In this document: positions 1 to 64,000 of the stretch, in pieces
Numbering within the stretch: the stretch's first letter is position 1
How the letters are laid out: every line of letters starts with the position of its first letter
Assembly: GCF_900102055.1 (NCBI RefSeq)
Contig: NZ_FNBA01000003.1
Span: forward strand, 124,001-188,000
DNA from: Ulvibacter litoralis
GTDB lineage: Bacteria; Bacteroidota; Bacteroidia; Flavobacteriales; Flavobacteriaceae
Length of the DNA: 64,000 bases
Direction of reading: 5' to 3'
Made by a program: the position numbers and the translations under genes
The notes under the pieces: generated by a model
The model's input: only the letters and a program-made list of their open reading frames with translations
The model's database searches: none
What the model was told of the DNA's origin: nothing

Positions 1-2475
1 TGCTGGATTGTAGGTTTTAAAACCAACATCAAATCTAAATACAAAAAAACCAAAGTCATATCTAATCCCAAGTCCTGATGCAATTGCAATTTCAGAAAGG
101 TCACTGAAGCTTGTAAAACGAGAGCTTTCATCGGTAATGTTATCGGCTACATTCCAAATGTTACCAGCGTCCACAAAAAAGGCACCTTTAAAATCGCCTA
201 AAATTGTATAGCGGTATTCGGCATTTAATGCAATTTTAAGATTCGCTTCGTTAAAATCCTGGATGCTTCCGCTGCTTCCTGGTCCTAAATCGTAGGCACG
301 CCACCCTCTATTGTCATTGGCTCCTCCTGCGAAATAACTTCGCGTAAAAGGAATACTAGTACTGTTTCCGTAGGGAATAGCAACACCCGCAAAGGTTCGA
401 ACAGCAAAAACACTATTGCTGTTTATTTCCCAGTGCTTAATATAGTTTCCTTCAAGTTTTATGTATTGTGAGAAAACAATACCAAGGGTTTCGTAATTTC
501 CGTTGTCATTTTTAGTAAGTCCAGCCAAATTTGCTATGCCAGATAAAATATTACCTGCACCTTCAATTTTCCATTGAAGTCTTGAAAAACTATTGTCTAA
601 AATGCCTTCACGAGTGTCTCTTGTCCACGTAAAATTGGTAGCGAAAATTAGGTTGTCTTCAGTAAGTCTTTCCTCACGTTCTTTAATACTACTAACATCA
701 TCAATTTCATCGGTATCTAAGCTTAGCGGGTTGCTGTCGTCTAAAGCTTCAGTAATAAAAAGGGATGTTTCGTCAGGAATTTCAAGGACTTGTGTGTCTT
801 CATTTTGAAATGTATAGTCGTTTGCAACTGCAATTTCGTTCAAGCGATCAAACGAGCTTACATACACATTAAAGTAGTTTGCCGTGTTTAAATTTCGAAC
901 ATACTGAATGTTTAATAAGTCTAATTTATTGGTTCTTATTTTTGAAGGTTTCCATTGGTAACTAAAGATGGCGTTAAAATTTTGCCGGTCTAATCCAATA
1001 TTATTTTGGGCATTTATTCCTAAGCTAATACTAGTAGAAGGCGACATGTATTTAGGAATGATCTTATTTGTGTTTACGGGAAACACAATTCTAGGAAACG
1101 ACAGTTTGATGTCTCCTCCAACATCCGAAATATTGAAAAAACGTTCACTGTCATTGGCATCTTTTGAAGAACCAATGCTTCCTCGTCCTGAAATTTCTAA
1201 TATTTCAGCCCTTCGGAATACATTTCGTAAAATTACAGAAGCACTAAAACCGACACCAATTTGTTGAATAATCGAAGTGTACGTGTCAAAGTCGGTTTCT
1301 AAGGTTGCTTTTTTTCTTGGACTCAACAACACGGTAGAAATTAATCCTGTTCCGGTACTGTCTCTGGGGTCTTCCTGATAATTAATGTTTGGGTATTTAA
1401 AAATACGTAAATCACTTATCTGATTATAAGTAAGTGTTCTATCGATGTCTCTAAAAATTTGTCCTGGTGTGATAGAAACAGCATCTGTAATTGCTTTAGG
1501 CTTAAAGCGCAATTTATCGTAACTGAATAAGGTGTATCCGTTATAAGTCGCCGAATCGGAAAACTTCCGGTCTTTATTGGCAAAGGAATAATCGGTAATA
1601 ATTCGAACTTCGTTTATTTTGTGAATTTTGAAAGGTTCCGTTCGAGTAGAATCTCCTACCGTAATTTTCCTGTCCGGAATTAAATAGGTAATGTTTGCTT
1701 TATGCCCCGTATTGATGGTGTCTGCTTCAAAACCGATATAATCTTGGTCAAAATGATACAGTCCAGAGTTTCGAAATTGAATGGTTAAGCGATCACGTTC
1801 GTTGTTAAAGTCTGCTGCCGCATATTGCTTTCCTTCAATAACAAATGATTTGTCTTTGGTGTCTTGAAACAATGAATCGACAACTTTTGAGCTTATTTTT
1901 TCCTGAATAGAATCTAAATAATATGGTTTGAAACGTTGTATGTTGTAGGTGATGGTGGCTCTTTTCTTTTTGGTGGAATCAATTTTAACTCCATAGCTTC
2001 CTTTGGTGTTAAACCAACCTCGTTTCGAGTACCATTGCTTTATTCGCTCTAACGATTTTTTTGCTTTACTGTCGTCAATAACAACAGGTGCATCCCCAGA
2101 TTTTTCAAGCCATTTATTTAAACCTACGTAACTGTTTCCTATTTGATCTACCTGCTTTTTAGATAAAAAACGAACCAAACGTTCTTCTCTTTTTGGTTTT
2201 TTGTACAACCATTTGGTGAATGTAGAATCGGGTTGTGGATCGGCAAGATTATAAATGTGAAGCCCCATTGGAACATTAACCAAAGGGATTTTAGGATTCG
2301 GTTTTTGGATTAACTGACTAAAAACGCCAGCATCGTTAATTTCTTCTTCGTCAACAACAATGGTGTTATCGGTAAGTAGAAATTTGTCGTCAGGAACGCG
2401 CTTTACTGCATTACAAGAGATGAGCAAGGCGATTAATCCTAAAATTAATGATATTTTTGTGAAGGTTTGGGTCAA
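1..2475 (-). CDS. tamL: TamL-type BamA/Omp85 outer membrane lipoprotein (partial)
   Basis: This is the N-terminal 825 residues of an Omp85-superfamily protein; the 3' end lies left of the window. The reading frame is open from a TTG codon at 2475 to base 1. The start is preceded two codons upstream by an in-frame stop, so TTG is the only plausible start. The N-terminus is a lipoprotein signal with lipobox LISC (Cys21), followed by the NAVKRVPD segment typical of Bacteroidota TamL, then POTRA-like repeats and a C-terminal 16-strand barrel region rich in aromatic residues. In the family, TamL works with TamB (normally next downstream, outside this window) to move proteins or lipids to the outer membrane. 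It diverges from the methyltransferase gene at 2577. Confidence 0.85.
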   Translation of the reverse strand, partial: MTQTFTKISLILGLIALLISCNAVKRVPDDKFLLTDNTIVVDEEEINDAGVFSQLIQKPNPKIPLVNVPMGLHIYNLADPQPDSTFTKWLYKKPKREERLVRFLSKKQVDQIGNSYVGLNKWLEKSGDAPVVIDDSKAKKSLERIKQWYSKRGWFNTKGSYGVKIDSTKKKRATITYNIQRFKPYYLDSIQEKISSKVVDSLFQDTKDKSFVIEGKQYAAADFNNERDRLTIQFRNSGLYHFDQDYIGFEADTINTGHKANITYLIPDRKITVGDSTRTEPFKIHKINEVRIITDYSFANKDRKFSDSATYNGYTLFSYDKLRFKPKAITDAVSITPGQIFRDIDRTLTYNQISDLRIFKYPNINYQEDPRDSTGTGLISTVLLSPRKKATLETDFDTYTSIIQQIGVGFSASVILRNVFRRAEILEISGRGSIGSSKDANDSERFFNISDVGGDIKLSFPRIVFPVNTNKIIPKYMSPSTSISLGINAQNNIGLDRQNFNAIFSYQWKPSKIRTNKLDLLNIQYVRNLNTANYFNVYVSSFDRLNEIAVANDYTFQNEDTQVLEIPDETSLFITEALDDSNPLSLDTDEIDDVSSIKEREERLTEDNLIFATNFTWTRDTREGILDNSFSRLQWKIEGAGNILSGIANLAGLTKNDNGNYETLGIVFSQYIKLEGNYIKHWEINSNSVFAVRTFAGVAIPYGNSTSIPFTRSYFAGGANDNRGWRAYDLGPGSSGSIQDFNEANLKIALNAEYRYTILGDFKGAFFVDAGNIWNVADNITDESSRFTSFSDLSEIAIASGLGIRYDFGFFVFRFDVGFKTYNPA

Positions 2476-2576
2476 GCGTCTCTATTTATTCAAGGTGATC
2501 TAGTTTAGTCAGACCGAAGTCCAAAGCAATCCTTTTAAAAAATGGTTGTATTAACTCAATTCAAAAATACTATAAT

Positions 2577-3305
2577 TTGGTTAGCAAAAGTCAAATAAAA
2601 CTAATAACAAGTTTACAACAAAAAAAGTATCGGGATAAAGAAGAACTTTTTATTGCTGAAGGACCTAAAATTATTTCAGAATTACGTGCTTCAGGGTTAA
2701 AAATACACAGTTTGTTTTCTACGGAACGTTACGAGGATTTGTCAGATCGTTTTTATGAGGTAACTGCAAATGAACTTCAAAAAATAAGTGCTTTAAAAAG
2801 GGCGAATACTGCTCTTGCGCTTTTTGAAATTCCGAGGCATAAAACCATTCCTTCCGAAGGAATTATTGTGGCCTTAGATGCTATTCGAGATCCAGGAAAC
2901 TTAGGAACCATTATCCGTCTTTGCGATTGGTTTGGAGTGCGACAATTGGTATGTTCGGTAGATACTGCAGATTGTTACAATCCGAAAGTGGTGCAAGCAA
3001 CAATGGGTTCTATTGCGCGTGTAGAAGTACAGTATCTTGACCTTTCAGAATACATTCAAAATACAGATCTTCCTGTCTTTGGAGGTGTTTTAGATGGCGA
3101 AAATGTATATGCTTCAACCTTGCCTAAAAATGCAATTGTGGTTGTAGGAAACGAAGGCAATGGAATTTCAGAAGAAATAATGAAACAGCTTACTCATAAA
3201 ATTACCATTCCGCAGTTTGGCGCTACACAACAAACAGAAAGTTTAAACGTGGCGACGGCGACGGCTATTTTATTGAGCGAATTTAATCGTTCTACTGAAA
3301 CGTAA
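2577..3305 (+). CDS. TrmH/SpoU-family RNA 2'-O-methyltransferase
   Basis: The 242-residue protein has an N-terminal substrate-binding part (KYRDKEELFIAEG, residues about 18-30) and a C-terminal SPOUT domain. The three SPOUT motifs are visible: DAIRDPGNLGTIIR near residue 100, GNEGNGIS near 190 and the ESLNVATATAI knot near 221. It should transfer a methyl group from SAM to a ribose 2'-OH of rRNA or tRNA in the cytoplasm; the target base cannot be told. The start is TTG, supported because MVSKSQIKL matches the usual family N-terminus and no ATG is near. Its 3' end overlaps porT tail to tail by 14 bases. Confidence 0.9.
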   Translation: MVSKSQIKLITSLQQKKYRDKEELFIAEGPKIISELRASGLKIHSLFSTERYEDLSDRFYEVTANELQKISALKRANTALALFEIPRHKTIPSEGIIVALDAIRDPGNLGTIIRLCDWFGVRQLVCSVDTADCYNPKVVQATMGSIARVEVQYLDLSEYIQNTDLPVFGGVLDGENVYASTLPKNAIVVVGNEGNGISEEIMKQLTHKITIPQFGATQQTESLNVATATAILLSEFNRSTET

Positions 3306-3999
3306 AGTTTATAAAAACTCCTCTAGTAGACATTTTATCGATGTTGCTAGTCCACGGACTGTTTGGGTCGTTGTCAGGGATTAACTCATCGCTGGTAGCA
3401 AAAACACCACGAATGGATGGTGAAAACTTGAAGTAGTATAAATAGAAATCAATACCAACTCCTAACTCGTAATAACTCGTGTTGCTTGTGGTTCTGAATT
3501 CTCCTTGTTTGTTGTCGTCAGGATTTTTTTCGTTACTCGAAAGGTTTAACGACGTACCAATACCTCCAATAATAAACGGTTTTATATTGTTAAGGCGTTT
3601 GGTAGATACTTTTACCAATAACGGAATGTGAATATAGGTGGATTTTACTTCGCGTAAAATATCTCTTTCATCTTCAAAACCCGGAAAGAAAAGGTTTCGC
3701 TGTGTAAAAGATAAACCAGGTTCCAGTCGAAGGTTGATGTATTTGTTAATACGCATGTCACCAATAAGTCCTACGTTAAATCCTGTTTGACCTTCCACGG
3801 TAATATCTGTAGCTTCATTGCCTCTTTCTTCAATATAATCGAAGTTGAAATCGTAATTATTAAAACCAAGATAATATCCCCAAGTCAAAAATCGATTGTC
3901 GAACGTTTCTAAGTTAGACAGTCGTTCTTTGCTAAACAATTGAGCTTGCGCAGTTTGCGTTAGAAATAAAATGGCAATTATAAAAAAGAGTTTCTTCAT
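3292..3999 (-). CDS. porT: Type IX secretion system protein PorT
   Basis: The 235-residue protein has a Sec signal peptide (cleavage after about AQA, residue 19) and then a beta-barrel of the PorT outer-membrane family, with FNVGLIGDMRINKYINLRLEPGLSF in the middle and a C-terminal aromatic residue pattern (VFINFTFQ) expected of outer membrane barrels. PorT (SprT in gliding Flavobacteria) is required for T9SS secretion. It follows ubiE by two bases, an arrangement I know from other Flavobacteria, so the two are probably co-transcribed. The 3' end overlaps the opposing methyltransferase gene. Other OmpW/PorT-like barrels are possible alternatives, but gene context supports PorT. Confidence 0.85.
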   Translation of the reverse strand: MKKLFFIIAILFLTQTAQAQLFSKERLSNLETFDNRFLTWGYYLGFNNYDFNFDYIEERGNEATDITVEGQTGFNVGLIGDMRINKYINLRLEPGLSFTQRNLFFPGFEDERDILREVKSTYIHIPLLVKVSTKRLNNIKPFIIGGIGTSLNLSSNEKNPDDNKQGEFRTTSNTSYYELGVGIDFYLYYFKFSPSIRGVFATSDELIPDNDPNSPWTSNIDKMSTRGVFINFTFQ

Positions 4000-4001
4000 A
4001 G

Positions 4002-4733
4002 TTATTTTGTAGCAGAATAGATGGTTGCTACACCAAACGTTTGTGGTTTATTTTCCACTTCTTTAAACCCGTTTTTTCTTAAAATATTGTTGAGTTTTTC
4101 TCCATGTGGAAAAATAGAGGCACTCTCACTTAAATAACGGTAGGCAACTTTGTCTTTTGAAAATATCTTTCCAATAAGGGGTAAAAATAATTTGGTGTAA
4201 AGTCCGTACCCTTGTTTAAAAGGAGTCTTGGTAGGAACCGAAGTTTCTAATATTACAAATATTCCGTTTGGTTTTAGTACTCTTTTTATTTCTGAAAGTC
4301 CTTTGTCTAGATTTTCAAAATTTCGAATACCGAAAGAAACGGTAATAGCATCAAAGGAGTTGTCTTCAAATGGTAGTGCTTCAGAATCTCCTTGAGTAAA
4401 TTCAATTTTTTCTGAAAGGGGTGTTCCTAACACTTTTTTTCTAGCCACTGATAACATTCCGTCAGAAAGATCTAATCCAACAATTTTTGAAGCATTGGTG
4501 TCAGTAGCAAATTTTATAGCAAGGTCTCCCGTGCCTGTAGCGATATCTAGTACAGATTCAGGATTTTTTTCGGCAACCATTTTTATCACCTTCTTGCGCC
4601 ACTTTACGTCGGTGCCAAGAGAGATAACACGGTTCAAGCCGTCGTAATTGCCCGATATAGTATCGAACATTTGCTCTACCTGCTTCTTTTTATTGAGCGA
4701 GGAGTCTTTGTAAGGGGTTACTTTTTTTTCCAT
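4002..4733 (-). CDS. ubiE: Demethylmenaquinone methyltransferase (MenG/UbiE)
   Basis: The 243-residue Rossmann-fold methyltransferase has the UbiE signature around residues 22-45 ([19 protein letters not shown]) and SAM motif [13 protein letters not shown] at 61-72, with the second family signature RVLKPNG further on. It makes the last step of menaquinone synthesis, methylating demethylmenaquinone. This fits an organism whose Nqr pump reduces menaquinone. It is the first gene of a probable two-gene unit with porT and has its own TAGCTTTG -7 element 13 bases before the ATG. Confidence 0.95.
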
Positions 4734-4746
4734 AAAATAGCGGATG

Positions 4747-4754
4747 CAAAGCTA
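4747..4754 (-). promoter_or_regulatory. -7 promoter element of ubiE-porT
   Basis: On the minus strand the sequence reads TAGCTTTG, a full match to the Bacteroidota -7 consensus TAnnTTTG, 13 bases before the ubiE ATG. No clear TTG -33 element is seen. The transcript would have a very short leader. Confidence 0.6.
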
Positions 4755-4823
4755 CATATTTTTTATTACTCGAAGGAACAATGATTTAAAATAGATAACA
4801 GGTAGGATGTCTATTAAATTATA

Positions 4824-4831
4824 TACCTTTG
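4824..4831 (+). promoter_or_regulatory. -7 promoter element of trkA-trkH
   Basis: TACCTTTG matches TAnnTTTG and lies 24 bases before the ATG at 4856. Transcription would start near 4838, which rules out the upstream in-frame TTG at 4829 as the translation start. No TTG -33 box is evident at the usual spacing. Confidence 0.6.
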
Positions 4832-4855
4832 CCCCACATTTTTCGTACAAATTTT

Positions 4856-6205
4856 ATGAAAATTATAATTGCTGGTGCCGGCGAAGTAGGATTTCATCTT
4901 GCTAAGCTCCTTTCATTTGAGTCTCAAAATATCACGCTCATCGATACAAGTAGAGAATCTCTTGCGTATGCAGATTCTCATTTAGACATTCGTGTAGTTC
5001 GTGGAGATGCTACCTCTATATCTGTTTTAAAAGACTCGCAAGTAGATAAAACAGACCTTTTAATTGCTGTTACCTCTAGTGAGACAACAAATATTACGGC
5101 TTGTGTTCTCGGAAAACAATTAGGGGCAAAGCGAACCATTGCGCGTATTTCAAACACAGAGTTTATTGATCGGAAAGATGAGGTTGGGTTTACCAAGTTT
5201 GGAATCGACGAATTAATTTCTCCAGAGTCTTTGGCAGCCACTGAGATAGAACTACTTTTAAATCAGAGTGCCTTTAATGACACCTATCAGTTTGAAAATG
5301 GTGCCTTGACAATGGTCGGTTTGGTATTGTCTAGAACGGCAATGTTTGTAGGAAAGTCGGTTCGTGAATTTGCAGGGTGTTTTCCTAATCTAAAATGTGT
5401 GCCTATTGCCATCCAGCGATATGGAACGCAAAACACAGTAATTCCTAGGGGAGATACGCAGTTTAAAGAAGGGGATCAAGTATATTTTACAACCACTCCA
5501 AGTGGGGTAGATGAAATTTATAAACTTTCGGGAAGGATTCATGAAGACATTCGAAAAGTAATGATTCTTGGCGGAAGTAAAATTGGGTATAAAACAGCAA
5601 CCGATTTATGCAAAGCAAAATTTAAAGTAAAACTTATCGAAAAAGATAAGGATAAGGCTTTTGAAGTGGCCGACGATATTCCACATTGTTTGGTGATTAA
5701 TGGAGATGGTAGAAATGTTGAATTGCTTCAAGAAGAGTCTATAGAAGATATGGATGCGTTTATTTCAGTAACTGGTAATAGCGAAACCAATATTATGTCT
5801 TGTTTGGTTGCTAAATCTAAAGGTGTCCGTAAAACTATTGCTTTGGTTGAGAATATGGACTATTATCAATTATCACATTCTATCGGTATAGATACGCTTA
5901 TCAATAAAAAGCTACTAGCCGCAAACAATATATTTAGATACGTTCGAAGAGGTGAGGTTGTTGCAATGACCAAACTGAATAATATGAACGCCGAACTATT
6001 AGAGTTTAATGTATCGGCGACATCATACGTAAAAAATAAAGCTATTAAAAAAATTGATTTTCCGCGTTCTGCCATCATTGGTGGGGTTATTAGAAATGGC
6101 GAAGGGCTTATTGCACTTGGCGATTTTGTGATAGAAGAAGGAGATCATATCGTAGTTTGTTGTCTTCCTCAATCTATTAGTAGGGTTGAAAAACTATTCA
6201 TTTAA
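4856..6205 (+). CDS. trkA: Trk system potassium transporter, NAD-binding subunit TrkA
   Basis: The 449-residue cytoplasmic regulator contains two RCK units, each a TrkA_N Rossmann domain followed by a TrkA_C domain. The dinucleotide-binding motifs are GAGEVG at residues 7-12 and the more degenerate GGSKIG at about 238-243. The ATG at 4856 is chosen over the in-frame TTG at 4829 because MKIIIAGAGEVG is the normal family N-terminus and the promoter element overlaps the longer form. The stop codon overlaps the trkH start (TAATG), so the two are translationally coupled. TrkA gates the TrkH potassium channel in response to NAD(H) and ATP/ADP in related systems. Confidence 0.93.
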   Translation: MKIIIAGAGEVGFHLAKLLSFESQNITLIDTSRESLAYADSHLDIRVVRGDATSISVLKDSQVDKTDLLIAVTSSETTNITACVLGKQLGAKRTIARISNTEFIDRKDEVGFTKFGIDELISPESLAATEIELLLNQSAFNDTYQFENGALTMVGLVLSRTAMFVGKSVREFAGCFPNLKCVPIAIQRYGTQNTVIPRGDTQFKEGDQVYFTTTPSGVDEIYKLSGRIHEDIRKVMILGGSKIGYKTATDLCKAKFKVKLIEKDKDKAFEVADDIPHCLVINGDGRNVELLQEESIEDMDAFISVTGNSETNIMSCLVAKSKGVRKTIALVENMDYYQLSHSIGIDTLINKKLLAANNIFRYVRRGEVVAMTKLNNMNAELLEFNVSATSYVKNKAIKKIDFPRSAIIGGVIRNGEGLIALGDFVIEEGDHIVVCCLPQSISRVEKLFI

Positions 6206-7710
6206 TGGGTACTTTTACCAAGGTTAACTATAAAATTATTCTTCACTTAATGGGACTTCTGTTAATGGTGAATGGAGGGTTTATCCTTCTTTCAACCATT
6301 GTAAGTCTTGTGTATAAAGATGGAGTTGCCTTGCAAATGTTTGAAGCGGGTATGGTCGGTGTTTTTATTGGCGGATTTATCATGCTGATTACAAAGAATC
6401 ACCGAAAGGAAATTCAGAAAAAAGAAGGGTACTTAATTGTAACGTTTGGTTGGATTTTCATGTCACTGATTGGGACCTTACCTTATATGTTTACAGGAGC
6501 GATTCCCGATTTTACCAATGCCTTTTTTGAAACAATGAGTGGTTATACAACCACAGGGGCAAGCATCTTAAGTGATATAGAGGCGGTCCCAAAAGGAGTT
6601 CTTTTCTGGCGAAGTGTTACGCATTGGATAGGAGGTATGGGGATAATCGTTCTCGCTATTGCCATCTTGCCCTTATTGGGAATTGGTGGGATGCAATTGT
6701 TTGCTGCGGAAGCACCAGGCCCTGGCGGAGATAAATTACACCCTAGAATTACAGATACCGCAAAACGACTTTGGCTTATCTATGTGGGGTACACCATAGC
6801 TGAAACCATATTGCTTAAAGTAGCAGGGATGAGTTTCTTTGATGCGATTAACCATTCGTTAAGTACGTTGAGTACAGGAGGATTTTCGACCAAGAATGCA
6901 AGTGTAGCCTATTGGAATGATCGTCCCATAATTCAATACATCATTATCTTTTTCATGTTTTTGGCAGGGACTAATTTTGTACTTAGTTACTTCGCCTTCA
7001 AGCGTAAGTTTGCAAAAATTTTGAGAGATGAAGAGCTTGTAACTTACACGCTAATGATCGTCGCTTTTACTATTATTGCATCGTTACTTATCTATTTTCA
7101 AGCAGATATTTCTATTTCTAGTATTTCACATCCTATGGTTTGGGGACGTTTTGAAAGTTCTGTGCGGCACGCACTCTTTCAAGTGTTAACGGTTGTTACA
7201 ACAACTGGTTTTGTGAGTGCAGACTATACCACATGGACGCCCTTTTTAACAATTTTCTTCTTCGGATTGATGTTTTTAGGAGGTTCGGCAGGATCTACCG
7301 CAGGTGGAATTAAAGTGATGCGTCATTTGATTATGATAAAAAACGGAATTTTAGAGTTTAGACGTACTTTACATCCGCATGCGATTCTTCCAGTTCGCTA
7401 TAATATGAAAGCAGTTCCGCAGCCTATTGTTTTCAATATCTTGGGATTCTTTATTTTGTACATGCTTTCTTTTATTATCGGAACCCTTGTGTTTTCGTGG
7501 TTAGGACTTGATTTTAGTACTGCTCTTGGTGGTGCGGCGTCAACCCTTGGGAATGTAGGTCCAGCATTGGGTGATCTTGGACCAGTAGATAATTACGGTA
7601 ATTTACCTGCAGCCGCAAAATGGTGGTCTTCTTTCTTAATGCTTATTGGGCGTTTGGAATTATTCACAGTACTGATTATCCTAACTCCGTTCTTCTGGAG
7701 AAGTAGGTAG
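6205..7710 (+). CDS. trkH: Trk potassium uptake channel TrkH
   Basis: The 501-residue integral membrane protein shows the four-fold pore-loop pattern of TrkH/KtrB: MSGYTTTGAS, STLSTGGFS, VTTTGFVS and STLGNVGPALG, each carrying the selectivity-filter glycine. The loop GGSAGSTAGGIKVMR, typical of TrkH, is also present. It imports potassium across the inner membrane with TrkA, whose stop codon overlaps this start by one base. The gene ends five bases before the opposing purT gene, with no room for a terminator hairpin. Confidence 0.95.
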   Translation: MGTFTKVNYKIILHLMGLLLMVNGGFILLSTIVSLVYKDGVALQMFEAGMVGVFIGGFIMLITKNHRKEIQKKEGYLIVTFGWIFMSLIGTLPYMFTGAIPDFTNAFFETMSGYTTTGASILSDIEAVPKGVLFWRSVTHWIGGMGIIVLAIAILPLLGIGGMQLFAAEAPGPGGDKLHPRITDTAKRLWLIYVGYTIAETILLKVAGMSFFDAINHSLSTLSTGGFSTKNASVAYWNDRPIIQYIIIFFMFLAGTNFVLSYFAFKRKFAKILRDEELVTYTLMIVAFTIIASLLIYFQADISISSISHPMVWGRFESSVRHALFQVLTVVTTTGFVSADYTTWTPFLTIFFFGLMFLGGSAGSTAGGIKVMRHLIMIKNGILEFRRTLHPHAILPVRYNMKAVPQPIVFNILGFFILYMLSFIIGTLVFSWLGLDFSTALGGAASTLGNVGPALGDLGPVDNYGNLPAAAKWWSSFLMLIGRLELFTVLIILTPFFWRSR

Positions 7711-7714
7711 TCGT

Positions 7715-8878
7715 TTAGTGAACTTTAATCTTAGCAGCTAAATCTTTCGCTTTTTGTGTCACTTCGGAAATGTTGCCTTCGGAAAGTGAATCGTAGGCAA
7801 CAACGACTCCCATTCTACGATAAGGGCGTGTCGTTGGCTTACCGAAAATCCTAAAGTCCGTTTTTGAAGCTTCAGAAACAGCCTCAAGTCCGCTATACGA
7901 AACAGTGTCCGATTCTTTTGAAGCTAATACCACGGCGCTAGCCCCCATTCGTTCTAAAGTGATTTCAGAAATAGGTAATCCGATCACAGCACGAACGTGT
8001 AGTTCAAATTGATTAAAATTTTGAGTATTGGCTAACGTCACCATTCCTGTGTCGTGTGGTCTTGGAGAGAGTTCAGAAAAATAAACACCATCATCCGCGA
8101 CAAAGAATTCCACTCCCCAGATACCAGCACCTGTAAGCGCATTGGTTACTTTTGCGGCCATTTGTTGTGCTTCCTGTAAAACGGCGTCTTTCATGGTTGC
8201 TGGTTGCCAGCTTTCTTGATAATCGCCACGTTCTTGTCGGTGTCCAATAGGAGCACAGAACAAGGTGTTTCCATTTCGTTGTGTAAGGGTGAGAAGGGTA
8301 ATTTCGTAGTTAAAGTTTACAAAAGCTTCTACAATAACTTCAGCGACATCGCCACGAGAACCCTCTTGTGAATACGTCCACGCTTTGTCTATATCAGCTT
8401 CCGTTTTAATAGTACTTTGTCCCTTTCCGCTAGACGACATTAAAGGTTTTACCACACAGGGCATTCCAATTTCTGCCACTGCTTTGTGTAAAGAAGCAGC
8501 TGAAGTAGCATAGCGATACTGGGCTGTTTTAAGTCCAAGATCTTTGGCTGCTAAATCACGAATTGCCTTTCGGTTCATCGTAAAGTTAGCGGCTTTGGCT
8601 GAAGGGATTACTGTATAGCCTTGTTTTTCGTATTCGTAAAAACGTTCGGTGCGAATGGCTTCAATTTCTGGGACAATGTAATCTGGGTTGTGCTTTGCGA
8701 CAATGGTATCGAGTGCCTCTCCATCAAGCATATTAATTACTTCAGAAAGGTGTGCTACTTGCATTGCGGGTGCATTAGGATAGCTGTCTACTGCAATTAC
8801 GGTTTGTCCAATACGTTGTGCTGCGATGACGAATTCTTTTCCTAATTCACCACTGCCTAACAATAAAATTTTAGTCAT
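7715..8878 (-). CDS. purT: Formate-dependent phosphoribosylglycinamide formyltransferase PurT
   Basis: The 387-residue ATP-grasp enzyme has an N-terminal pre-ATP-grasp domain ([11 protein letters not shown], residues 5-15), the ATP-binding loop [15 protein letters not shown] around 142-157 and the metal-binding strand [16 protein letters not shown] near 270. It formylates GAR with formate and ATP in step 3 of purine synthesis, independent of folate. Length is normal for the family. It is followed upstream (12 bases) by the aminotransferase gene on the same strand and may share its transcript. Confidence 0.95.
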
Positions 8879-8889
8879 TTTTTCAGAAT

Positions 8890-10080
8890 TTATGCGGTAA
8901 GTGCTTTTTTAATTCTACGCATCGCTTCTTTAATGTTTTCTTCGGAAGCTGCATAGGAAATTCGAATACAGTTTGGATCACCAAAAGCTTCACCAGTAAC
9001 GGTGGCTACGTTTGCTTCTTCTAAGAGATACAATGAAAAGTCGGATGCCGTATTAATGTGTTTGCCTCGAAGTGTTTTTCCGAAGTAATAAGAAATATCT
9101 GGGAATACATAAAAAGCACCTTCTGGTTCATTGGTTTTAAATCCAGGAATGTCAGAAAGAAGTTTTAAAATCATACCGCGTCGCTCTTTGAAAGCGTCCA
9201 CCATGTATTTTATCTTACTTGGTGGGTTTTCAAGCGCAGTTATGGTAGCGCGTTGAGCAATACAATTAGTACCACTCGTAATTTGCCCTTGCATCTTGTT
9301 GCATGCACGAGCGATCCATTCTGGACCTCCAATGTAACCGACACGCCAACCCGTCATAGAAAAGGCTTTAGAAACCCCGTTTACCACGACTGTTTGGTCG
9401 TACATATCGTCGAACTCAGCAATAGAGGCATGATTGCCTGTAAAGTTAATGTGCTCATATATTTCGTCGCTAATTACGATAATGTTTGGGTGTTTTACCA
9501 AAACATCTGCAATCGCACGAAGTTCTTTTTTACTATAAACGGAACCACTTGGGTTGCAAGGAGAGCTGTAAATAATAAGTTTTGTATTAGGAGTAATTGC
9601 CTCTTCTAATGATTCTGGAGTAATTTTAAAATCATTATCAATAGAGGTTTTAATTTCTTTAGGAACACCTCCAGCTAGTTTGCTAATATCTGCATAGCTT
9701 ACCCAATACGGAGCAGGAAGTAATACCTCGTCACCTTCATTTAATAAAACCATAGCAAGGTTTGCTAATGATTGTTTTGCACCAGTAGAAACCACAATCT
9801 GACTAGGTGTATAGGTTAAGTTGTTATCGCGCTTAAATTTCGTGATAATCGCTTGCTTTAAGTCACCGTATCCATCCACAGGAGTGTACGAGTGGAAGTC
9901 GTCTTTTATGGCTTGAATTGCCGATTCTTTAATGAATTCGGGAATTGTAAAGTCTGGCTCGCCAAGGCTTAGTCCTATAATATCTTTTCCTTCTTCTTTT
10001 AGCTCACGTGCTTTTGCAGCCATTGCTAAAGTGGCAGAGGTCGCCATTTCATTAACTCGGTTAGAAAGTCTTGAATTCAT
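8890..10080 (-). CDS. PLP-dependent aminotransferase, class I/II (aspartate aminotransferase-like)
   Basis: The 396-residue fold-type I aminotransferase has the N-terminal [13 protein letters not shown] motif, the NPSG motif (residues 176-179) and the PLP lysine Lys238 in [21 protein letters not shown]. The C-terminal substrate arginine lies in the [10 protein letters not shown] segment. It most resembles bacterial subgroup I-gamma aspartate aminotransferases, which act on aspartate/2-oxoglutarate and sometimes prephenate. It sits in a same-strand run desaturase, aminotransferase, purT with gaps of 6 and 11 bases, which suggests one operon of otherwise unrelated enzymes. Confidence 0.9.
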
Positions 10081-10086
10081 AATGTA

Positions 10087-11190
10087 CTAGGCAGGTAATT
10101 TGGCTGGGTTCATACCCATTTGTTTTAAGTGTTTGAAATGTGCGATAATTGCCTTTCGAGTGGTTTTGTACTCGTTGTAAGGAAGGTTAAATTCCGCGGC
10201 TGTTTCCTTTACAATTTTTGAAATTTTTGTGTAGTGAACATGGCTGATATTTGGAAAAATATGGTGTTCTACTTGGTGGTTTAAACCTCCAGTGAACCAG
10301 TTCATAATTCTGTTTTTAGTTGAAAAATTTACCGTTGTAAACAACTGGTGAATAGCCCACGTATTTTTCATTGTTCCAGATGCATCTGGAATTGGCATAT
10401 CTGCTTCTTCCACAACGTGTGCAAGTTGAAATACGATGCTTAAAATTAATCCTGCAACATAATGCATAATGAAAAATCCTAGTAAAATTTTCCACCAAAC
10501 AATGTTGAAGAAAAGCAATGGAATAACAATCCAAATAGAGAAGTAGATTATTTTAGTAATAATTAAAATACTCCATTGCGTAGATGGCTTCGGAAACTCT
10601 CCGAAGGATAACTTTCTTTTTAAGTATCTATACGTTTGTTGGAAATCGGTAGTAAGGGCCCAGTTAAAAGTTAAAAGACCGTATAAGAATACACCGTAGT
10701 AATGTTGAAATCTATGAAATCTGTTCCATTCTGCATGTTTTGAAAAACGCAGTACTCTACCAGCTTCTAAATCTTCATCATGCCCATGAATGTTGGTGTA
10801 TGTGTGGTGTAATACATTGTGTTGTACTTTCCAGTTATAGGCATTTCCTGCAAGAATATAAATACTGCTTCCAAGAACTTTGTTGATCCATTTTTTTGAA
10901 GAGTATGCACCATGATTGGCATCATGCATCACATTCATTCCAATACCGGCCATGCCGACACCCATGATAATGGTAAATAGTAATTGTGCCCAGCCTGGGA
11001 AATCTAACGTTAATAATAAAAAATAAGGGGTAAGGTAGATTGAAAACATAATCACCGTTTTTAGGTGTAGTTTCCAGTTTCCATTGCGAGATATATTGTT
11101 TTCTTTAAAGTACCCATTAACTCGCTTGTTTAATGTTCTGAAAAACTTTGCAGAGTCTACTCTAGAGAAGGTAACTTGAGGATTTTTCAC
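10087..11190 (-). CDS. Membrane fatty acid desaturase (acyl-CoA/acyl-lipid type)
   Basis: The 367-residue membrane protein carries the three histidine boxes of the front-end desaturase family: HDANHG at 89-94, HNVLHH at 124-129 and HQVEHH at 305-310, with HGHDED following box two. Membrane segments flank the boxes. There is no fused cytochrome b5 domain; the Q in the third box (HQVEHH) is typical of linoleoyl-CoA/front-end desaturases. It would introduce a cis double bond into membrane fatty acids, probably for cold adaptation. A 21-bp dyad covers the expected transcription start. Regiospecificity cannot be read from sequence. Confidence 0.92.
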   Translation of the reverse strand: MKNPQVTFSRVDSAKFFRTLNKRVNGYFKENNISRNGNWKLHLKTVIMFSIYLTPYFLLLTLDFPGWAQLLFTIIMGVGMAGIGMNVMHDANHGAYSSKKWINKVLGSSIYILAGNAYNWKVQHNVLHHTYTNIHGHDEDLEAGRVLRFSKHAEWNRFHRFQHYYGVFLYGLLTFNWALTTDFQQTYRYLKRKLSFGEFPKPSTQWSILIITKIIYFSIWIVIPLLFFNIVWWKILLGFFIMHYVAGLILSIVFQLAHVVEEADMPIPDASGTMKNTWAIHQLFTTVNFSTKNRIMNWFTGGLNHQVEHHIFPNISHVHYTKISKIVKETAAEFNLPYNEYKTTRKAIIAHFKHLKQMGMNPAKLPA

Positions 11191-11210
11191 GATCTATATT
11201 GTTTAATAAA

Positions 11211-11231
11211 ATTTTCCATTTAACGGAAAAT
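11211..11231 (-). promoter_or_regulatory. Perfect 7-bp dyad over the desaturase transcription start
   Basis: The arms ATTTTCC (11211-11217) and GGAAAAT (11225-11231) are perfect inverse complements separated by seven bases. The dyad lies directly downstream of the desaturase -7 element, so it would cover +1. Its 21-bp size suits a TetR-type repressor, but no such regulator is seen nearby, and a leader hairpin is an alternative. Confidence 0.4.
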
Positions 11232-11232
11232 A

Positions 11233-11240
11233 CAAAAATA
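11233..11240 (-). promoter_or_regulatory. -7 promoter element of the desaturase-aminotransferase-purT unit
   Basis: The minus strand reads TATTTTTG, matching TAnnTTTG, 42 bases before the desaturase ATG at 11190. It diverges from the rsmG promoter 55 bases away. Confidence 0.55.
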
Positions 11241-11294
11241 CGTATCTATTGTTTAAATTACTTGATAGATATCATAAAATTATGAAAGAAGGCT

Positions 11295-11302
11295 TATTTT
11301 TG
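11295..11302 (+). promoter_or_regulatory. -7 promoter element of rsmG
   Basis: TATTTTTG matches TAnnTTTG and lies 16 bases before the rsmG ATG at 11319. The predicted leader is only about ten bases. Confidence 0.55.
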
Positions 11303-11318
11303 CAACTGAAACATAGAT

Positions 11319-11951
11319 ATGGAACTACTTTTACATTATTTTCCGCATCTTTCTGATACACAGAAAGATCAATTTACACAGCTGGCCGAATTATACAAAG
11401 ATTGGAATCTTAAAATTAATGTGGTTTCTCGTAAAGACATCGACGAACTTTACCTAAGGCATGTACTTCATTCTTTAGGAATAGCAAAAGTGCAATCATT
11501 TTTACCAGGTTCAAGAGTTTTGGATGTAGGGACTGGTGGTGGTTTTCCTGGAATTCCTCTTGCTATTTTATTTCCTGAAACACAATTTCATTTGGTAGAT
11601 AGTATTGGTAAAAAGATAAAGGTAGTTGAAGAGGTTTCTACAGGCTTAGGACTTCAAAATATAAAAGTTACCAATGCTCGTGTAGAAACAGTGACCGATC
11701 AATACGATTTTATAGTAAGCAGGGCAGTTGCTCAAATGGAGACTTTTGTGCATTGGGTGAAAGGTCGTATAGCAAAAGAAAGTAAGCACGAACTTAAAAA
11801 TGGGATATTATATCTAAAAGGAGGAGACTTAAGTGAAGAGCTGGCTAAATATAAAACAGCAAAAATATATCCGTTAGCAGATTATTTTAAAGAAGACTTT
11901 TATGAAACGAAAAGTGTGGTTCACCTTCCTATGAAGTATAAGTCGGTTTAA
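11319..11951 (+). CDS. rsmG: 16S rRNA (guanine527-N7)-methyltransferase RsmG
   Basis: The 210-residue enzyme has the GidB/RsmG SAM site VLDVGTGGGFPGIP at residues 67-80, preceded by the N-terminal LYLRHVLHSLG helix, and the conserved SRAVAQ segment later on. It methylates G527 of 16S rRNA. Length and order are normal. It stands alone, with its own promoter and a strong bidirectional terminator after it. Confidence 0.95.
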   Translation: MELLLHYFPHLSDTQKDQFTQLAELYKDWNLKINVVSRKDIDELYLRHVLHSLGIAKVQSFLPGSRVLDVGTGGGFPGIPLAILFPETQFHLVDSIGKKIKVVEEVSTGLGLQNIKVTNARVETVTDQYDFIVSRAVAQMETFVHWVKGRIAKESKHELKNGILYLKGGDLSEELAKYKTAKIYPLADYFKEDFYETKSVVHLPMKYKSV

Positions 11952-11972
11952 TTAATTTAAAAATTATAAAAT

Positions 11973-12008
11973 AAAAAGCTCCTTTCTAATTAAAGAAAGG
12001 AGCTTTTT
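11973..12008. terminator. Bidirectional terminator between rsmG and the first Omp28-type gene
   Basis: A perfect 15-bp stem pairs 11973-11987 with 11994-12008 around a six-base loop. It begins with five A and ends with five T, so it can terminate both rsmG (+) and the convergent gene ending at 12036 (-). Confidence 0.9.
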
Positions 12009-12035
12009 ATGTAAATCAAATTTCAATCAATAGTC

Positions 12036-13718
12036 TTAATTTTTAACAAATTTACTAGTCATAACAGCATCTCCATTTGTAATTTTTACAAAGTAAGTTC
12101 CTGTGATAAGTTGAGAAACTTCAACTTGTTCTTCCATAGAGATATTAGACTTAGTGTATAATACTTGTCCTAAAAGGTTGTAAACTTCAATAGAAGCATT
12201 TTCAGCATTTCTAATGTTTAATACAGTGCTAGCTGGATTAGGATAGATGCTTACGCTTTCAAATTCATTAGATCCAACACTTAATACACCATTTGTAGAA
12301 AAGTTTGTCGATTCACCTGAACCGTAGGTTCCACTTGTAACGTAAATAATTGTTCCGTCTGAATCTGTTAAGTTTACAGCACCACCACCATCACCATAAG
12401 TGTCTATTAAGTTAAACACATAGCAATCTTCTGGTAATGTAAAGTTTTCTGTAATTGTTAGGTTGTTTCCATAAGGTCCTCCACTATAGATAGTTGCGCC
12501 TGAAGCGTCCATTACATTCCATCGAACTTCACTTCCATATCCGTCTGTAGACAATGTCATTGTAACAGTTGAAGTAGATTCTAACGCTATATCAAAATCG
12601 TAAGAAGCATCGTTATTTGTATTGTTGTCGTCATTAGGAACAGTTACAACTACAGTATTTGTTGATTGTAGTGGGAATGTAACCTCGTTTAACTCAACTG
12701 TTTCACTTTGTAAAGACATTATGTTACCTGTCCAAGATAGTGTTTGAGAAGCACCACCGTTAACAGAATATTCAATATCTAATGATGTAATTGGGTCTTG
12801 TCCTAAATTTTGAATGTTAACACTTGGAGTAATAGTACCTGAACAGTTTTCAGCTATATCTTCAATGAATCTAACATTTACATCGTTAGCAGTCGTAATA
12901 CCACTATAAGTTGGATATGCGCCACTACCACTAGCTATATTTTGTTGTGTTTCTGTAATAAATGCAACTACTTCAAGATCGGCTAACTCAACAGGAACTC
13001 CATTGTAGTCAGATGGGATTGGATAAGTAAAAGTTTCATCAACAAAGGTACTTGCTGTTGTAGTCGCTATTTCTTGCCCCCATTGTCCTGTAATCATTTC
13101 TACAAGTCTATGCATGTGATTGTAGTCATTTCCTGCATTTCCTCCAGTTTGAGGCCCTTTTGTGTTGTTTTGAAGCAGTGCAACGTTTAATAAGTTTGTT
13201 CCTTCAGGGCTATTTCCTGTATAGTACCCTTCAACATGAATTGTAATTTCATTTGTTTGAACGTCAATATCCGCTTCAACACCAACATTTACATATGATG
13301 ATTCTGCTAATATTTGTCCTGCTGCAGTTCCCCATTGACCTCTACTCATTGCTGTAGTACCTGCTGCACCTTGTTCTAGTCCAGGGAAATTAAGACGGTT
13401 TACGGTTCCTGCGGGATATCCAATTAATCCTGTTTGGTTTACAATTGCTGTTCCGTATGGAGTTCTGAAGTCAGGTTCGCCACCACTTGGAGCAGCATAG
13501 CCACCTACGTGGATGTTTACTAAAAACACCTCTCCTGGATTGTTATCTTGAAGTGCTTGTGCTATGGCATGCCCCTCTGGACAATACACACAATGTATTC
13601 CGGTAAACTCTTCAAGGATTACTTTTTTGTTCTCTGGAGAAGTCGATACAATTGTTTGCGCAAAAAGGCTTCCTCCAAGAAGACCTAGCACAAAAAGTGG
13701 AGTTAATTTTTTCATCAT
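12036..13718 (-). CDS. Omp28-type thioredoxin-fold T9SS cargo protein, copy 1
   Basis: The 560-residue secreted protein has a signal peptide (cleavage after FA, residue 20), an Omp28-type thioredoxin-like domain with the site CVYC (Cys43, Cys46) in KKVILEEFTGIHCVYCPEGH, an immunoglobulin-like middle section and a C-terminal T9SS type A sorting domain (SVYPNPASTVLNI to the end). It should be exported by T9SS to the cell surface. It is a close tandem paralogue of the gene at 13916, with about 240 highly similar N-terminal residues. The middle region (about 270-470) has diverged more. Biochemical function is unknown; the CxxC suggests thiol-disulfide chemistry or metal binding. Confidence 0.85.
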   Translation of the reverse strand: MMKKLTPLFVLGLLGGSLFAQTIVSTSPENKKVILEEFTGIHCVYCPEGHAIAQALQDNNPGEVFLVNIHVGGYAAPSGGEPDFRTPYGTAIVNQTGLIGYPAGTVNRLNFPGLEQGAAGTTAMSRGQWGTAAGQILAESSYVNVGVEADIDVQTNEITIHVEGYYTGNSPEGTNLLNVALLQNNTKGPQTGGNAGNDYNHMHRLVEMITGQWGQEIATTTASTFVDETFTYPIPSDYNGVPVELADLEVVAFITETQQNIASGSGAYPTYSGITTANDVNVRFIEDIAENCSGTITPSVNIQNLGQDPITSLDIEYSVNGGASQTLSWTGNIMSLQSETVELNEVTFPLQSTNTVVVTVPNDDNNTNNDASYDFDIALESTSTVTMTLSTDGYGSEVRWNVMDASGATIYSGGPYGNNLTITENFTLPEDCYVFNLIDTYGDGGGAVNLTDSDGTIIYVTSGTYGSGESTNFSTNGVLSVGSNEFESVSIYPNPASTVLNIRNAENASIEVYNLLGQVLYTKSNISMEEQVEVSQLITGTYFVKITNGDAVMTSKFVKN

Positions 13719-13758
13719 TTCTTGTTGATTTTTTGTTGGTAAATGGTTTGGTTTAAAA

Positions 13759-13766
13759 CAAATATA
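13759..13766 (-). promoter_or_regulatory. -7 promoter element of Omp28-type copy 1
   Basis: The minus strand reads TATATTTG, a consensus match 40 bases before the ATG. The surrounding block, an A-rich run followed by the element, is also present before copy 2 at 15645, so the promoter was duplicated with the gene. Confidence 0.6.
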
Positions 13767-13844
13767 AGTTTTTTTTTGAATAAAGTTACAGGGTGGTAAA
13801 CAAAATTAAAACGATTGTAAAACCCTAGTAATCCTATAGATATA

Positions 13845-13899
13845 AAAAAAATGACCCCAAAAACACAAGCTGTAACTCATGTTTTTTGGGGTCATTTTT
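13845..13899 (-). terminator. Terminator of Omp28-type copy 2
   Basis: A long stem centred on GACCCC (13853-13858) and GGGGTC (13888-13893), extended by A/T pairs, ends on the minus strand in a run of eight T. It lies 17 bases after the stop of the gene at 13916 and separates the two paralogues, so each has its own transcript. Confidence 0.85.
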
Positions 13900-13915
13900 A
13901 ATAGGTTGTAATTTA

Positions 13916-15604
13916 TTATTTTGACACAATAAATTTACTTGTTTTAACTTCGTTTCCGTCAGTTATTTTTACAAAATAAGTACCCGTGTTGTAGTTTGAA
14001 ACTTGTACTTGTTCGTTTAATGAGATGTTCGTTTTAGAATAAAGCTCTTGACCTAACATGTTGTAAATATTTATTGATGCATTTTCAGCATTTTGAATAT
14101 TTAAGATTGTACTAGCAGGGTTAGGGTAGATGGCAACATTTTGCAATGCATTATCAGATACTCCAAGTGCTCCAGAGTTACCAAAGTTTCCGATAATTTG
14201 CGCTCCAAAAGATCCGTCGGTTTCAAAGAAAGTTATTCCTGTTTCGTCAGTAAATGTAGCTGTAGTTCCACCATTACCAGAAGAATCTAATAATGTAAAT
14301 ACATAATAACAGTTTTCTCCAAGGTTGAAAGTTCTTTGAATAGTTTCGTTATTGTCATATGGTCCACCACCAGAAATTGGGCTTCCAGAAGCCGTTTTTA
14401 ATGTCCAAGTACATTCACTTCCAAAGTCGTCTGTGTTAATAACTAAAGTTACTGCACCTGCGCTTCCTCCAATACTTTCAAATTCTTCTTGTCCAGAGTT
14501 GTTTGTGTTGTCATCATCATTAGGCATTGAGATATACACAGTGTCTGTTGCTTCTGAAATGTATGAGATACCGTCTAATTGAAATGTTTCACTATGTAAA
14601 GAAGGTAAGTTTCCTGTCCAAGTGTATATTTCTGTTGGTCCAGAGTTTACTGAGTATTCAATGTCTATAGAAGTTAATGTGTCTGCTCCTAAATTTTGAA
14701 TAGTAATAGTTGGTTCAACGACATCGAAACAGTTGAAGTTAATTTCTTCAATAGCAGTTAAGCTTGCATCGTTAGCAGTCGTGATTCCAGAATAAGTTGG
14801 GTAAGCTCCACTACCACTTGCTATAGTTTGGTGTGTTTCAGTAATAAAAGCAACAACTTCTAAGTCTACGATATCAACAGGGATTCCATTGTAATCTGCA
14901 GGAATTGGATATGTGTAAGTTTCGTCAACAAAAGTACCTGTTGTAGTGGTAGGGATTTCAATTCCCCATTGTCCTGTTACCATTTCAACAAGTCTGTGCA
15001 TGTGTACGTAGTTGTTACCAGCGTTACCACCTGTTTGAGGTCCTTCTGTATTATTTTGAAGTAAAGCAACATTTAGTAAGTTTGTTCCTTCTGGGCTGTT
15101 TCCAGTATAATAACCTTCTACGTGAACAGTTAATTCGTTAGTTGTGATATCAATATTAGCTTCAACTCCTACATTTACATAAGATGATTCTGCTAAAACT
15201 TGATTGGCAGCTTGTGTCCATTGACCTCTACTCATTGCAGTTGTTCCTGCAGCACCTTGCTCTAAGCCAGGGAAGTTAAGTCTGTTTACAGAACCAGCAG
15301 GGTATCCAACTAGTCCAGTTTGATTCACAATAGCTGTTCCGTAAGGTGTTCTAAAATCAGGGTCGCTTCCAGTTGGTGCTGCATAGCCTCCTACGTGCAC
15401 ATTTATTAAATATACTTCGTTTGGATTCGCGTCCTGTATCGCTTGTGCGATGGCATGTCCTTGAGGGCAATATACACAGTAAATCCCTGTGAATTCTTCA
15501 AGTATTACTTTCTTGTTTTCAGGTGATGTCGATACAATTGTTTGTCCGTAGGAAACAAATGAAAGTACAGAAAAAGCTAAAAACGTTGTTAATTTTTTAA
15601 TCAT
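13916..15604 (-). CDS. Omp28-type thioredoxin-fold T9SS cargo protein, copy 2
   Basis: The 562-residue protein has the same plan as its neighbour: signal peptide ending near residue 20, Omp28-type domain with CVYC at Cys43 and Cys46, Ig-like middle part, and a T9SS type A sorting tail (AIYPNPASTILNI onward). The two copies keep long identical stretches in the first 270 residues, while residues about 280-470 differ clearly. This suggests a conserved redox or binding head and a faster-evolving middle. It has its own promoter and terminator. Function unknown beyond surface export. Confidence 0.85.
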   Translation of the reverse strand: MIKKLTTFLAFSVLSFVSYGQTIVSTSPENKKVILEEFTGIYCVYCPQGHAIAQAIQDANPNEVYLINVHVGGYAAPTGSDPDFRTPYGTAIVNQTGLVGYPAGSVNRLNFPGLEQGAAGTTAMSRGQWTQAANQVLAESSYVNVGVEANIDITTNELTVHVEGYYTGNSPEGTNLLNVALLQNNTEGPQTGGNAGNNYVHMHRLVEMVTGQWGIEIPTTTTGTFVDETYTYPIPADYNGIPVDIVDLEVVAFITETHQTIASGSGAYPTYSGITTANDASLTAIEEINFNCFDVVEPTITIQNLGADTLTSIDIEYSVNSGPTEIYTWTGNLPSLHSETFQLDGISYISEATDTVYISMPNDDDNTNNSGQEEFESIGGSAGAVTLVINTDDFGSECTWTLKTASGSPISGGGPYDNNETIQRTFNLGENCYYVFTLLDSSGNGGTTATFTDETGITFFETDGSFGAQIIGNFGNSGALGVSDNALQNVAIYPNPASTILNIQNAENASINIYNMLGQELYSKTNISLNEQVQVSNYNTGTYFVKITDGNEVKTSKFIVSK

Positions 15605-15644
15605 AATTCTAGTGTTTAGGTTCTTATTCAGAATTTTTTCTAAA

Positions 15645-15652
15645 CAAATATA
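15645..15652 (-). promoter_or_regulatory. -7 promoter element of Omp28-type copy 2
   Basis: The minus strand reads TATATTTG, 40 bases before the ATG at 15604, the same distance as in copy 1. The preceding T/A-rich block (15653-15668) matches the one before copy 1 almost base for base. Confidence 0.6.
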
Positions 15653-15821
15653 CCTTTTTTTGAATAAAAATATGGGTAGAAGTTAAAAAAGAGAGGTTCT
15701 TTCATTTCCTACTAATCCCATAGAATTTTCGAATCCTTTATCGTTTCTAGGTAAATTGAAAAATGGGTTAATTGAAAAAAAAATAATACTAATGTATTAA
15801 TGTTGTTTAGCTTAGGTTTTG

Positions 15822-15829
15822 TATTTTTG
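15822..15829 (+). promoter_or_regulatory. -7 promoter element of the small T9SS gene
   Basis: TATTTTTG matches the -7 consensus and lies 30 bases before the ATG at 15860. A TTG at 15803-15805 is 16 bases upstream, slightly short of the usual -33 spacing. Confidence 0.5.
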
Positions 15830-15859
15830 AGAATTACTCATTATAAAAAAAATATTATT

Positions 15860-16582
15860 ATGAAAAGAAAATTACTTTTTTTGAGCGCATTTATAGTAGC
15901 GTTTAGTATGAATGCTCAATATACAGTTGAGGATCATGACGGAAATCCAATAGTTGATGGTGATGTAGTGTCTTTTGGTAGTGTTGTGCCAGCTGAAGCG
16001 ACATATGAATTTTATGTAAACAATACTTCTACTACAGACGCTATTCGTATGAAGATTGAATTTGTGAACGCAATTAATGCAGATGGTTCTCAAATGGAAC
16101 TTTGTTTTGGACTTTGCTACACAGGAATTACAATAGGACAATCGTACCCTCCAAATGCTGATTTCGTAGAAATAGCGCCAGGTGCACAAACATTAGCTGG
16201 AAACCACATGTTAAACGTAGATCCAGGAAATGGAACTGAGATATTAGATTATATCTTTAGATTCTATCAAATAAATACTAATGGTGATGAAATAGGTGAG
16301 GACTTAACAATGACTTATCGTTACGATCCATTATTATCTGTAAACGATGCTTCTTTAAATGTTAACGTAATGGCTACTTCTATTTCTGAAAAGTTAGTTG
16401 TTTCTGTTGAAGAAGCTTTAGATCTTCAAATTTATGACCTACAAGGTAGAGTAGTAGTAAGTCAAAATTTAAGTGTTGGGACACAAGAAATCAACGTTTC
16501 TGATTTAACATCTCAAATGTATTTAGCACATTTCAAAAATAACAATGGAGTGTCGCAAGTAGTAAAAATTATGGTGAACTAA
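15860..16582 (+). CDS. Small secreted protein with T9SS sorting tail
   Basis: The protein has 240 residues from the ATG at 15860; an in-frame ATG at 15800 would add 20 residues before a clear signal peptide (MKRKLLFLSAFIVAFSMNAQ), so the shorter start is chosen. Residues 21-165 form a beta-rich domain I do not recognise, with a Cys pair in ELCFGLCYTG. The last 70 residues (VNDASLNVNVMATSISEKLVV to VVKIMVN) look like a T9SS type A sorting domain with the usual LQIYDLQGRVV core. It probably ends up on the surface. It diverges from Omp28-type copy 2 and ends at a strong terminator. Confidence 0.75.
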   Translation: MKRKLLFLSAFIVAFSMNAQYTVEDHDGNPIVDGDVVSFGSVVPAEATYEFYVNNTSTTDAIRMKIEFVNAINADGSQMELCFGLCYTGITIGQSYPPNADFVEIAPGAQTLAGNHMLNVDPGNGTEILDYIFRFYQINTNGDEIGEDLTMTYRYDPLLSVNDASLNVNVMATSISEKLVVSVEEALDLQIYDLQGRVVVSQNLSVGTQEINVSDLTSQMYLAHFKNNNGVSQVVKIMVN

Positions 16583-16601
16583 GTTAGCCTTATATTTTTC
16601 T

Positions 16602-16638
16602 AAAAAAAGTCTTCAGAAGATATCTGAAGACTTTTTTT
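16602..16638 (+). terminator. Terminator of the small T9SS gene
   Basis: A perfect 16-bp stem (16602-16617 with 16623-16638), five-base loop, seven A before and seven T after. It can act on both strands. Confidence 0.9.
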
Positions 16639-16664
16639 ATGCCCTTAATTCATCATTTTGTTTT

Positions 16665-16681
16665 AGCTACTTTTAGTAGCT
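16665..16681. repeat. Perfect 7-bp inverted repeat in a convergent gap
   Basis: The arms AGCTACT and AGTAGCT enclose three T. It lies between two terminators in the gap 16583-16859, which has no credible gene. A second dyad, TGTTGTT/AACAACA around a single base, sits at 16757-16771. Neither has a T-run suited to termination; role unknown. Confidence 0.4.
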
Positions 16682-16804
16682 CTTGAGTAAAAGAGTTTGT
16701 TGTCTTTCGGTGCTTTCAGAAGCAATAAATGAAGGTGGTCTTAGCGCTTGTATGGTTGTTGTTTAACAACAGAATAAACAGAATATGTAGGTTGGTGTAG
16801 GGGT

Positions 16805-16836
16805 AAAAAAAAGACCGCTTGAGAAGCGATCTTTTT
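16805..16836 (-). terminator. Terminator of the tlpA-DUF6029 operon
   Basis: The stem CGCTT/AAGCG, extended past one C-A mismatch by AGA/TCT and A/T pairs, is flanked by an A-run and a T-run. It lies 24 bases after the DUF6029 stop on the minus strand. Confidence 0.7.
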
Positions 16837-16859
16837 AAGAATATGTAATTTGGTTAGGT

Positions 16860-18506
16860 TTAGAATGTCACAGTAAGGTTTGCGCTTAGCCCAGTGTTTT
16901 CTGGAACAAAACGACATACACCTCCAATACAAATTAGTCCTCCGCGTTGACGACCATAATTTAATCCTAAACGAGTTCTTCCTTTCGAGTAGTTTCCACC
17001 AACATTATAGTAGTGAATTTTTCCTTCTCCTTCATAATTGTACGTATCGGCAACATAAACTCCAAGTCTAGAGCTAAAGTTGTATTCAAGAACACCAGCG
17101 GCCCAATTTTTACGGTCTTTGTTGCTCCATAAGTGTTGTAGTACCATACGTACCGATCTTCCTTTGGTAAAGCTGTAAGTTCCTTCAGCAACTCCAATTT
17201 GAGCTGTGATGTCTTCAACTCCAATAAGTCCTTGGCCTAAAACTCCTTTGTCGATAATTACATCTTGGAAGGTGAAAACAGAGTTAAATCGTTTGCTCCA
17301 ACGTTTCTTGATTTCAGCACTCCAGTCTCTATAAAGACGAGGTCCTTTTCCTATAAACTTAGCTTCGTACCATTTATTATTCACATCGTATTCAGCTTCT
17401 AGTCCATTCCAGTACGAGAAGTTAAAGGCTATTTTTGTTCCGTATTTCCCTCCAAGTAAGGTCTTTTTTGGGATAGAGTAAAAAACATCTATTTGTGTTC
17501 CAACTTCCCCAGATTGTTGATTAGCATCATTAATGATTAATCTTGGCTGTGCATTATACACATAGATATTCGTTAACAAATAATCTTGTTGTTTGGTAAG
17601 TGCAGGAACATAATTTACAACTTGTTGGTTGTAGGTATTTCCTTCTGCCAAACGATCACTATAGAAGCTAAAGTTCTCTAAACGTCTAAACAAAGCGTTT
17701 ATTCCAAGTCCTTTTTGTGAGTATCCAGCATTTACAAGCATTGCTGTTCCATCGTAAAGTTTGTTAGAAGATAATCTTCCTTCATTGGCGATGGCGTCTG
17801 GTCCTTTAGAAATGGCTTCAATTCCACCATAAAAACGTCCAGAGATAATGTCTACTCTTCCTCCGATAGCATTTACCGTTTTAGGAATTGTATCGTTGGT
17901 GCCTCTATCTTGATAGCGGCCTACATAACTAGCTCCTACTTTAATATCAACCTTATCAATATCTAAAGCATTGCTTAAGTTTACGTTTGCGTCAATCCCT
18001 TGAATGGTTCCTTCAGAAACTTCAAATCCGTTGCGTTGTTGACCAAATATTCCAGTAAGATCTAGGTATTCAGTTGGGTTGAATTTAACTCGAACCCCTT
18101 TAAGTGCATTGTTAATACCTAATTGTCTGTCTTCCCATGATCTTAATATAAGTCCGCTACCAAATTGTTCGTAAAAGAAACCTCCTGTGATATCAAGATT
18201 GTCCGTTTTAAAATTTAAATAGTATGTAGCGATTCCATTATTACCGTCATAAGCAGGAGCGTATCCCAATAAAGCTGCGGGTAAATAGGATTCGTATTGA
18301 ACACCTGCGGTAAACTTTCCTAGGCTATAGTTAAGTTGAAAGTAGTTGTTCCCTCTAAATTGTTCTTCTGGAGTTTCAAAATTAATACCATCATCAGGCA
18401 TAAGCCATTGAGAATTTGATTCAAATCCTCCAAAAAAGCTTCCGTTGTCTTGTGCGAGTAGTAGCCCGCTACATAAAATAGCGAAACTTAAAATTATTTT
18501 TTTCAT
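16860..18506 (-). CDS. DUF6029-type outer membrane beta-barrel protein
   Basis: The 548-residue protein has a signal peptide (MKKIILSFAILCSGLLLAQ) followed by a repetitive pattern of alternating aromatic and polar residues typical of a large outer membrane barrel, ending in aromatic strand LSANLTVTF. I match it to DUF6029, a Bacteroidota family with no known function. Two cysteines close to the C-terminus lie in LICIGGVCRFVPE. It follows tlpA by 28 bases on the same strand, so the pair is probably co-transcribed. Its place beside thioredoxin-fold proteins suggests a related function, but a transport or channel role is only an inference. Confidence 0.75.
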   Translation of the reverse strand: MKKIILSFAILCSGLLLAQDNGSFFGGFESNSQWLMPDDGINFETPEEQFRGNNYFQLNYSLGKFTAGVQYESYLPAALLGYAPAYDGNNGIATYYLNFKTDNLDITGGFFYEQFGSGLILRSWEDRQLGINNALKGVRVKFNPTEYLDLTGIFGQQRNGFEVSEGTIQGIDANVNLSNALDIDKVDIKVGASYVGRYQDRGTNDTIPKTVNAIGGRVDIISGRFYGGIEAISKGPDAIANEGRLSSNKLYDGTAMLVNAGYSQKGLGINALFRRLENFSFYSDRLAEGNTYNQQVVNYVPALTKQQDYLLTNIYVYNAQPRLIINDANQQSGEVGTQIDVFYSIPKKTLLGGKYGTKIAFNFSYWNGLEAEYDVNNKWYEAKFIGKGPRLYRDWSAEIKKRWSKRFNSVFTFQDVIIDKGVLGQGLIGVEDITAQIGVAEGTYSFTKGRSVRMVLQHLWSNKDRKNWAAGVLEYNFSSRLGVYVADTYNYEGEGKIHYYNVGGNYSKGRTRLGLNYGRQRGGLICIGGVCRFVPENTGLSANLTVTF

Positions 18507-18534
18507 TCAAAAAGGGTTGGTTGGTTATTGGAAA

Positions 18535-19017
18535 TTAGTTTGAATACTCTTTCACTTTTTCAAATAGTTCCAGTTCAGCACCTGGGCTATATCCAGAATG
18601 TCTGTATACAATTTTGTTATTCTTTACTAAAATGGTTAAAGGAACTGTAGAGGCGCCAAGAGCACGCTTTAAGTCGTTGTTTGGGTCTAAAAGAATCTCA
18701 TATTCCCAGCCTTTACCACTTGTTAATGGTTTTACACGTGAAGCTGTTCTACTGTCATCAACAGAGACTGCAATTAGCTCAACATTTGTTTCTTCTTTCC
18801 AATCATCCCAAACTTCATTAATGGCATCAAGTTCTTTAATACAAGGAACACACCATGTAGCCCACAATGATACAATTACAACATTGTCACTAGCTGCTGC
18901 TTTTTGCATTGTTACTGTATTACCTTCTAAAGTAGTAAGATCTACATTAGGAAGTTCGTTTTGTGCAAATGTGTTGACTGTTAAGAGTAAACATAGAAGA
19001 AATACAATTTTTTTCAT
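18535..19017 (-). CDS. TlpA-family periplasmic thiol-disulfide oxidoreductase
   Basis: The 160-residue protein has a signal peptide (to about FAQ, residue 19) and one thioredoxin fold with the site WCVPC (Cys56, Cys59) in VSLWATWCVPCIKEL, and the cis-proline region STVPLTILV. It should reduce or exchange disulfides in the periplasm, as TlpA/ResA proteins do. It is first in a two-gene unit with the DUF6029 gene and divergent from the Omp28-type lipoprotein gene, so three redox-type genes are adjacent here. Confidence 0.9.
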   Translation of the reverse strand: MKKIVFLLCLLLTVNTFAQNELPNVDLTTLEGNTVTMQKAAASDNVVIVSLWATWCVPCIKELDAINEVWDDWKEETNVELIAVSVDDSRTASRVKPLTSGKGWEYEILLDPNNDLKRALGASTVPLTILVKNNKIVYRHSGYSPGAELELFEKVKEYSN

Positions 19018-19130
19018 TTTGAAAAGTTTAGATTAAACAACAATAATAGGTAATAAAATTCATAAAATAAATATATGTCGCTAGATTTCAATTTCTTTTC
19101 TCCTATCGAAATAGTATGGTAAAAAACTAG

Positions 19131-19138
19131 TATTATTG
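19131..19138 (+). promoter_or_regulatory. Possible -7 element of the Omp28-type lipoprotein gene
   Basis: TATTATTG differs from TAnnTTTG at one position and lies 25 bases before the ATG at 19164. The divergent tlpA gene also has a TATTATTG on the minus strand in the shared 146-base gap. Confidence 0.35.
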
Positions 19139-19163
19139 CATATATTATCCTAATATTCATGTT

Positions 19164-20453
19164 ATGAAAACAAAAAAGATGCCAAAATTACTATTCGCTT
19201 TATCTTTCATTTTATTGCTTTCTTGTAGTAAAAAAGAGGAGAACACTCCAATCATTAATATTGCGAGTTTGACATTGTCTACAGATTCGCCAGATGATAT
19301 TTTAGTGATCGGTGAAGCAATTAATTTTACAGTGACGGGAGATGATGGGGTTGAGTATAATGATGTGGCTACCTTTTATGTAGATCTAGCTCCAATTAGC
19401 GGCACTTCTCATGCATTTACTACGGAAGGATCTCACGATGTGTATGCTTCTTATGGAGGTGTAAATAGTAATACCGTTACATTTAATGTTGTGAATGGAA
19501 CAGAGAGCACTTTTATTGTTGAAGAAGAAAAAGTACTAAGAGAGCAAGAAAATTCATTTACACTTATTGATGTTGAAGGAAATGATGTTTCTACAACGGC
19601 AAGTTTCTTTGTGAATGGAACAGCAATTTCTAATAATGTTTTTAGTTCTTCTACCACAGGAATTTTTGAAGTATATGCAACATACGATTTGGCAGGTACT
19701 ACGGTAACTACGGAAACAAAGTCTTTTGAAGTATACATTCCGAAGCGTAAAGTAGTTTTAGAAGATTATACAGGTACTTGGTGTGGTTATTGCCCTGCTG
19801 TTGCTGCTGCTATTGAAGATGTACATGAAGTTACAAATGATATTGCGATAGTTGCTATCCACGAAACCTCTTTTAGTTATCCAGATCCAATGCATTTTGA
19901 TCAAGTTCAGGATTTAAAAGATGCTTTTGGTGTTGATGGATTGCCAGCAGCAAGAATAAATAGAACAGCTACTTGGTTAGAGCCTTATGCAACGGGTGAA
20001 GTAACAAGTATGGCTGGACAAGATACTGATACTGCAATTGCAATTAGCTCTCAAGTTGAAGGTCAAAACCTATCGGTTGAGGTGAAAATAATTTCAGAGC
20101 AAGGAATTCCTTCAGGTAAAAAATTAGTAGTTTACTTATTAGAAAGTGGAATAATTCACGATCAAGTTAATTACTACAACACTGTGCCTGGAAGTCCGTT
20201 TTATGGATTAGGAAATCCAATCCCAGATTTCGTACATAACGAAACTTTGCGTTTGTCATTGTCTTCTTCAATTTTTGGAGATAGTGTTTCAGAAACAGCA
20301 GCGTTAACTGAGTATTCTAAATCGCTTAGTGTTGCAATTCCTTCAGACTATGTGGTTGCTAATTTAAGTTTGGTAGCTATGTTAGTGAATGATGATAACA
20401 GTGCTATTAACGCACAGTTTGCACATGTTAATGAAGCTAAAAATTACGAGTAA
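19164..20453 (+). CDS. Omp28-type lipoprotein with CxxC site
   Basis: The 429-residue protein starts with a lipoprotein signal (FILLLSC, Cys21). Two bacterial Ig-like repeats follow (about 35-108 and 112-192), each ending in a VYASYGG or VYATYDL strand, and then an Omp28-type thioredoxin domain with the site CGYC (Cys207, Cys210) in VVLEDYTGTWCGYCPA. Unlike the two copies at 12-15.6 kb it has no T9SS tail, so it should be anchored to a membrane by lipid. It diverges from tlpA. The exact substrate is unknown. Confidence 0.8.
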   Translation: MKTKKMPKLLFALSFILLLSCSKKEENTPIINIASLTLSTDSPDDILVIGEAINFTVTGDDGVEYNDVATFYVDLAPISGTSHAFTTEGSHDVYASYGGVNSNTVTFNVVNGTESTFIVEEEKVLREQENSFTLIDVEGNDVSTTASFFVNGTAISNNVFSSSTTGIFEVYATYDLAGTTVTTETKSFEVYIPKRKVVLEDYTGTWCGYCPAVAAAIEDVHEVTNDIAIVAIHETSFSYPDPMHFDQVQDLKDAFGVDGLPAARINRTATWLEPYATGEVTSMAGQDTDTAIAISSQVEGQNLSVEVKIISEQGIPSGKKLVVYLLESGIIHDQVNYYNTVPGSPFYGLGNPIPDFVHNETLRLSLSSSIFGDSVSETAALTEYSKSLSVAIPSDYVVANLSLVAMLVNDDNSAINAQFAHVNEAKNYE

Positions 20454-20480
20454 TAGGTATTTTATTATTTCATAAAACAA

Positions 20481-20513
20481 AAAACCCGAAACAATTAAGT
20501 TTCGGGTTTTTTT
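20481..20513. terminator. Bidirectional terminator between the Omp28-type lipoprotein gene and pruA
   Basis: An 11-bp stem (20481-20491 with 20500-20510) and eight-base loop, A-run before and seven T after. The two flanking genes converge on it. Confidence 0.9.
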
Positions 20514-20532
20514 ATTTTTACTTCGGAAAGGA

Positions 20533-22158
20533 TTATCCTAAGAAAGGATATCTGTAATCCGTAGGCGTAACAAAAGTTTCTTTAATCATACGTGGAGAAA
20601 TCCAACGGTATAAGTTAAGCTTACTTCCTGCCTTATCATTTGTTCCACTCGCACGAGCACCACCAAATGGTTGTTGTCCTACAACAGCACCTGTTGGCTT
20701 GTCGTTTACGTAGAAGTTTCCAGCTGCGTTTTGAAGTGCTTTAATAGCAACTTCTAATGCGTAACGGTCTTCACTAAATACAGCTCCTGTTAAGGCATAT
20801 TCGCTAGTTCCGTCTACCAATTGCAATGTTTCTTCCCATTTACTGTCGTCAAACACATAGATGGTTACAACTGGGCCAAATAGCTCCGTACTCATGGTTT
20901 TATATTTCGGGTCTTCTGTAACAATCACAGTAGGCTCAATAAAATATCCTACGCTCTTATCGTAATTTCCACCAGCAATAATTTCAGCATTCGTGTCTTT
21001 TTTAGCAGCATCAATGTAAGAAGCAAGCTTGTCGAAAGAACCTTCATGAATCACAGCAGTAATAAAATTACTCATGTCTTCTGGCGATCCCATTTTCAAA
21101 CTGTCAATATCTTTAATTAACTGCGCTTTTACATCACTCCAAATGCTTTTGGAAATATAGCAACGACTAGCAGCGCTACATTTCTGACCTTGAAATTCGA
21201 AAGCACCTCTTACAATTCCTGTAGCTACTTGTATTGGATTTGCAGTTTTGTGTGCAACAATAAAGTCTTTTCCTCCAGTTTCACCAACAATGCGTGGGTA
21301 CGTTTTGTAATTGTGAATGTTGGTTCCAATTTTTTGCCAGATATCTTTAAATACATGTGTAGAACCTGTAAAGTGAACACCACTAAAATCAGGACTCGCT
21401 AATACTGTATCGGTAATCATCACAGGATCACCCATTACCATATTAATAACACCTGCAGGAACACCAGCTTCTTTAAAAATGTCTAAAATTATTTTAGCAG
21501 AATATACTTGGCTATCACTTGGCTTCCAAACAACAACGTTCCCCATTAAAGCGGCACTTGCAGGTAAGTTAGCTGCAATTGCTGTAAAGTTAAACGGCGT
21601 AATTGCATAGATAAATCCTTCTAACGGACGGTATTCTAATCTGTTCCAAGCACCAGAGGTTGAAGCAGGTTGCTCTTTATAGATTTCAGTCATGTACTGA
21701 ACATTAAATCGCAAGAAGTCAATGAGCTCACAAGCAGCATCAATTTCAGCTTGATAAATACTTTTAGATTGTCCCAGCATTGTAGCTGCGTTAATCTTTG
21801 CTCTGTACGGTCCAGCAATTAGTTCTGCTGCACGAAGAAAAATACCTGCACGTTGCTCCCATGGCATTTCAGCCCATTTGGTGCGTGCTTCTAATGCAGT
21901 GTCAATTGCTTCAGTAATGTGTTTCTTTTCAGCTTTATGATAAGTTCCTAAAATATGTTTGTGATCGTGAGGAGGCGACATAGTTCCAGTGTCACCTGTC
22001 GTTACGTTTTTTCCATTAATATACAATGGTACATCAATAGTGCTGTTATACATTTCAGTATAGGTTGCAGAAACAGTTGCGCGTTCTGGAGAGCCTGGAG
22101 CATAGTCTTTAACAGGTTCGTTAACGGCAATCGGTACTTCAAAAAATCCTTTTCCCAT
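20533..22158 (-). CDS. pruA: L-glutamate gamma-semialdehyde dehydrogenase (1-pyrroline-5-carboxylate dehydrogenase)
   Basis: The 541-residue aldehyde dehydrogenase has the catalytic Glu293 in VGETGGKDF and the nucleophile Cys327 in FQGQKCSAASR, with the P5C dehydrogenase segment PFGGARASGTNDKAGS at the C-terminus. It oxidises glutamate semialdehyde to glutamate with NAD in proline breakdown. It is the stand-alone form, not fused to proline dehydrogenase as in Proteobacteria. Its leader contains a perfect 8-bp stem just after two tandem -7 elements. Confidence 0.95.
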   Translation of the reverse strand: MGKGFFEVPIAVNEPVKDYAPGSPERATVSATYTEMYNSTIDVPLYINGKNVTTGDTGTMSPPHDHKHILGTYHKAEKKHITEAIDTALEARTKWAEMPWEQRAGIFLRAAELIAGPYRAKINAATMLGQSKSIYQAEIDAACELIDFLRFNVQYMTEIYKEQPASTSGAWNRLEYRPLEGFIYAITPFNFTAIAANLPASAALMGNVVVWKPSDSQVYSAKIILDIFKEAGVPAGVINMVMGDPVMITDTVLASPDFSGVHFTGSTHVFKDIWQKIGTNIHNYKTYPRIVGETGGKDFIVAHKTANPIQVATGIVRGAFEFQGQKCSAASRCYISKSIWSDVKAQLIKDIDSLKMGSPEDMSNFITAVIHEGSFDKLASYIDAAKKDTNAEIIAGGNYDKSVGYFIEPTVIVTEDPKYKTMSTELFGPVVTIYVFDDSKWEETLQLVDGTSEYALTGAVFSEDRYALEVAIKALQNAAGNFYVNDKPTGAVVGQQPFGGARASGTNDKAGSKLNLYRWISPRMIKETFVTPTDYRYPFLG

Positions 22159-22190
22159 GAGTTTGTTTTTTATTTAAATTTCTAATTAAT

Positions 22191-22219
22191 CAAACACCAA
22201 ATAAAAGATTAGGTGTTTG
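22191..22219 (-). promoter_or_regulatory. Perfect 8-bp inverted repeat in the pruA leader
   Basis: CAAACACC (22191-22198) and GGTGTTTG (22212-22219) are exact inverse complements with 13 bases between. On the minus strand it would start within a base or two of the predicted +1 of pruA. It could be a 5'-end stabilising stem-loop or an operator. Confidence 0.5.
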
Positions 22220-22225
22220 CGAGTG

Positions 22226-22241
22226 CAAAGGTACAAATTTA
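22226..22241 (-). promoter_or_regulatory. Two tandem -7 elements of pruA
   Basis: The minus strand reads TAAATTTG (22241-22234) directly followed by TACCTTTG (22233-22226); both match TAnnTTTG exactly. The downstream one gives a leader of about 60 bases. Confidence 0.5.
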
Positions 22242-22368
22242 GAAGGAGCTAATCGTGTTAACTAATTAACAATACAGCGAAGGCTCTCTTCGGAAAAAGA
22301 ATTGGTTTATTTCAACTTTTATAAAATGGTTTTGTAAGTTTCCAACTTCAAAAGAGACGTAAATAATT

Positions 22369-23070
22369 ATGTGTACGGTAACATTTATCCCCACTTCAAA
22401 TACAAGTTTTGTGTTAACTTCAAGTCGAGACGAAGCTCCCAATAGAAAAACGATTACACCTGAACTGTATTCTGTAAATGGTGCTAACTTGCTTTTTCCT
22501 AAAGATGCCGTTGCGGGCGGAACTTGGATTGGAGTTAGTAGTAAAAAACGACTGATTTGCCTGCTGAATGGTGGATTTACTGCGCATGAGCGCGCTGAAA
22601 GTTATAGAATGAGTCGTGGGATTATTGTGACCGATTTATTGACCTCGGAAGATTTTGTAACGACGGTTCATGATTACGATTTTACAGGGATAGAACCATT
22701 TACCATTGTGTGTGCCGATTGGAACGAGAAGCTTCAGTTGTTCGAGTTGGTGTGGGATGGAAGTACCGTTCATTTTGCTGAAAAACCATTGAAACCTTAT
22801 ATCTGGTCTTCTTCTTTATTATATTCCGAAGCAATGAAAGAAAAGCGAATTTCTTGGTTTTCAGACTTGCTTAAACATAATTCAACCCCTTCTGAAGCGG
22901 ATATGCTACAGTTTCATAAAACAGCTGGCGATGGTAATTTAGCGTCAAATGTGATTATGGATCGCGGCTTTGTGAAGACAAAGAGTATTACTCAATTTTC
23001 AAAAGCAAAAGAAAAATCAATGCGGTATGAAGATTTAGAAACGGGTATGGTTACAGAATCGATTTTATAA
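22369..23070 (+). CDS. NRDE/TANGO2-family protein
   Basis: The 233-residue protein begins MCTVTFIP and has SRDEAPNR (the NRDE motif) at residues 19-26, the two hallmarks of the TANGO2 family, which has Ntn-hydrolase-like features with Cys2 as potential nucleophile. In bacteria the function is not established; roles in heme handling have been proposed for relatives. It is a single gene, and its 3' end lies 27 bases from the convergent apaG. Confidence 0.85.
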   Translation: MCTVTFIPTSNTSFVLTSSRDEAPNRKTITPELYSVNGANLLFPKDAVAGGTWIGVSSKKRLICLLNGGFTAHERAESYRMSRGIIVTDLLTSEDFVTTVHDYDFTGIEPFTIVCADWNEKLQLFELVWDGSTVHFAEKPLKPYIWSSSLLYSEAMKEKRISWFSDLLKHNSTPSEADMLQFHKTAGDGNLASNVIMDRGFVKTKSITQFSKAKEKSMRYEDLETGMVTESIL

Positions 23071-23097
23071 TTGCAAAGGGAACGCTTCAGAAAAATA

Positions 23098-23484
23098 TTA
23101 ATTCATTGCGGTAGGCTCGCTAAGTCGAAATGAAGGAATGACCACTTTGAATTTTTTGGTGGTATTAAAGTTTACCATGTTGTAATAGCCTTTCATCGCT
23201 CCAAACGGTGAAACCAGTAGGCAACCGCTTGAATAAGTATGCTTTTGTCCAGGTAAAATCACAGGTTTTTTTCCAATAACACCTTCGCCTTCTACGTATT
23301 CTTTGTTGTTTAAAGCGTCGCTAATTTCCCAATATCGAGAAAGAAGCTGAACGGTGTCTTTACTTCGGTTTTCAATAGTTACAGTGTAGCCAAAAGCATA
23401 TTGCATTTTATAGTTTTTATAAAATGTGCCTTCAAAAGTAGTGGCTACGGAAATCATTATTCCCTGTGTAATTTGTTGAACCAT
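23098..23484 (-). CDS. apaG: ApaG-domain protein
   Basis: The 128-residue protein is a single ApaG domain (fibronectin III-like beta sandwich) with the typical FAYTVTIENRS-like strand (FGYTVTIENRSKDTVQLLSRYWEISD) and the glycine-rich end YSSGCLLVSPFGAMKGYY. ApaG is linked to magnesium/cobalt sensitivity and diadenosine polyphosphate levels in other bacteria. It is the last of a three-gene unit Plug, DUF3667, ApaG, with one base between it and DUF3667. Confidence 0.92.
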   Translation of the reverse strand: MVQQITQGIMISVATTFEGTFYKNYKMQYAFGYTVTIENRSKDTVQLLSRYWEISDALNNKEYVEGEGVIGKKPVILPGQKHTYSSGCLLVSPFGAMKGYYNMVNFNTTKKFKVVIPSFRLSEPTAMN

Positions 23485-23485
23485 A

Positions 23486-24586
23486 TTAATAAATAGCAGC
23501 TGTTATCGATAAAAAGAGCACGACCGAAATGGCGGCAGAAATCCCAAAAACAACATTTAAAAATACAAATTTTAATAGAGTAAGCAAGCGATTCTGTTTG
23601 TAAAAATTACGGAGTGCTTTGTAAAAATAAAAGGGTGATAGAAAAAGAAAAAGGATTCCGACGAGCAATTCGCTTCCTAAAAGTAAATCCGGAATTAAAA
23701 ACAACAGCATGGCTAGGAATATAAAGCTGAAAATATGAAAGATGAAAATCATATGTTCAATGTACGTGTGCTTCTTTTTAGAGTAAATGAGCCAAAAGAA
23801 GAACGCGAAAAAAGGTGTAAAGAAGAACAAGAAAAACGGAATTTTCTGAAGCAAATAATTCACAAAACTTGAGGGGTTCTCTACAATGCGATCAAACGAT
23901 TCATTTTTGTCGTATAGCCATCGATTGAAAAAAGTGTTTTCTTGGTTCATTTTATGCAATGCTTCCCGACTGTTTTTAATGTGATGTGTTTCGTAAAAGG
24001 TATGGTAATTTTTAGCCTTTTTAAAAAAACTACTATTGTTAGAAAGCGAGTCTAGTAAGAGTTCAGAAAGAACGGCGACTTCATTTGTTTTCTTTTTTTC
24101 TTCTGAAATAGAATCTGTAGCGAGACTTTGGGTTGCTTTTACTGAAGCTTCAGAAGTAATAGAATCTTTAGGCAGCGTTGTATTTTCTTCCGAAGAAATA
24201 TTGGTAGAAATAAAATCTTTTTCGTTTTCAGAAAATGTACCGATGAGTCCTTGAAGAATAAAATAGATAATAGATACACTTAAGAAAAACCGGAACGGGT
24301 TTGCGTACTTTAAACGTTGTCCGTCAACATAGTTTCGGGTAATCCTTCCGGGTTTAAATAGTAAGTCGGTAACGGTGTATCGCAAACGCGAATCGTAACT
24401 CACGATGCTAATAATGAACTCTTCAATAAAATCCTTGATAGATAGTTGTTTGGTACTGTTTAATTGTGAGCAATACGGACAATATACATCGCTTAGATCG
24501 AGAGGATGCTTGCAATTAAGACATTCATCTCCTCGGTAGTTGAGTGCCTTTCGATTTCTAAAAGGTTTTATGCGTTGGTCTCTCAT
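23486..24586 (-). CDS. DUF3667 zinc-ribbon membrane protein
   Basis: The 366-residue protein has an N-terminal zinc ribbon with Cys22, Cys25, Cys36 and Cys39 (CLNC and CPYC), the family-defining segment SRLRYTVTDLLFKPGRITRNYVDGQRLKYANPFRFFL split around residues 63-100, then a membrane helix, a long polar linker (about 120-215) rich in Ser/Glu/Lys, and about five membrane helices. DUF3667 has no known function. It lies between the T9SS Plug gene and apaG. Confidence 0.88.
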   Translation of the reverse strand: MRDQRIKPFRNRKALNYRGDECLNCKHPLDLSDVYCPYCSQLNSTKQLSIKDFIEEFIISIVSYDSRLRYTVTDLLFKPGRITRNYVDGQRLKYANPFRFFLSVSIIYFILQGLIGTFSENEKDFISTNISSEENTTLPKDSITSEASVKATQSLATDSISEEKKKTNEVAVLSELLLDSLSNNSSFFKKAKNYHTFYETHHIKNSREALHKMNQENTFFNRWLYDKNESFDRIVENPSSFVNYLLQKIPFFLFFFTPFFAFFFWLIYSKKKHTYIEHMIFIFHIFSFIFLAMLLFLIPDLLLGSELLVGILFLFLSPFYFYKALRNFYKQNRLLTLLKFVFLNVVFGISAAISVVLFLSITAAIY

Positions 24587-24629
24587 GGTTTTGGGTAGTT
24601 AAGACCCTAAAAAGCTACATTACTTTTTG

Positions 24630-25883
24630 TTAGTTGTTGTTTATGTTGGTGGAGTTTGCAGCACCCATACCGATAATGCGATCGTAGCGAGCTCCAAGAT
24701 CTCGATAGTACACCAATACGGTGTAATCGTTTTCTGTTTCCCAGAAATTACCATCAACAGCGCCTTCTTCAATGGTGCCGTCACGATCTACTAGTACATA
24801 TTTATAGTTGTAAAATCCTTGCTTAAAAAGACGTGTGTTTCTATAAGAGTCGCTGTTGGCGTCGTATTCCATATAGGTTGTGCCGTCTATTGTCCAGTTA
24901 TTGAAGTTTCCGTAGATGTGTAATTCTTTGTCTCCAATGTCTTCATAATACATTAGATTAAAATGCATTCGTACATATTCGGCTTCAATGTTTACGTTTT
25001 CAACATCAATATTTCGAACAACAAAATTACCGTTAATATCGGGGTTGTAGGTGTAGGGTCTGTCTTTTCTAGCTGCGTTGGTGTATAAGAAGTTTTCATA
25101 AACATCGCTAACTTCAACTCTTCGTATTCCGTTTGAAGCAGATCGAACGTCTTTATTGTCGAAAAAGAGGAATTCATTTCCACCCCAAAAAGCCGCTTCT
25201 TGGTCGTACCTATAAATAAGCTGTGTGCCAATAGTGTATTGCGGTTTTAGGTTTGTAATGGCTTTTTTTAAGTTGCTATTTTGAAGTACAACTGTATGTA
25301 TATTTTGTTTGGGATTTGTAATAAGTAGGTTGGGAGAGTCTATTGTAAACTGAACCACTTGTTTTTCATGAATGTATTTAATGTCGCGAGATCGTTTTAT
25401 TTCGACGGCAACTGCGGCAATGTTTTCAATCACCATAAACTTTCTAGAAAAGATAAGGTCGTTAGAATCGTTATAGATGCTTAAAAGGTAATTTCCACTT
25501 TTCTTAATAGATCTTGTTTCCCTATTTGGGATTGTAAGTTCGTAATGTGAAAATATTTGAAGTGTGTTGTACGAGTTTTCGTAGGTTTCGATACGAACTT
25601 CATCAAAACCGTCTAAATATTCTCCTTTTGAGAAATCGCTAGGCGTCCAGTCAAAGTCGTAATGTGTAATTTTATAGTAATAATCCTCTTCGTTTCCATT
25701 AATATCATCAAAAGAAAGCATTAAACGATCGCCTAATGAAATAATTGGAAGTTCACTCTGTGCTGTTGTTCCTACAAACTGAATTGTTTTAATATTTTGA
25801 GGTTCAATCTTCTCTTCTACTTGTGCGTTTGCTGAAAATAGTAGGCAAACACTAAAAAAAGCGCAAATAAGCAGTCTAGTCAT
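24630..25883 (-). CDS. Type IX secretion system Plug protein (DUF5103)
   Basis: The 417-residue protein has a signal peptide (to about ANA, residue 20) and the DUF5103 fold: an N-terminal Ig-like domain with YYYKITHYDFDWTPSDF near residue 68, and a C-terminal carbohydrate-binding-like domain with IYGNFNNWTID near 325. In Flavobacterium johnsoniae the DUF5103 protein closes the periplasmic end of the SprA translocon. It is the first gene of the minus-strand unit and diverges from nqrA. Confidence 0.85.
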   Translation of the reverse strand: MTRLLICAFFSVCLLFSANAQVEEKIEPQNIKTIQFVGTTAQSELPIISLGDRLMLSFDDINGNEEDYYYKITHYDFDWTPSDFSKGEYLDGFDEVRIETYENSYNTLQIFSHYELTIPNRETRSIKKSGNYLLSIYNDSNDLIFSRKFMVIENIAAVAVEIKRSRDIKYIHEKQVVQFTIDSPNLLITNPKQNIHTVVLQNSNLKKAITNLKPQYTIGTQLIYRYDQEAAFWGGNEFLFFDNKDVRSASNGIRRVEVSDVYENFLYTNAARKDRPYTYNPDINGNFVVRNIDVENVNIEAEYVRMHFNLMYYEDIGDKELHIYGNFNNWTIDGTTYMEYDANSDSYRNTRLFKQGFYNYKYVLVDRDGTIEEGAVDGNFWETENDYTVLVYYRDLGARYDRIIGMGAANSTNINNN

Positions 25884-26005
25884 AAATTGGTTTTTTGAAT
25901 GATAAATATAAACAAATTTTATGCCTTAGTTTAGTGTAAATCACATTTGAAACGAATAAGTAAGAAAATTATAATTAATTATTATGTGAAGCTACTTTTA
26001 ATTTA

Positions 26006-26013
26006 TAAATTTG
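26006..26013 (+). promoter_or_regulatory. -7 promoter element of the nqr operon
   Basis: TAAATTTG matches TAnnTTTG. The leader from about 26020 to 26063 contains a small stem (CCGAA/TTCGG, 26019-26033) and a seven-codon reading frame (ATG 26051 to TAA 26071) that overlaps the nqrA start out of frame. Confidence 0.55.
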
Positions 26014-26063
26014 CACTCCCGAAATCTATTCGGAATTAAAAGAGAACTTAATGCAAGTATCCT

Positions 26064-27416
26064 ATGTCTAAAGACATTAAGATTAAAAAAGGTCTTACAA
26101 TTAGATTAAACGGCGAAGCAGCTAAAACTCTTTCTAGTGCACCGCGTTCAAGAACCTTCGCTATAAGACCCTCAAATTTCCATTTAATTACCCCTAAAAT
26201 GGTAGTTAAGGAAGGAGCCAAACTAGCAGCGGGTGACACCATCTTTTATTCAAAAGATAATGAAGAAATAAAATTTGTTTCTCCAGTAAGTGGAACCTTA
26301 ACAGCCATTGAAAGAGGTGCAAAACGTGTAATCACCAGAATAGTTATTGAGGGAGACGCTCAAGATTCGTACAAGGATTTTGGAAGTTTTAACCCAGAAA
26401 CTATGAAGCCAGAAGCTATAAAAAGCTTGTTGCTTTCTGCTGGTTGTTGGCCGTTTATAAAGCAACGTCCGTACGATGTGATTGCAAATCCAGAAGTAGC
26501 TCCAAAAGCGATTTTTGTATCTGCATACGCAAGTGCTCCGTTGGCAGCCGACTATGATTTCACTTTAGAAGGGAAAGAAAAGTTTTTGCAAGCAGCAGTG
26601 ACTGCTTTAAGTAAACTTACCCCTGGAGTTGTACATGTATCAGTAGCTAAAAGCGGATCGTCACCTTTAAAAGGGTTAAATGACGTGAATTTGCATACGG
26701 TATCTGGACCGCATCCTTCTGGGAATGTAGGAACGCAAATAGCAAAAATTAATCCTGTTAATAAGGGAGAAGTGGTTTGGACAGTAACGCCTCAAGATTT
26801 GGTGATTATTGGAGAGCTATTGCTTACAGGAAAGTTTAATGCTGAAAGAACTGTCGCTTTGGTAGGATCTTCAGTTAAAACACCAAAGTATTACAAAACA
26901 ATTATTGGAGCTGAGGTTTCAACATTTATCTACGATGCTGGATTAAATGAAGAAAATGTTCGTGTAATTAATGGTGATGTGCTTTCAGGAAATGCAATTT
27001 CACCAAAAGGAAATTTAGGATATTACAACACAACAGTTTCTGTGATTCCTGAAGGAAATGATTATGAATTCATGGGTTGGAACAAACCTGTTTTCGATAA
27101 AATATCTACTTCAAGAGCTTTAACTTTTTCATGGCTCTTTCCGAAGAAAAAATTCGACTTAACAACCAATACTAACGGAGAGCATAGAGCATTTGTGGTA
27201 ACTGGGAATTATGAAGAAGTTTTTCCATTGGACATCTATCCATTACAAATTTTAAAAGCATGTTTGGTGGAAGATTTAGATGCAATGGAAGCTTTAGGGA
27301 TGTACGAAGTTGCTCCTGAAGATTTTTCGTTGACAGAATTTATTTGTGTGTCTAAACAACCACATCAAGAGATTATTAGAAAAGGTCTTGATTTAATGTA
27401 TAAAGAAATAGGATAA
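26064..27416 (+). CDS. nqrA: Na+-translocating NADH:quinone reductase subunit A
   Basis: The 450-residue soluble subunit starts with SKDIKIKKGLTIRLNG, the family N-terminus, and carries the Rnf barrel-sandwich region and the GPHPSGNVGTQIAKI segment near residue 214. NqrA has no redox cofactor and lies on the cytoplasmic face, contributing to the quinone-binding region. It is the first gene of nqrABCDEF, whose members are separated by 1-5 bases except before nqrE. The ATG at 26064 is the only start that preserves the family N-terminus. Confidence 0.97.
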   Translation: MSKDIKIKKGLTIRLNGEAAKTLSSAPRSRTFAIRPSNFHLITPKMVVKEGAKLAAGDTIFYSKDNEEIKFVSPVSGTLTAIERGAKRVITRIVIEGDAQDSYKDFGSFNPETMKPEAIKSLLLSAGCWPFIKQRPYDVIANPEVAPKAIFVSAYASAPLAADYDFTLEGKEKFLQAAVTALSKLTPGVVHVSVAKSGSSPLKGLNDVNLHTVSGPHPSGNVGTQIAKINPVNKGEVVWTVTPQDLVIIGELLLTGKFNAERTVALVGSSVKTPKYYKTIIGAEVSTFIYDAGLNEENVRVINGDVLSGNAISPKGNLGYYNTTVSVIPEGNDYEFMGWNKPVFDKISTSRALTFSWLFPKKKFDLTTNTNGEHRAFVVTGNYEEVFPLDIYPLQILKACLVEDLDAMEALGMYEVAPEDFSLTEFICVSKQPHQEIIRKGLDLMYKEIG

Positions 27417-27420
27417 CGCT

Positions 27421-28629
27421 ATGGGATTGAAACAAAATTTACATAAGCTAAAAGAAAAATACAAAGGGACAAAAATGGCACCTGCGTTTAACGCAATCCA
27501 TACCTTTTTGTATATGCCAAATGAAACAACACATTCTGGTAGTCACGTGCGTTCTGCAGACGATTTAAAACGTACGATGAACACCGTAATTATGGCGTTG
27601 ATTCCTTGTTTAATCTTCGGAATGTTTAATGCTGGATATCAGCATTATTTAGCGTTGGGAGATATTCAAGCTGCCAATGGAGATTTCTTTAGTGCAAATT
27701 TCTGGAATTGGAACAACTTAACTGTTGGTCTTTGGAAAGTATTGCCGTTGGTATTAATTTCTTACGGAGTTGGACTTGCAGTCGAATTTGTATTCGCTGT
27801 GATTAAAGGGCACGAAGTAGAAGAAGGATACTTGGTGACAGGAATGTTAGTGCCATTAATTGTACCAATTGATATCCCTCTTTGGATGTTGGTTATTGCA
27901 GTAATCTTTGGTGTTGTTATTGGAAAAGAAGTTTTTGGAGGTACAGGAATGAATATTTTAAATCCTGCATTAACCATTAGAGCATTTTTGTTCTTTGCTT
28001 ATCCAACATGGATGAGTGGAGATAAAGTATGGGTACACGGTGCAGTTGCAAGTACTGGACAACCGGATGCAATTTCAGGAGAAACAATTTTAGGGAGTTT
28101 AGCCCAAGGAAATCCAGCAGGATACGATTGGTTAGATATGTTTTACGGTTTTATACCAGGCTCGGTCGGGGAGACCTCTACACTTTTAATTTTACTAGGA
28201 GGGTTGTTCTTAATCTTCACAAAAATTGGAAGTTGGAGAATTATGCTTTCAGCTGTTGTTGGAGCGTTGGTAATGGGCTTCATCTTTAACGGCGTTGTAG
28301 ATGCAGGTTGGATTAGTGAAACTTCTAAGTTTTATGGTTTAATGAGTACTGAATTCTGGCAACATCTTCTAATAGGTGGTTTAGCATTTGGTATTGTGTA
28401 CATGGCTACAGACCCTGTTACAGCTTCTCAAACGAATAAAGGAAAATGGTTTTACGGATTTCTAATTGGATTTATTTCGGTATTAATTCGAGTATTTAAT
28501 CCAGCATATCCAGAAGGAGTTATGTTAGCGATTCTGTTAATGAATGTATTTGCACCAACCATAGATCACTATGTGTTACAAGGCAATATCAAAAGAAGAA
28601 TGAAACGTTTAAAAGTTAAAACAGCGTAA
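27421..28629 (+). CDS. nqrB: Na+-translocating NADH:quinone reductase subunit B
   Basis: The 402-residue membrane subunit has about ten helices and belongs to the NqrB/RnfD family. It carries covalent FMN and, in studied enzymes, riboflavin, and forms part of the sodium path. The site matching the flavin-attachment motif is DAISGET at 216-222, so Thr222 is the expected FMN carrier; the usual alanine before the threonine is a glutamate here. The helix GKEVFGGTGMNILNPAL near 168-184 is typical of the family. It is translated from an ATG four bases after the nqrA stop codon. Confidence 0.96.
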   Translation: MGLKQNLHKLKEKYKGTKMAPAFNAIHTFLYMPNETTHSGSHVRSADDLKRTMNTVIMALIPCLIFGMFNAGYQHYLALGDIQAANGDFFSANFWNWNNLTVGLWKVLPLVLISYGVGLAVEFVFAVIKGHEVEEGYLVTGMLVPLIVPIDIPLWMLVIAVIFGVVIGKEVFGGTGMNILNPALTIRAFLFFAYPTWMSGDKVWVHGAVASTGQPDAISGETILGSLAQGNPAGYDWLDMFYGFIPGSVGETSTLLILLGGLFLIFTKIGSWRIMLSAVVGALVMGFIFNGVVDAGWISETSKFYGLMSTEFWQHLLIGGLAFGIVYMATDPVTASQTNKGKWFYGFLIGFISVLIRVFNPAYPEGVMLAILLMNVFAPTIDHYVLQGNIKRRMKRLKVKTA

Positions 28630-28631
28630 TC

Positions 28632-29381
28632 ATGGCAAAGAATACAGATAAAAATAGTTATACCATCATATTCGCCATTATCATGGTGTTGGTAGTAGGC
28701 TCATTACTAGCTGGAGTAGCTCAAGGATTAAAAAGTAAAATTGACTTGAATGAGCGTTTCGAAAAGCAACAGAACATTTTGTATGCAATGGGTGTGAACC
28801 AAAATGAAGGTGAAGGAGATGTTGTTTTTGTTTCTACCGATAAAGTTGAAGCTGATTTTAACACCTACATCAAAAAGCAATTGGTTATTCAAGGAGATCA
28901 GGTAACTGAAGATAAAGATGCCTACTTAATCGACTTGAAACAAGAAGAAACCAAAGCAAAAGATCCTAACTATCAAAGACGTTTGCCTTTGTTTGTTGGA
29001 GAGAAAGATGGTGAAACTACCTATGTCATTCCAATGCGAGGTAAAGGACTTTGGGATGCAATTTGGGGCTTCGTAGCTATCGATAAAAATTACACCGTGC
29101 AAGGTGTGTTTTTTGACCACAAAGGAGAAACACCAGGTTTAGGAGGAGAAATTAAACAACGTTATTTCATGGATGATTTCACTGGAGAGCAAATTATGAG
29201 TAATGATGTGTTTAAAGGTATTGAAGTAGCTAAAGGAAATAACGATCCGTTAAATACAATAAAAGACGATAATGAAGTAGATGCAATTGCAGGAGCAACC
29301 ATTACAGGAAATGGAATTACTGCAATGATTAAGAAAGATCTTAGAATGTATTTACCGTACTTAGAAACATTAAAAAAATAA
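28632..29381 (+). CDS. nqrC: Na+-translocating NADH:quinone reductase subunit C
   Basis: The 249-residue subunit has one N-terminal membrane helix (about 11-30) and a periplasmic FMN-binding domain. The flavinylation motif is DAIAGAT at 217-223, with Thr223 as the FMN attachment site. The segment GETPGLGGEI near 165 is conserved. It passes electrons between subunits of the pump, and needs ApbE, encoded at 42654, for maturation. Confidence 0.96.
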   Translation: MAKNTDKNSYTIIFAIIMVLVVGSLLAGVAQGLKSKIDLNERFEKQQNILYAMGVNQNEGEGDVVFVSTDKVEADFNTYIKKQLVIQGDQVTEDKDAYLIDLKQEETKAKDPNYQRRLPLFVGEKDGETTYVIPMRGKGLWDAIWGFVAIDKNYTVQGVFFDHKGETPGLGGEIKQRYFMDDFTGEQIMSNDVFKGIEVAKGNNDPLNTIKDDNEVDAIAGATITGNGITAMIKKDLRMYLPYLETLKK

Positions 29382-29384
29382 ATC

Positions 29385-30032
29385 ATGGGATTACTATCAA
29401 AAAAAGACAGTAAGTTAATTTTAGACCCATTAGCGGATAACAACCCTATTACTATTCAAGTATTAGGAATTTGTTCGGCATTGGCAATTACAGCACAGCT
29501 AAAAGCTTCCATTGTAATGGCAGTTTCTGTAATATTTGTATTAGCAATTGGGAACGTGGTTATCTCATTAATGCGAAATATTATTCCATCAAAAATTAGA
29601 ATTATCGTACAGCTAATTGTAGTTGCTACCTTGGTAATTATCGTAGATCAAGTGTTAAAGGCATTTGCATACGAACTCAGTAAAGAGCTTTCTGTGTTTA
29701 TTGGGTTGATTATTACCAACTGTATTATTATGGGACGTTTTGAAGCTTTTGCTTTAGGAAACGGTCCTTGGAGATCGTTCTTAGATGGAATTGGAAATGC
29801 AGCTGGATACGGTTTAATTCTTGTTATAGTAGGTTTCTTTAGAGAGCTTTTAGGTTCAGGAACTTTATTAGGGATTAAAGTACTTGGAGATCCAATTGCA
29901 AAAACAGGATTGTATTCTATCGGATACGAAAACAACGGGTTTATGTTGTTGTCACCAATGGCATTGATTATTGTTGGACTTATTATTTGGGTACAGCGTT
30001 CAAGAAATAAAGCGTTAATAGAAGAAAATTAA
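29385..30032 (+). CDS. nqrD: Na+-translocating NADH:quinone reductase subunit D
   Basis: The 215-residue protein has six membrane helices and the two conserved cysteines (Cys30 and Cys113) that with those of NqrE bind an iron centre within the membrane. The motifs NCIIMGRFEAFA (112-123) and GPWRSFLDGIGNAAGYG are typical of NqrD/RnfE. It starts three bases after nqrC. Confidence 0.96.
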   Translation: MGLLSKKDSKLILDPLADNNPITIQVLGICSALAITAQLKASIVMAVSVIFVLAIGNVVISLMRNIIPSKIRIIVQLIVVATLVIIVDQVLKAFAYELSKELSVFIGLIITNCIIMGRFEAFALGNGPWRSFLDGIGNAAGYGLILVIVGFFRELLGSGTLLGIKVLGDPIAKTGLYSIGYENNGFMLLSPMALIIVGLIIWVQRSRNKALIEEN

Positions 30033-30046
30033 AAAATAGTGTTGTG

Positions 30047-30064
30047 TCCTTGGTTTGCTAAGGA
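30047..30064 (+). other. Stem-loop between nqrD and nqrE
   Basis: TCCTTGG and CTAAGGA form a 7-bp stem (one G-U pair) around TTTG. It sits in the only gap above five bases within the operon (30033-30085). There is no T-run after it, so it is more likely an RNA processing or stability element than a terminator. Confidence 0.4.
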
Positions 30065-30085
30065 TTACTATAAAAATAAAACAGT

Positions 30086-30835
30086 ATGTTAGAACACGTA
30101 GAATTATTTTTTAAATCGATCTTTATAGATAACATGGTATTTGCAACCTTCTTAGGAATGTGTTCGTACCTTGCTGTATCTAAAAAAGTATCTACTGCAG
30201 TGGGGCTTGGAGCCGCTGTAATATTTGTACTTGCAGTAACCGTTCCGATGAACTGGTTGTTGGATCAATACATCTTACGAGATGGCGCTTTGGCTTGGTT
30301 AGGACCTGAATATGCTGAATACGACCTTAGTTTCCTTTCCTTTATTTTATTTATTGCAACCATTGCAACAATGGTGCAATTGGTAGAAATCATTGTAGAG
30401 AAATTTTCACCGTCATTGTATAACTCCTTAGGAATCTTTTTACCGCTTATTGCTGTAAACTGTGCGATATTAGGAGGATCATTATTTATGCAGTCTAGAG
30501 ATATTGAAACGTTAGGATTGGCATTAAATTATGGTATTAGTTCAGGGATTGGATGGTTTTTAGCCATTTTAGCAATTGCTGCTATTCGTGAAAAAATTAG
30601 ATATAGTAACGTTCCAGCTCCATTACGTGGGTTAGGAATTACTTTTATCATTACTGGATTAATGGCAATTGGGTTTATGAGTTTTGGTGGAATGTTGACA
30701 GGAGGAGATGAAGCAGAACCAACTTCAGAAGTAAAAACGGCTCAAACTGAACCAGCTTCAGAAGTAGAAGAAATAACTAAAGAAAATACAGCATCAATTG
30801 AGGCTGTTCAAGTTTCAGAAATAACACAACAATAG
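30086..30835 (+). CDS. nqrE: Na+-translocating NADH:quinone reductase subunit E with acidic C-terminal tail
   Basis: The 249-residue protein has the six membrane helices of NqrE and the two conserved cysteines (Cys26 and Cys126) of the intramembrane iron site. The usual family protein ends at about residue 200-205; here a polar, acidic tail of about 45 residues follows (after GGMLTGG), containing EPTSEV and EPASEV as a short repeat. The tail shows no membrane segment and its role is unknown. Confidence 0.95.
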
Positions 30836-30836
30836 T

Positions 30837-32144
30837 ATGTTTTTAGCAGTAAGCACAATAGGAGTTATCGTTGCAACTGTCGTAGCCTTTTTGGTGTTGA
30901 CCTTGCTTTTGGTAGCATTATTACTTTTTACCAAACAAAAATTATCTCCTTCAGGACCGGTAAAAATTACCATTAATGATGAGAAGGTAATCGAAGTAGC
31001 TTCCGGTGGAACATTACTTTCTACCTTAGGAGCAGAGAAAATTTTCTTACCATCAGCTTGTGGTGGTGGTGGAACTTGTATTCAATGTGAATGTCACGTA
31101 CTTTCGGGTGGTGGTGAAGCATTGCCTACAGAGACGCCTCACTTCAGTAGAAAAGAATTAAAAGAAGGGGCTCGTCTTTCTTGTCAAGTAAAAGTAAAAC
31201 AGGATATGAACATTCATATTCCTGAAGAAGTCTTCGGAATTAAAAAATGGGATGCAACAGTAGTGCGTAACTATAACGTAGCTTCATTTATTAAAGAATT
31301 TGTAGTAGAAATTCCTGAAGATATGAACTACAAAGCAGGTGGGTATATTCAAATTGAAATTCCTGAATGTGAAGTAAGATTCGAGAATATGGATATTACG
31401 GCACACCCTGAAGAACACGAACGACCAGACAAATTTCAAGACGAATGGGACAAATTTAAACTTTGGCCTTTAGTTATGAAAAACACTGAAACAGTAGAGC
31501 GTGCTTATTCAATGGCCTCGTATCCAGCTGAAGGACGTGAAATTATGTTGAATGTTCGTATTGCAACACCTCCATTTGACCGCGCCAAAGGTGGCTGGAT
31601 GGATGTAAATCCAGGGATTGCATCTTCCTATATTTTTGATCGTAAACCAGGAGATAAAGTGGTAATTTCAGGACCTTACGGTGAATTCTTTATCAATCCA
31701 TCTGAAGCAGAAATGCTATATGTAGGTGGAGGGGCTGGAATGGCGCCAATGCGTTCTCACTTATATCACTTATTCAAAACCTTAAAAACAGGACGTACTG
31801 TTACATATTGGTATGGTGGACGTTCTAAAAGAGAGTTGTTCTATTTAGATCACTTTCAACAATTAGAAAAAGAGTTTCCAAACTTTAAGTTTTACTTAGC
31901 ATTGTCTGAACCTATGGAAGAAGACAATTGGAAAGTGAAAAAAGATATTCATAGTGAAGGTGATGGTTTTGTTGGGTTTATTCACCAAGTGGTAATCGAC
32001 AACTATTTAAATTTACATGAATCTCCAGAAGATATTGAATTGTATTTCTGTGGTCCTCCATTAATGAACCAAGCAGTACAAAAAATGGGAGAAGATTTTG
32101 GAATTCCAGACGAGAACATTCGTTTTGACGATTTCGGAGGATAA
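30837..32144 (+). CDS. nqrF: Na+-translocating NADH:quinone reductase subunit F
   Basis: The 435-residue subunit has an N-terminal membrane helix (about 5-31), a ferredoxin domain binding [2Fe-2S] through Cys75, Cys81, Cys84 and Cys116, an FAD domain with RAYSMASYP, and an NADH domain with [14 protein letters not shown] and the C-terminal YFCGPPLM. It takes electrons from NADH in the cytoplasm. It is the last nqr gene and is followed by a terminator, although the functionally linked apbE lies 10.5 kb away. Confidence 0.97.
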
Positions 32145-32171
32145 ACTAAACTCCATTCATATAATAAGAAG

Positions 32172-32206
32172 CCCGTTTCATTTTTTGAAATGGGTTTTTT
32201 CTTTTT
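32172..32206 (+). terminator. Terminator of the nqr operon
   Basis: The stem CCCGTTTCA/TGAAATGGG (one G-U pair) with a five-T loop is followed by six T and further T-rich sequence, 27 bases after the nqrF stop. Confidence 0.85.
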
Positions 32207-32280
32207 TAAAAGTCTTTGGTTTGGTTTTATTTCTTCTTTGTATTAAAATATCTGTTCTACACGTTGCTAATTTCTAATTA

Positions 32281-32309
32281 AAATGAGTAGCTATTACAAC
32301 TACTCATTT
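32281..32309. promoter_or_regulatory. Perfect 10-bp inverted repeat upstream of the first giant gene
   Basis: AAATGAGTAG (32281-32290) and CTACTCATTT (32300-32309) are exact inverse complements with nine bases between. A further CTACTCA at 32311-32317 repeats the right half-site 11 bases on, and CACTCA follows at 32323. The cluster lies about 45 bases upstream of the -33 box of the gene at 32433. Confidence 0.55.
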
Positions 32310-32353
32310 ACTACTCAAATTCACTCAAAGCGCTAACTTTCTCTGTGAGAGGG

Positions 32354-32382
32354 TTGTTTTTGCAGATTAAAAGTTAATTTTG
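32354..32382 (+). promoter_or_regulatory. Promoter of the first giant T9SS gene
   Basis: A TTG at 32354-32356, an 18-base spacer and TAATTTTG at 32375-32382 together match both halves of the Bacteroidota promoter consensus, 50 bases before the ATG. It is the most complete promoter match in the window. Confidence 0.65.
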
Positions 32383-32432
32383 ACCTAGTTTTAATTTAAC
32401 CTAAGAACTATTCACAAATTAAATGATGCGCA

Positions 32433-35400
32433 ATGAATCTTAAATTTACCCCTTCAAAAAGACCAATATCATATTTGGTTTACATTTCGATTTTTTCAGC
32501 AGTATTACTTTCGCTCTTATTCTTTTTCAATAAGAATAATTCAGAAACAGCAGAACAAGTTTCAGAAACTAAAGAAATTTCAGAACGATATTCAGACTAT
32601 TTACAACATCATCCTTATGTAGCTAGAATGAAAATGAACAAAACGGAACGACGTGCAAATGGACTTCCTCCAAATAAATTTTACGAACAAGAATATTTAC
32701 TAACAAGTGACCCTGCACTTTTAAGACCTACTCCAGAAAAAGTTTTTGAGCTTCAAGAGGTATTAAAGAATAATCCTCAAATGAGAGCGCCTGGGGCAGG
32801 AATAAATAATTGGGAAGAAAGAGGTCCAAACAATGTAGGAGGACGTACACGTGCCTTAATATTTGCTCCTGGAAGCACCACAAAGGTAATTGCTGGTGGT
32901 GTGAGTGGAGGTCTTTGGATTAATGAAGATATTACCAATGCATATTCAGATTGGCAACAAGTTACAGGTGTGCCTGCTAATATGGCGGTTTCAGCTATTA
33001 CAGTAGATCCACAAAATACGAACATTATGTACATAGGTACTGGTGAAGTATATACTGCAGGTAATGTAAATGGAAATGGAGTCTATAAATCTACAGATGG
33101 AGGGTATAATTGGACACATATATATGGTCAAAATACGGGACCAGTTGAAGATCGTGTTACCTATATTCAAGACATCATTGCTTGGGTAAACCCAGTAACT
33201 AGTTCTACCGAGATATTATTTGGAGCAGATGCTAGTTTTTATAAAGAACAATTAGGAAACGATGTTTTCTTAGGATCAAATACAATTGGAATCTATAAAT
33301 CTACCGATGGTACTAACTTTAGCAGATTAACAGGGGCGACTTTTGAAAGTTCTCCTGGTACTTATTATGCGCCTAACACATTTGATGTAAATTCAAATGG
33401 TACAAAAGTGTGGATGGGAACTAAACAAGGTGGTTCTACATACGAAGGTGGAGGTGTTGTTTTTTCTTATGATGGAACAAATTGGACGAACGTAGTAAAT
33501 TTAAACACGGATGGTCGTGTAGAGATTGTTTGCTCTAAACAAAATCCAAATAAAATTTACATGCTTTGTGAAGACCAAGTAAGTGCAACACAAAAGGTGC
33601 AAATTTTTAGAACTACAGATGCATTTGCAACAGCTCCTACAGCAATGCCATTGCCAGTAGATATTGAGCCAGGTTTACCTGCAAACGATTTTACAAGAGG
33701 ACAAAGTTTTTATGATTTACAAATTGGAGTAGACCCTAATAATGATGCCACTTTATTTGTGGGAGGTATTGATATTTTTAAATCTACAAACTCTGGAGCT
33801 GCTTGGACTCAAAAAGTACATTGGTACGGATTAAATGATTTACCTAATGTGCATTCAGATCATCATAGTATTGCTTTTAGCGGTTCAAATAGAATTGTAT
33901 TTGGAAACGATGGAGGTATTTATTTTTCAGACGATGGAGGAGATACCTATGGTGTGCGTAATAAAGGGTATAACGTAACTCAATATTACAAAGCGGATAT
34001 CAATCAGGATGTTTCAAAATTAAAATTAATAGCAGGAGCACAGGATAACGGTGTTAACTTTATTGATAATGCTCAATCTGGAATTAATTCATCAGTAACA
34101 ATCTCTGGCGGAGATGGAGGGTGGAGCTTTATCGATAAAGATTCACAGTATATTATTACGTCTTATACCAATACTCAATATTATGTACACGATATTAATG
34201 GTGTAAAGAAAAATGATTTTGAAGGAAATTCAGGTGCTGAAGGAAGTTTTATCAACGAATGTGGATTGGATAGTGATACTAACTATTTTTATGCAAATTC
34301 AAGTACCGCTGCTCCTTTCGGAATTCATAGATGGAAGATAGACCCAGTAGCTTTTACAGCAACCTCAAAAACATTATTAACAAATGGGTTGATTACAGGA
34401 CAACCTTCATTTTTTGTTGCTTCTCCTTTTACAAGTGATAGAATGTTTATAGGAACGGCTATGGGGGATATTATCAGATTAGATAATGCAAGTACTGCAT
34501 CACCTACATGGACTAGTAAGTCTATTTCTGGAATGGTAGGTGCTGTTTCTGATATTCGTTACGGTCAGACAGAAAATGATATCATGGTTACGTTCCATAA
34601 CTATGGAGTTGTAAGCATTTGGGCAACGACAGATGGAGGTGATAACTGGGTGAATAAAGAAGGTGATTTGCCTAATATGCCCGTAAAAACAATTCTTCAA
34701 AATCCATTGCGTTTGGACGAAGTAATTATCGGAACTGAACTAGGAGTATGGTCAACATCAAACTGGAGTAGTAGCTCACCAAACTGGGTGCAATCTCAAA
34801 ATGGAATGAGTAACGTAAAAGTGATGAACTTCGAAATGAGAGCTGCAGATTATACAATTGTTGCTTCCACTCACGGTAGAGGAATGTTTACAGGAGTTTT
34901 TGAACCTGAGCATACATTTTGTGCTTCTAATGGGACAACAGCTTCTCATATCGGACTTACAAACGTTACGCTGCACACGATTAATAATTCTGATATCACG
35001 AAAAATAGTGGGTATGAAGATTTTTCATCAATCATTACAGAAGTTAGACAAGGAAGTAGTTATGATCTTTCTGTAAAATTAAATTCAGATGGTGCAAATA
35101 CTGTGCATGTAAAAGCTTGGATTGACTGGAATAACAACAGTGATTTTACCGATCCAGGAGAAGAGTATGACCTTGGGACAGCGACAAATGTAGCCAACGG
35201 AACTACTACATTATCTCCTCTTTCAATTCCTGTTTCTGCAACGGCTTCCTTCGGAATAAAAAGAATGAGAGTTTCAGCCAAACAAGGAAGTGCTGCTACC
35301 TCTTGTGAAACTAACTTTGATGGTGAAGTAGAAGATTATTCTATTCGAGTGATTTCTCCAATTATATATTGCCCAGCTGGAGGAACAGATAACGGAGGCG

Positions 35401-37487
35401 ATCATATTGCCAATGTAACATTAGGTACAATAAACAATACCTCTAGTGATGATGCAGGTGGGTATGGTGATTACACAACTGTAACTCCAACTACGTTAAC
35501 CAGCGGAAGTTCACAAACTCTTTCAATTACCAAAGGTGGTGGTTCAGACGATGGTGTAGGGGCTTGGATAGATTATAACGGAGATGGTGATTTTAACGAT
35601 GCGAATGAAGCGATCGGATTTAGTGCACATTCTTCTACTCCTACCATAACAATTCCTTTTACAGTACCTGCTAATATAACAAGTATTAATACAAGGATGC
35701 GTATTGCAGTACAATACCAAAATTCAGCTCCATTGCCATGTGGTTCTGATCTTTATAGAGAAGTTGAAGATTACACGGTTACTTTAGTAGCTGGTGCTTC
35801 ACCTTGTACAGGAATTACTAAAACATGGAACGGATTATGGGCTCCTGCTGGAGCGCCAAACCCAACAGATACAGTGATTATTTCATCAAATTATGATGCT
35901 GGACTTAATGGAAACATAGAAGCTTGTTCACTTACTATTACTTCGGGGGCAACTGTAACGGTAGCTTCAGGAAAATTTATACGAGTACAAGGAGACATTA
36001 CAGTTAATGCGGGTACAAGTTTATTAGTGCAACATGAAGGAAGTTTGGTTCAAGTAAACGATGCAGCTTCGGTGACAAATAATGGAACAATTAGCATTCA
36101 AAAAACAACACCAACACTTGCTGAGAAAAAGTTCATGATCATGGGAAGTCCTATGACTGCAGAAACTAGAGAAGATGTGTACAATGCAGCGTATATAGTG
36201 AGACATCACAACACCGCTAACTTTGTTCCAAATCCTGATGTTACTGCCGCTTTTCCGGCTGCTGAAAACTTTGCAGACGATAACGGTAATAACTGGTTAA
36301 CGCATACAGGAACTATAAACCCAGCTGAAGGATATATGGTATTTCCACAACCAAATACTACAGGAAGTGGAAGTTATACACATAATTATACTTTAGGAAC
36401 CTTAAATACAGGAACAATTACAGCGCCATTAGCGTATCATACCGATCAGAATTCAAGTCCGAATATGTTAGCAAATCCATACGCTTCAGCAATAGACGCG
36501 AATGCATTTTATGCAAATCCAGCCAATGCAGCAATCAATGTGTTGTATTTCTGGGAACATATTACGCCACTTTCTGTAAGTTATCCTGGTTACAATGCAG
36601 CCAACTTTAGCATGGGAGATATTTCATTATACAGTAAAGCAATGGGAGGTGTTCAAGCTGGAAACGGAGGAACAACACCAACGGGTATTATAGCATCTGG
36701 ACAAGGATTTGCAGTAAAAGCAGCTTCGGCAGGAATTACGGCAACATTTAACAATGCAATGCGCGTTACTGGACCAAATGATACGTATAGAAGACCTCTT
36801 ACTTCGGAAAGAGATCGTTTGTGGATTAATGTGTACAACGACAGTTATGGCTTAGGAAGTACTACTTTAATTGGTTTTTCTGAAAACACAACAAATGCTT
36901 TTGAAGCTGACGCAGATATCAAGCGTTTGGCAACACCGGTATCATTGTATTCTGAATTAGGAACAGGAGAAGAACTTGCTATTAATGCGTTAGGTTCTTT
37001 TGAAATTGAAGCTTCAGTAGGATTGAGTTTCTCCACACAAGTAAAGGAGTCTCAAAACTACCGTATTTCACTTCAAGATTTAGATGGAATTAACATAGAC
37101 ACGGCGACTGTTTTCTTAATCGATAATTTACTAGGCACTGTGACCAACTTAAGTGAAGGCGATTACAGCTTCCAAAGTGAAGAAGGGACTTATAGCGAGC
37201 GTTTCAAAGTAGTATTTGAAAATAGCGTTTTAGGGACAAACGATGTAGCTTTACATTCAATTTCAGTATATCCAAATCCAGTTCAAAATGTAGTGAACAT
37301 TGTGTCACCAAAAGCGAAAGTTACTTCAGCTACGGTGCATGATATTCGAGGCAGAAAAGTTTCCGAAGTAAATTTCAGAAATCGAACTAACTACCAAATA
37401 GACCTATCTAAATTAGAGTCTGCTGTTTATTTCGTAACAATAGTTACCGAAAGCGGAACACTTACAAAACGTGTTATCAAGCAATAA
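32433..37487 (+). CDS. Giant beta-propeller surface protein with two GEVED domains and T9SS tail
   Basis: The 1684-residue protein has a hydrophobic N-terminal signal/anchor (about 15-34), a sortilin/BNR-like propeller region (about 110-820) with repeats such as VYKSTDGGYNW, IFKSTNSGAAW and ATTDGGDNW, two GEVED domains (about 825-970 and 978-1119) each with an acidic DWNNNSDF or DYNGDGDF loop that could bind calcium, a beta-solenoid-like region (1130-1195), a 400-residue module shared with the next gene, and a T9SS type A sorting domain (1607-1684). It should be secreted or surface-bound; adhesion or glycan binding is an inference. It is inserted between nqrF and the apbE genes. Confidence 0.85.
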   Translation: MNLKFTPSKRPISYLVYISIFSAVLLSLLFFFNKNNSETAEQVSETKEISERYSDYLQHHPYVARMKMNKTERRANGLPPNKFYEQEYLLTSDPALLRPTPEKVFELQEVLKNNPQMRAPGAGINNWEERGPNNVGGRTRALIFAPGSTTKVIAGGVSGGLWINEDITNAYSDWQQVTGVPANMAVSAITVDPQNTNIMYIGTGEVYTAGNVNGNGVYKSTDGGYNWTHIYGQNTGPVEDRVTYIQDIIAWVNPVTSSTEILFGADASFYKEQLGNDVFLGSNTIGIYKSTDGTNFSRLTGATFESSPGTYYAPNTFDVNSNGTKVWMGTKQGGSTYEGGGVVFSYDGTNWTNVVNLNTDGRVEIVCSKQNPNKIYMLCEDQVSATQKVQIFRTTDAFATAPTAMPLPVDIEPGLPANDFTRGQSFYDLQIGVDPNNDATLFVGGIDIFKSTNSGAAWTQKVHWYGLNDLPNVHSDHHSIAFSGSNRIVFGNDGGIYFSDDGGDTYGVRNKGYNVTQYYKADINQDVSKLKLIAGAQDNGVNFIDNAQSGINSSVTISGGDGGWSFIDKDSQYIITSYTNTQYYVHDINGVKKNDFEGNSGAEGSFINECGLDSDTNYFYANSSTAAPFGIHRWKIDPVAFTATSKTLLTNGLITGQPSFFVASPFTSDRMFIGTAMGDIIRLDNASTASPTWTSKSISGMVGAVSDIRYGQTENDIMVTFHNYGVVSIWATTDGGDNWVNKEGDLPNMPVKTILQNPLRLDEVIIGTELGVWSTSNWSSSSPNWVQSQNGMSNVKVMNFEMRAADYTIVASTHGRGMFTGVFEPEHTFCASNGTTASHIGLTNVTLHTINNSDITKNSGYEDFSSIITEVRQGSSYDLSVKLNSDGANTVHVKAWIDWNNNSDFTDPGEEYDLGTATNVANGTTTLSPLSIPVSATASFGIKRMRVSAKQGSAATSCETNFDGEVEDYSIRVISPIIYCPAGGTDNGGDHIANVTLGTINNTSSDDAGGYGDYTTVTPTTLTSGSSQTLSITKGGGSDDGVGAWIDYNGDGDFNDANEAIGFSAHSSTPTITIPFTVPANITSINTRMRIAVQYQNSAPLPCGSDLYREVEDYTVTLVAGASPCTGITKTWNGLWAPAGAPNPTDTVIISSNYDAGLNGNIEACSLTITSGATVTVASGKFIRVQGDITVNAGTSLLVQHEGSLVQVNDAASVTNNGTISIQKTTPTLAEKKFMIMGSPMTAETREDVYNAAYIVRHHNTANFVPNPDVTAAFPAAENFADDNGNNWLTHTGTINPAEGYMVFPQPNTTGSGSYTHNYTLGTLNTGTITAPLAYHTDQNSSPNMLANPYASAIDANAFYANPANAAINVLYFWEHITPLSVSYPGYNAANFSMGDISLYSKAMGGVQAGNGGTTPTGIIASGQGFAVKAASAGITATFNNAMRVTGPNDTYRRPLTSERDRLWINVYNDSYGLGSTTLIGFSENTTNAFEADADIKRLATPVSLYSELGTGEELAINALGSFEIEASVGLSFSTQVKESQNYRISLQDLDGINIDTATVFLIDNLLGTVTNLSEGDYSFQSEEGTYSERFKVVFENSVLGTNDVALHSISVYPNPVQNVVNIVSPKAKVTSATVHDIRGRKVSEVNFRNRTNYQIDLSKLESAVYFVTIVTESGTLTKRVIKQ
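36016..37221 (+). repeat. Shared C-terminal module, copy A
   Basis: This stretch codes for about 400 residues that match 40734-41935 almost residue for residue, with long identical blocks around PTLAEKKFMIMGSPMTAETR and HTDQNSSPNMLANPYASAID. It precedes the T9SS sorting domain in both giant genes. The DNA is also highly similar, so the copies are recent or kept alike by gene conversion. Confidence 0.85.
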
Positions 37488-37501
37488 ATAGCTAAAAATT
37501 G

Positions 37502-37534
37502 AAAGGCCGTTTAAAACACTAAACGGCCTTTTAT
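37502..37534 (+). terminator. Terminator of the first giant gene
   Basis: A perfect 11-bp stem (37502-37512 with 37521-37531) and an eight-base loop ending in a T-rich run, 15 bases after the stop. Confidence 0.88.
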
Positions 37535-37690
37535 TCTTAAAAATTACAGTGATATTATTCTTTCAACAATGCCTTTTTTAATCTAAAGGGTGCTATCGCT
37601 GTGTCTTTACCTCAATGAATGAGAAGCTCCTGAACAGATAGTTTGCATTTGGAGCCTAACGATTAATACAAGTTTATAAACAAACCTAAA

Positions 37691-40600
37691 ATGAGAAAAA
37701 TATTATTTTTTGTATGTAGCATTGCTCTATTTGCAGTATGTACTACATCGTGTAAAGAAGACAAAGTTGTTCATGAAAAAGCCGAACGACCACTTCTGCA
37801 TTTAGAACAAGCTAAAATCGACCGAAGAAATAATGGAGAGGTGAATCCCGATAAAACAGCACCTTGGACTCCAGAACAGGCGGCTCGACACCAGTTAATT
37901 TTAGCCAAGCTTGTGGAGACTTCAGAAAACTTTTCGAATGGTCGATCTAATACAGCGACCTATGCAGATGGAGCTCTTGCAGGGAAGTGGGTGAATAGAG
38001 GGCCTAAAAATATGCCAGGTGCTTTTAAATTTGCCGAAATGTTAGATGGCACTGATATCATCTACGGTGTAACTCATAATCACTATGTAGGGGAATACAA
38101 TTCTACCTCTCATATTTACAAAGGTACCGTGTACAATCCTACCACAGGTGTTGGAGGGGACGACTTTCAAGTACTTACAGCAAACTGGCCAAACAGATAC
38201 GATAACCTCTTTGCTTTTACGCTTAATGCAGGTGTACGATTGGTTGCTCATATTGAAAGTGGACCAATCTATTATTCAGATGACGAAGGAAGTACTTGGA
38301 CGGTTGCTACAGGCTTGCCAGCGGCTTTGACTAGCGCTGCAATTAACAGGCAGGACAATAATGCTATTTATGTAACAGACGATACTTCAGTGTATGTTTC
38401 AACAGATCAAGGGGTGAGTTTTACTTTGTTTCAGAATTTTGGAAGTTCTGCTCATTCTTCTTTATACACACCTAGGTATGCAATTCAGCCAAACGCAAGT
38501 ACAATGTATTTAGCACGAAATGGATCTTTTTACTCCCTTACGACTGCTCAATCTCAGTTTGTTTTAAAAGGAAGTTATACAACATCACACAATAATGGGA
38601 AATTCAGTGTAGCGGGAGATTCTAGAAAACTATACGTGACAGTAGATAATAACTATTGGGTTTCGGTAGATGAAGGTGTCACTTGGACTCAGAAAACCCC
38701 TCATGGAAATTATTACGGAGATACATCAGGAACCATGGATGCTGGAAAATTTTTAGCAGTGAGCCCAGTAGACGAAGATATTGTGATTGCAGGATATGCC
38801 CATCCAGTAGTTTCGACAACAGGGTTGAATACCGTATATACCGATCATGCAGGTTGGGGGAATTACCAAAATGGTACAGAATTACCACAACAAGATTATT
38901 ACAATCGCATCCGATTTAACTATCACCCAGATTTTCAAGCTTCACACTTTTTCTACAATAGCAGTGGTACTTTATTATCGGTACGCTGTACAGATGGAGG
39001 GATATATGTTTCTTATAAAGAATGGTTTGATTTCCCAGCAGCAGGTGCAGGATATAATAATTCTGGATATGCCAATGCGCATTTTATTAATGTTACTTTA
39101 TTAAATACAATTACGCCTTTAGTATATAGAAATGACCTGTTTACAGGTAAAAATGATCCAAATCATATCAATTCTGGAACTCAAGATCAAGGATCGCAAA
39201 GCATTATTCCTGGAACAACGGGCGATGTTTTAGACTTTTATCAGTCGATTGGGGGTGACGGACAAAGTATCGATAGTCAGGATGGAGAAAATGCATGGAG
39301 ATGGAGTCGTAAAGGAGATATGGCATGGTCGCCTGTAAAAGTATATACTGCAGGTGGTGGATTTAGATCAATAGGAGAAATTAATGGTGATTTCAATAGT
39401 AGCGCATCGGTAAATTTTAGTCAAAACACAGCCTTAGGTTGGGTTCAGACGTATATAGATCATAAAGATCCTGATAAAAATATATGGTTATTAGCTAAAG
39501 ATTTAAATCGTGCAAAATGGGATGGAACTAACTTTACAGCGCATACTGTAAGTAAAGGAACAAATCAAGTTTCGGCACTAGCACAAGGAACTGTAAATGG
39601 AGACAAACTTTTTATGTTACAAGACGGAAAAGTGTTTGCTTCTAGTGATAGAGGAGATACATTTGATGCAGGAACAACCACTCCTTTTAGTAAAACGACA
39701 GCAGATCAAAACATAGGAAGCGGTGTTGTACTTCCGGGCAATGACAATTGGATTTTATTTTCTGGGCCTAGTGAAAATAATGTAGGTTCAATCTTATCTA
39801 AAGATGGAGGACTGACTTGGAATGATGTTACTGGAATTTTCCCGGCAGGGAATGATGCGCAAACGGGAGGGATGATTGTTACTCCTGATGCTAAATATGT
39901 GTTCGCAGGAACAGATATTGGTCCGTATGTGTTTGACGTTTCAAAAGAAAAATGGTTCTCTATAGCTGAAGGTATCGGATTTATTAACATTACCGATGTA
40001 GATTATATCGCATCTATTAATACTGTCCGATTTGCAAGTTGGGGATCTGGTGTGATTGATTTTAATATTGAAGAAATTGTTGGCGGTTGTACAGATACTC
40101 CAATTGCACAAAATACGTATACATTGTATTCTGTCGATAGTCAGCAAGGAAGTGACCCTGGTGCGAATGCCTTCGACGGAGATATAAATACTATCTGGCA
40201 CACACAATATTCTCCTACAACAGATAGCTATCCGCATAGTATTGTTATTGATTTAGGAAGTTCAAAAAATGTTTCGAATATCAAATGCATGCCTAGACAA
40301 TCAAGTCCCAATGGACGAATTGCTAATTATGAAATATACGTAAACGACGATCCTCTTAACTTTGGAGCTGCAGTAGCTTCAGGCACTTGGACAAATACTA
40401 CAGACGAGAAAACGGTAAGTTTCACTCCTAAAGAAGGTAGATATGTTCAACTAAAAGCACTATCTGAAGTAAATGGAAATGCATGGGCTTCGATGGCAGA
40501 AATTAATATTTCAGAATGTGTTGGCGAATGTTCTGGAGGAACAACCACATACATTAGTGGTGCATGGAGCCATGGAGCGCCCGATGCAACAAAAACTGTA

Positions 40601-42199
40601 ATTATTGCTGAGAATTATAGCACTGCATTGGGAGATATCAATGCCTGTGAGCTTCAAGTAGATCCTATGGCTACCTTAACAATAACAGATGGTAAATTTG
40701 TGAAAGTTGAAAAAGACATCGCAGTAAAAGGAAACTTACTTATTCAACATCAAGGTAGTTTGGTGCAGGTAGACGATACTGCATTGGTTACTAAGGACGG
40801 AACAATTACTATTGAAAAAACAACACCAACCCTTGCAGAGAAAAAGTTTATGATCATGGGAAGCCCTATGACTGCGGAAACAAGGGAAGGGGTGTACAGT
40901 GCTTCGTACATAGTGAGACATCACAATACAACGAACTTTGTTCCGAATCCTGCTGTTGCTTCGGCTTTTCCATCTGCTGAAAATTTTGCAGATGATAACG
41001 GTAATAACTGGTTAATACATACAGGCATTGTAACTCCTGCGGAAGGTTATATGGTGTTTCCACAACCGAACTCAACAGGAAGCGGAAGTTTTACACACTC
41101 GTATACGCAAGGAACCTTAAATAATGGAGTTGTCATTGTTCCATTAAAATATCATACCGATCAGAATTCAAGTCCGAACATGTTGGCAAATCCATACGCT
41201 TCTGCAATCGATGCGAATGCGTTTTATGCAAATCCAGCAAATGCGGCAATCGATGTATTGTATTTCTGGGAACACATCACCCCACTTTCAGTGAGTTATC
41301 CAGGTTATAATGCCGCCAACTTCAGCATGGGAGATATCTCTATGTATAGTGAGGCTATGGGAGGAATTCCAGCCGGAAACGGAGGAACTGCACCAACAGG
41401 AATTATTTCTTCTGGACAAGGATTTGCAGTGAAAGCAGCTTCCGCAGGAATTAATGCAACGTTTAACAATGCAATGCGTGTAACAGGACCAAATGATACG
41501 TATAGAAGACCTGCTTCGGAAAGAGATCGTTTGTGGATTAATGTATACAACGACACCTACGGACTAGGAAGTACCACCTTAATTGGTTTTTCTGAAACGA
41601 CAACCGATACTTTTGAAGCAAACGCTGACATCAAACGTTTGGCGACACCAGTTTCGTTGTATTCTGAATTAGCAACTGGAGAAGAACTTGCTATTAATGC
41701 GCTTGGTTCTTTCGAAATTGAAGATGCTGTAGCGCTTAGTTTTTCTACGCAAGTAAAGGAATCTCAAAACTACCGTATTTCACTTCAAGATGTAGAGGGT
41801 GTAAATATAGAATCGGCAACGGTTTTATTAATCGATAATTTACTAGGAACTGTCACCAACTTAAATGAAGGAGATTACAGTTTCCAAAGTGAAGAAGGAA
41901 CTTATAGCGAGCGTTTCAAAGTAGTATTCGAAAATCGAATATTAGCAACAAACAATCTTGCGTTGAATTCAGTTTCAGTATATCCAAACCCTGCTAAAAA
42001 CAACTTGTACATTGTTTCATCAGAAGCATTAATTATAAATGCAGTGGTGTACGATTTACAAGGAAGACAAGTGCAATATGCTAAAAGTTCAAACATGACA
42101 AACATTCAAATAGATCTTTCTTCATTAAATAGTGCCGTGTATTTTGTAAAAATTACAACAAACGCTGGTGTAATTACCAGACGAGTGATGAAAGATTAA
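37691..42199 (+). CDS. Giant beta-propeller surface protein with discoidin domain and T9SS tail
   Basis: The 1502-residue protein has an N-terminal signal with a cysteine (Cys21, AVCTTSC) resembling a lipobox, a BNR/sortilin-like propeller (about 85-795, for example YYSDDEGSTWTVAT and VSVDEGVTWTQKT), an F5/8 type C (discoidin) domain (about 799-942) with NAFDGDINTIWHT and the closing strand MAEINISEC, a beta-solenoid-like piece (about 955-1012), the shared 400-residue module (1015-1413) and a T9SS type A sorting domain (1423-1502). The discoidin domain suggests sugar binding. Export by T9SS is well supported; the substrate is not known. Confidence 0.85.
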   Translation: MRKILFFVCSIALFAVCTTSCKEDKVVHEKAERPLLHLEQAKIDRRNNGEVNPDKTAPWTPEQAARHQLILAKLVETSENFSNGRSNTATYADGALAGKWVNRGPKNMPGAFKFAEMLDGTDIIYGVTHNHYVGEYNSTSHIYKGTVYNPTTGVGGDDFQVLTANWPNRYDNLFAFTLNAGVRLVAHIESGPIYYSDDEGSTWTVATGLPAALTSAAINRQDNNAIYVTDDTSVYVSTDQGVSFTLFQNFGSSAHSSLYTPRYAIQPNASTMYLARNGSFYSLTTAQSQFVLKGSYTTSHNNGKFSVAGDSRKLYVTVDNNYWVSVDEGVTWTQKTPHGNYYGDTSGTMDAGKFLAVSPVDEDIVIAGYAHPVVSTTGLNTVYTDHAGWGNYQNGTELPQQDYYNRIRFNYHPDFQASHFFYNSSGTLLSVRCTDGGIYVSYKEWFDFPAAGAGYNNSGYANAHFINVTLLNTITPLVYRNDLFTGKNDPNHINSGTQDQGSQSIIPGTTGDVLDFYQSIGGDGQSIDSQDGENAWRWSRKGDMAWSPVKVYTAGGGFRSIGEINGDFNSSASVNFSQNTALGWVQTYIDHKDPDKNIWLLAKDLNRAKWDGTNFTAHTVSKGTNQVSALAQGTVNGDKLFMLQDGKVFASSDRGDTFDAGTTTPFSKTTADQNIGSGVVLPGNDNWILFSGPSENNVGSILSKDGGLTWNDVTGIFPAGNDAQTGGMIVTPDAKYVFAGTDIGPYVFDVSKEKWFSIAEGIGFINITDVDYIASINTVRFASWGSGVIDFNIEEIVGGCTDTPIAQNTYTLYSVDSQQGSDPGANAFDGDINTIWHTQYSPTTDSYPHSIVIDLGSSKNVSNIKCMPRQSSPNGRIANYEIYVNDDPLNFGAAVASGTWTNTTDEKTVSFTPKEGRYVQLKALSEVNGNAWASMAEINISECVGECSGGTTTYISGAWSHGAPDATKTVIIAENYSTALGDINACELQVDPMATLTITDGKFVKVEKDIAVKGNLLIQHQGSLVQVDDTALVTKDGTITIEKTTPTLAEKKFMIMGSPMTAETREGVYSASYIVRHHNTTNFVPNPAVASAFPSAENFADDNGNNWLIHTGIVTPAEGYMVFPQPNSTGSGSFTHSYTQGTLNNGVVIVPLKYHTDQNSSPNMLANPYASAIDANAFYANPANAAIDVLYFWEHITPLSVSYPGYNAANFSMGDISMYSEAMGGIPAGNGGTAPTGIISSGQGFAVKAASAGINATFNNAMRVTGPNDTYRRPASERDRLWINVYNDTYGLGSTTLIGFSETTTDTFEANADIKRLATPVSLYSELATGEELAINALGSFEIEDAVALSFSTQVKESQNYRISLQDVEGVNIESATVLLIDNLLGTVTNLNEGDYSFQSEEGTYSERFKVVFENRILATNNLALNSVSVYPNPAKNNLYIVSSEALIINAVVYDLQGRQVQYAKSSNMTNIQIDLSSLNSAVYFVKITTNAGVITRRVMKD
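40734..41935 (+). repeat. Shared C-terminal module, copy B
   Basis: This is the second copy of the module at 36016-37221. It has one codon fewer (RRPASER against RRPLTSER) and otherwise differs by scattered substitutions. The flanking propeller regions are much less alike. Confidence 0.85.
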
Positions 42200-42220
42200 A
42201 TAGCCCCCTTTTAATCAATA

Positions 42221-42256
42221 AAACCGCATTTAAGTAAAATTGAATGCGGTTTTTTT
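42221..42256 (+). terminator. Terminator of the second giant gene
   Basis: CCGCATT and AATGCGG form the stem core, extended by AAA/TTT, and are followed by seven T. It lies 22 bases after the stop and ends 39 bases before the next start codon. Confidence 0.85.
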
Positions 42257-42278
42257 ATGTGCCAAATTCAATCTCATG

Positions 42279-42286
42279 TATCTTTG
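42279..42286 (+). promoter_or_regulatory. -7 promoter element of the small gene-apbE unit
   Basis: TATCTTTG matches the -7 consensus and lies eight bases before the ATG at 42295, so the mRNA would have almost no leader. It shows that this pair is transcribed apart from both nqr and the giant genes. Confidence 0.55.
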
Positions 42287-42294
42287 CAATTCGT

Positions 42295-42657
42295 ATGAAT
42301 GAAGAACTTACAAAACAAGAGCTACACAATCTGGCAATGAATATTGTTGGAAAAGACCTCGAGGCACAAGGATATGAGTTTTTAGGAGTAAATTCTAAAC
42401 TCAAAAGAGATCCGCAATTTGTGGCCTTAAAAAATAAAAACCTTCACTTTGTCATAGTAAGAGCAGTAGCCTATCCAGACGATGCCAATGCATATGATCC
42501 TGTTTTTATGCAAACCATTAAAACACATGCCGAAAAGTTTGAAGCTAAAACTTTTTATGCAGGCGTTGGTTTAGGAAGTGGTACAGATTATGCAAAACCT
42601 GTTATTAAAAATGAAGATTATACCATGGTGTATAATGGTTTACAAGAAATTTTATGA
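42295..42657 (+). CDS. Small conserved protein linked to nqr-apbE (often mislabelled NqrF)
   Basis: The 120-residue protein (MNEELTKQELHNLAMNIVGKDLEAQG) is a single compact alpha/beta domain without signal peptide, membrane helix, cysteine cluster or flavin motif. An upstream start at 42244 is in frame but falls within the terminator and before the promoter, so the ATG at 42295 is used. I know close relatives from Flavobacteria where they lie between nqrF and apbE and are sometimes named as an NqrF subunit; nothing in the sequence supports that name. It overlaps apbE by four bases (ATGA). A role in Nqr assembly is plausible only from context. Confidence 0.8.
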   Translation: MNEELTKQELHNLAMNIVGKDLEAQGYEFLGVNSKLKRDPQFVALKNKNLHFVIVRAVAYPDDANAYDPVFMQTIKTHAEKFEAKTFYAGVGLGSGTDYAKPVIKNEDYTMVYNGLQEIL

Positions 42658-43658
42658 GAGCACTTAGTTTTTTAGCAATACTACTAGCATTTTTTTCCTG
42701 TACAGAAGAGAATCCCCAAGCAAAACTTTTGCAAGGAAATGCATTTGGAACAACGTACTCCATACAGTTCTATGCTTCGGAAAATTTTAATGCTGAAAGA
42801 GGCATCGATTCTGTAATTCACGCAGTAAACAAATCGGTAAGTACGTACATACCTAATAGTGATATTTCAAAAATTAATAATGGCGATACTTCAGTTGTAG
42901 TAGATGAAATTTTTAAAGAAGTTTTTGCGATTTCTGAAGAAGTACATAAAAATTCTCACGGCTATTTTGACCCTACAATAGGCGTGCTTCGGAATGCCTA
43001 TGGCTTTGGAGATGTAAAACCCTTAGAAACAATCGATGCACATGTGTTAGACTCTTTAATGGACTATGTTGGGTTTTCAAAAGTGTCTATTTCAGAAGAT
43101 GGGAAGGTCGTAAAATTACATCCGCAAGTGTATTTCGATTTTAACGCCGTGGCTAAGGGCTACGGAATCGATTGTATTGGGCGCTACTTAGAAACACAAG
43201 GTGTCACGAACTACTTAATCGAATTGGGAGGAGAAATACTTTCTAAAGGAGAAAATACAGCAAAACAAAAACCTTGGGTAGTCGGTATCGAAGCTGTAGA
43301 TTCAAATCTTGAAAATAGAAGCTACCAAGCAACCATTACGATTCAGAATAAAGGAATGGCTTCCTCTGGGAATTACCGAAAGTTCCGAGTAGATTCTCTA
43401 ACAGGAAAAAAATACGTACATACTTTAAATCCGCTTACAGGTTCTGCAGAGCAAAGTGATGTAACAAGTGCTACGGTAATTGCAAAAACATGTGGTGAGG
43501 CCGACGCATATGCGACTACTTTAATGGCACTCGGACTCGAAAAATCTGTGGCGATGCTGAAAGATTTACCCCAAGTTGACGCGTATATCACCTATAATGA
43601 CGGTTCGAATAAAGAACAGGTGTTTATGACGGAAGGGTTTAAGAGGTTAATGAACTAA
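42654..43658 (+). CDS. apbE: FAD:protein FMN transferase ApbE
   Basis: The 334-residue lipoprotein (signal with FFSC, Cys16) has the ApbE fold with AFGTTYSIQFY, SDISKIN, DFNAVAKGYGID near 160-172, ELGGEI and the C-terminal ADAYATTLMALG motif that binds the metal. It moves FMN from FAD to threonines of NqrB and NqrC in the periplasm. It is co-transcribed with the small gene before it. Its last 12 bases overlap the opposing methyltransferase gene. Confidence 0.95.
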   Translation: MRALSFLAILLAFFSCTEENPQAKLLQGNAFGTTYSIQFYASENFNAERGIDSVIHAVNKSVSTYIPNSDISKINNGDTSVVVDEIFKEVFAISEEVHKNSHGYFDPTIGVLRNAYGFGDVKPLETIDAHVLDSLMDYVGFSKVSISEDGKVVKLHPQVYFDFNAVAKGYGIDCIGRYLETQGVTNYLIELGGEILSKGENTAKQKPWVVGIEAVDSNLENRSYQATITIQNKGMASSGNYRKFRVDSLTGKKYVHTLNPLTGSAEQSDVTSATVIAKTCGEADAYATTLMALGLEKSVAMLKDLPQVDAYITYNDGSNKEQVFMTEGFKRLMN

Positions 43659-44420
43659 CTTCTTGCAAACGGGTAGTAGTTCTCCTTTCGCAAGGCAGAA
43701 TTTCTCTATTTCTTCGTTGCTTAATGTTTTGGTGTAATCGAGGGCTTCAACTTTAAAACCTATTTCTGCTAACTTTTCAAAGTAATCCATACCATATACG
43801 CGTACATGGTCGTATTGGCCAAAAATAGCAGCACGTTCTTTAGGATCGGTAATGGAGTCGTCTTCAAAAGTGGTTTTTCGATCCGCTTCGTAGGGTACTT
43901 GCAATATCGCTGTTCCTCCAGGAGCTAACACCCGAAAAAGCTCTTGCATGGCTTTTGTGTCGTCTGGGATGTGTTCTAGCACGTGATTGCAAATAATGAA
44001 ATCGTAACTATTGTCTTTAAAAGGGAGGTTGCAAATATCCGCTTTCACATCGGCAATAGGTGAGTTGAGGTCGGTAGTCGTGTAGGTCAAGTTTTTCATC
44101 TTTCTGAACCGCTTATAAAACGCTTGTTCAGGTGCAAAATGAAGCACTCTTAAGTTTTCTGAAAAGAAGTTGGTTTCATTTTTTAAATACAACCAAAACA
44201 AACGATGTCGCTCTAACGACAAAGTACTTGGCGAAAGGACATTCTCTCTCACTTTTTCGTATCCGTAGGGTAAAAACTTCCGAAACGAGTTTCCGTCAAT
44301 AGGATCCGTGTATTTGGTGCCTCTTAAAAAGAAAGCCACAAAGGGTCTTACAACATAACTCAGTCGAATGAGAAGGGTTCGCGGTATTAAATTCAGAAAA
44401 AACTTAAATACTTTTTGCAT
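43647..44420 (-). CDS. Class I SAM-dependent methyltransferase
   Basis: The 257-residue protein has an N-terminal helical stretch, then a Methyltransf_11-type domain with LRVLHFAPEQAF (motif I region, around 86-97), DICNLPFKDNSYDFIICNHVLEHI in the middle and the RVLAPGG post-motif. The variant motif I lacks the normal GxGxG. Neighbours (map, HAD phosphatase) give no hint to substrate; a sugar, lipid or protein methyl acceptor is possible. It is the last gene of a minus-strand unit, 10 bases after map. Confidence 0.8.
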   Translation of the reverse strand: MQKVFKFFLNLIPRTLLIRLSYVVRPFVAFFLRGTKYTDPIDGNSFRKFLPYGYEKVRENVLSPSTLSLERHRLFWLYLKNETNFFSENLRVLHFAPEQAFYKRFRKMKNLTYTTTDLNSPIADVKADICNLPFKDNSYDFIICNHVLEHIPDDTKAMQELFRVLAPGGTAILQVPYEADRKTTFEDDSITDPKERAAIFGQYDHVRVYGMDYFEKLAEIGFKVEALDYTKTLSNEEIEKFCLAKGELLPVCKKLVH

Positions 44421-44430
44421 TCAGGAGGGG

Positions 44431-45249
44431 TTAAAGCACAAGCGCTTTTTCTCTAAATTCGTCTTCTTCATCACTTTCAATCCCTAAAGCATCGTAGATA
44501 TATGCAAAAGTAGATAGCAATTCAGGTTTTCCGTTCACAATAGCAACGTCGTGTTCAAAATGTGCACTCGCTTTTCTATCGGCAGTTAGAATTGTCCAAC
44601 CGTCTTTAAGTTGTTCAATGCGGCGTGTTCCTAGGTTGATCATTGGCTCAATTGCAACCGTCATTCCTTCAACAAATTTCTTGCCTCTTCCACGTCTTCC
44701 GTAGTTTGGCATTTCAGGATCTTCATGCATCGTTTTTCCTAATCCGTGACCTACAAGTTCACGAACGACACCATACCCTTCAGATTCGCAATAATTTTGA
44801 ATGGCATATCCAACATCACCCACACGTTTTCCAACACGAAACTCTCGAATACCAACGTATAAAGACTCTTTCGTAACTTTTAAAAGCTTTTCTATTTCTG
44901 GTGCCACTTCACCTACAGCAAAGGTATATGCGTGATCTCCATAATAGCCATTTTTTATAGATCCACAGTCAATAGAAATAATATCTCCTTCTTGTAATGG
45001 AGTGTTATTAGGAATACCGTGAACTACTTGCGCATTAGGACTCATGCAAAGTGAATTAGGGAAGTCGTACAATCCTAAAAATCCAGGTACTGCACCTTGT
45101 GCTCTAATGTGTTCTTCGGCTAATTTGTCTAATTGTAAAGTGGTTACGCCCGGTTTTACTTCGGAAGCAAGCATTCCAAGAGTTTTGGATACTACTAAAG
45201 CGGCTTCGCGCATTAACTCTATTTCTTCTCTTGTTTTGACTATAATCAT
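44431..45249 (-). CDS. map: Methionine aminopeptidase, type I
   Basis: The 272-residue enzyme has all five metal ligands of the family: Asp94, Asp105, His168, Glu201 and Glu232. It removes the initiator methionine from new proteins. It is the second copy-type frequently seen in Bacteroidota outside the ribosomal operon, since the adjacent genes are not ribosomal; whether another map exists in the genome cannot be seen here. It starts six bases after the HAD gene. Confidence 0.95.
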   Translation of the reverse strand: MIIVKTREEIELMREAALVVSKTLGMLASEVKPGVTTLQLDKLAEEHIRAQGAVPGFLGLYDFPNSLCMSPNAQVVHGIPNNTPLQEGDIISIDCGSIKNGYYGDHAYTFAVGEVAPEIEKLLKVTKESLYVGIREFRVGKRVGDVGYAIQNYCESEGYGVVRELVGHGLGKTMHEDPEMPNYGRRGRGKKFVEGMTVAIEPMINLGTRRIEQLKDGWTILTADRKASAHFEHDVAIVNGKPELLSTFAYIYDALGIESDEEDEFREKALVL

Positions 45250-45255
45250 ACGTTG

Positions 45256-45663
45256 TTAAAAAGAGAACCAGCTCTTCTTTTGTTTTTTAATTATTGTTTC
45301 TGGTGGTTTTTGTTCACCAAGAAGTTGCAAATGGATTTCGCCCCAACTTACCAATCCTCCAATATTTCTATCGTCTATAAATAAATCAGCGTTTATTTTA
45401 CGACTGTATTCAGGGTCGTATTCTTCTTCAGGAAAACTTTTATTTACCGCATAGAAAGTGATTCCGTTTTCTTTGCAAAATTGCACTGCTTCTTCTAAAG
45501 CTCTTCCTTTTCTATAGGTCCAAAGAATTAATCGATGGCCATTTTCTTGTAGCTTCAGTAAAGTTTCAAAAGCAAAAAGCTTGGGTTTGCCAATTTTAGG
45601 ATATTCATCATCCACAATTGTCCCGTCAAAATCTACTGCTATGGTGCGTTTTTCAGTAATCAT
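45256..45663 (-). CDS. BT0820-type HAD phosphatase
   Basis: The 135-residue protein is a minimal HAD domain with motif I DFDGT (Asp11, Asp13), the helix-strand HRLILWTYRKGR, where motif II residue is Thr, and motif IV FIDDRNIGG. It belongs to the small Bacteroides BT0820-like group and should hydrolyse a phosphorylated metabolite; the substrate is unknown. It is the first gene of the unit with map and the methyltransferase. Confidence 0.88.
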   Translation of the reverse strand: MITEKRTIAVDFDGTIVDDEYPKIGKPKLFAFETLLKLQENGHRLILWTYRKGRALEEAVQFCKENGITFYAVNKSFPEEEYDPEYSRKINADLFIDDRNIGGLVSWGEIHLQLLGEQKPPETIIKKQKKSWFSF

Positions 45664-45679
45664 TTAAAGAATAAAAACG

Positions 45680-45687
45680 CAAAATTA
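45680..45687 (-). promoter_or_regulatory. -7 promoter element of the HAD-map-methyltransferase unit
   Basis: The minus strand reads TAATTTTG, a consensus match 16 bases before the ATG at 45663. Confidence 0.55.
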
Positions 45688-45764
45688 CGAAGAAATATAC
45701 CGTTTCTAAAGTTTTTAGATTAATAGTAAGGGTTTTAAACGTTCTACAGGGTGCTTATATTACT

Positions 45765-47279
45765 TTAAATAAGTGAATTTCGATCCATTTCAGCAGGTTT
45801 TTCAACCCCCATAAGATGTAAAATAGTGGGAGCAATGTCTCCTAGTATCCCATTCGAAACTTTTTTGATTTCTGGATCTACAACAATCAAAGGCACTGGA
45901 TTGGTAGTGTGCGCTGTGTTTGGCGATCCGTCAGGATTTTGCATGGTTTCACTATTTCCGTGATCTGCTATGATTAAAGTAGTGTATCCGTTCTCGAGAG
46001 CGGCTTCAACAATGCTTTTTGCGCAAGAATCAACGGTTTCGCAGGCTTTAATGGCAGCAGACAATACACCTGTATGGCCTACCATGTCTGGATTCGCGAA
46101 ATTAAGACAAATAAAATCAGCCGATTTTGAGTTAATCTCAGGAATAATTTTGTCTCGTATATCGTACGCACTCATTTCAGGTTTCAAGTCGTAGGTCGCT
46201 ACTTTTGGAGAAGGACAAAGCAATCTTTTTTCACCTTCAAAAGGAGTTTCTCTTCCGCCATTGAAAAAGAACGTAACATGCGGGTATTTTTCAGTTTCGG
46301 CGATTCTAATTTGTGTTTTATGATTGTGTTCTAACACTTCGCCTAAAGTATTGGTAATATTTTCTTTGTTGTAAACGACATGAATCCCTTTGTAAGAATC
46401 GTTGTAATTTGTGAGCGTTACAAAATAAAGAGGAATCGTTTTCATTCCGAAGTCAGGATAGTCTTTCTGCGTTATTACTTCGGTAAGTTGTCTTCCTCGA
46501 TCGGTACGGAAGTTGAAGAAAATTACGACATCATCTTCAGCAATCGTAGCAATGGGTTCATTATTTTCAGTAATAACGATAGGTTCAATAAACTCATCAT
46601 AGACTCCATTCGCATAACTTTCTTCGATGCTCTTTACAGCATCTACCGAGTTACTTCCCTTTCCGAAGACCAACAAATCGTACACTTTTTTAACACGTTC
46701 CCATCGTTTGTCACGATCCATCGCAAAATAACGTCCCACAACAGAAGCTACTTTTCCTGTGGTTTTTGCCATGTGCTCTTGTAAAGCAGCAATATGTCCA
46801 GCACCCGATTTTGGATCTACATCACGACCATCGGTAAAGGCGTGTACAAATACATTTTCCAAGCCTTCGTTGTGTGCTGCGGTAAGGAGTCCTTTTAAAT
46901 GATTGATGTGCGAATGTACACCACCATCAGAAACCAAACCTAAGAAGTGAATCTTTTTATTGTGGGCTTTGGCATGCGCAAATGCTTTTTCTAAAACTGG
47001 TTCGGTGTGTAACGTATTATTTTGAACGGCCAGATTAATTTTAGCTAAATCTTGATATACAATTCGGCCCGCACCAAGGTTCATATGTCCTACTTCGCTA
47101 TTTCCCATTTGTCCTTCTGGAAGACCAACATTCATGCCGTGGGTAAGCAACTGTGCGTTTGGATATTTAGTGTATAAAGAATCTATAAAAGGCGTGTTTG
47201 CCTGAGCAACGGCTGAAACGGAAGGGTCTTGGGTAACTCCCCAGCCATCTAAAATTAATAAAAGGACTTTCTTGTTCAT
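45765..47279 (-). CDS. gpmI: 2,3-bisphosphoglycerate-independent phosphoglycerate mutase
   Basis: The 504-residue enzyme has the metal site Asp11 in LILDGWG, the phosphorylated Ser61 in GNSEVGHMNLGAGR, DGRDVDPKS near 150 and the C-terminal IADHGNSE motif of the alkaline phosphatase superfamily. It interconverts 3- and 2-phosphoglycerate in glycolysis. Its -7 element lies only four bases before the ATG, so the transcript is probably leaderless. Confidence 0.97.
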   Translation of the reverse strand: MNKKVLLLILDGWGVTQDPSVSAVAQANTPFIDSLYTKYPNAQLLTHGMNVGLPEGQMGNSEVGHMNLGAGRIVYQDLAKINLAVQNNTLHTEPVLEKAFAHAKAHNKKIHFLGLVSDGGVHSHINHLKGLLTAAHNEGLENVFVHAFTDGRDVDPKSGAGHIAALQEHMAKTTGKVASVVGRYFAMDRDKRWERVKKVYDLLVFGKGSNSVDAVKSIEESYANGVYDEFIEPIVITENNEPIATIAEDDVVIFFNFRTDRGRQLTEVITQKDYPDFGMKTIPLYFVTLTNYNDSYKGIHVVYNKENITNTLGEVLEHNHKTQIRIAETEKYPHVTFFFNGGRETPFEGEKRLLCPSPKVATYDLKPEMSAYDIRDKIIPEINSKSADFICLNFANPDMVGHTGVLSAAIKACETVDSCAKSIVEAALENGYTTLIIADHGNSETMQNPDGSPNTAHTTNPVPLIVVDPEIKKVSNGILGDIAPTILHLMGVEKPAEMDRNSLI

Positions 47280-47283
47280 TACA

Positions 47284-47291
47284 CAAAGGTA
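47284..47291 (-). promoter_or_regulatory. -7 promoter element of gpmI (leaderless type)
   Basis: The minus strand reads TACCTTTG followed by four bases and the ATG. Transcription from this element would start at or within a base or two of the start codon. Confidence 0.6.
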
Positions 47292-47348
47292 CTAACTCTG
47301 CTCTTGAAATTTAAATTTATGGTGTTATTGTCTCGTTAAGAATATGGT

Positions 47349-48110
47349 TTATCCTCCATATTTTACAATAGAAGCTTCAATATTTTCAATACGATTGTCG
47401 GGATCTGGATGTGTGCTTTGAAATTCGGGAACATTACTAGGACCCGCAGCGGCTTTTAAAATTTCCATTACGCCTATCATTTCTCGTGGATTGTACCCAG
47501 ATTTTATCATAAAACGAACGCCTAAATCGTCGCTTTCAAGTTCGTCGCCACGACCGTTTCCAAGCAATACATTTTGACCAATTCCAGAAACCAATCCGCC
47601 AGCATCTGCACCTACAGAAGCACCTTGAGAAACCGTTTGCCAAAACTCAGTATTTGCGATTCGCTCGGCAGAGTGACGTCCTAAAACATGTCCAATTTCG
47701 TGCCCTAAAACCCCTGCTAACTGATCTTCATTTTCAAGTTTAGAAAACAATGCGTAGGTAATAAATATTTGTCCGCCAGGTAAGGCAAACGCATTAATTG
47801 TATTTGGATCTGCCAATAAATGGAACTCGTATTGGTACGGAGTGTCTCTCGCAGCACTGCTCGAAACCAATTTATTTCCCACCATATCTACATAGGCTTG
47901 CATTTTTTGATCTGGATATAAGCCCCCATATTCTTGTGCCATTTGCGGCGCACTTTGTAGTCCGATAGCAATTTCTTCTTCAGGACTCAGCGAGATGACT
48001 TGTTCTTTTCCAGTATATGGATTCTCTACAGTATTGGCGCATTTTTTAAAAAAGGCAAATGCTACAATAGCAAGACCAATTAAGATTCTGATTTTCCAGC
48101 TACTTCTCAT
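47349..48110 (-). CDS. M48-family metallopeptidase
   Basis: The 253-residue protein has an N-terminal membrane anchor (about 8-22, with Cys24 just after it), and an M48C-type catalytic domain: HEIGH at 137-141 and the third zinc ligand Glu192 in ESDDLG. It should act as a zinc protease in the periplasm, probably in quality control of envelope proteins like BepA/LoiP. It lies between gpmI and the M15 peptidase on the same strand. Confidence 0.9.
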   Translation of the reverse strand: MRSSWKIRILIGLAIVAFAFFKKCANTVENPYTGKEQVISLSPEEEIAIGLQSAPQMAQEYGGLYPDQKMQAYVDMVGNKLVSSSAARDTPYQYEFHLLADPNTINAFALPGGQIFITYALFSKLENEDQLAGVLGHEIGHVLGRHSAERIANTEFWQTVSQGASVGADAGGLVSGIGQNVLLGNGRGDELESDDLGVRFMIKSGYNPREMIGVMEILKAAAGPSNVPEFQSTHPDPDNRIENIEASIVKYGG

Positions 48111-48142
48111 ACTGAATGTATTACGGTTAGGAACTAAAGTTA

Positions 48143-48886
48143 CTAAAGTAATTTGGGATTTATGTCTAAAATATTCTCGTCGCGGTATTTTTTGATAAAT
48201 GCTTCGGAAAAATATTCGTTGCCTAGAACATTTTCTTCTTTTAAGATAGAAGGAATGTCTAGTTTTTTATACTCCTGAAGCATAGGAACTGAAACAGGCG
48301 CGTAACTAAAATGCCAAGGCTCATATTTAAACCCTTTGCGATTGGCGTTGTCTGTATAAACTTCGTAAAACCCAAAAGAATTGGCGTGTATGTTGAGCCA
48401 GTCTTTAAGCTTGCAAAAAGGACCTTCGCCGTGAAATAATTCAGGTTGTAACACGCTTTTAGGTCTTGGTGATGCATTGGCATCAATAATATCGATGTCG
48501 GTACCCCAATGATGGCGAGACGTTCCTGGAATGGTAGAATATTCAATGATTTTCTGAATGGCTTCCGTAGGCGATAATCCCTGATTAGTAAAACGTTTGT
48601 ACTTGCCTTCAAAAATTTCTTTTTGCCGTTGAAAGCTACGGTACGCAGAAACGACTTCAATGTTGATGTTCTCTTTTGAAGCAGCACGTTTCATTTTCTG
48701 AAAAGCTTCAGAAGTGTCTCTGTGCATTTTTGAAGTATAGGTATTTCCAATAATATCGGAATTTCCTTTGCCAATAAGCTGGTTTCTTGTAAAACTTTGT
48801 TGCAAGGCTGCAAAAGTTAATTGCGGAATGCAACTCATTCCGAAGGCCGTTAAACTGCTAATTTTTATGAATTTATTTCTATTCAT
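48143..48886 (-). CDS. M15-family D-alanyl-D-alanine carboxypeptidase
   Basis: The 247-residue protein has a signal-like N-terminus (about 7-27) and the VanY-type zinc site: His125 and Asp132 in SRHHWGTDID, and the catalytic Glu189 with His192 in EPWH. AYRSFQRQ at about 81-88 is the conserved motif before it. It trims D-Ala from peptidoglycan stem peptides. It is divergent by 35 bases from the GNAT gene and 32 bases upstream of the M48 gene. Confidence 0.9.
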   Translation of the reverse strand: MNRNKFIKISSLTAFGMSCIPQLTFAALQQSFTRNQLIGKGNSDIIGNTYTSKMHRDTSEAFQKMKRAASKENINIEVVSAYRSFQRQKEIFEGKYKRFTNQGLSPTEAIQKIIEYSTIPGTSRHHWGTDIDIIDANASPRPKSVLQPELFHGEGPFCKLKDWLNIHANSFGFYEVYTDNANRKGFKYEPWHFSYAPVSVPMLQEYKKLDIPSILKEENVLGNEYFSEAFIKKYRDENILDINPKLL

Positions 48887-48921
48887 TTTATATCTTGTAA
48901 TGCTTTAAAATTACTATTATT

Positions 48922-49356
48922 TTGACAGAATCTACTATTACTTTTCGCATTATCCCACCTGAAGCAATTTTATGTATTGTTCCCTTTTTACAAAAATTGG
49001 GAGCGTATTCCGTTTCCGAAGAACTTTTAAACGAGCGCGTGTTAGAAATGGCACAGCAAAACCATGAGTGCATCGGTATTTACGAAGGAAACACTCATAT
49101 TGGTATCTGCGGAATGTGGTTTCAGACACGACATTACGCTGGAAAAAGTATGGAAGTAGATCACGTGTTTATTGAAGACACTTACCGAAACAAAGGAATC
49201 GGTAACTTACTTATGGAACATGTTTATACCTATGCGCGATCTAAAGATTGTAAATGGGTCGAGCTAAATGCGTATGTCTATAATTTTCCGTCGCACAAAT
49301 TTTACTACAATCAAGGATTTGTAGCAAAAGGCTATCATTTTGTAAAGACGCTTTAA
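48922..49356 (+). CDS. GNAT-family N-acetyltransferase
   Basis: The 144-residue protein has the acetyl-CoA loop RNKGIGNLLM around 93-102 and the C-terminal FYYNQGFV strand-helix of GNAT enzymes. The start is TTG at 48922, as the first ATG is too far inside the fold. The acceptor cannot be told. Its last four bases overlap the opposing pepE gene. Confidence 0.85.
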   Translation: MTESTITFRIIPPEAILCIVPFLQKLGAYSVSEELLNERVLEMAQQNHECIGIYEGNTHIGICGMWFQTRHYAGKSMEVDHVFIEDTYRNKGIGNLLMEHVYTYARSKDCKWVELNAYVYNFPSHKFYYNQGFVAKGYHFVKTL

Positions 49357-50057
49357 AAGTGACTTAGCGAAGTGCCAGTTTGGATTTCGTACGGGTCTTC
49401 GTCTTGTTCAAAAACACGTGCCGATGGAATACCTCTTAACGTAATGTCGTCTCCTTTTACTTCTAACCAGCTTCCTTCTCGAAGTCCGATTATAGGGGCT
49501 GAATTTTGTGTGTGATATTCTTTAATTCGGGTTTCTCGTGTTTCGCCCATGTGTTTAATGCCTGGAATAGGGTCTAAATAATGCGGATTTATATTAAATG
49601 GAATCGCACCCAATGTTTTAAACGAAGGAGGATACACTATAGGCATGTCGTTTGTGGTCTGCATGGTCAGTCCGCAAATATTACTTCCAGCGCTGGTTCC
49701 TAAGTATGGAAGTCCTTTGTAAATAGCTTCTCGAAGCGGTTGCATAATTCTATTTGAATACAATTGCGATACCAAAACAAAGGTGTTTCCACCGCCTGTA
49801 AAAACACCTTTTGCGTGTTGTATGGCCTCCACAGGATTTTCGAACGTATGAATGCCTCTTACTTTTTTGTTTATTTTTTTAAATACTTCGGAAGTTTTTT
49901 CGGTGTAGTGATCGTGGGATATTCCGCCAGGGCGTGCGTAGGGAATAAAAATAATTTCGTCAGTTTCTGCGAATAAATCAGACACGGTTTCTAAAAGATA
50001 ATCAAGGTAAGTTCCGCCATAAATGGTCGAGGTACTAGCAACAATAAGATTTTTCAT
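49353..50057 (-). CDS. pepE: Dipeptidase E (peptidase family S51)
   Basis: The 234-residue cytoplasmic enzyme has the nucleophile Ser122 in GTSAGSN, FTGGGNTF near 87-93, and the C-terminal GLREGSWL segment. It cleaves dipeptides starting with Asp. It is a single gene, tail to tail with the GNAT gene. Confidence 0.93.
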   Translation of the reverse strand: MKNLIVASTSTIYGGTYLDYLLETVSDLFAETDEIIFIPYARPGGISHDHYTEKTSEVFKKINKKVRGIHTFENPVEAIQHAKGVFTGGGNTFVLVSQLYSNRIMQPLREAIYKGLPYLGTSAGSNICGLTMQTTNDMPIVYPPSFKTLGAIPFNINPHYLDPIPGIKHMGETRETRIKEYHTQNSAPIIGLREGSWLEVKGDDITLRGIPSARVFEQDEDPYEIQTGTSLSHF

Positions 50058-50131
50058 CGAGCATATAGTTTAAAGTGTAAATTTAACAATTGTACTAGTA
50101 TTTGTTGTGATTTCTCTAAGAAAACAAAGTG

Positions 50132-50139
50132 TATATTTA
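50132..50139 (+). promoter_or_regulatory. Near-consensus -7 element four bases before a start codon
   Basis: TATATTTA differs from TAnnTTTG only in the last base and is separated from the ATG at 50144 by four bases, the same spacing as gpmI and tatA. Confidence 0.4.
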
Positions 50140-50143
50140 TAGA

Positions 50144-51028
50144 ATGGGAAAAAAACTACTACTAACCTTATTAATTTGCCTTCCACTTAGCCTTCTTTCG
50201 CAAGAAATTGAACGTGTTAAAATTACAGGAAAAATAAAAGCAGCTTTGGCCGAAGATGTTGAAGGAGTTTCAATTTATAATGTTTCCTCTCAAAAGGGAA
50301 TCATTACCGACGAACAAGGGAATTTTGAAATTGAAGTAGCAGAAAACGACCGACTTTCCATAACTGCCTTACAGTTTAGCACCTTTACAATTGTAGTGGA
50401 CAAGAGTGTTATCGAAGATAAAAAAATAGGTATTTACCTAAACCCCGTTGTAAATCAGTTGGAAGAAGTTATTGTACGGCAGTATGATTTGTCGGGCGAT
50501 ATTGTAGTTGATGTAAGCAAAATTAAAACGGCAAATGTGGTTCCCGATATGGATTTATCATTCGAGACACTTGAGTTTGATTACGAGTTTACAATTGATA
50601 AATTTAGTTCTATTAAAGGAAATAACGCCCACGATGCTTTTCATAACGGACAAGAACAATACGGTGGGGATTTAATAGGGTTGGTTGGAGATATAATTTT
50701 AAAGGCGTTTCTTCCGAAGCGAAAAAATAAAAAAACGGTAAGCGCTCAATTCAACGATGCTGTTTTTAGTGCGTTAATGCCTATTGAAAAAAGCAGAGGA
50801 ACTATTATTACTTCTGAAAGAGAGGCTATAACAGCAGGTTTACGAGATCGTTTTACAAATAAGTATATTTCTGAAACATTTGGTATTGCTGAAGATAACG
50901 TAAACGATTTCCTCCTTTATGTAGAAGAGCATGGGATGCAAAAGGAATTGTTGTTTGAAGGGAACGAAATTGAATTACTAGAATTTTTATTCCAAAAAAG
51001 TGAAGCTTATAAAAAGCAAGGTGAATAG
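50144..51028 (+). CDS. CarboxypepD_reg-like secreted protein, copy 1
   Basis: The protein has 294 residues from the ATG at 50144; an in-frame GTG at 50129 overlaps the promoter element and would spoil the signal peptide (MGKKLLLTLLICLPLSLLSQ). Residues 25-110 form a carboxypeptidase regulatory-like beta-sandwich domain (ALAEDVEGVSIYNVSSQKG, ITDEQGNFEIEV). The C-terminal part (about 125-294) is an unnamed helical domain ending in a segment that is also found in the next gene. In TonB-dependent systems such domains precede a barrel, but no barrel is present here. Function unknown. Confidence 0.75.
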   Translation: MGKKLLLTLLICLPLSLLSQEIERVKITGKIKAALAEDVEGVSIYNVSSQKGIITDEQGNFEIEVAENDRLSITALQFSTFTIVVDKSVIEDKKIGIYLNPVVNQLEEVIVRQYDLSGDIVVDVSKIKTANVVPDMDLSFETLEFDYEFTIDKFSSIKGNNAHDAFHNGQEQYGGDLIGLVGDIILKAFLPKRKNKKTVSAQFNDAVFSALMPIEKSRGTIITSEREAITAGLRDRFTNKYISETFGIAEDNVNDFLLYVEEHGMQKELLFEGNEIELLEFLFQKSEAYKKQGE

Positions 51029-51791
51029 GTTTTTAATAGGGGCTTTGTGTAGCCTTTTTGGATGTTTTTCAACGCTCTTAGCACAAGAGTTAGAACTTCA
51101 GGGAACCGTAACAAATACAAAAGATGTTGAAGGAATTCATATCCTTAACACAACCTCTCGGTACAATGCAATTACCAATCAAGAAGGAGCTTTTTCTATT
51201 TATGCAAACAAGCAGGATACCTTGTTTTTTTCTTCGGTAAGTTACCATCCAACAAAAGTAGTGGTCACGGACGAAATTATTGAAACAGGAACATTAACAG
51301 TTACGCTCAAAGAATTGATTAATGAATTGGATGAGGTCTTCTTAGGGCCTAATTTATCGGGAAATATCGAGACCGATTTAAAAAATATTAAAACCAAAAA
51401 ATTACTAAACTTTGACGATGTGGGCATTCCAGGATTTAAAGGTAAACCCGAAGAGAAAATCGTGCCTGTAGTTCCGTATTTGGGACTCGCTACCGCGGTA
51501 GATTTGGAAGCGATGTACAAGCATTTGAGCGGTTATTATAAAAAACTACGACTGAAACGTAAATGGGAAGATCAAAATGCAACGGTCGCAAACATTATTC
51601 ATCAATACGGTTTGGCTTTTTTTAGAGAAGCGTATGCTATTCCAGAAAATAGAGTGTATGATTTTTTACTTTATTGCATTGATACCTCTGAATTAGTAAA
51701 CGACTATAAAAATGAAAATTTTGCGGGAGTTTTAGATGTCTTCAAAACAAAAAGTAAAGTGTATGTATCGCGATTAACTCAAACAGAATAG
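51021..51791 (+). CDS. CarboxypepD_reg-like secreted protein, copy 2
   Basis: The protein has about 256 residues from the GTG at 51021, which overlaps the end of copy 1 by eight bases; an in-frame GTG at 51000 is the alternative, but the later start gives the better signal peptide (NRFLIGALCSLFGCFSTLLAQ). A regulatory-like domain follows (VEGIHILNTTSRYNAITNQEG), then a region related to copy 1, most clearly AIPENRVYDFLLYC against GIAEDNVNDFLLYV. The pair is a tandem paralogue set in one operon. Function unknown. Confidence 0.72.
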   Translation: MNRFLIGALCSLFGCFSTLLAQELELQGTVTNTKDVEGIHILNTTSRYNAITNQEGAFSIYANKQDTLFFSSVSYHPTKVVVTDEIIETGTLTVTLKELINELDEVFLGPNLSGNIETDLKNIKTKKLLNFDDVGIPGFKGKPEEKIVPVVPYLGLATAVDLEAMYKHLSGYYKKLRLKRKWEDQNATVANIIHQYGLAFFREAYAIPENRVYDFLLYCIDTSELVNDYKNENFAGVLDVFKTKSKVYVSRLTQTE

Positions 51792-51799
51792 TATTTTTG
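51792..51799 (+). promoter_or_regulatory. -7 promoter element of the DUF6702 gene
   Basis: TATTTTTG begins one base after the preceding stop codon and lies 52 bases before the ATG at 51852. Confidence 0.45.
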
Positions 51800-51851
51800 T
51801 AACAACAACCTCAAAAAAGCGACTTACATTACTTATAATTCAAAACCCAGT

Positions 51852-52355
51852 ATGAAATTTATCAAATTAGCCTTTTTACCCTTGCTTTTTTTAGTAATTA
51901 CGGGTGCTACGGCACATAAATTCTATGTGAGTATTACAAAAATTGAATATGTTGCTGAAAAGGAGTCGATTCAGATTATTACGCAGCTGTTTGTAGATGA
52001 TATCGAACAAACCCTTCGGAAGCGTTACAGAAAAGATGTTTCTTTAGGAACCAAAAAAGAAACTGAAGCAGACGCAAAATTGTTAAAAGAGTATATTCTT
52101 CAGAAATTAACAATTAAAGTCAATGGAAAACCTGTCGTCTTACATTATCTAGGAAAAGAATATGAAAACGATTTGGTGAAATCGTATATCGAAATTACTG
52201 GAATTAAGGAGTTTAAAGAAATAGAAGTTGAGAATAAAGTATTAATGGATGTTTTTGAAGAACAACAAAATATTATTCATTTGAAGTCAAAAGACCATCG
52301 AAGAAGCTTAATTCTAGACAGTGATAATCCTAAAGGATTGTTAAATTTTGATTAA
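51852..52355 (+). CDS. DUF6702-family periplasmic protein
   Basis: The 167-residue protein has a signal peptide (to TA, residue 21), then HKFYVSITKIEY and the IITQLFVDDIEQTLRKRY segment that mark DUF6702. It is probably a small beta-rich periplasmic protein; function unknown. It is followed 67 bases later by an M1 peptidase, a pairing I have seen in other Flavobacteria. Confidence 0.82.
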   Translation: MKFIKLAFLPLLFLVITGATAHKFYVSITKIEYVAEKESIQIITQLFVDDIEQTLRKRYRKDVSLGTKKETEADAKLLKEYILQKLTIKVNGKPVVLHYLGKEYENDLVKSYIEITGIKEFKEIEVENKVLMDVFEEQQNIIHLKSKDHRRSLILDSDNPKGLLNFD

Positions 52356-52422
52356 ATAAATAAGAAAGCCTTAATAAAAACTATTTTTAACCTTCAATTA
52401 ATTATAAATCCCAACAAACATT

Positions 52423-54726
52423 ATGAAATTAATTAAATGTCTGTCTTTAGTTGCCTTGTTTCTTTTTGCAGGAACAGTGTCTGCTCAGGATGAAACGACT
52501 CCAGCCCGTAAACCTGGACACAAAAATGAAAACCGTTTCAAACAAATGTATGAAGAGTTTTCTACTCCTAACACATACCGTTCTGCAAGTGGTGCTCCAG
52601 GACCAGATTATTACCAACAGCAAGCAGATTATGTAATGGATATTGTGTTGGATGATAAAAACACAAAATTAAGTGGGTACGAAACAATTACCTATACCAA
52701 TAACTCACCTGACGAATTAGAATATCTATGGGTTCAGTTAGATCAAAACGTACGATCTAAAGATTCAAAAACTCCTTTAATTGAGGGTAGTGGTGCCGCT
52801 CCAGCGGATATGGCATCAAGTTTTGTGGGAACCTACATGGGAAGCCCTTTTGATGGTGGTTTCAATATTGAAATGGTGAAAGATTCGAAAGGTGGAAATT
52901 TACCCTACACGATTAATCAAACAATGATGCGTGTTGAAATGCCTAAAAACTTAAAGCCAGGCGAAAAATTTGTATTTTCTATTAAATGGTGGTACAATGT
53001 TAATAATCACGTTATAAACCGTGCTCGTAGTGGGTACGAAAAGTTTGACGACGGTAATAATGGGTATGTAATTGCTCAGTTTTATCCAAGAATGGCGGTG
53101 TATAATGATGTAGAAGGATGGCAAAATAGTCAGTTTTGGGGACGTGATGAGTTTGCTTTACCCTTCGGAAGCTTTGAAGTAAACATTACAGTTCCTTCAG
53201 ACCATATATTAGACGGTACAGGAGAGCTTCAGAATAGAAAAGAAGTATTTAGTAAAGAAATGATGAATAGATACAATGAGGCTAAAAAATCGTACGATAA
53301 GCCTGTAATAATTGTATCTCAAGAAGAAGCGGAAGCAGCTTCTAAAGGATTTGAAAATTCAACAAAAACATGGAAATTAAAAGCAGACTTCGTTCGTGAT
53401 TTTGCTTTTGCTTCATCAAGACGATTTATTTGGGATATGATGGCTGTTAAAATTGGAGGAAAAGATGTGATGGCAGTTTCTATGTATCCGCCAGAAGGAA
53501 ATCCACTTTGGGAAGACTATTCAACAAAAGCAGTGGCGAGTACGCTTAAATCATTCTCTAGAATGACATTTGATTATCCTTACAGTAAAGCAATTTCAGT
53601 ACACTCTAAAAATCAAGGGATGGAATATCCAATGATTTGCTGGAACTACGGAAGACCAGATAAAGATGGAAATTATAGCGATCGTGTAAAATACGGAATG
53701 ATAAGTGTAATTATTCACGAAGTAGGACACAACTTCTTCCCTATGATTGTAAATAGTGACGAGCGTCAATGGACGTGGATGGATGAAGGGTTAAATACCT
53801 TTACACAATATGTAGCAGAGCAAGATTTTGGAAGATGGTATCCTGATGCTATTGCTCCTAACAAAGCATACCCGTCTCGAAGAGGACCTGCAAATAAAAT
53901 TATAGATTACATGGCAGGCGATCAAGACCAAATGGCGCCTATTATGACCAAAGGTTTAAATACCTATAATTTTGGAGCGAATGCATATTCTAAGCCAGCC
54001 ACAGGATTAAATATTTTACGCGAAACAATTATGGGGCGCGAATTATTCGACTACGCATTTAAAACCTACGCACAACGTTGGATGTTTAAACACCCAACTC
54101 CAGAAGACTTTTTCAGAACGATGGAAGATGCTTCAGCAGTAGATTTAGATTGGTTTTGGAGAGCTTGGTTTTACACAACAGATTATACTGATATTGGTGT
54201 AAAAGAAGTAAATAAGTACTATGTAACCTCAAAAATGAACAAAGAAGTTCGTGAAATGATGGAAGCAAGAGGAATGAAAGAAAGCGATTTGCCACCATTG
54301 GTGTATATGGTTTCTGAAGATAGCGAAGACTTTGAAGAAAGCATGCGTTCTTCATCTTTAAGTGATGTTACGACATTACAAGAATACATTATGGATAATA
54401 TTCCAGCAGATGAAAGAGCAAACTTGAAAAACCCGAAGTATTTCTACGAAGTAGTTTTCGAAAAGCCAGGAGGAATTCCAATGCCTATTATTGCTGAATA
54501 TACCTACAGTGATGGTACTTCAAAAAGAGTTACCTATCCTGCTGAAATTTGGAGAAAAAATGATGTTTCTGTAGGAAAAGTAATTGCTTCGGAAAAGGAA
54601 ATTACTAAAATCATGGTAGATCCAGATGAAGAAACTGCAGATATTGATACTTCAAATAATAGCTGGCCAAGAACAAAGCAAGTGGGCGAATTCGACCAGT
54701 TTAAAAATAATATGAAAGGACAATAA
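52423..54726 (+). CDS. M1-family zinc metallopeptidase
   Basis: The 767-residue protein has a signal peptide (to SAQ, residue 22) and an M1 catalytic domain with HEVGH at 432-436 and the third ligand Glu455, exactly 18 residues after the motif, in WMDEGLNT. The exopeptidase GAMEN motif is changed to GMEYP (399-403). It should cleave peptides in the periplasm. There is no T9SS tail. It ends at a strong terminator. Confidence 0.92.
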   Translation: MKLIKCLSLVALFLFAGTVSAQDETTPARKPGHKNENRFKQMYEEFSTPNTYRSASGAPGPDYYQQQADYVMDIVLDDKNTKLSGYETITYTNNSPDELEYLWVQLDQNVRSKDSKTPLIEGSGAAPADMASSFVGTYMGSPFDGGFNIEMVKDSKGGNLPYTINQTMMRVEMPKNLKPGEKFVFSIKWWYNVNNHVINRARSGYEKFDDGNNGYVIAQFYPRMAVYNDVEGWQNSQFWGRDEFALPFGSFEVNITVPSDHILDGTGELQNRKEVFSKEMMNRYNEAKKSYDKPVIIVSQEEAEAASKGFENSTKTWKLKADFVRDFAFASSRRFIWDMMAVKIGGKDVMAVSMYPPEGNPLWEDYSTKAVASTLKSFSRMTFDYPYSKAISVHSKNQGMEYPMICWNYGRPDKDGNYSDRVKYGMISVIIHEVGHNFFPMIVNSDERQWTWMDEGLNTFTQYVAEQDFGRWYPDAIAPNKAYPSRRGPANKIIDYMAGDQDQMAPIMTKGLNTYNFGANAYSKPATGLNILRETIMGRELFDYAFKTYAQRWMFKHPTPEDFFRTMEDASAVDLDWFWRAWFYTTDYTDIGVKEVNKYYVTSKMNKEVREMMEARGMKESDLPPLVYMVSEDSEDFEESMRSSSLSDVTTLQEYIMDNIPADERANLKNPKYFYEVVFEKPGGIPMPIIAEYTYSDGTSKRVTYPAEIWRKNDVSVGKVIASEKEITKIMVDPDEETADIDTSNNSWPRTKQVGEFDQFKNNMKGQ

Positions 54727-54744
54727 ACCGTTCTAAAATACCTT

Positions 54745-54777
54745 AAAAAAACCCTGTTCAGTAGAGCAGGGTTTTTT
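54745..54777 (+). terminator. Terminator of the M1 peptidase gene
   Basis: CCCTGTTC/GAGCAGGG with a four-base loop and flanking A-run and six T. Confidence 0.88.
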
Positions 54778-54836
54778 GGTTTAAAAGGAATGCTAAAAAA
54801 TATACAACACATGTACAATTACTCACAACACATAAG

Positions 54837-54844
54837 TATATTTG
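54837..54844 (+). promoter_or_regulatory. -7 promoter element of tatA (leaderless type)
   Basis: TATATTTG matches the consensus, and only four bases (CAAT) separate it from the ATG at 54849. The transcript is probably leaderless. Confidence 0.6.
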
Positions 54845-54848
54845 CAAT

Positions 54849-55148
54849 ATGATTTCGCAAGTTATATTCTTATTTATTAGTGGTGCAGAAATTGGATTTA
54901 TCCTTTTTATTGTGCTCTTGGTTTTTGGCGCCGATAAAGTGCCCGAGATTGCTCGTGGTTTAGGAAAAGGAATGCGTCAAATTAAAGATGCTACCGACGA
55001 AATTAAAGGTGAAATTACCAAAAGTGCCAAAAAAAATGAGATCGATTTAGATTTCACCAAAGACATTCGAAAAGAGATTGAAGGTATTAAAGACGGTATT
55101 AAAGAAGATATAGATGAGGTTACAGGACCTATAAAAAGAAAAGAATAA
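54849..55148 (+). CDS. tatA: Twin-arginine translocase subunit TatA
   Basis: The 99-residue protein has one membrane helix (about 14-28), the FGADKVPEIARGLGKG hinge and amphipathic helix of TatA/TatE, and a charged Lys/Glu-rich tail. It forms the membrane-passing component of the Tat system for folded proteins. Its TAA overlaps the next start (TAATG). The tatC gene is not in the window. Confidence 0.92.
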   Translation: MISQVIFLFISGAEIGFILFIVLLVFGADKVPEIARGLGKGMRQIKDATDEIKGEITKSAKKNEIDLDFTKDIRKEIEGIKDGIKEDIDEVTGPIKRKE

Positions 55149-55702
55149 TGCTAGAAACCCTTAAAGCCTGGGATCGTGAATTGTTTATTTTTCTGAATAA
55201 CCTAGGAATCGAAAAATATGATGGTTTTTGGGTTTTTGTAACTCAAATTGAAAGCTGGATTCCTTTATTTTTACTCTTCATTTTTTTAGCATTTTATTAT
55301 TACGGTGGAAAAAAGGGAGCTATAGTATTTCTCTTTACCTTACTTACCTTCGGACTTACATTGTTTTTAACAGATACTACAAAAGAGTTTGTGGCACGTT
55401 TGCGGCCTAACAATGTTGAAGCGCTTTCAACCCTAATACGCACCCTTCAGAAACCAACAACTTACAGTTTTTTCTCTGGACACGCATCGTCTAGTTTTGC
55501 CGTAACTACATTTGTAGTGTTGGCATTGCGTGATTTCAATAAATGGATTTATTGGGCATATTTATGGCCCCTAATTTTTGTGTTAAGCCGAATTTATGTG
55601 GGGGTACATTACCCTAGCGATATTTTTATAGGAGCTTTAGTAGGAACATCGATTGCTTTTGTAGGGCATTGGGCGTGTAAAAAAACGCTTCAAAAACTAT
55701 AA
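55148..55702 (+). CDS. PAP2-family membrane phosphatase
   Basis: The 184-residue protein has about five membrane helices and the three PAP2 motifs: KEFVARLRP (about 78-86), FSGH (near 106-109, with Phe in place of the usual Pro) and SRIYVGVHYPSD (about 143-154) with the catalytic His. It should remove phosphate from a lipid such as phosphatidylglycerol phosphate, lipid A or undecaprenyl diphosphate; the substrate is not clear. It is coupled to tatA. Confidence 0.9.
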   Translation: MLETLKAWDRELFIFLNNLGIEKYDGFWVFVTQIESWIPLFLLFIFLAFYYYGGKKGAIVFLFTLLTFGLTLFLTDTTKEFVARLRPNNVEALSTLIRTLQKPTTYSFFSGHASSSFAVTTFVVLALRDFNKWIYWAYLWPLIFVLSRIYVGVHYPSDIFIGALVGTSIAFVGHWACKKTLQKL

Positions 55703-55717
55703 AAATATTTCCTATCT

Positions 55718-55741
55718 TGAACGTACAAACCAAAACGTTCA
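55718..55741. promoter_or_regulatory. Perfect 7-bp dyad before the subtilisin gene
   Basis: TGAACGT (55718-55724) and ACGTTCA (55735-55741) are exact inverse complements around ten bases. It overlaps TATCTTGA, a weak -7 match at 55713-55720, and ends five bases before the ATG. It may be an operator or a hairpin covering the start. Confidence 0.4.
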
Positions 55742-55745
55742 TACC

Positions 55746-57263
55746 ATGAAAAAACTTTCACTCGGCATTCTTGCCATCATTCTCATTTCGGTAACTAGTT
55801 GTACACGAGATGTATTAGAAAATCCTTCCGAAGAAACAGCAAATAGAGCAGCTCACGTTTCACAAGAATTATTAAGCATAGAAAAGATCAATGCCATTAT
55901 CGAAAAGGAACTCACAGAGAACGGTTCCTTTAGTTGGGCTACAGTTACAGATCAAGTGCTTTGGAGTGCAACAGTACATGGATCCAACATTCTTACTATT
56001 GGCTACGGAAACCAAGGCGAAAGTTTTCGGACTTCGGAAAATCAACGATTAAAGAATACGAAAAATGAAATTTTAGCGGTTGTTGCAACGTCTGAAGGTA
56101 CAGGGTTTAGCGATGGCTTAATTGAAGACGATGCCATTTTGAATGTTATCGACGTTCAAGTAGCTTCAATACAGACGATTTCTGAACTTCGGAAACGAAA
56201 CGATATCCGATACTTAGAGCCTAATGGGTATAGCTTTTTTGAAGCCTCTGGAACCTATCCGCAAAATTTTTCTTCCAGCGGATGTAGTAAAAGTGGTGAG
56301 ACCTTAAATAACAACGATTATAGAACAGTAGCTCCAAATGCTTTGGTAAGTTGGACGTTCGATCAACACAATATACCTGACGCTTGGGCACATAGTACAG
56401 GTGCGGGAGTTACAGTTGGACTAATAGATACAGGTGTTTCTCAAAGTCAGCCGTTTTTAGGAAGTAACTTTAACGATGGCTATAGTAGCGGACGTACCAT
56501 TAGCAAATACGGGACATTCATAGATTCTGTTTGGCCATGGTCTAACAATTATGATGGACCACATGACAAATGTGGACATGGAACTTCTATGGGGTCTACC
56601 ATTGCTTCCCCACGGAATAATAATTACATGCCTGTTGGTGTAGCATATAATTGTAATTTAGTTTCGTATCGCGCTACCGAAGACGTCGTTTTAAACGATT
56701 ATCACGAACGAAAAGGAGTGAAGAATGCCTTAGTAGCACTTGGAAACAGAAGTGATGTAAAAATCATTTCTATGTCGGTAGGGTATCCTTGGTCTATTGG
56801 TAATGTAGCCGATGGTGTTCGGTATGCATATAGCCGTGGGAAGTTGATTTTTGCAGCCGGAGGGACTTCTTTAGAGCTTACCAATTGGTATCCTGTAATT
56901 TTTCCAGCGAGCATGAATGAGGCTGTTGCCGTAACAGGAATAACAGACGATGGTACCTATCAACAATGTGATGTATGCCATGACGGAAGTGAAATTGAAT
57001 TCACCGTTGTTATGCAGCGAGATGCAAACAGTAATCGCACGGGTACGGTATTAGGTTTTTACAATGGAGATAAAAAATATGTTGGAGGTTCTTCAGTAGC
57101 AACTGCAACCACTGCGGGAATAGCAGCTTTGGTATGGTCGAAACATTTAGGATGGTCGCGCAGTCAAGTATTGAATAAAATGAGACAAAGTGCCGAATTT
57201 TATCCTTACAAGAATAGTACGAAAGGATATGGGAACATTGATGCCTTACAAGCCGTTCAGTAA
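55746..57263 (+). CDS. Subtilisin-like (S8) lipoprotein with altered oxyanion position
   Basis: The 505-residue protein has a lipoprotein signal (SVTSC, Cys19), an I9-like prodomain (about 60-165) and an S8 domain (about 205-505) with Asp228 in GLIDTG, His278 in CGHGTSMGS and Ser450 in VGGSSVATATTAG. The oxyanion asparagine, normally in AAGN, appears replaced by Gly373 in FAAGGTS. A CDVC pair (Cys408, Cys411) lies in an insert. The enzyme may be weak, specialised or use a different residue. It follows the PAP2 gene by 43 bases. Confidence 0.85.
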   Translation: MKKLSLGILAIILISVTSCTRDVLENPSEETANRAAHVSQELLSIEKINAIIEKELTENGSFSWATVTDQVLWSATVHGSNILTIGYGNQGESFRTSENQRLKNTKNEILAVVATSEGTGFSDGLIEDDAILNVIDVQVASIQTISELRKRNDIRYLEPNGYSFFEASGTYPQNFSSSGCSKSGETLNNNDYRTVAPNALVSWTFDQHNIPDAWAHSTGAGVTVGLIDTGVSQSQPFLGSNFNDGYSSGRTISKYGTFIDSVWPWSNNYDGPHDKCGHGTSMGSTIASPRNNNYMPVGVAYNCNLVSYRATEDVVLNDYHERKGVKNALVALGNRSDVKIISMSVGYPWSIGNVADGVRYAYSRGKLIFAAGGTSLELTNWYPVIFPASMNEAVAVTGITDDGTYQQCDVCHDGSEIEFTVVMQRDANSNRTGTVLGFYNGDKKYVGGSSVATATTAGIAALVWSKHLGWSRSQVLNKMRQSAEFYPYKNSTKGYGNIDALQAVQ

Positions 57264-57287
57264 TAATACATAAAAATAAAAATAAAA

Positions 57288-57323
57288 AGAAAAGGTTCAG
57301 AGAATGACATCTGAACCTTTCTT
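57288..57323. terminator. Bidirectional terminator after the subtilisin gene
   Basis: AAAGGTTCAGA (57291-57301) pairs perfectly with TCTGAACCTTT (57310-57320) around eight bases, with A-rich sequence before. It serves the subtilisin gene and the convergent gene ending at 57362. Confidence 0.8.
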
Positions 57324-57361
57324 GTACACACAAAAGTGTACCATGAAAAAAAACTTTTTAT

Positions 57362-58444
57362 TTAATGGTTTCCATAGACTACAAACGTAAAGGCACTATC
57401 TCTAGCAACTCCTGCGACTGTTTGAATACGGATTTTAAATGAGTTTGGACCTGTAGGTTCATACCCTGCAATTTCAGGAGTTCCAAATCCAGTCGTAAAT
57501 GGAGTTACTAATACAACACAGTTGGATCCATTTGTTTCGTGATCTAACACAATATCGTATTCACCTGTCGCAGGATTCGAAAAAGAGGCAATTCCGTAGC
57601 CTGTTTGAATGTCGTCAAAGCCTAAGGCAACACTCCCAAATGCAATTGGCATCGAATTTCCGTACACCGTATTTAGCTGTGGAGCAGTTGTAGTTGTGTT
57701 AATCAAAGTACGACCATCACCCTGAACTTGAAAAGCAACAGCCCCTCCATTACGAGCTTCAATAAACTGTGCATCTTCCGAGCTACCTGCAGGCATTTCT
57801 AAATTAACGATATCATTTGCAGCACCAACGACATTAGTTGCTCTAATGTCCATGATTTCTCCAACAACTGTATTGTCACCGCTAATAGTTACGACATCGG
57901 CATTAGATGCTCCGTCACCAATAATAGCTTCCGCAGGCATTGAGTCTGCAGATTTTGCATACGGAACACTTACAAATTCAGTAGTTCCTACTGAAGTCCC
58001 ATTTAAGGAAACTTCTAAAAAGTGTGCATTGGCTCCCCAGTTTACAGAAAGTGCACTTACAGCTCCTATTTGTGTAGAAAACACACCATTAGCATCTGTG
58101 GTTAGGTTTTGCGTTTCAGTAAAAACAGAAGGGCCTCCCGCAGTACCTTCATGAATGTTAAATCCAATGGTTACAGCAGCATTAATTAGTAAGTTCCCAC
58201 CTGCATCTCTAGCAACTGCTTGGTAGTTTATTAAGTTTGCAGCTGTTAAACGATTGGCGATAGCTCCAGAGTTTGAGCTTTCATCTGCTATTAGTTTTTG
58301 ACTGTTTTCAGATTGTCTGGCATCTAATAAACGGTTTGTTTCGTAATTAGAATTACTTATAACGCCTTCAGTTCCTTGGGCAAATAAAGTTGAGATTGAG
58401 AAAAGTAAGGTGATAATTGCTATATATGTGTGTGTAGTTTTCAT
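57362..58444 (-). CDS. Secreted protein of unknown function
   Basis: The 360-residue protein has a signal peptide (to FAQ, residue 23) and a beta-rich domain (about 70-165) containing INYQAVARDAGGNLL and TETQNLTTDANGVFST, a pattern common in Bacteroidota secreted fibre-like proteins. The middle (about 170-260) is rich in Gly, Asn and Asp, and the C-terminus is beta-rich. There is no T9SS tail. It lies six bases after the T9SS-tailed gene and is surely in one operon with it. Confidence 0.75.
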   Translation of the reverse strand: MKTTHTYIAIITLLFSISTLFAQGTEGVISNSNYETNRLLDARQSENSQKLIADESSNSGAIANRLTAANLINYQAVARDAGGNLLINAAVTIGFNIHEGTAGGPSVFTETQNLTTDANGVFSTQIGAVSALSVNWGANAHFLEVSLNGTSVGTTEFVSVPYAKSADSMPAEAIIGDGASNADVVTISGDNTVVGEIMDIRATNVVGAANDIVNLEMPAGSSEDAQFIEARNGGAVAFQVQGDGRTLINTTTTAPQLNTVYGNSMPIAFGSVALGFDDIQTGYGIASFSNPATGEYDIVLDHETNGSNCVVLVTPFTTGFGTPEIAGYEPTGPNSFKIRIQTVAGVARDSAFTFVVYGNH

Positions 58445-58450
58445 AATGTT

Positions 58451-58945
58451 TTATTTTTTAATTATTTTGAATGTTTTCGATTTAACGGTAGCACTTTGTA
58501 CTATGGTAAGTAAGTAGATGCCTTGATTGTAATTGTAGAAGTTGATAGTTTCGCTGTTGACATTATTTTCAACTTTCTTCTGAAGGATAACCTTTCCATT
58601 CATATCGTGTATTACAATTTCGAAATCTCGTGCTACCATATCTTTAAAGTTTATGGTTAGATAGTCTGTTACTGGGTTGGGGTACACAGTTGTGGTTACT
58701 TCAAAAGTGAAGTCGTCATTGCTAAGAACAATTTCTTCGATAGCTCCTAACCAAAATCCTTGGCCTAATTTTTCTCCATTTGAAATGGCACCAATGATAG
58801 GTTCTCCTATTGTAAAACTAAGTGTGTTTGAAGCTCCGTTAATCGTATTTCCAGAGGTTGATACTACAGCTTGGCTCAAGCTTTGCGCCTGACTTACTGT
58901 TAGAGTAAAAAGCATAAAGAGTAGTATATAAATTGTTTTTTTCAT
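58451..58945 (-). CDS. Short T9SS-tailed surface protein
   Basis: The 164-residue protein has a signal peptide (to SQA, residue 20), a short beta-rich N-terminal segment (SFTIGEPIIGAISNGEKLGQG) and a T9SS type A sorting domain (about 88-164, TVYPNPVTDYLTINF onward). The N-terminal pattern with GEPI and LGQGFW is common in Bacteroidota operons with fibre-like genes. Most of the protein is sorting tail, so it may be an anchor for its neighbour. Confidence 0.8.
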   Translation of the reverse strand: MKKTIYILLFMLFTLTVSQAQSLSQAVVSTSGNTINGASNTLSFTIGEPIIGAISNGEKLGQGFWLGAIEEIVLSNDDFTFEVTTTVYPNPVTDYLTINFKDMVARDFEIVIHDMNGKVILQKKVENNVNSETINFYNYNQGIYLLTIVQSATVKSKTFKIIKK

Positions 58946-59130
58946 AATTCAGTTTTTAAAAGTTACTTGTTGTGTTTGTTAATGTTTTCATAGGCTTTAA
59001 TTTCAATTCGTTAAATTATCTGAAGCAAAATTGCTGTAGTTTGTTGTTTCTTGCAAGAGTTAAATAACTGTTTATCAGAATTGTATTCCTGTTTTTAGTG
59101 AAGTTTATACACTAAGAGAAAAGAGATTAA

Positions 59131-59156
59131 GAAACCCTTTAAATAAGGGGGTTTTT
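59131..59156 (+). terminator. Orphan terminator-like hairpin
   Basis: AAACCCTT and AAGGG with GTTT pair around a short A/T loop, followed by five T. No plus-strand gene lies upstream, so it may end a small RNA or the fit may be chance. Confidence 0.3.
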
Positions 59157-59230
59157 CCTGATGCTTTAAAGTGGTTTACTCCTTATATTTTTGGTTATAA
59201 GTATGTAATTTGCTAGTGCTTATGTAGGTA

Positions 59231-59259
59231 ATACTCAGTAATCATAAATCACTGAGTAT
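59231..59259. promoter_or_regulatory. Perfect 9-bp dyad upstream of the signalling operon
   Basis: ATACTCAGT (59231-59239) and ACTGAGTAT (59251-59259) are exact inverse complements with 11 bases between, so the half-site centres are 20 bases (about two helical turns) apart. The dyad ends 17 bases before the -7 element at 59277 and replaces the -33 box, the place expected for an activator. The operon encodes a LuxR-type response regulator, which may bind here. Confidence 0.55.
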
Positions 59260-59276
59260 CTTACTGATATTATTTC

Positions 59277-59284
59277 TAACTTTA
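59277..59284 (+). promoter_or_regulatory. Near-consensus -7 element of the signalling operon
   Basis: TAACTTTA differs from TAnnTTTG in the last base only. No TTG -33 box is present; the dyad occupies that position. Confidence 0.45.
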
Positions 59285-59309
59285 TGGAAACCTTAAAAAT
59301 CAAACCATT

Positions 59310-59810
59310 ATGAAAACAGTAGTTAAATCGGTATCAACATTTCTTATTGTAGCGTCGCTATGCATATGTTTTATTTCATGTGATACAAAAACGCAGTTAC
59401 ATGACGCTACACCGCCACAGCAAACAATTACCTATGAGCAAGCAAATGCATTAGAAGAAGATTATATAGAAACACGGTATAAGTTATTGAAAGACACCTT
59501 AAAAATTGAAGACACTAGAGATTTTTGGTTCTCCATAGATACATTGAAAAAATACATTGCTTATGTAGAACACGAAGCAGGGGAAAAAGGACTTTCAGGT
59601 TTAGGTGTTCGCGTCTATTATGGTTCGTACCCTAAAAAAAGTAACTATCCTAATGCAGGATACTCAACTGTTTTTATAGTACCAACTGCAAGGGATGCCG
59701 CTTCTCCGATTAAAAGTGGTTTCGCGCCTATTAAAGCAGAGGATAGTAATATTGAAGGATTGTTGCCATTAAATTATGGCGGAGGTGGAATTCCACCAAA
59801 TAATTATTAA
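59310..59810 (+). CDS. Lipoprotein of unknown function, first gene of a signalling operon
   Basis: The 166-residue protein has a signal with CFISC (Cys24) and a mature part with an N-terminal helix (TYEQANALEEDYIETRY, about 41-57), FWFSIDTLKKYIAYVE near 73-88 and a globular alpha/beta region with GLGVRVYYGSYP near 97-108. The end is rich in Gly, Asn and Pro. I do not recognise the domain. It is coupled to the 7TM gene (TAATG). It may be the outer sensing partner of that protein. Confidence 0.75.
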   Translation: MKTVVKSVSTFLIVASLCICFISCDTKTQLHDATPPQQTITYEQANALEEDYIETRYKLLKDTLKIEDTRDFWFSIDTLKKYIAYVEHEAGEKGLSGLGVRVYYGSYPKKSNYPNAGYSTVFIVPTARDAASPIKSGFAPIKAEDSNIEGLLPLNYGGGGIPPNNY

Positions 59811-60460
59811 TGGGAACAAAAAGCATGAACGCTACTTTTTTGCCTTATTCTATTCCAATTATTGAGCTTATTGCAGTAATTTTTGCGACAGTTCACTTTA
59901 AAAAATATGCTGCGTCTAACGAACGCTATTTTTTATATTTTTTATGGTTTACTTTTTTAATTGATGTAACAGGAACAATTTTAAATCATTTTTCAATTGA
60001 TAATAAGCTAGTATATGAAGTATTTACCATAGGTAGTTTTTTATTCTATTTTTATTGGTTTAATACTATTTTAAAGAATAAGACTTTTAAAAGGATTGCA
60101 AAATTTTCAGCAATCATGTTTTTAGGTGTAACTCTAATAGCGTATATTCTACCCTCTTATGGAGGGCAAGGATATGCATTTGTAACAGGTGCTATCTGTA
60201 TTTTGCTATTAACATTTTTGCATCTATTTCAGCTATTGAGAGGGGATGAAATATTGGTTGTAAAGTATAAATTGAGTTTTTGGATTACCACCGCATTGTT
60301 GTTATTTTATGTAGGGATTATACCTCTCATTTTACTTTCACAATATTTAAATGTAGAAGGTGCAAGTAGAACAGTTATCTTTATAAGCCTTAACATTATA
60401 TTATACGGCTGTTATATTATTGGCTTTATATGGACGAAAAAGAAGTACAATCGTTTTTAA
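59810..60460 (+). CDS. Seven-helix membrane protein of a signalling operon
   Basis: The 216-residue protein has seven predicted membrane helices (about 13-31, 40-58, 68-86, 98-114, 122-144, 155-176, 186-208) and very short loops, ending in KKKYNRF. An in-frame ATG at 59825 is an alternative start. It resembles the membrane half of 7TMR-type sensors, here encoded apart from the kinase. The next gene starts 31 bases before its stop. Signal sensing in the membrane is inferred from context only. Confidence 0.75.
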   Translation: MGTKSMNATFLPYSIPIIELIAVIFATVHFKKYAASNERYFLYFLWFTFLIDVTGTILNHFSIDNKLVYEVFTIGSFLFYFYWFNTILKNKTFKRIAKFSAIMFLGVTLIAYILPSYGGQGYAFVTGAICILLLTFLHLFQLLRGDEILVVKYKLSFWITTALLLFYVGIIPLILLSQYLNVEGASRTVIFISLNIILYGCYIIGFIWTKKKYNRF

Positions 60461-61191
60461 TTATTTTTTCAGTCATTGCTTTTGCTTTAGCACTAACACT
60501 TATTCTTCTTTTTATTTTTTTTCAGAAGAGGAAAAATAAATTATTAGGAGAACAGCAAGAAGCAGAGAATAGATTTAGAGAAGAAATAATAGAAACTCAA
60601 ATTGAAATTAAAGAGGATACCTTACGGAATGTAAGTTGGGAATTGCACGATAACATTGGGCAATTACTCACCCTCTCTAAAATTCAAATGCAAAACGCAA
60701 AAGACAATCCTGAAGCGATTGATGAAGCGATCGAAACCTTGGGAGAAAGCTTAAACGAATTGCGAAGTTTGTCGAAGTTGATTAACCCAGATACTCTTAC
60801 AAACTTAACTCTCGTAGAGGCCTTGCATCTCGAAATTGAACGATTTAATAGATTGAGATACCTTGAAACCTCTTTAGAGTGTTCGGCAAGTTACTTTGCA
60901 ATTGACAGTAAAATAGAAATTATTATTTTTAGAATGTTACAAGAGTTTTTTACCAATACTATTAAGCATTCTAAAGCTTCAAAATTGTCAGTTTATGTAA
61001 ATTATACAGGAAAAACATTAACGATAAAAGCAGAAGATAATGGGGTTGGTTTTGATGTTTCTAAAATGGAAAGCTTTCAAGGCATCGGACTCAGTAATAT
61101 GAAAAATAGAGCAAAATTGATTCACGCAGACATTCAAATTAATTCAATAGAAGGCAGCGGAACCCAACTTTTGTTCACGTATAAAATTTAA
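60430..61191 (+). CDS. Sensor histidine kinase, NarL/NarX-type (HisKA_3-like)
   Basis: The 253-residue kinase has one N-terminal membrane helix (about 11-31), a coiled linker, and the dimerisation-phosphoacceptor domain with His73 in WELHDNIGQLL. The ATPase domain shows NTIKHSKASK (N box), DNGVGFD and GIGLSNMKNRA. It has no periplasmic sensor domain, so the signal likely comes from the 7TM protein and lipoprotein encoded before it. The start is the ATG at 60430, which overlaps the 7TM gene by 31 bases. Confidence 0.9.
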   Translation: MDEKEVQSFLIIFSVIAFALALTLILLFIFFQKRKNKLLGEQQEAENRFREEIIETQIEIKEDTLRNVSWELHDNIGQLLTLSKIQMQNAKDNPEAIDEAIETLGESLNELRSLSKLINPDTLTNLTLVEALHLEIERFNRLRYLETSLECSASYFAIDSKIEIIIFRMLQEFFTNTIKHSKASKLSVYVNYTGKTLTIKAEDNGVGFDVSKMESFQGIGLSNMKNRAKLIHADIQINSIEGSGTQLLFTYKI

Positions 61192-61195
61192 AATC

Positions 61196-61834
61196 ATGGA
61201 ATATTCAGTAGTGGTGGTAGACGATCATATATTGCTTTCGCAAGCAATAGGAGGTCTTGTTGAGGCATTTGATCAATTTAAGGTTATGTATTTGTGCAAG
61301 AACGGGCAAGAGTTGATAGATGCTCTCCAAAACCCTAAAAACATTCCAGATATTGTTCTAATGGATGTGAATATGCCTATTTTAAACGGTATTGAAACTA
61401 CCGCACATTTAAAAGATCATTTCCCAGAAGTAAAAGTACTAGCTCTTTCTATCGAAGAAGACGATGCTACTATCTTAAAAATGCTTCGCGCAGGGGCCAA
61501 AGGCTACTTAATGAAGGACGTTAAAAAAGCAGAACTTCAAGAAGCACTTCTCGAAGTGGTTGAAAACGGATATTACCACACCAATACTGTTGCTAAAATA
61601 TTGGTAAACTCGCTGCGGCATAAGGAAAGCAGTGTATTGTCCCTAAAAGAACGTGAAATTGAATTCATTCAACATGCCTGTACCGAAAAAACCTATCGTG
61701 AAATTGCCGATATCATGTGTTTGAGTCCAAAAACAATTGAGGGTTATAGAGATGTTTTATTCGAAAAATTAAATCTTCGGAATCGCACCGGACTCGTAAT
61801 TTATGCTATCAAAAATAAAATATTCACGCCCTAA
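61196..61834 (+). CDS. LuxR/NarL-family response regulator
   Basis: The 212-residue regulator has a receiver domain with the phosphoacceptor Asp57 in IVLMDVNMP and a LuxR-type helix-turn-helix (about 145-207, with LSLKEREIEFIQ and LSPKTIEGYRDVL). It is the partner of the kinase, separated by four bases. The promoter dyad at 59231-59259 is a candidate target. It ends exactly where the opposing O-methyltransferase gene ends. Confidence 0.92.
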   Translation: MEYSVVVVDDHILLSQAIGGLVEAFDQFKVMYLCKNGQELIDALQNPKNIPDIVLMDVNMPILNGIETTAHLKDHFPEVKVLALSIEEDDATILKMLRAGAKGYLMKDVKKAELQEALLEVVENGYYHTNTVAKILVNSLRHKESSVLSLKEREIEFIQHACTEKTYREIADIMCLSPKTIEGYRDVLFEKLNLRNRTGLVIYAIKNKIFTP

Positions 61835-62476
61835 TTACAGCTTCCTAGAAACGGTAAGTCCGTCGCGAATTGGTAACAATACGGTCTCCAATTGCGGATG
61901 TTCGTTTAAAAATTTGTTGTACACTAAAAGCGCTTGGGTGTCAATATCGTTTTTAGCAACGGGTTCTACTACCTTACCACTCCAAAGTACATTATCGCTT
62001 AAAATTACGGCTCCTGATGGTAACTTCGGAAGGAGTAATTCTATGTATTTTGGATAGTTGCTTTTATCGGCATCTATAAATACTAAATCGAAAGTTTCTG
62101 AAAGCTCCGGAATAATTTCTGAAGCATCACCTACGTGTTGTATAATTTGTTTTCCGTAGGGAGAAGCGTCAAAATACTTACGCTGAAAATCGTACAACTC
62201 TTCATTAATATCAATCGTATGCAATGTGCCGTCTTTCTGAAGCCCTTCTGCCAAGCACAATGCCGAATACCCCGTATAGGTTCCTATTTCTAAAATGTTT
62301 TTCGGGTGTATTAATTTTGAAAGCATGCTCAAAACCCTTCCTTGAAAATGCCCGCTAAGCATTCTAGGCTGCATTACTTTTTGCCAGGTTTCTCTGTTCA
62401 GTTGTTGTAATAATTCCGGTTCTGGTTGTGAATGCGCCACAACATACGCGTCTAATTTTTCAGAAATAAAATCCAT
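61835..62476 (-). CDS. SAM-dependent O-methyltransferase (caffeoyl-CoA type)
   Basis: The 213-residue enzyme has SAM motif I LEIGTYTGYSALCLAEGL (about 63-80), the metal-binding FIDADKSNYPKY (about 134-145) and SDNVLWSGKV near 163, the marks of class I metal-dependent catechol/caffeoyl-CoA-type O-methyltransferases. The natural acceptor is unknown. It lies 12 bases after the peptide transporter on the same strand, so the two may share a transcript. Confidence 0.92.
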   Translation of the reverse strand: MDFISEKLDAYVVAHSQPEPELLQQLNRETWQKVMQPRMLSGHFQGRVLSMLSKLIHPKNILEIGTYTGYSALCLAEGLQKDGTLHTIDINEELYDFQRKYFDASPYGKQIIQHVGDASEIIPELSETFDLVFIDADKSNYPKYIELLLPKLPSGAVILSDNVLWSGKVVEPVAKNDIDTQALLVYNKFLNEHPQLETVLLPIRDGLTVSRKL

Positions 62477-62488
62477 TGCACTACAAAT

Positions 62489-64000
62489 TTAATGTACGCC
62501 TTCCATCATTTTTTTAATGATTGGCGAAATAACTATGGCAAAGATACCTACAATTACACTGATTACCCCAAAACTTGCATACACAGATACGTACGAAAAT
62601 AATTGCTGAAAGGCTTCACTTTTACCACTGGCAATTTCGGGAGTTAATCCCGTTATCGCTGTCACAATAGAACCGAAAAAACCTTCAGAAAAAATAGTCG
62701 GCTCTCCATTTGAAACAGCCGTTAGTTTCGCGATTTTACCTGCGAAAAAGTGACCGTAAAAGTTCGCCGAAAACCAAACACCCATAATAAAAGAAACGTA
62801 TTTTATAGGAGAGAGCTCCGTCATTTTAGACAATCCAATAGGAGATAAAAATAATTCTCCTAAGGTGAGCACCATGTATCCAATTACCAAATAGCTCATT
62901 GCAGTTCTGGCGGTTTCGTCTACACTATGTGCCGAGAGTGCAAAAACAATGAATCCTAATCCTAAAAATAAAAGTCCTAAGCCAAATTTGATAGCTGAGT
63001 TCGGATTGCTCTTTCGTTTGCTTAAAAACGTCCATAACATCGAAAACGGGATGGCAAATAAGATGATAAAACCTGCATTAATACTGTTGGTTCCTGCCGC
63101 GTCCATGCCTACAAGATTCACATTTCGGTCGGCAAACAACGTTAACGAACTACCCGCTTGTTCAAAAATAGCGGCAAATAAAGTGTAGAGTATCGTAAAA
63201 TAGACTGCTACTAACAAACGCTTTTTCTCTTTTACTGAAACAGATTTAATAATATAGATGAGGTACGCCACTAAAAAGGCAGAAACAATCCATACCAAGT
63301 AATGTTCAAATTCGTTATAGCGAACAATCAATGCAAAAATAGGAACCGCTAAAAAAGCACCTATAATGGTGAGTGTTCCTTTGGCAAGTCCAAACTTCTT
63401 ACTTTCATATAACTTCACATTTGGTACAAGGCCTTTGTCACCAAATACCGATGTTTTTAAACCTCTATGGAATACAAACAATCCTAGCAACATTCCGAAG
63501 CCAGCCAATACAAAACCATAATGCCATCCATAGGTAATGGCAAACCAAGCACAGGCTAGGGGGGCGATCGCGGCTCCAAGGTTTATTCCGAGGTAAAAAA
63601 TAGTAAATCCAGAATCACGTCGTGCATCTCCTTGTGCATATAAATCGCCCACAAATGAAGAAATATTAGGCTTAAAAAAGCCATTTCCAACAATAATCAG
63701 CGCCAACGACCCATAAAAGAACACGGGCTGCTCTATGGTGAGAAAGAAGTGTCCTAACGACATTAAAATTCCTCCCAGAATGATTGCCTTCCGGAAGCCT
63801 AATAATTTATCGGCTAAAATTCCACCAATCATCGGCGTCACATATACCAACGACATATAGGCTGCATAGACACCAAACGCCATGTCGTCGTCAAACAATA
63901 AATGTTTGGTCATGTACAGTACCAATAAGGCACGCATTCCGTAGAAAGAAAAACGCTCCCATAACTCGGCGAAAAATAAATATAAGAGTCCTTTTGGGTG
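62489..64000 (-). CDS. POT/PTR-family proton-coupled peptide transporter (partial)
   Basis: The frame is open to the right edge, so the start lies beyond the window; 503 codons plus the stop are visible. The ATG at 63937 is internal: the 21 residues before it, HPKGLLYLFFAELWERFSFYG, complete the ExxERFxYYG motif of the family in helix 1. About 12 or more membrane helices follow, with the FYLGINLGA segment typical of the PTR2 signature. It imports di- and tripeptides with protons. Confidence 0.92.
   Translation of the reverse strand, partial: HPKGLLYLFFAELWERFSFYGMRALLVLYMTKHLLFDDDMAFGVYAAYMSLVYVTPMIGGILADKLLGFRKAIILGGILMSLGHFFLTIEQPVFFYGSLALIIVGNGFFKPNISSFVGDLYAQGDARRDSGFTIFYLGINLGAAIAPLACAWFAITYGWHYGFVLAGFGMLLGLFVFHRGLKTSVFGDKGLVPNVKLYESKKFGLAKGTLTIIGAFLAVPIFALIVRYNEFEHYLVWIVSAFLVAYLIYIIKSVSVKEKKRLLVAVYFTILYTLFAAIFEQAGSSLTLFADRNVNLVGMDAAGTNSINAGFIILFAIPFSMLWTFLSKRKSNPNSAIKFGLGLLFLGLGFIVFALSAHSVDETARTAMSYLVIGYMVLTLGELFLSPIGLSKMTELSPIKYVSFIMGVWFSANFYGHFFAGKIAKLTAVSNGEPTIFSEGFFGSIVTAITGLTPEIASGKSEAFQQLFSYVSVYASFGVISVIVGIFAIVISPIIKKMMEGVH

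Follow-up and report, generated by a model that had tools for sequence, protein, structure and literature searches.

Head and module core of a group of secreted surface proteins in Ulvibacter litoralis and its relatives have, as judged from sequence comparisons, different histories, and concerted evolution of the module, which lies between the heads and their sorting tails, is well supported. This kind of evolution is a known one, and it acts here on a domain family for which no model was found. The window analyzed here (the whole stretch of 64,000 nucleotides, from a U. litoralis assembly with 56 contigs and 3.82 Mb; this genome is hereafter referred to as G000) contains two copies of the module, which were compared with further copies in the same genome, in the genus-mate Ulvibacter antarcticus DSM 23424 (G001) and in other relatives.

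Two neighboring proteins share a module in front of the sorting tail

Open reading frames and Pfam and NCBIfam matches define two large proteins on the + strand. P0001 (window positions 32433..37487; 1684 aa) consists of a propeller-like region, two GEVED stretches (the better one at 35556..35783; Pfam PF20009, E = 2.4e-35), the module and a type A T9SS sorting tail (37233..37484; TIGR04183, E = 5.5e-13), while P0002 (37691..42199; 1502 aa) consists of a propeller-like region, an F5/8 type C (discoidin) domain (40139..40504; Pfam PF00754, E = 4.6e-21), the module and the same type of tail (41945..42196; E = 6.9e-16). With 48.7 and 58.0 bits, respectively, both tails pass the curated TIGR04183 cut-off of 23. 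The whole module, delimited by BLASTP and sequence comparisons, has approx. 470 aa (P0001 aa 1128-1600, 35814..37232; P0002 aa 951-1418, 40541..41944), with a core of approx. 390 aa.

The sequence-only reading, which covered positions 36016-41935, i.e., from the first module copy to the second, had described the module as nearly identical in both proteins, also at the DNA level. The reading frames are real, and BLASTN found a single long match with 84% identity over 1258 bp (36021..37276, extending approx. 14 codons into the tail, and 40736..41988), all remaining matches being no longer than 23 nt; the similarity is thus not confined to the protein level. BLASTP aligned P0001 1125-1683 with P0002 947-1501, i.e., module and tail, with 421 of 560 columns identical (75%). 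By part, identity was 45% (30/66) in the first 70 aa of the module, 86% (344/402) in the core and 50-59% in the tail. Identical blocks are indeed common to both proteins: TPTLAEKKFMIMGSPM is present in P0001 and in P0002, and a degenerate DNA pattern encoding the beginning of this block has exactly two matches genome-wide, one in each of these genes.

That the upstream domains differ is clearly true for the two GEVED stretches as compared to the F5/8 type C domain, but does not extend to the start of the proteins, as both appear from their sequences to begin with a BNR/Vps10-like propeller region. Direct BLASTP similarity between these regions is barely detectable (E = 0.025), and the Pfam scan of P0001 itself gave no propeller match; the two regions are linked through G001 proteins that have Sortilin-Vps10/BNR matches, with approx. 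20-25% identity. The N-termini of both proteins are hydrophobic, as assessed by eye. P0002 starts (37691-37760) with a hydrophobic stretch that, also by eye, closes in a lipobox-like Cys; such a start is also found in its G001 orthologue and in one module protein of another genome (G015), and these starts could possibly be lipoprotein signals on T9SS-tailed proteins.

The two genes are adjacent and lie between nqrF (30837-32144; TIGR01941, E = 1.1e-169) and an apbE-like gene (42654-43658; E = 1.8e-45, yet under the cut-off of the model). This interval (30837-43658) contains two module-bearing surface genes in G000 and six in G001, and in G015 a module-bearing gene likewise follows nqrF; it looks like a hot spot for genes of this kind.

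The module belongs to a family that includes parts of RemA and RemZ

Scans of P0001 and P0002 against Pfam and NCBIfam gave no family over its cut-off within the module, and 38 modules gave only scattered weak matches to these collections (best E = 4.8e-5 and 0.0037). Two Pfam candidates for the P0001 module were rejected, as Hyphal_reg_CWP reached 22.0 bits against a gathering cut-off of 28 and G8 reached 14.6 against 22.9 bits. A profile of the 38 modules, used with hmmsearch against PDB entities, matched Flavobacterium johnsoniae RemZ (Fjoh_0803; residues 575-1029, profile 3-469, E = 3.3e-97) and RemA (Fjoh_0808; residues 902-1351, profile 5-469, E = 6.4e-90); P0001 alone matched the same proteins over module and tail (E = 5.5e-44 and 3.9e-37, respectively). 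In RemA, RemZ and both window proteins the matched region lies directly before the type A CTD, and these matches show homology between the module and the part of RemA and RemZ that precedes the tail. The description of the module as unnamed therefore holds with regard to Pfam and NCBIfam models, but not with regard to its relatives, which are found in named proteins.

According to the portion of the RemA/RemZ structure paper that was available (PMC10994853), the CTD alone is well resolved and the passenger domains have no ordered density, so that the structure of the module would not have been solved there. An AlphaFold2 model of module and tail, based on 78 aligned sequences, had a pLDDT of 93.0, and four parts can be read from its strands: a short start that resembles a solenoid, a central domain, a domain with the look of a beta-sandwich, and the tail. 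The modelled tail matches the RemA CTD (8gl6_D; Z = 11.6, rmsd 1.6, 75 aligned), and the tail dominated the results when the 563-aa model was searched against the PDB. The central 237 aa (36087..36797 in P0001) were also modelled and searched alone; the fold predicted for this domain is confident (pLDDT 93.8, pTM 0.91), but it has no convincing PDB match (Foldseek best E = 0.2; VIA best Z = 2.9, no row reaching 5), a lack of matches that does not prove the fold to be new.

Module copies in the genome and in the family

The module is not restricted to the two window proteins named in the sequence-only reading. G000 contains 12 full copies, eight with 63-100% and four with 46-48% identity to the P0001 module. 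A profile search confirmed these 12 copies and added one distant protein at C42:858.8-860.3 kb; this protein (L044, G000:C42:858675-860585; 637 aa) has a type A tail and a weak two-piece match to the profile, and is possibly a distant relative of the module proteins. A domain scan of the heads covered the eight close copies, i.e., P0001, P0002 and six others, and these six carry DUF1028 plus MAM, M4 peptidase, M36 peptidase, M43 peptidase, fn3 plus GEVED, and one head without Pfam match. Among the 12 copies, two lie at base 1 of contigs C46 and C24 (L049 and L050) with their heads cut off, and in G015 contig C18 ends and contig C23 begins inside a module (L060 and L061); perhaps near-identical module stretches broke or collapsed the two assemblies at these contig ends. 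Only the first approx. 90 nt of C46 and C24 are identical.

Type A tails number 87 in G000, 12 of them preceded by a full module and 75 by none, so type A secretion does not generally depend on the module. G001 has nine module matches. Among 299 sampled genomes of Flavobacteriaceae, 169 had a module match at E 1e-20; as at most five candidates were scored per genome, copy numbers from this survey are lower bounds. Loci in relatives were obtained by scanning contigs with an alignment as query, which succeeded where a single-protein query found nothing; the best 80 of 428 relatives yielded 78 loci, all with titles naming Flavobacteriaceae or Flavobacteriales except one that reads merely 'Bacteroidia'. 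GldD and SprA are present in 290 and 294 of the 299 sampled genomes, respectively, and co-occurrence of the module with gliding or T9SS genes thus does not discriminate. Of the 87 proteins retrieved with a near-complete module, 86 have 81-94 aa after it and one, which stops at the end of its locus, has 42 aa; many carriers exceed 1000 aa. The match in a further genome (L058, G003:C5, approx. 4183-5560) comes in two pieces in different open frames and may represent a broken gene.

Heads follow orthologues and cores mostly follow genomes

The heads of P0002 and of the syntenic G001 protein G001_C4_190k, which likewise lies between nqrF and an apbE-like gene, have 63% identity across 947 aligned positions. 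The cores of these two proteins share only 47% identity, as compared to 85% between the cores of P0002 and P0001. In 30-aa windows along the last 250 aa of the P0002 head, identity to the orthologue is 40-83%; the paralogue overtakes the orthologue 50-80 aa into the module, leads there by 22-60 points, and in the tail its lead narrows to 5-17 points. A similar picture was found for two M36 peptidases (881k in G000 and 215k in G001), which are 53% identical in the head (the last approx. 200 aa of which are poorly conserved, with 13-46% per window) and 47% in the core, while the 881k core is 85% identical to a paralogue. A control pair (C38_631k/C1_141k) behaves in the opposite way, with 47% identity in the head and 84% in the core, so a core can stay well conserved across the species split. 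In Aequorivita pairs such as G030/L077, where G030 has a single copy, head identity was 86% and core identity 79%; the core is thus not slower than the head in all cases, and a core identity below that of the head proves nothing by itself.

Among 104 proteins from 62 genomes, 35 could be compared with regard to both head and core. In 27 of these, a paralogue from the same genome with an unrelated head had a core closer than that of the best head orthologue, and in 25 closer than that of any head orthologue; as loci were incompletely sampled per genome and are related, the 27 cases are not independent events. Both proteins of the control pair are among the other eight. For between-genome pairs with a head match of at least 250 aa (n = 284), core identity was below head identity in 124 and not below it in 160; where heads were at least 40% identical (n = 187), it was below in 121.

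Module trees were calculated with 79 and 34 rows, the smaller set being also used for AU tests; incomplete modules (G003 and, at contig ends, both G015 copies) were left out of trees and counts, as were L070, L097 and L074, which duplicate G001 and G030. AU tests rejected a core clade for five of six head-orthologous pairs, i.e., P0002/190k (p = 1.8e-4), 881k/215k (p = 7e-122), G001_210k/Patiriisocius marinistellae L109 (p = 8e-74; heads 79%, cores 44% identical), 61k/81k (p = 6e-6) and 870k/Cochleicola L066 (p = 2e-39), while the sixth, the control pair, forms a clade with 100/100 support. The pairs were chosen for the similarity of their heads but with the module tree already known, so these p values do not come from a blind test. 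In the trees, the eight main G000 cores group in one clade, beside Cochleicola and MAGs (UBA3356) and, in the 79-row tree, also Zunongwangia ESRF-bin46. The eight G001 cores fall in another clade together with L100 and L104, which are from other species. It therefore does not look as if the two sets arose by mere drift from one homogenized set; a different type dominates in each species, and each dominant type may have been either imported or sorted from older types.

Likeness within a genome is concentrated in the core. Across the 28 pairs of the eight main G000 copies, median identity was 35% in the first 70 aa, 81% in the core and 56% in the tail, and for the eight G001 copies it was 41.5, 72 and 39%, respectively. 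Among columns fixed in at least seven of the eight copies of each species, 74 differ between the two sets and 135 are common to both.

Conversion tracts and silent divergence

The neighbors 876k and 870k in G000 share a tract of 1223 nt with 99.4% identity. Upstream of it about half of the preceding 240 nt differ, and downstream the copies diverge again before 51 identical nt at the very end, so that one edge of the tract lies in the module and the other in the tail (P = 0.0005 by permutation; 0.014 with Bonferroni correction). Both copies are on one contig; a repeat of this kind in a short-read assembly calls for a check with long reads. After correction, no other G000 pair stood out in this test, and in G001 a single run of 43 nt was found, between 210k and 81k (Bonferroni-corrected P = 0.042). 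For P0001 and P0002 themselves no conversion tract was detected (permutation P = 0.31). The modules of this pair differ at far more silent than replacement sites (pN 0.11, pS 0.49), a pattern by which the module is shown to be under purifying selection, and the lack of a tract together with this pS value indicates that homogenization of the pair is old.

As a baseline, eight pairs of neighboring genes had pS values of 0.66-0.81 between the two species (one pair, with only 38% protein identity, may not be orthologous). In G000, pS was 0.13-0.63 for the 21 pairs without 886k and 0.67-0.70 for the seven pairs with it. Values below the baseline suggest that homogenization in G000 probably continued after the species split, although the highest are barely below. 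Silent sites of the G001 copies are near saturation (pS 0.60-0.78), and homogenization in that genome can thus not be dated.

Possible explanations for the likeness of the cores

We propose that in one class of surface proteins with type A T9SS tails, RemA and RemZ included, the module forms the pre-tail part, and that its core of approx. 390 aa would be homogenized within a genome by gene conversion, including replacement of whole cores, while the heads would be inherited vertically and diverge independently. After secretion the core would serve a single purpose irrespective of the head, most likely to dock the protein to the cell surface or to present it there, and in RemA it may be coupled to surface movement. 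If copies within a cell have to match one another or a common partner, this would explain why one version is found across many genes and differs between species. We consider this combination of intragenomic recombination, vertical heads and a head-independent core probable, if far from certain. That the module spread as a cassette by duplication or gene conversion, as the sequence-only reading had supposed, is supported, and head orthologues, the grouping of most cores by genome and the one tract with edges favor conversion or replacement in situ.

The main competing explanation, which we take to be a serious possibility while doubting it, is that the core is a constrained stalk with no specific partner, where conservation favors recombination and homogenization is a neutral by-product. 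It would agree with the weaker homogenization of the first 70 aa and the tail in G000, and structural or functional constraint has also been invoked for the 3' segments of the Helicobacter pylori hom and bab genes, in the part of the report available (PMC2795765); the 74 columns fixed differently in the two species could speak against it but are not decisive, as neutral homogenization could produce the same. The module might instead help large heads through the SprA translocon, as a spacer or intramolecular chaperone, since it adjoins the CTD in nearly all fetched proteins and many of these are very long. This seems unlikely to us given the 75 type A tails without module and given that, according to the accessible part of PMC12618676, the CTD of RemA is by itself sufficient for the export of sfGFP and, placed behind SprB in a fusion, for the secretion of SprB.

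There are two further explanations. One module gene could have multiplied after the species split, with heads later moved onto the copies; the single clade of the main G000 cores and the different numbers of such genes in the nqrF/apbE-like interval of the two species are compatible with such a course, but the 876k/870k tract has its edges within the module and the tail, and P0002 retains both its syntenic place and an orthologous head, so that its core must have changed in situ. We regard this explanation as improbable, more so than a role in transport. Convergent or parallel selection on the proteins, with no exchange of DNA, we hold to be very improbable overall: the near-saturated silent sites of G001 and the seven 886k pairs of G000, which are not below the baseline, would be in line with it, but the other 21 G000 pairs lie below the baseline, if only slightly at their upper end, and for most G000 copies such selection appears unlikely from silent divergence.

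Function and comparison with known systems

Under the explanation that we prefer, i.e., homogenized cores with a head-independent job, a surface docking role of the module is plausible, and it would fit the place of the module beside the tail and the very different heads, peptidases included. As reported in the available portion of PMC12618676, among cells with signal for RemA-HaloTag with the RemA CTD (n = 86), foci were static in 55% and mobile in 86%, while foci of SprB-HaloTag with the same CTD were immobile; mobility of RemA thus needs its passenger, which includes the module and the lectin domain. This result could also stem from the lectin head. A bolder version of the docking idea, in which the core acts as a docking standard particular to each species and, when this standard changes, recombination rewrites it in most of the genes but not in their heads, so that the same heads sit on incompatible plugs, and in which the central domain is a new fold, we regard as possible but still more doubtful than the stalk.

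RemA, a gliding adhesin with a lectin domain as its head (same portion of PMC12618676), shares with the proteins described here the region directly before the CTD, but module copies here are also found on peptidase heads. The Pfam scan of P0001 and P0002 gave no family named lectin; P0002 has the F5/8 type C domain. By their tails both window proteins qualify as type A substrates, of which a minority in G000 has the full module. The closest parallel is with H. pylori babA/babB and homA/homB, where, in the sections available of PMC3960876 and PMC2795765, the 5' parts (in bab also the middle) follow the gene between strains and the 3' parts are alike within a strain; here, too, paralogues exceed orthologues in identity in one segment only. 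Those, however, are pairs of related outer-membrane proteins in one species, whereas the module is found in many proteins with largely unrelated heads and another secretion system, and different module clades dominate two species of one genus. Titles and abstract openings of the open-licence papers retrieved by searches contained nothing recognizable on conversion or concerted evolution in T9SS proteins.

A domain present in more than half of the family genomes sampled and in a well-studied gliding adhesin thus matched no Pfam or NCBIfam model in its two window copies, and no resolved structure of it was found. That cores evolve in concert although their heads are unrelated speaks for a common, head-independent function, and suggests a common plug with different working heads, of which each species has its own version. 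It also offers a way to examine what holds adhesins of type A, RemA among them, on the cell surface and what moves them there, and calling orthologues by the C-terminal half of proteins with this module can mislead.

Other observations in the window

The 64-kb window had no tRNA and no Rfam match at gathering score. At 12036-15604 it encodes two neighboring proteins that are 65% identical over 558 columns, both with a CVYCP motif and type A tails, i.e., another duplicated secreted pair.

Follow-up and report, generated by a model that had tools for sequence, protein, structure and literature searches.

A small lipoprotein and a seven-helix membrane protein paired with a two-component system: a candidate multi-component sensory operon of Bacteroidota

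The window analysed here, a 64,000-nucleotide stretch of the Ulvibacter litoralis genome (contig NZ_FNBA01000003.1, positions 124,001 to 188,000), carries towards its right end four forward-strand genes for a small lipoprotein, a seven-helix (7TM) membrane protein, a histidine kinase and a response regulator, preceded by a promoter region and a divergent gene. The features are, in window coordinates:

58451-58945, minus strand: divergently oriented gene, a possible co-target, whose short secreted product bears a T9SS sorting domain
59147-59183, no strand: degenerate counterpart of the predicted operator, a half-site plus a weak site, spaced 22 bp centre to centre, a distance also seen in some relatives
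59231-59259, no strand: perfect 9-bp dyad singled out in an earlier note on this DNA; not conserved
59277-59284, plus strand: -7 box TAACTTTA of the Bacteroidota type, followed by the conserved leader AAACCTTAAA
59310-59810, plus strand: lipoprotein gene, 166 aa, lipobox Cys24, unnamed family
59810-60460, plus strand: seven-helix membrane protein gene, 216 aa, probable true start 59825, unnamed family
60430-61191, plus strand: histidine kinase gene, HisKA_3 and HATPase_c, one TM helix, no sensor domain, His73
61196-61834, plus strand: response regulator gene, NarL/LuxR-type, Asp57

The four genes are real and intact and form a single operon. The order and tight spacing given in the earlier note, with overlaps of 1 and 31 bases and then a 4-base gap, are all present in the open reading frames as annotated. 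The first of these overlaps holds only if the first ATG of the 7TM gene is used; because Met6 (59825) is nearly invariant among relatives, it is the probable start, which leaves a 14-base gap and makes the overlap with the lipoprotein gene perhaps merely apparent. The 31-base overlap of the 7TM and kinase genes, by contrast, is real and conserved: these genes overlap in 104 of 109 loci, most commonly by 31 bp, which suggests that their translation is coupled. No open reading frame fusing any two of the four parts occurs in the loci examined, and the operon holds no Hpt gene. A link to defence systems was also considered and rejected, as PADLOC gave noise only. The divergent T9SS-tail gene has an orthologue that likewise diverges from the cassette in Ulvibacter antarcticus, and it is a possible candidate for co-regulation with the operon. 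It pairs with a gene for a 360-aa secreted protein without a family match (57362-58444, minus strand), and similar secreted-protein starts lie upstream of the cassettes at L040, L044 and L049.

The kinase and regulator form an unremarkable two-component pair of the HisKA_3/NarL class. Pfam identifies HisKA_3 and HATPase_c domains in the kinase, which retains its phospho-His motif (H73-D-N-I-G-Q) and its N and G boxes, and a REC domain (Asp57) followed by a GerE/LuxR helix-turn-helix in the regulator, so that phospho-His, HATPase_c and REC-GerE, the features that define the class, are all in place. The kinase had been described as having no sensor of its own, and this is borne out: its single hydrophobic stretch is N-terminal (residues about 4-34), giving one TM helix and no sensor domain. 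Among NCBIfam models, it scores against those of LiaS and UhpB.

Neither the lipoprotein nor the 7TM protein could be assigned to a known family or fold by family searches or by the structure searches that the earlier note had proposed. Pfam and NCBIfam gave no match for either protein, including 34 homologues of each scanned singly, in agreement with the first impression that no family could be named, and searches of the PDB with the sequence profile of each also found none. The AlphaFold2 model of the 7TM protein consists of seven long helices (mean pLDDT 89.7). Lys and Arg are concentrated in the short loops 1, 3 and 5 and at the C-terminus, from which, by the positive-inside rule, we infer an N-out/C-in topology. 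Foldseek searches of the PDB with this model returned nothing below E=0.001 (E 0.3 or worse); the loose neighbours were rhodopsins, GPCRs and myomaker, with a probability of 0.93 for proteorhodopsin and a TM-score of 0.59 for archaerhodopsin. Three candidate identities were rejected. For a microbial rhodopsin, there is no significant fold or sequence match, and the retinal-binding Lys is missing, the last helix (SLNIILYGCYIIGFIW) containing no Lys. Membership in 7TMR-DISM_7TM (PF07695) finds no Pfam match, and hhalign against family members gives a probability of 8% over 79 columns. For HisKA_7TM (PF16927), the hhalign probability is 0.3-0.5%, and no kinase-fused open reading frame occurs in the loci examined.

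The lipoprotein opens with an N-terminal signal and the lipobox FISC (residues 21-24, Cys24), and by this pattern qualifies as a bacterial lipoprotein. Beyond the signal, its model shows two helices and a small sheet at modest mean confidence (pLDDT 75.5), and Foldseek found no fold match, enzyme folds included. Its family conserves the motifs DxR, G-x-R-x-Y, PT and a C-terminal N-x-G..G-x-PP; conserved positions across 117 sequences include D68, R70, Y82, G99, R101, Y103, Y107, P125, T126, N155 and the C-terminal PP. By the criteria of hydrophobicity and lipobox pattern, the only ones applied, 99 of the 117 have a lipobox or other hydrophobic N-terminus; a simple TM anchor often takes the place of the lipobox. 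In the 18 without an export signal (about 15%), the protein begins immediately with the conserved domain, and no more than 13 in-frame codons precede it. On a FastTree phylogeny of the 7TM partner, parsimony gives about eight changes in the export-signal trait, compared with about 19 when labels are shuffled. Because about 15% of the small partners have no export signal, the idea of a periplasmic ligand binder must be incomplete. The sequences thus make a fixed periplasmic role for the family doubtful; the lipoprotein of the window may bind a ligand at the outer face, a role that should not be assumed family-wide. Extra copies of the small-protein domain lie near the cassettes at L074 (1035-4128), L088 (5648-6619) and L095 (2721-3347), some of them being longer lipoproteins of 310-323 aa.

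Both families are widespread. Of 200 genomes sampled from the family of the window, at least 115 carry a homologue of the 7TM protein and at least 120 one of the small protein, frequencies that are lower bounds because the genome sampling rested on loose first-look searches; the 7TM protein is also found in other Bacteroidota families. Gene linkage was counted over 109 distinct operons, among which related genomes are not independent. The small-protein gene lies beside the 7TM gene in every locus read in detail, and each of 12 genomes with a seemingly lone small protein has an adjacent divergent 7TM gene that single-sequence search had missed. The two proteins are an obligate pair. Nor do they mostly stand without a kinase, the outcome that the earlier note had named as counting against its proposal: a kinase adjoins them in 98 of the 109 operons. 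It is HisKA_3-like and accompanied by a LuxR-type regulator in 78 operons, LytS-type with a LytTR regulator in 8 operons of another clade, and without a regulator in 12; Pfam scans of examples identify the second type as His_kinase (PF06580) plus LytTR and the kinase-only type as HisKA_3. Of the 11 operons without an adjacent kinase, one runs up to the edge of its contig, one has another cassette as its neighbour and nine lie at the rho/rpsT locus. These nine kinase-less pairs (L085, L087, L100, L101, L116, L117, L118, L120 and L122) belong to one flavobacterial clade and occupy a conserved site between rho and rpsT/proS (or proline biosynthesis) genes.

In several operons, the 7TM protein is present in two or three copies, or the small protein in two. 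Tandem 7TM copies precede one kinase at L068, L096, L115, L215 and L217, an arrangement that suggests hetero-oligomeric receptors. The genome of the window itself carries a second, diverged four-gene cassette (contig C24, about 137,850-140,320; L002/L221), with a small protein of 118 aa and no export signal.

As the lipoprotein and 7TM pair stays constant while two unrelated kinase/regulator types are swapped behind it, we take the pair to be an input module, and it probably serves as a detachable 'antenna' in a sensing system that is widespread in Bacteroidota. The first proposal had been a receptor kinase broken into parts. The gene linkage and the use of two kinase/regulator types strongly support the idea of separate parts, and the 7TM protein has no sequence kinship to the two fused-7TM families tested, so descent from a known receptor kinase is unsupported.

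Our preferred reading, to which we give a probability of about 0.7, is that the operon is a self-contained, autoregulated, multi-component signalling system in which the lipoprotein and 7TM protein form the input module and the NarL/LuxR-type regulator acts on palindromes. Under this model, the two front-end proteins would work jointly as a detachable unit. The 7TM protein, lying N-out and C-in in the inner membrane, would couple to the TM helix and cytoplasmic core of the kinase; the lipoprotein, on the outer face in this genome, would modulate the 7TM protein, either through ligand binding or by sensing the state of the envelope. The HisKA_3 kinase would then phosphorylate the regulator, which would bind AGGNG-W5-CNCCT palindromes upstream and regulate the operon and possibly adjacent genes. 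Direct contacts between the partners, the stimulus, the direction of regulation and the role of the palindrome as the site of the regulator are steps that we infer.

A possible, although less probable, alternative is that the cassette is an accessory system for envelope stress, comparable to LiaFSR or RcsF-IgaA-Rcs, in which the lipoprotein and 7TM protein would not be a ligand receptor but would inhibit or monitor, keeping the kinase inactive as long as the membrane and outer membrane are undisturbed. The three-component layout of LiaFSR, with a HisKA_3 kinase, a NarL-type regulator and an accessory membrane protein in one autoregulated operon (PMC7191749), is matched here in its gene content, with autoregulation predicted; the kinase has one TM helix, where that layout has one or few, and scores against the LiaS and UhpB models, and a lipoprotein and polytopic protein acting upstream of a LuxR-type regulator is the logic of Rcs (PMC5978795). 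The frequent exchange of the lipoprotein form for a simple TM anchor also suits an envelope monitor, whereas the variants without any export signal do not fit a pure one. Nor does homology help this alternative, as neither protein matches LiaF, IgaA or RcsF in Pfam or NCBIfam; on these grounds we rejected membership in LiaFSR through a LiaF homologue and, given also the lack of an Hpt gene in the operon, membership in an Rcs-type relay.

We consider it unlikely that the small protein is instead an enzyme or chaperone that makes, modifies or stabilises the 7TM protein or a membrane-permeant signal. Such an activity could operate in either compartment, which would accommodate the gain and loss of the export signal while the pairing with the 7TM protein persists, and the conserved polar residues D68, R70, R101, Y103, T126 and N155 could serve it; the model, however, is of modest confidence and resembles no enzyme fold.

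The preferred reading of a self-contained signalling operon also predicts a site for its regulator. A palindrome, AGGNG-W5-CNCCT with an A/T centre, lies mostly 120-180 bp upstream of the cassette start and is present with at most one mismatch at 31 of 78 LuxR-type cassettes compared with 0 of 31 others, namely those with LytTR, no regulator or no kinase (Fisher p=4e-6, with kinship among genomes ignored). Three permuted control patterns gave 1, 1 and 0 sites, the expectation from shuffled sequence was 0.4, and the coding stretch directly downstream contained no palindrome. The strict form is rare, each of 16 genomes having 0-3 sites; five of these genomes (G101, G157, G178, G036 and G063) have one such site just upstream of a cassette. 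Because the loci in which the palindrome was discovered overlap with those on which it was counted, the count within LuxR-type cassettes is descriptive; the more stringent tests are the comparison with the other types of cassette and the rarity across whole genomes. Upstream genes differ between lineages and occur in both orientations, so the palindrome belongs to the cassette, and it is presumably the operator of the cassette's LuxR-type regulator. Some loci have a second, weaker site 21-25 bp off. A genome-wide search with a relaxed palindrome gave 55 sites versus 51 for a control pattern, and no regulon could be read from it. At L149, the only perfect AGGGGAAAAACCCCT palindrome of the own genome (C27:79566-79580) is not at a cassette; it lies in a roughly 900-bp gap without open reading frames of at least 70 aa and is possibly another target of the regulator or an unannotated RNA. 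No description of the palindrome, or of the cassette, was found in the open-access literature.

The window has a left half-site, GGGGG-TTTTT, at 59147-59156, where the whole site has four mismatches, and a better copy, AAGTGGTTTACTCCT, at 59169-59183, with two. Sites with two or fewer mismatches arise in 5% of shuffles, and the window copy is therefore weak on its own; because only degenerate copies are present, the operator in this genome is a prediction. The autoregulation anticipated in the earlier note may thus hold, by way of this different, conserved palindrome and not through the dyad from which it had been argued.

That dyad, ATACTCAGT-N11-ACTGAGTAT at 59231-59259, is present and exact. 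As described, it covers the expected -33 position, and it lies 17 bases before the -7 box, for which the Bacteroidota consensus is TAnnTTTG. The upstream regions of relatives conserve this box and the leader beside the start codon. The dyad is absent from the same place in all related loci examined, even within the genus (L036), so autoactivation through it is unsupported, and we rejected 59231-59259 as a conserved operator. It could still be the operator of the regulator in this genome, a lineage-specific substitute for the palindrome, and its perfect 9-bp arms, with centres 20 bp apart, would suit this where the conserved palindrome is degenerate. We regard this as very unlikely, however, given that the same-genus orthologue without the dyad has an 84%-identical regulator, that the dyad occurs once in the genome, with no second site at two or fewer mismatches, and that mononucleotide shuffling of the 250-bp upstream region yields a perfect 9-bp dyad with a spacer of 4-16 in 4% of cases. 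An RNA element upstream was likewise rejected, as Rfam gave no match and the fold z-score of -1.3 is no better than that of shuffles. It is similarly improbable that the palindrome serves to end transcription of the upstream gene, as a T-run follows several copies (for example, at L050 and L054) but many perfect copies have none (L036, L038, L040, L042 and L092), a divergent upstream gene adjoins 17 of 28 copies and non-LuxR cassettes have no palindrome.

If the reading of a self-contained operon with a detachable input module is true, Bacteroidota share a common sensing front end, a receptor in pieces whose parts can be reused on different kinases. More tentatively, and with slightly less than even confidence, we suggest that such cassettes are a phylum-wide class of split 7TM receptors, in which a seven-helix transducer and an obligate, side-switching small partner would serve interchangeable LuxR- and LytTR-type pairs, some being kinase-less. 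The system offers two protein families to name and a predicted operator, and the cassette is a natural experiment on how a signal passes from a 7TM protein to a separate kinase.

Several known systems share parts of this design. Seven-helix input on a histidine kinase is found in 7TMR-DISM (PF07695) and HisKA_7TM (PF16927) proteins, and 7TMR-DISM proteins share an extracytoplasmic part as well, but these are one chain where the cassette uses three, and the hhalign probability of at most 8% is not significant. The 7TM model shares its N-out/C-in arrangement with the rhodopsin/GPCR seven-helix fold, the source of its best loose Foldseek neighbours, yet it reaches no significant E-value or sequence match and has no retinal lysine in the last helix. 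UhpC-UhpB-UhpA likewise combines a separate polytopic sensor with a HisKA_3 kinase (the UhpB model matches) and a NarL-type regulator; unlike the cassette, UhpC is a 12-helix transporter-like protein and UhpB has its own multi-TM region. In the Rcs phosphorelay (RcsF-IgaA-RcsCD-RcsB), a lipoprotein and a polytopic inner-membrane protein also feed a kinase and a LuxR-type regulator, whereas the cassette has no phosphotransfer protein, shows no RcsF or IgaA homology and keeps its genes in one operon. LiaF-LiaS-LiaR of Firmicutes again places an accessory membrane protein, a HisKA_3 kinase and a NarL/LuxR-type regulator in one operon, under autoregulation of the kind predicted for the cassette, but LiaF is unrelated to the 7TM protein, there is no obligate lipoprotein, and the input pair of the cassette is also joined to LytS/LytTR kinases. 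By analogy, the cassette would function most like three-component systems such as LiaFSR or, in its lipoprotein-to-polytopic logic, like Rcs; as far as sequence can tell, it is a front end of two unnamed families set on an ordinary HisKA_3/NarL two-component pair.
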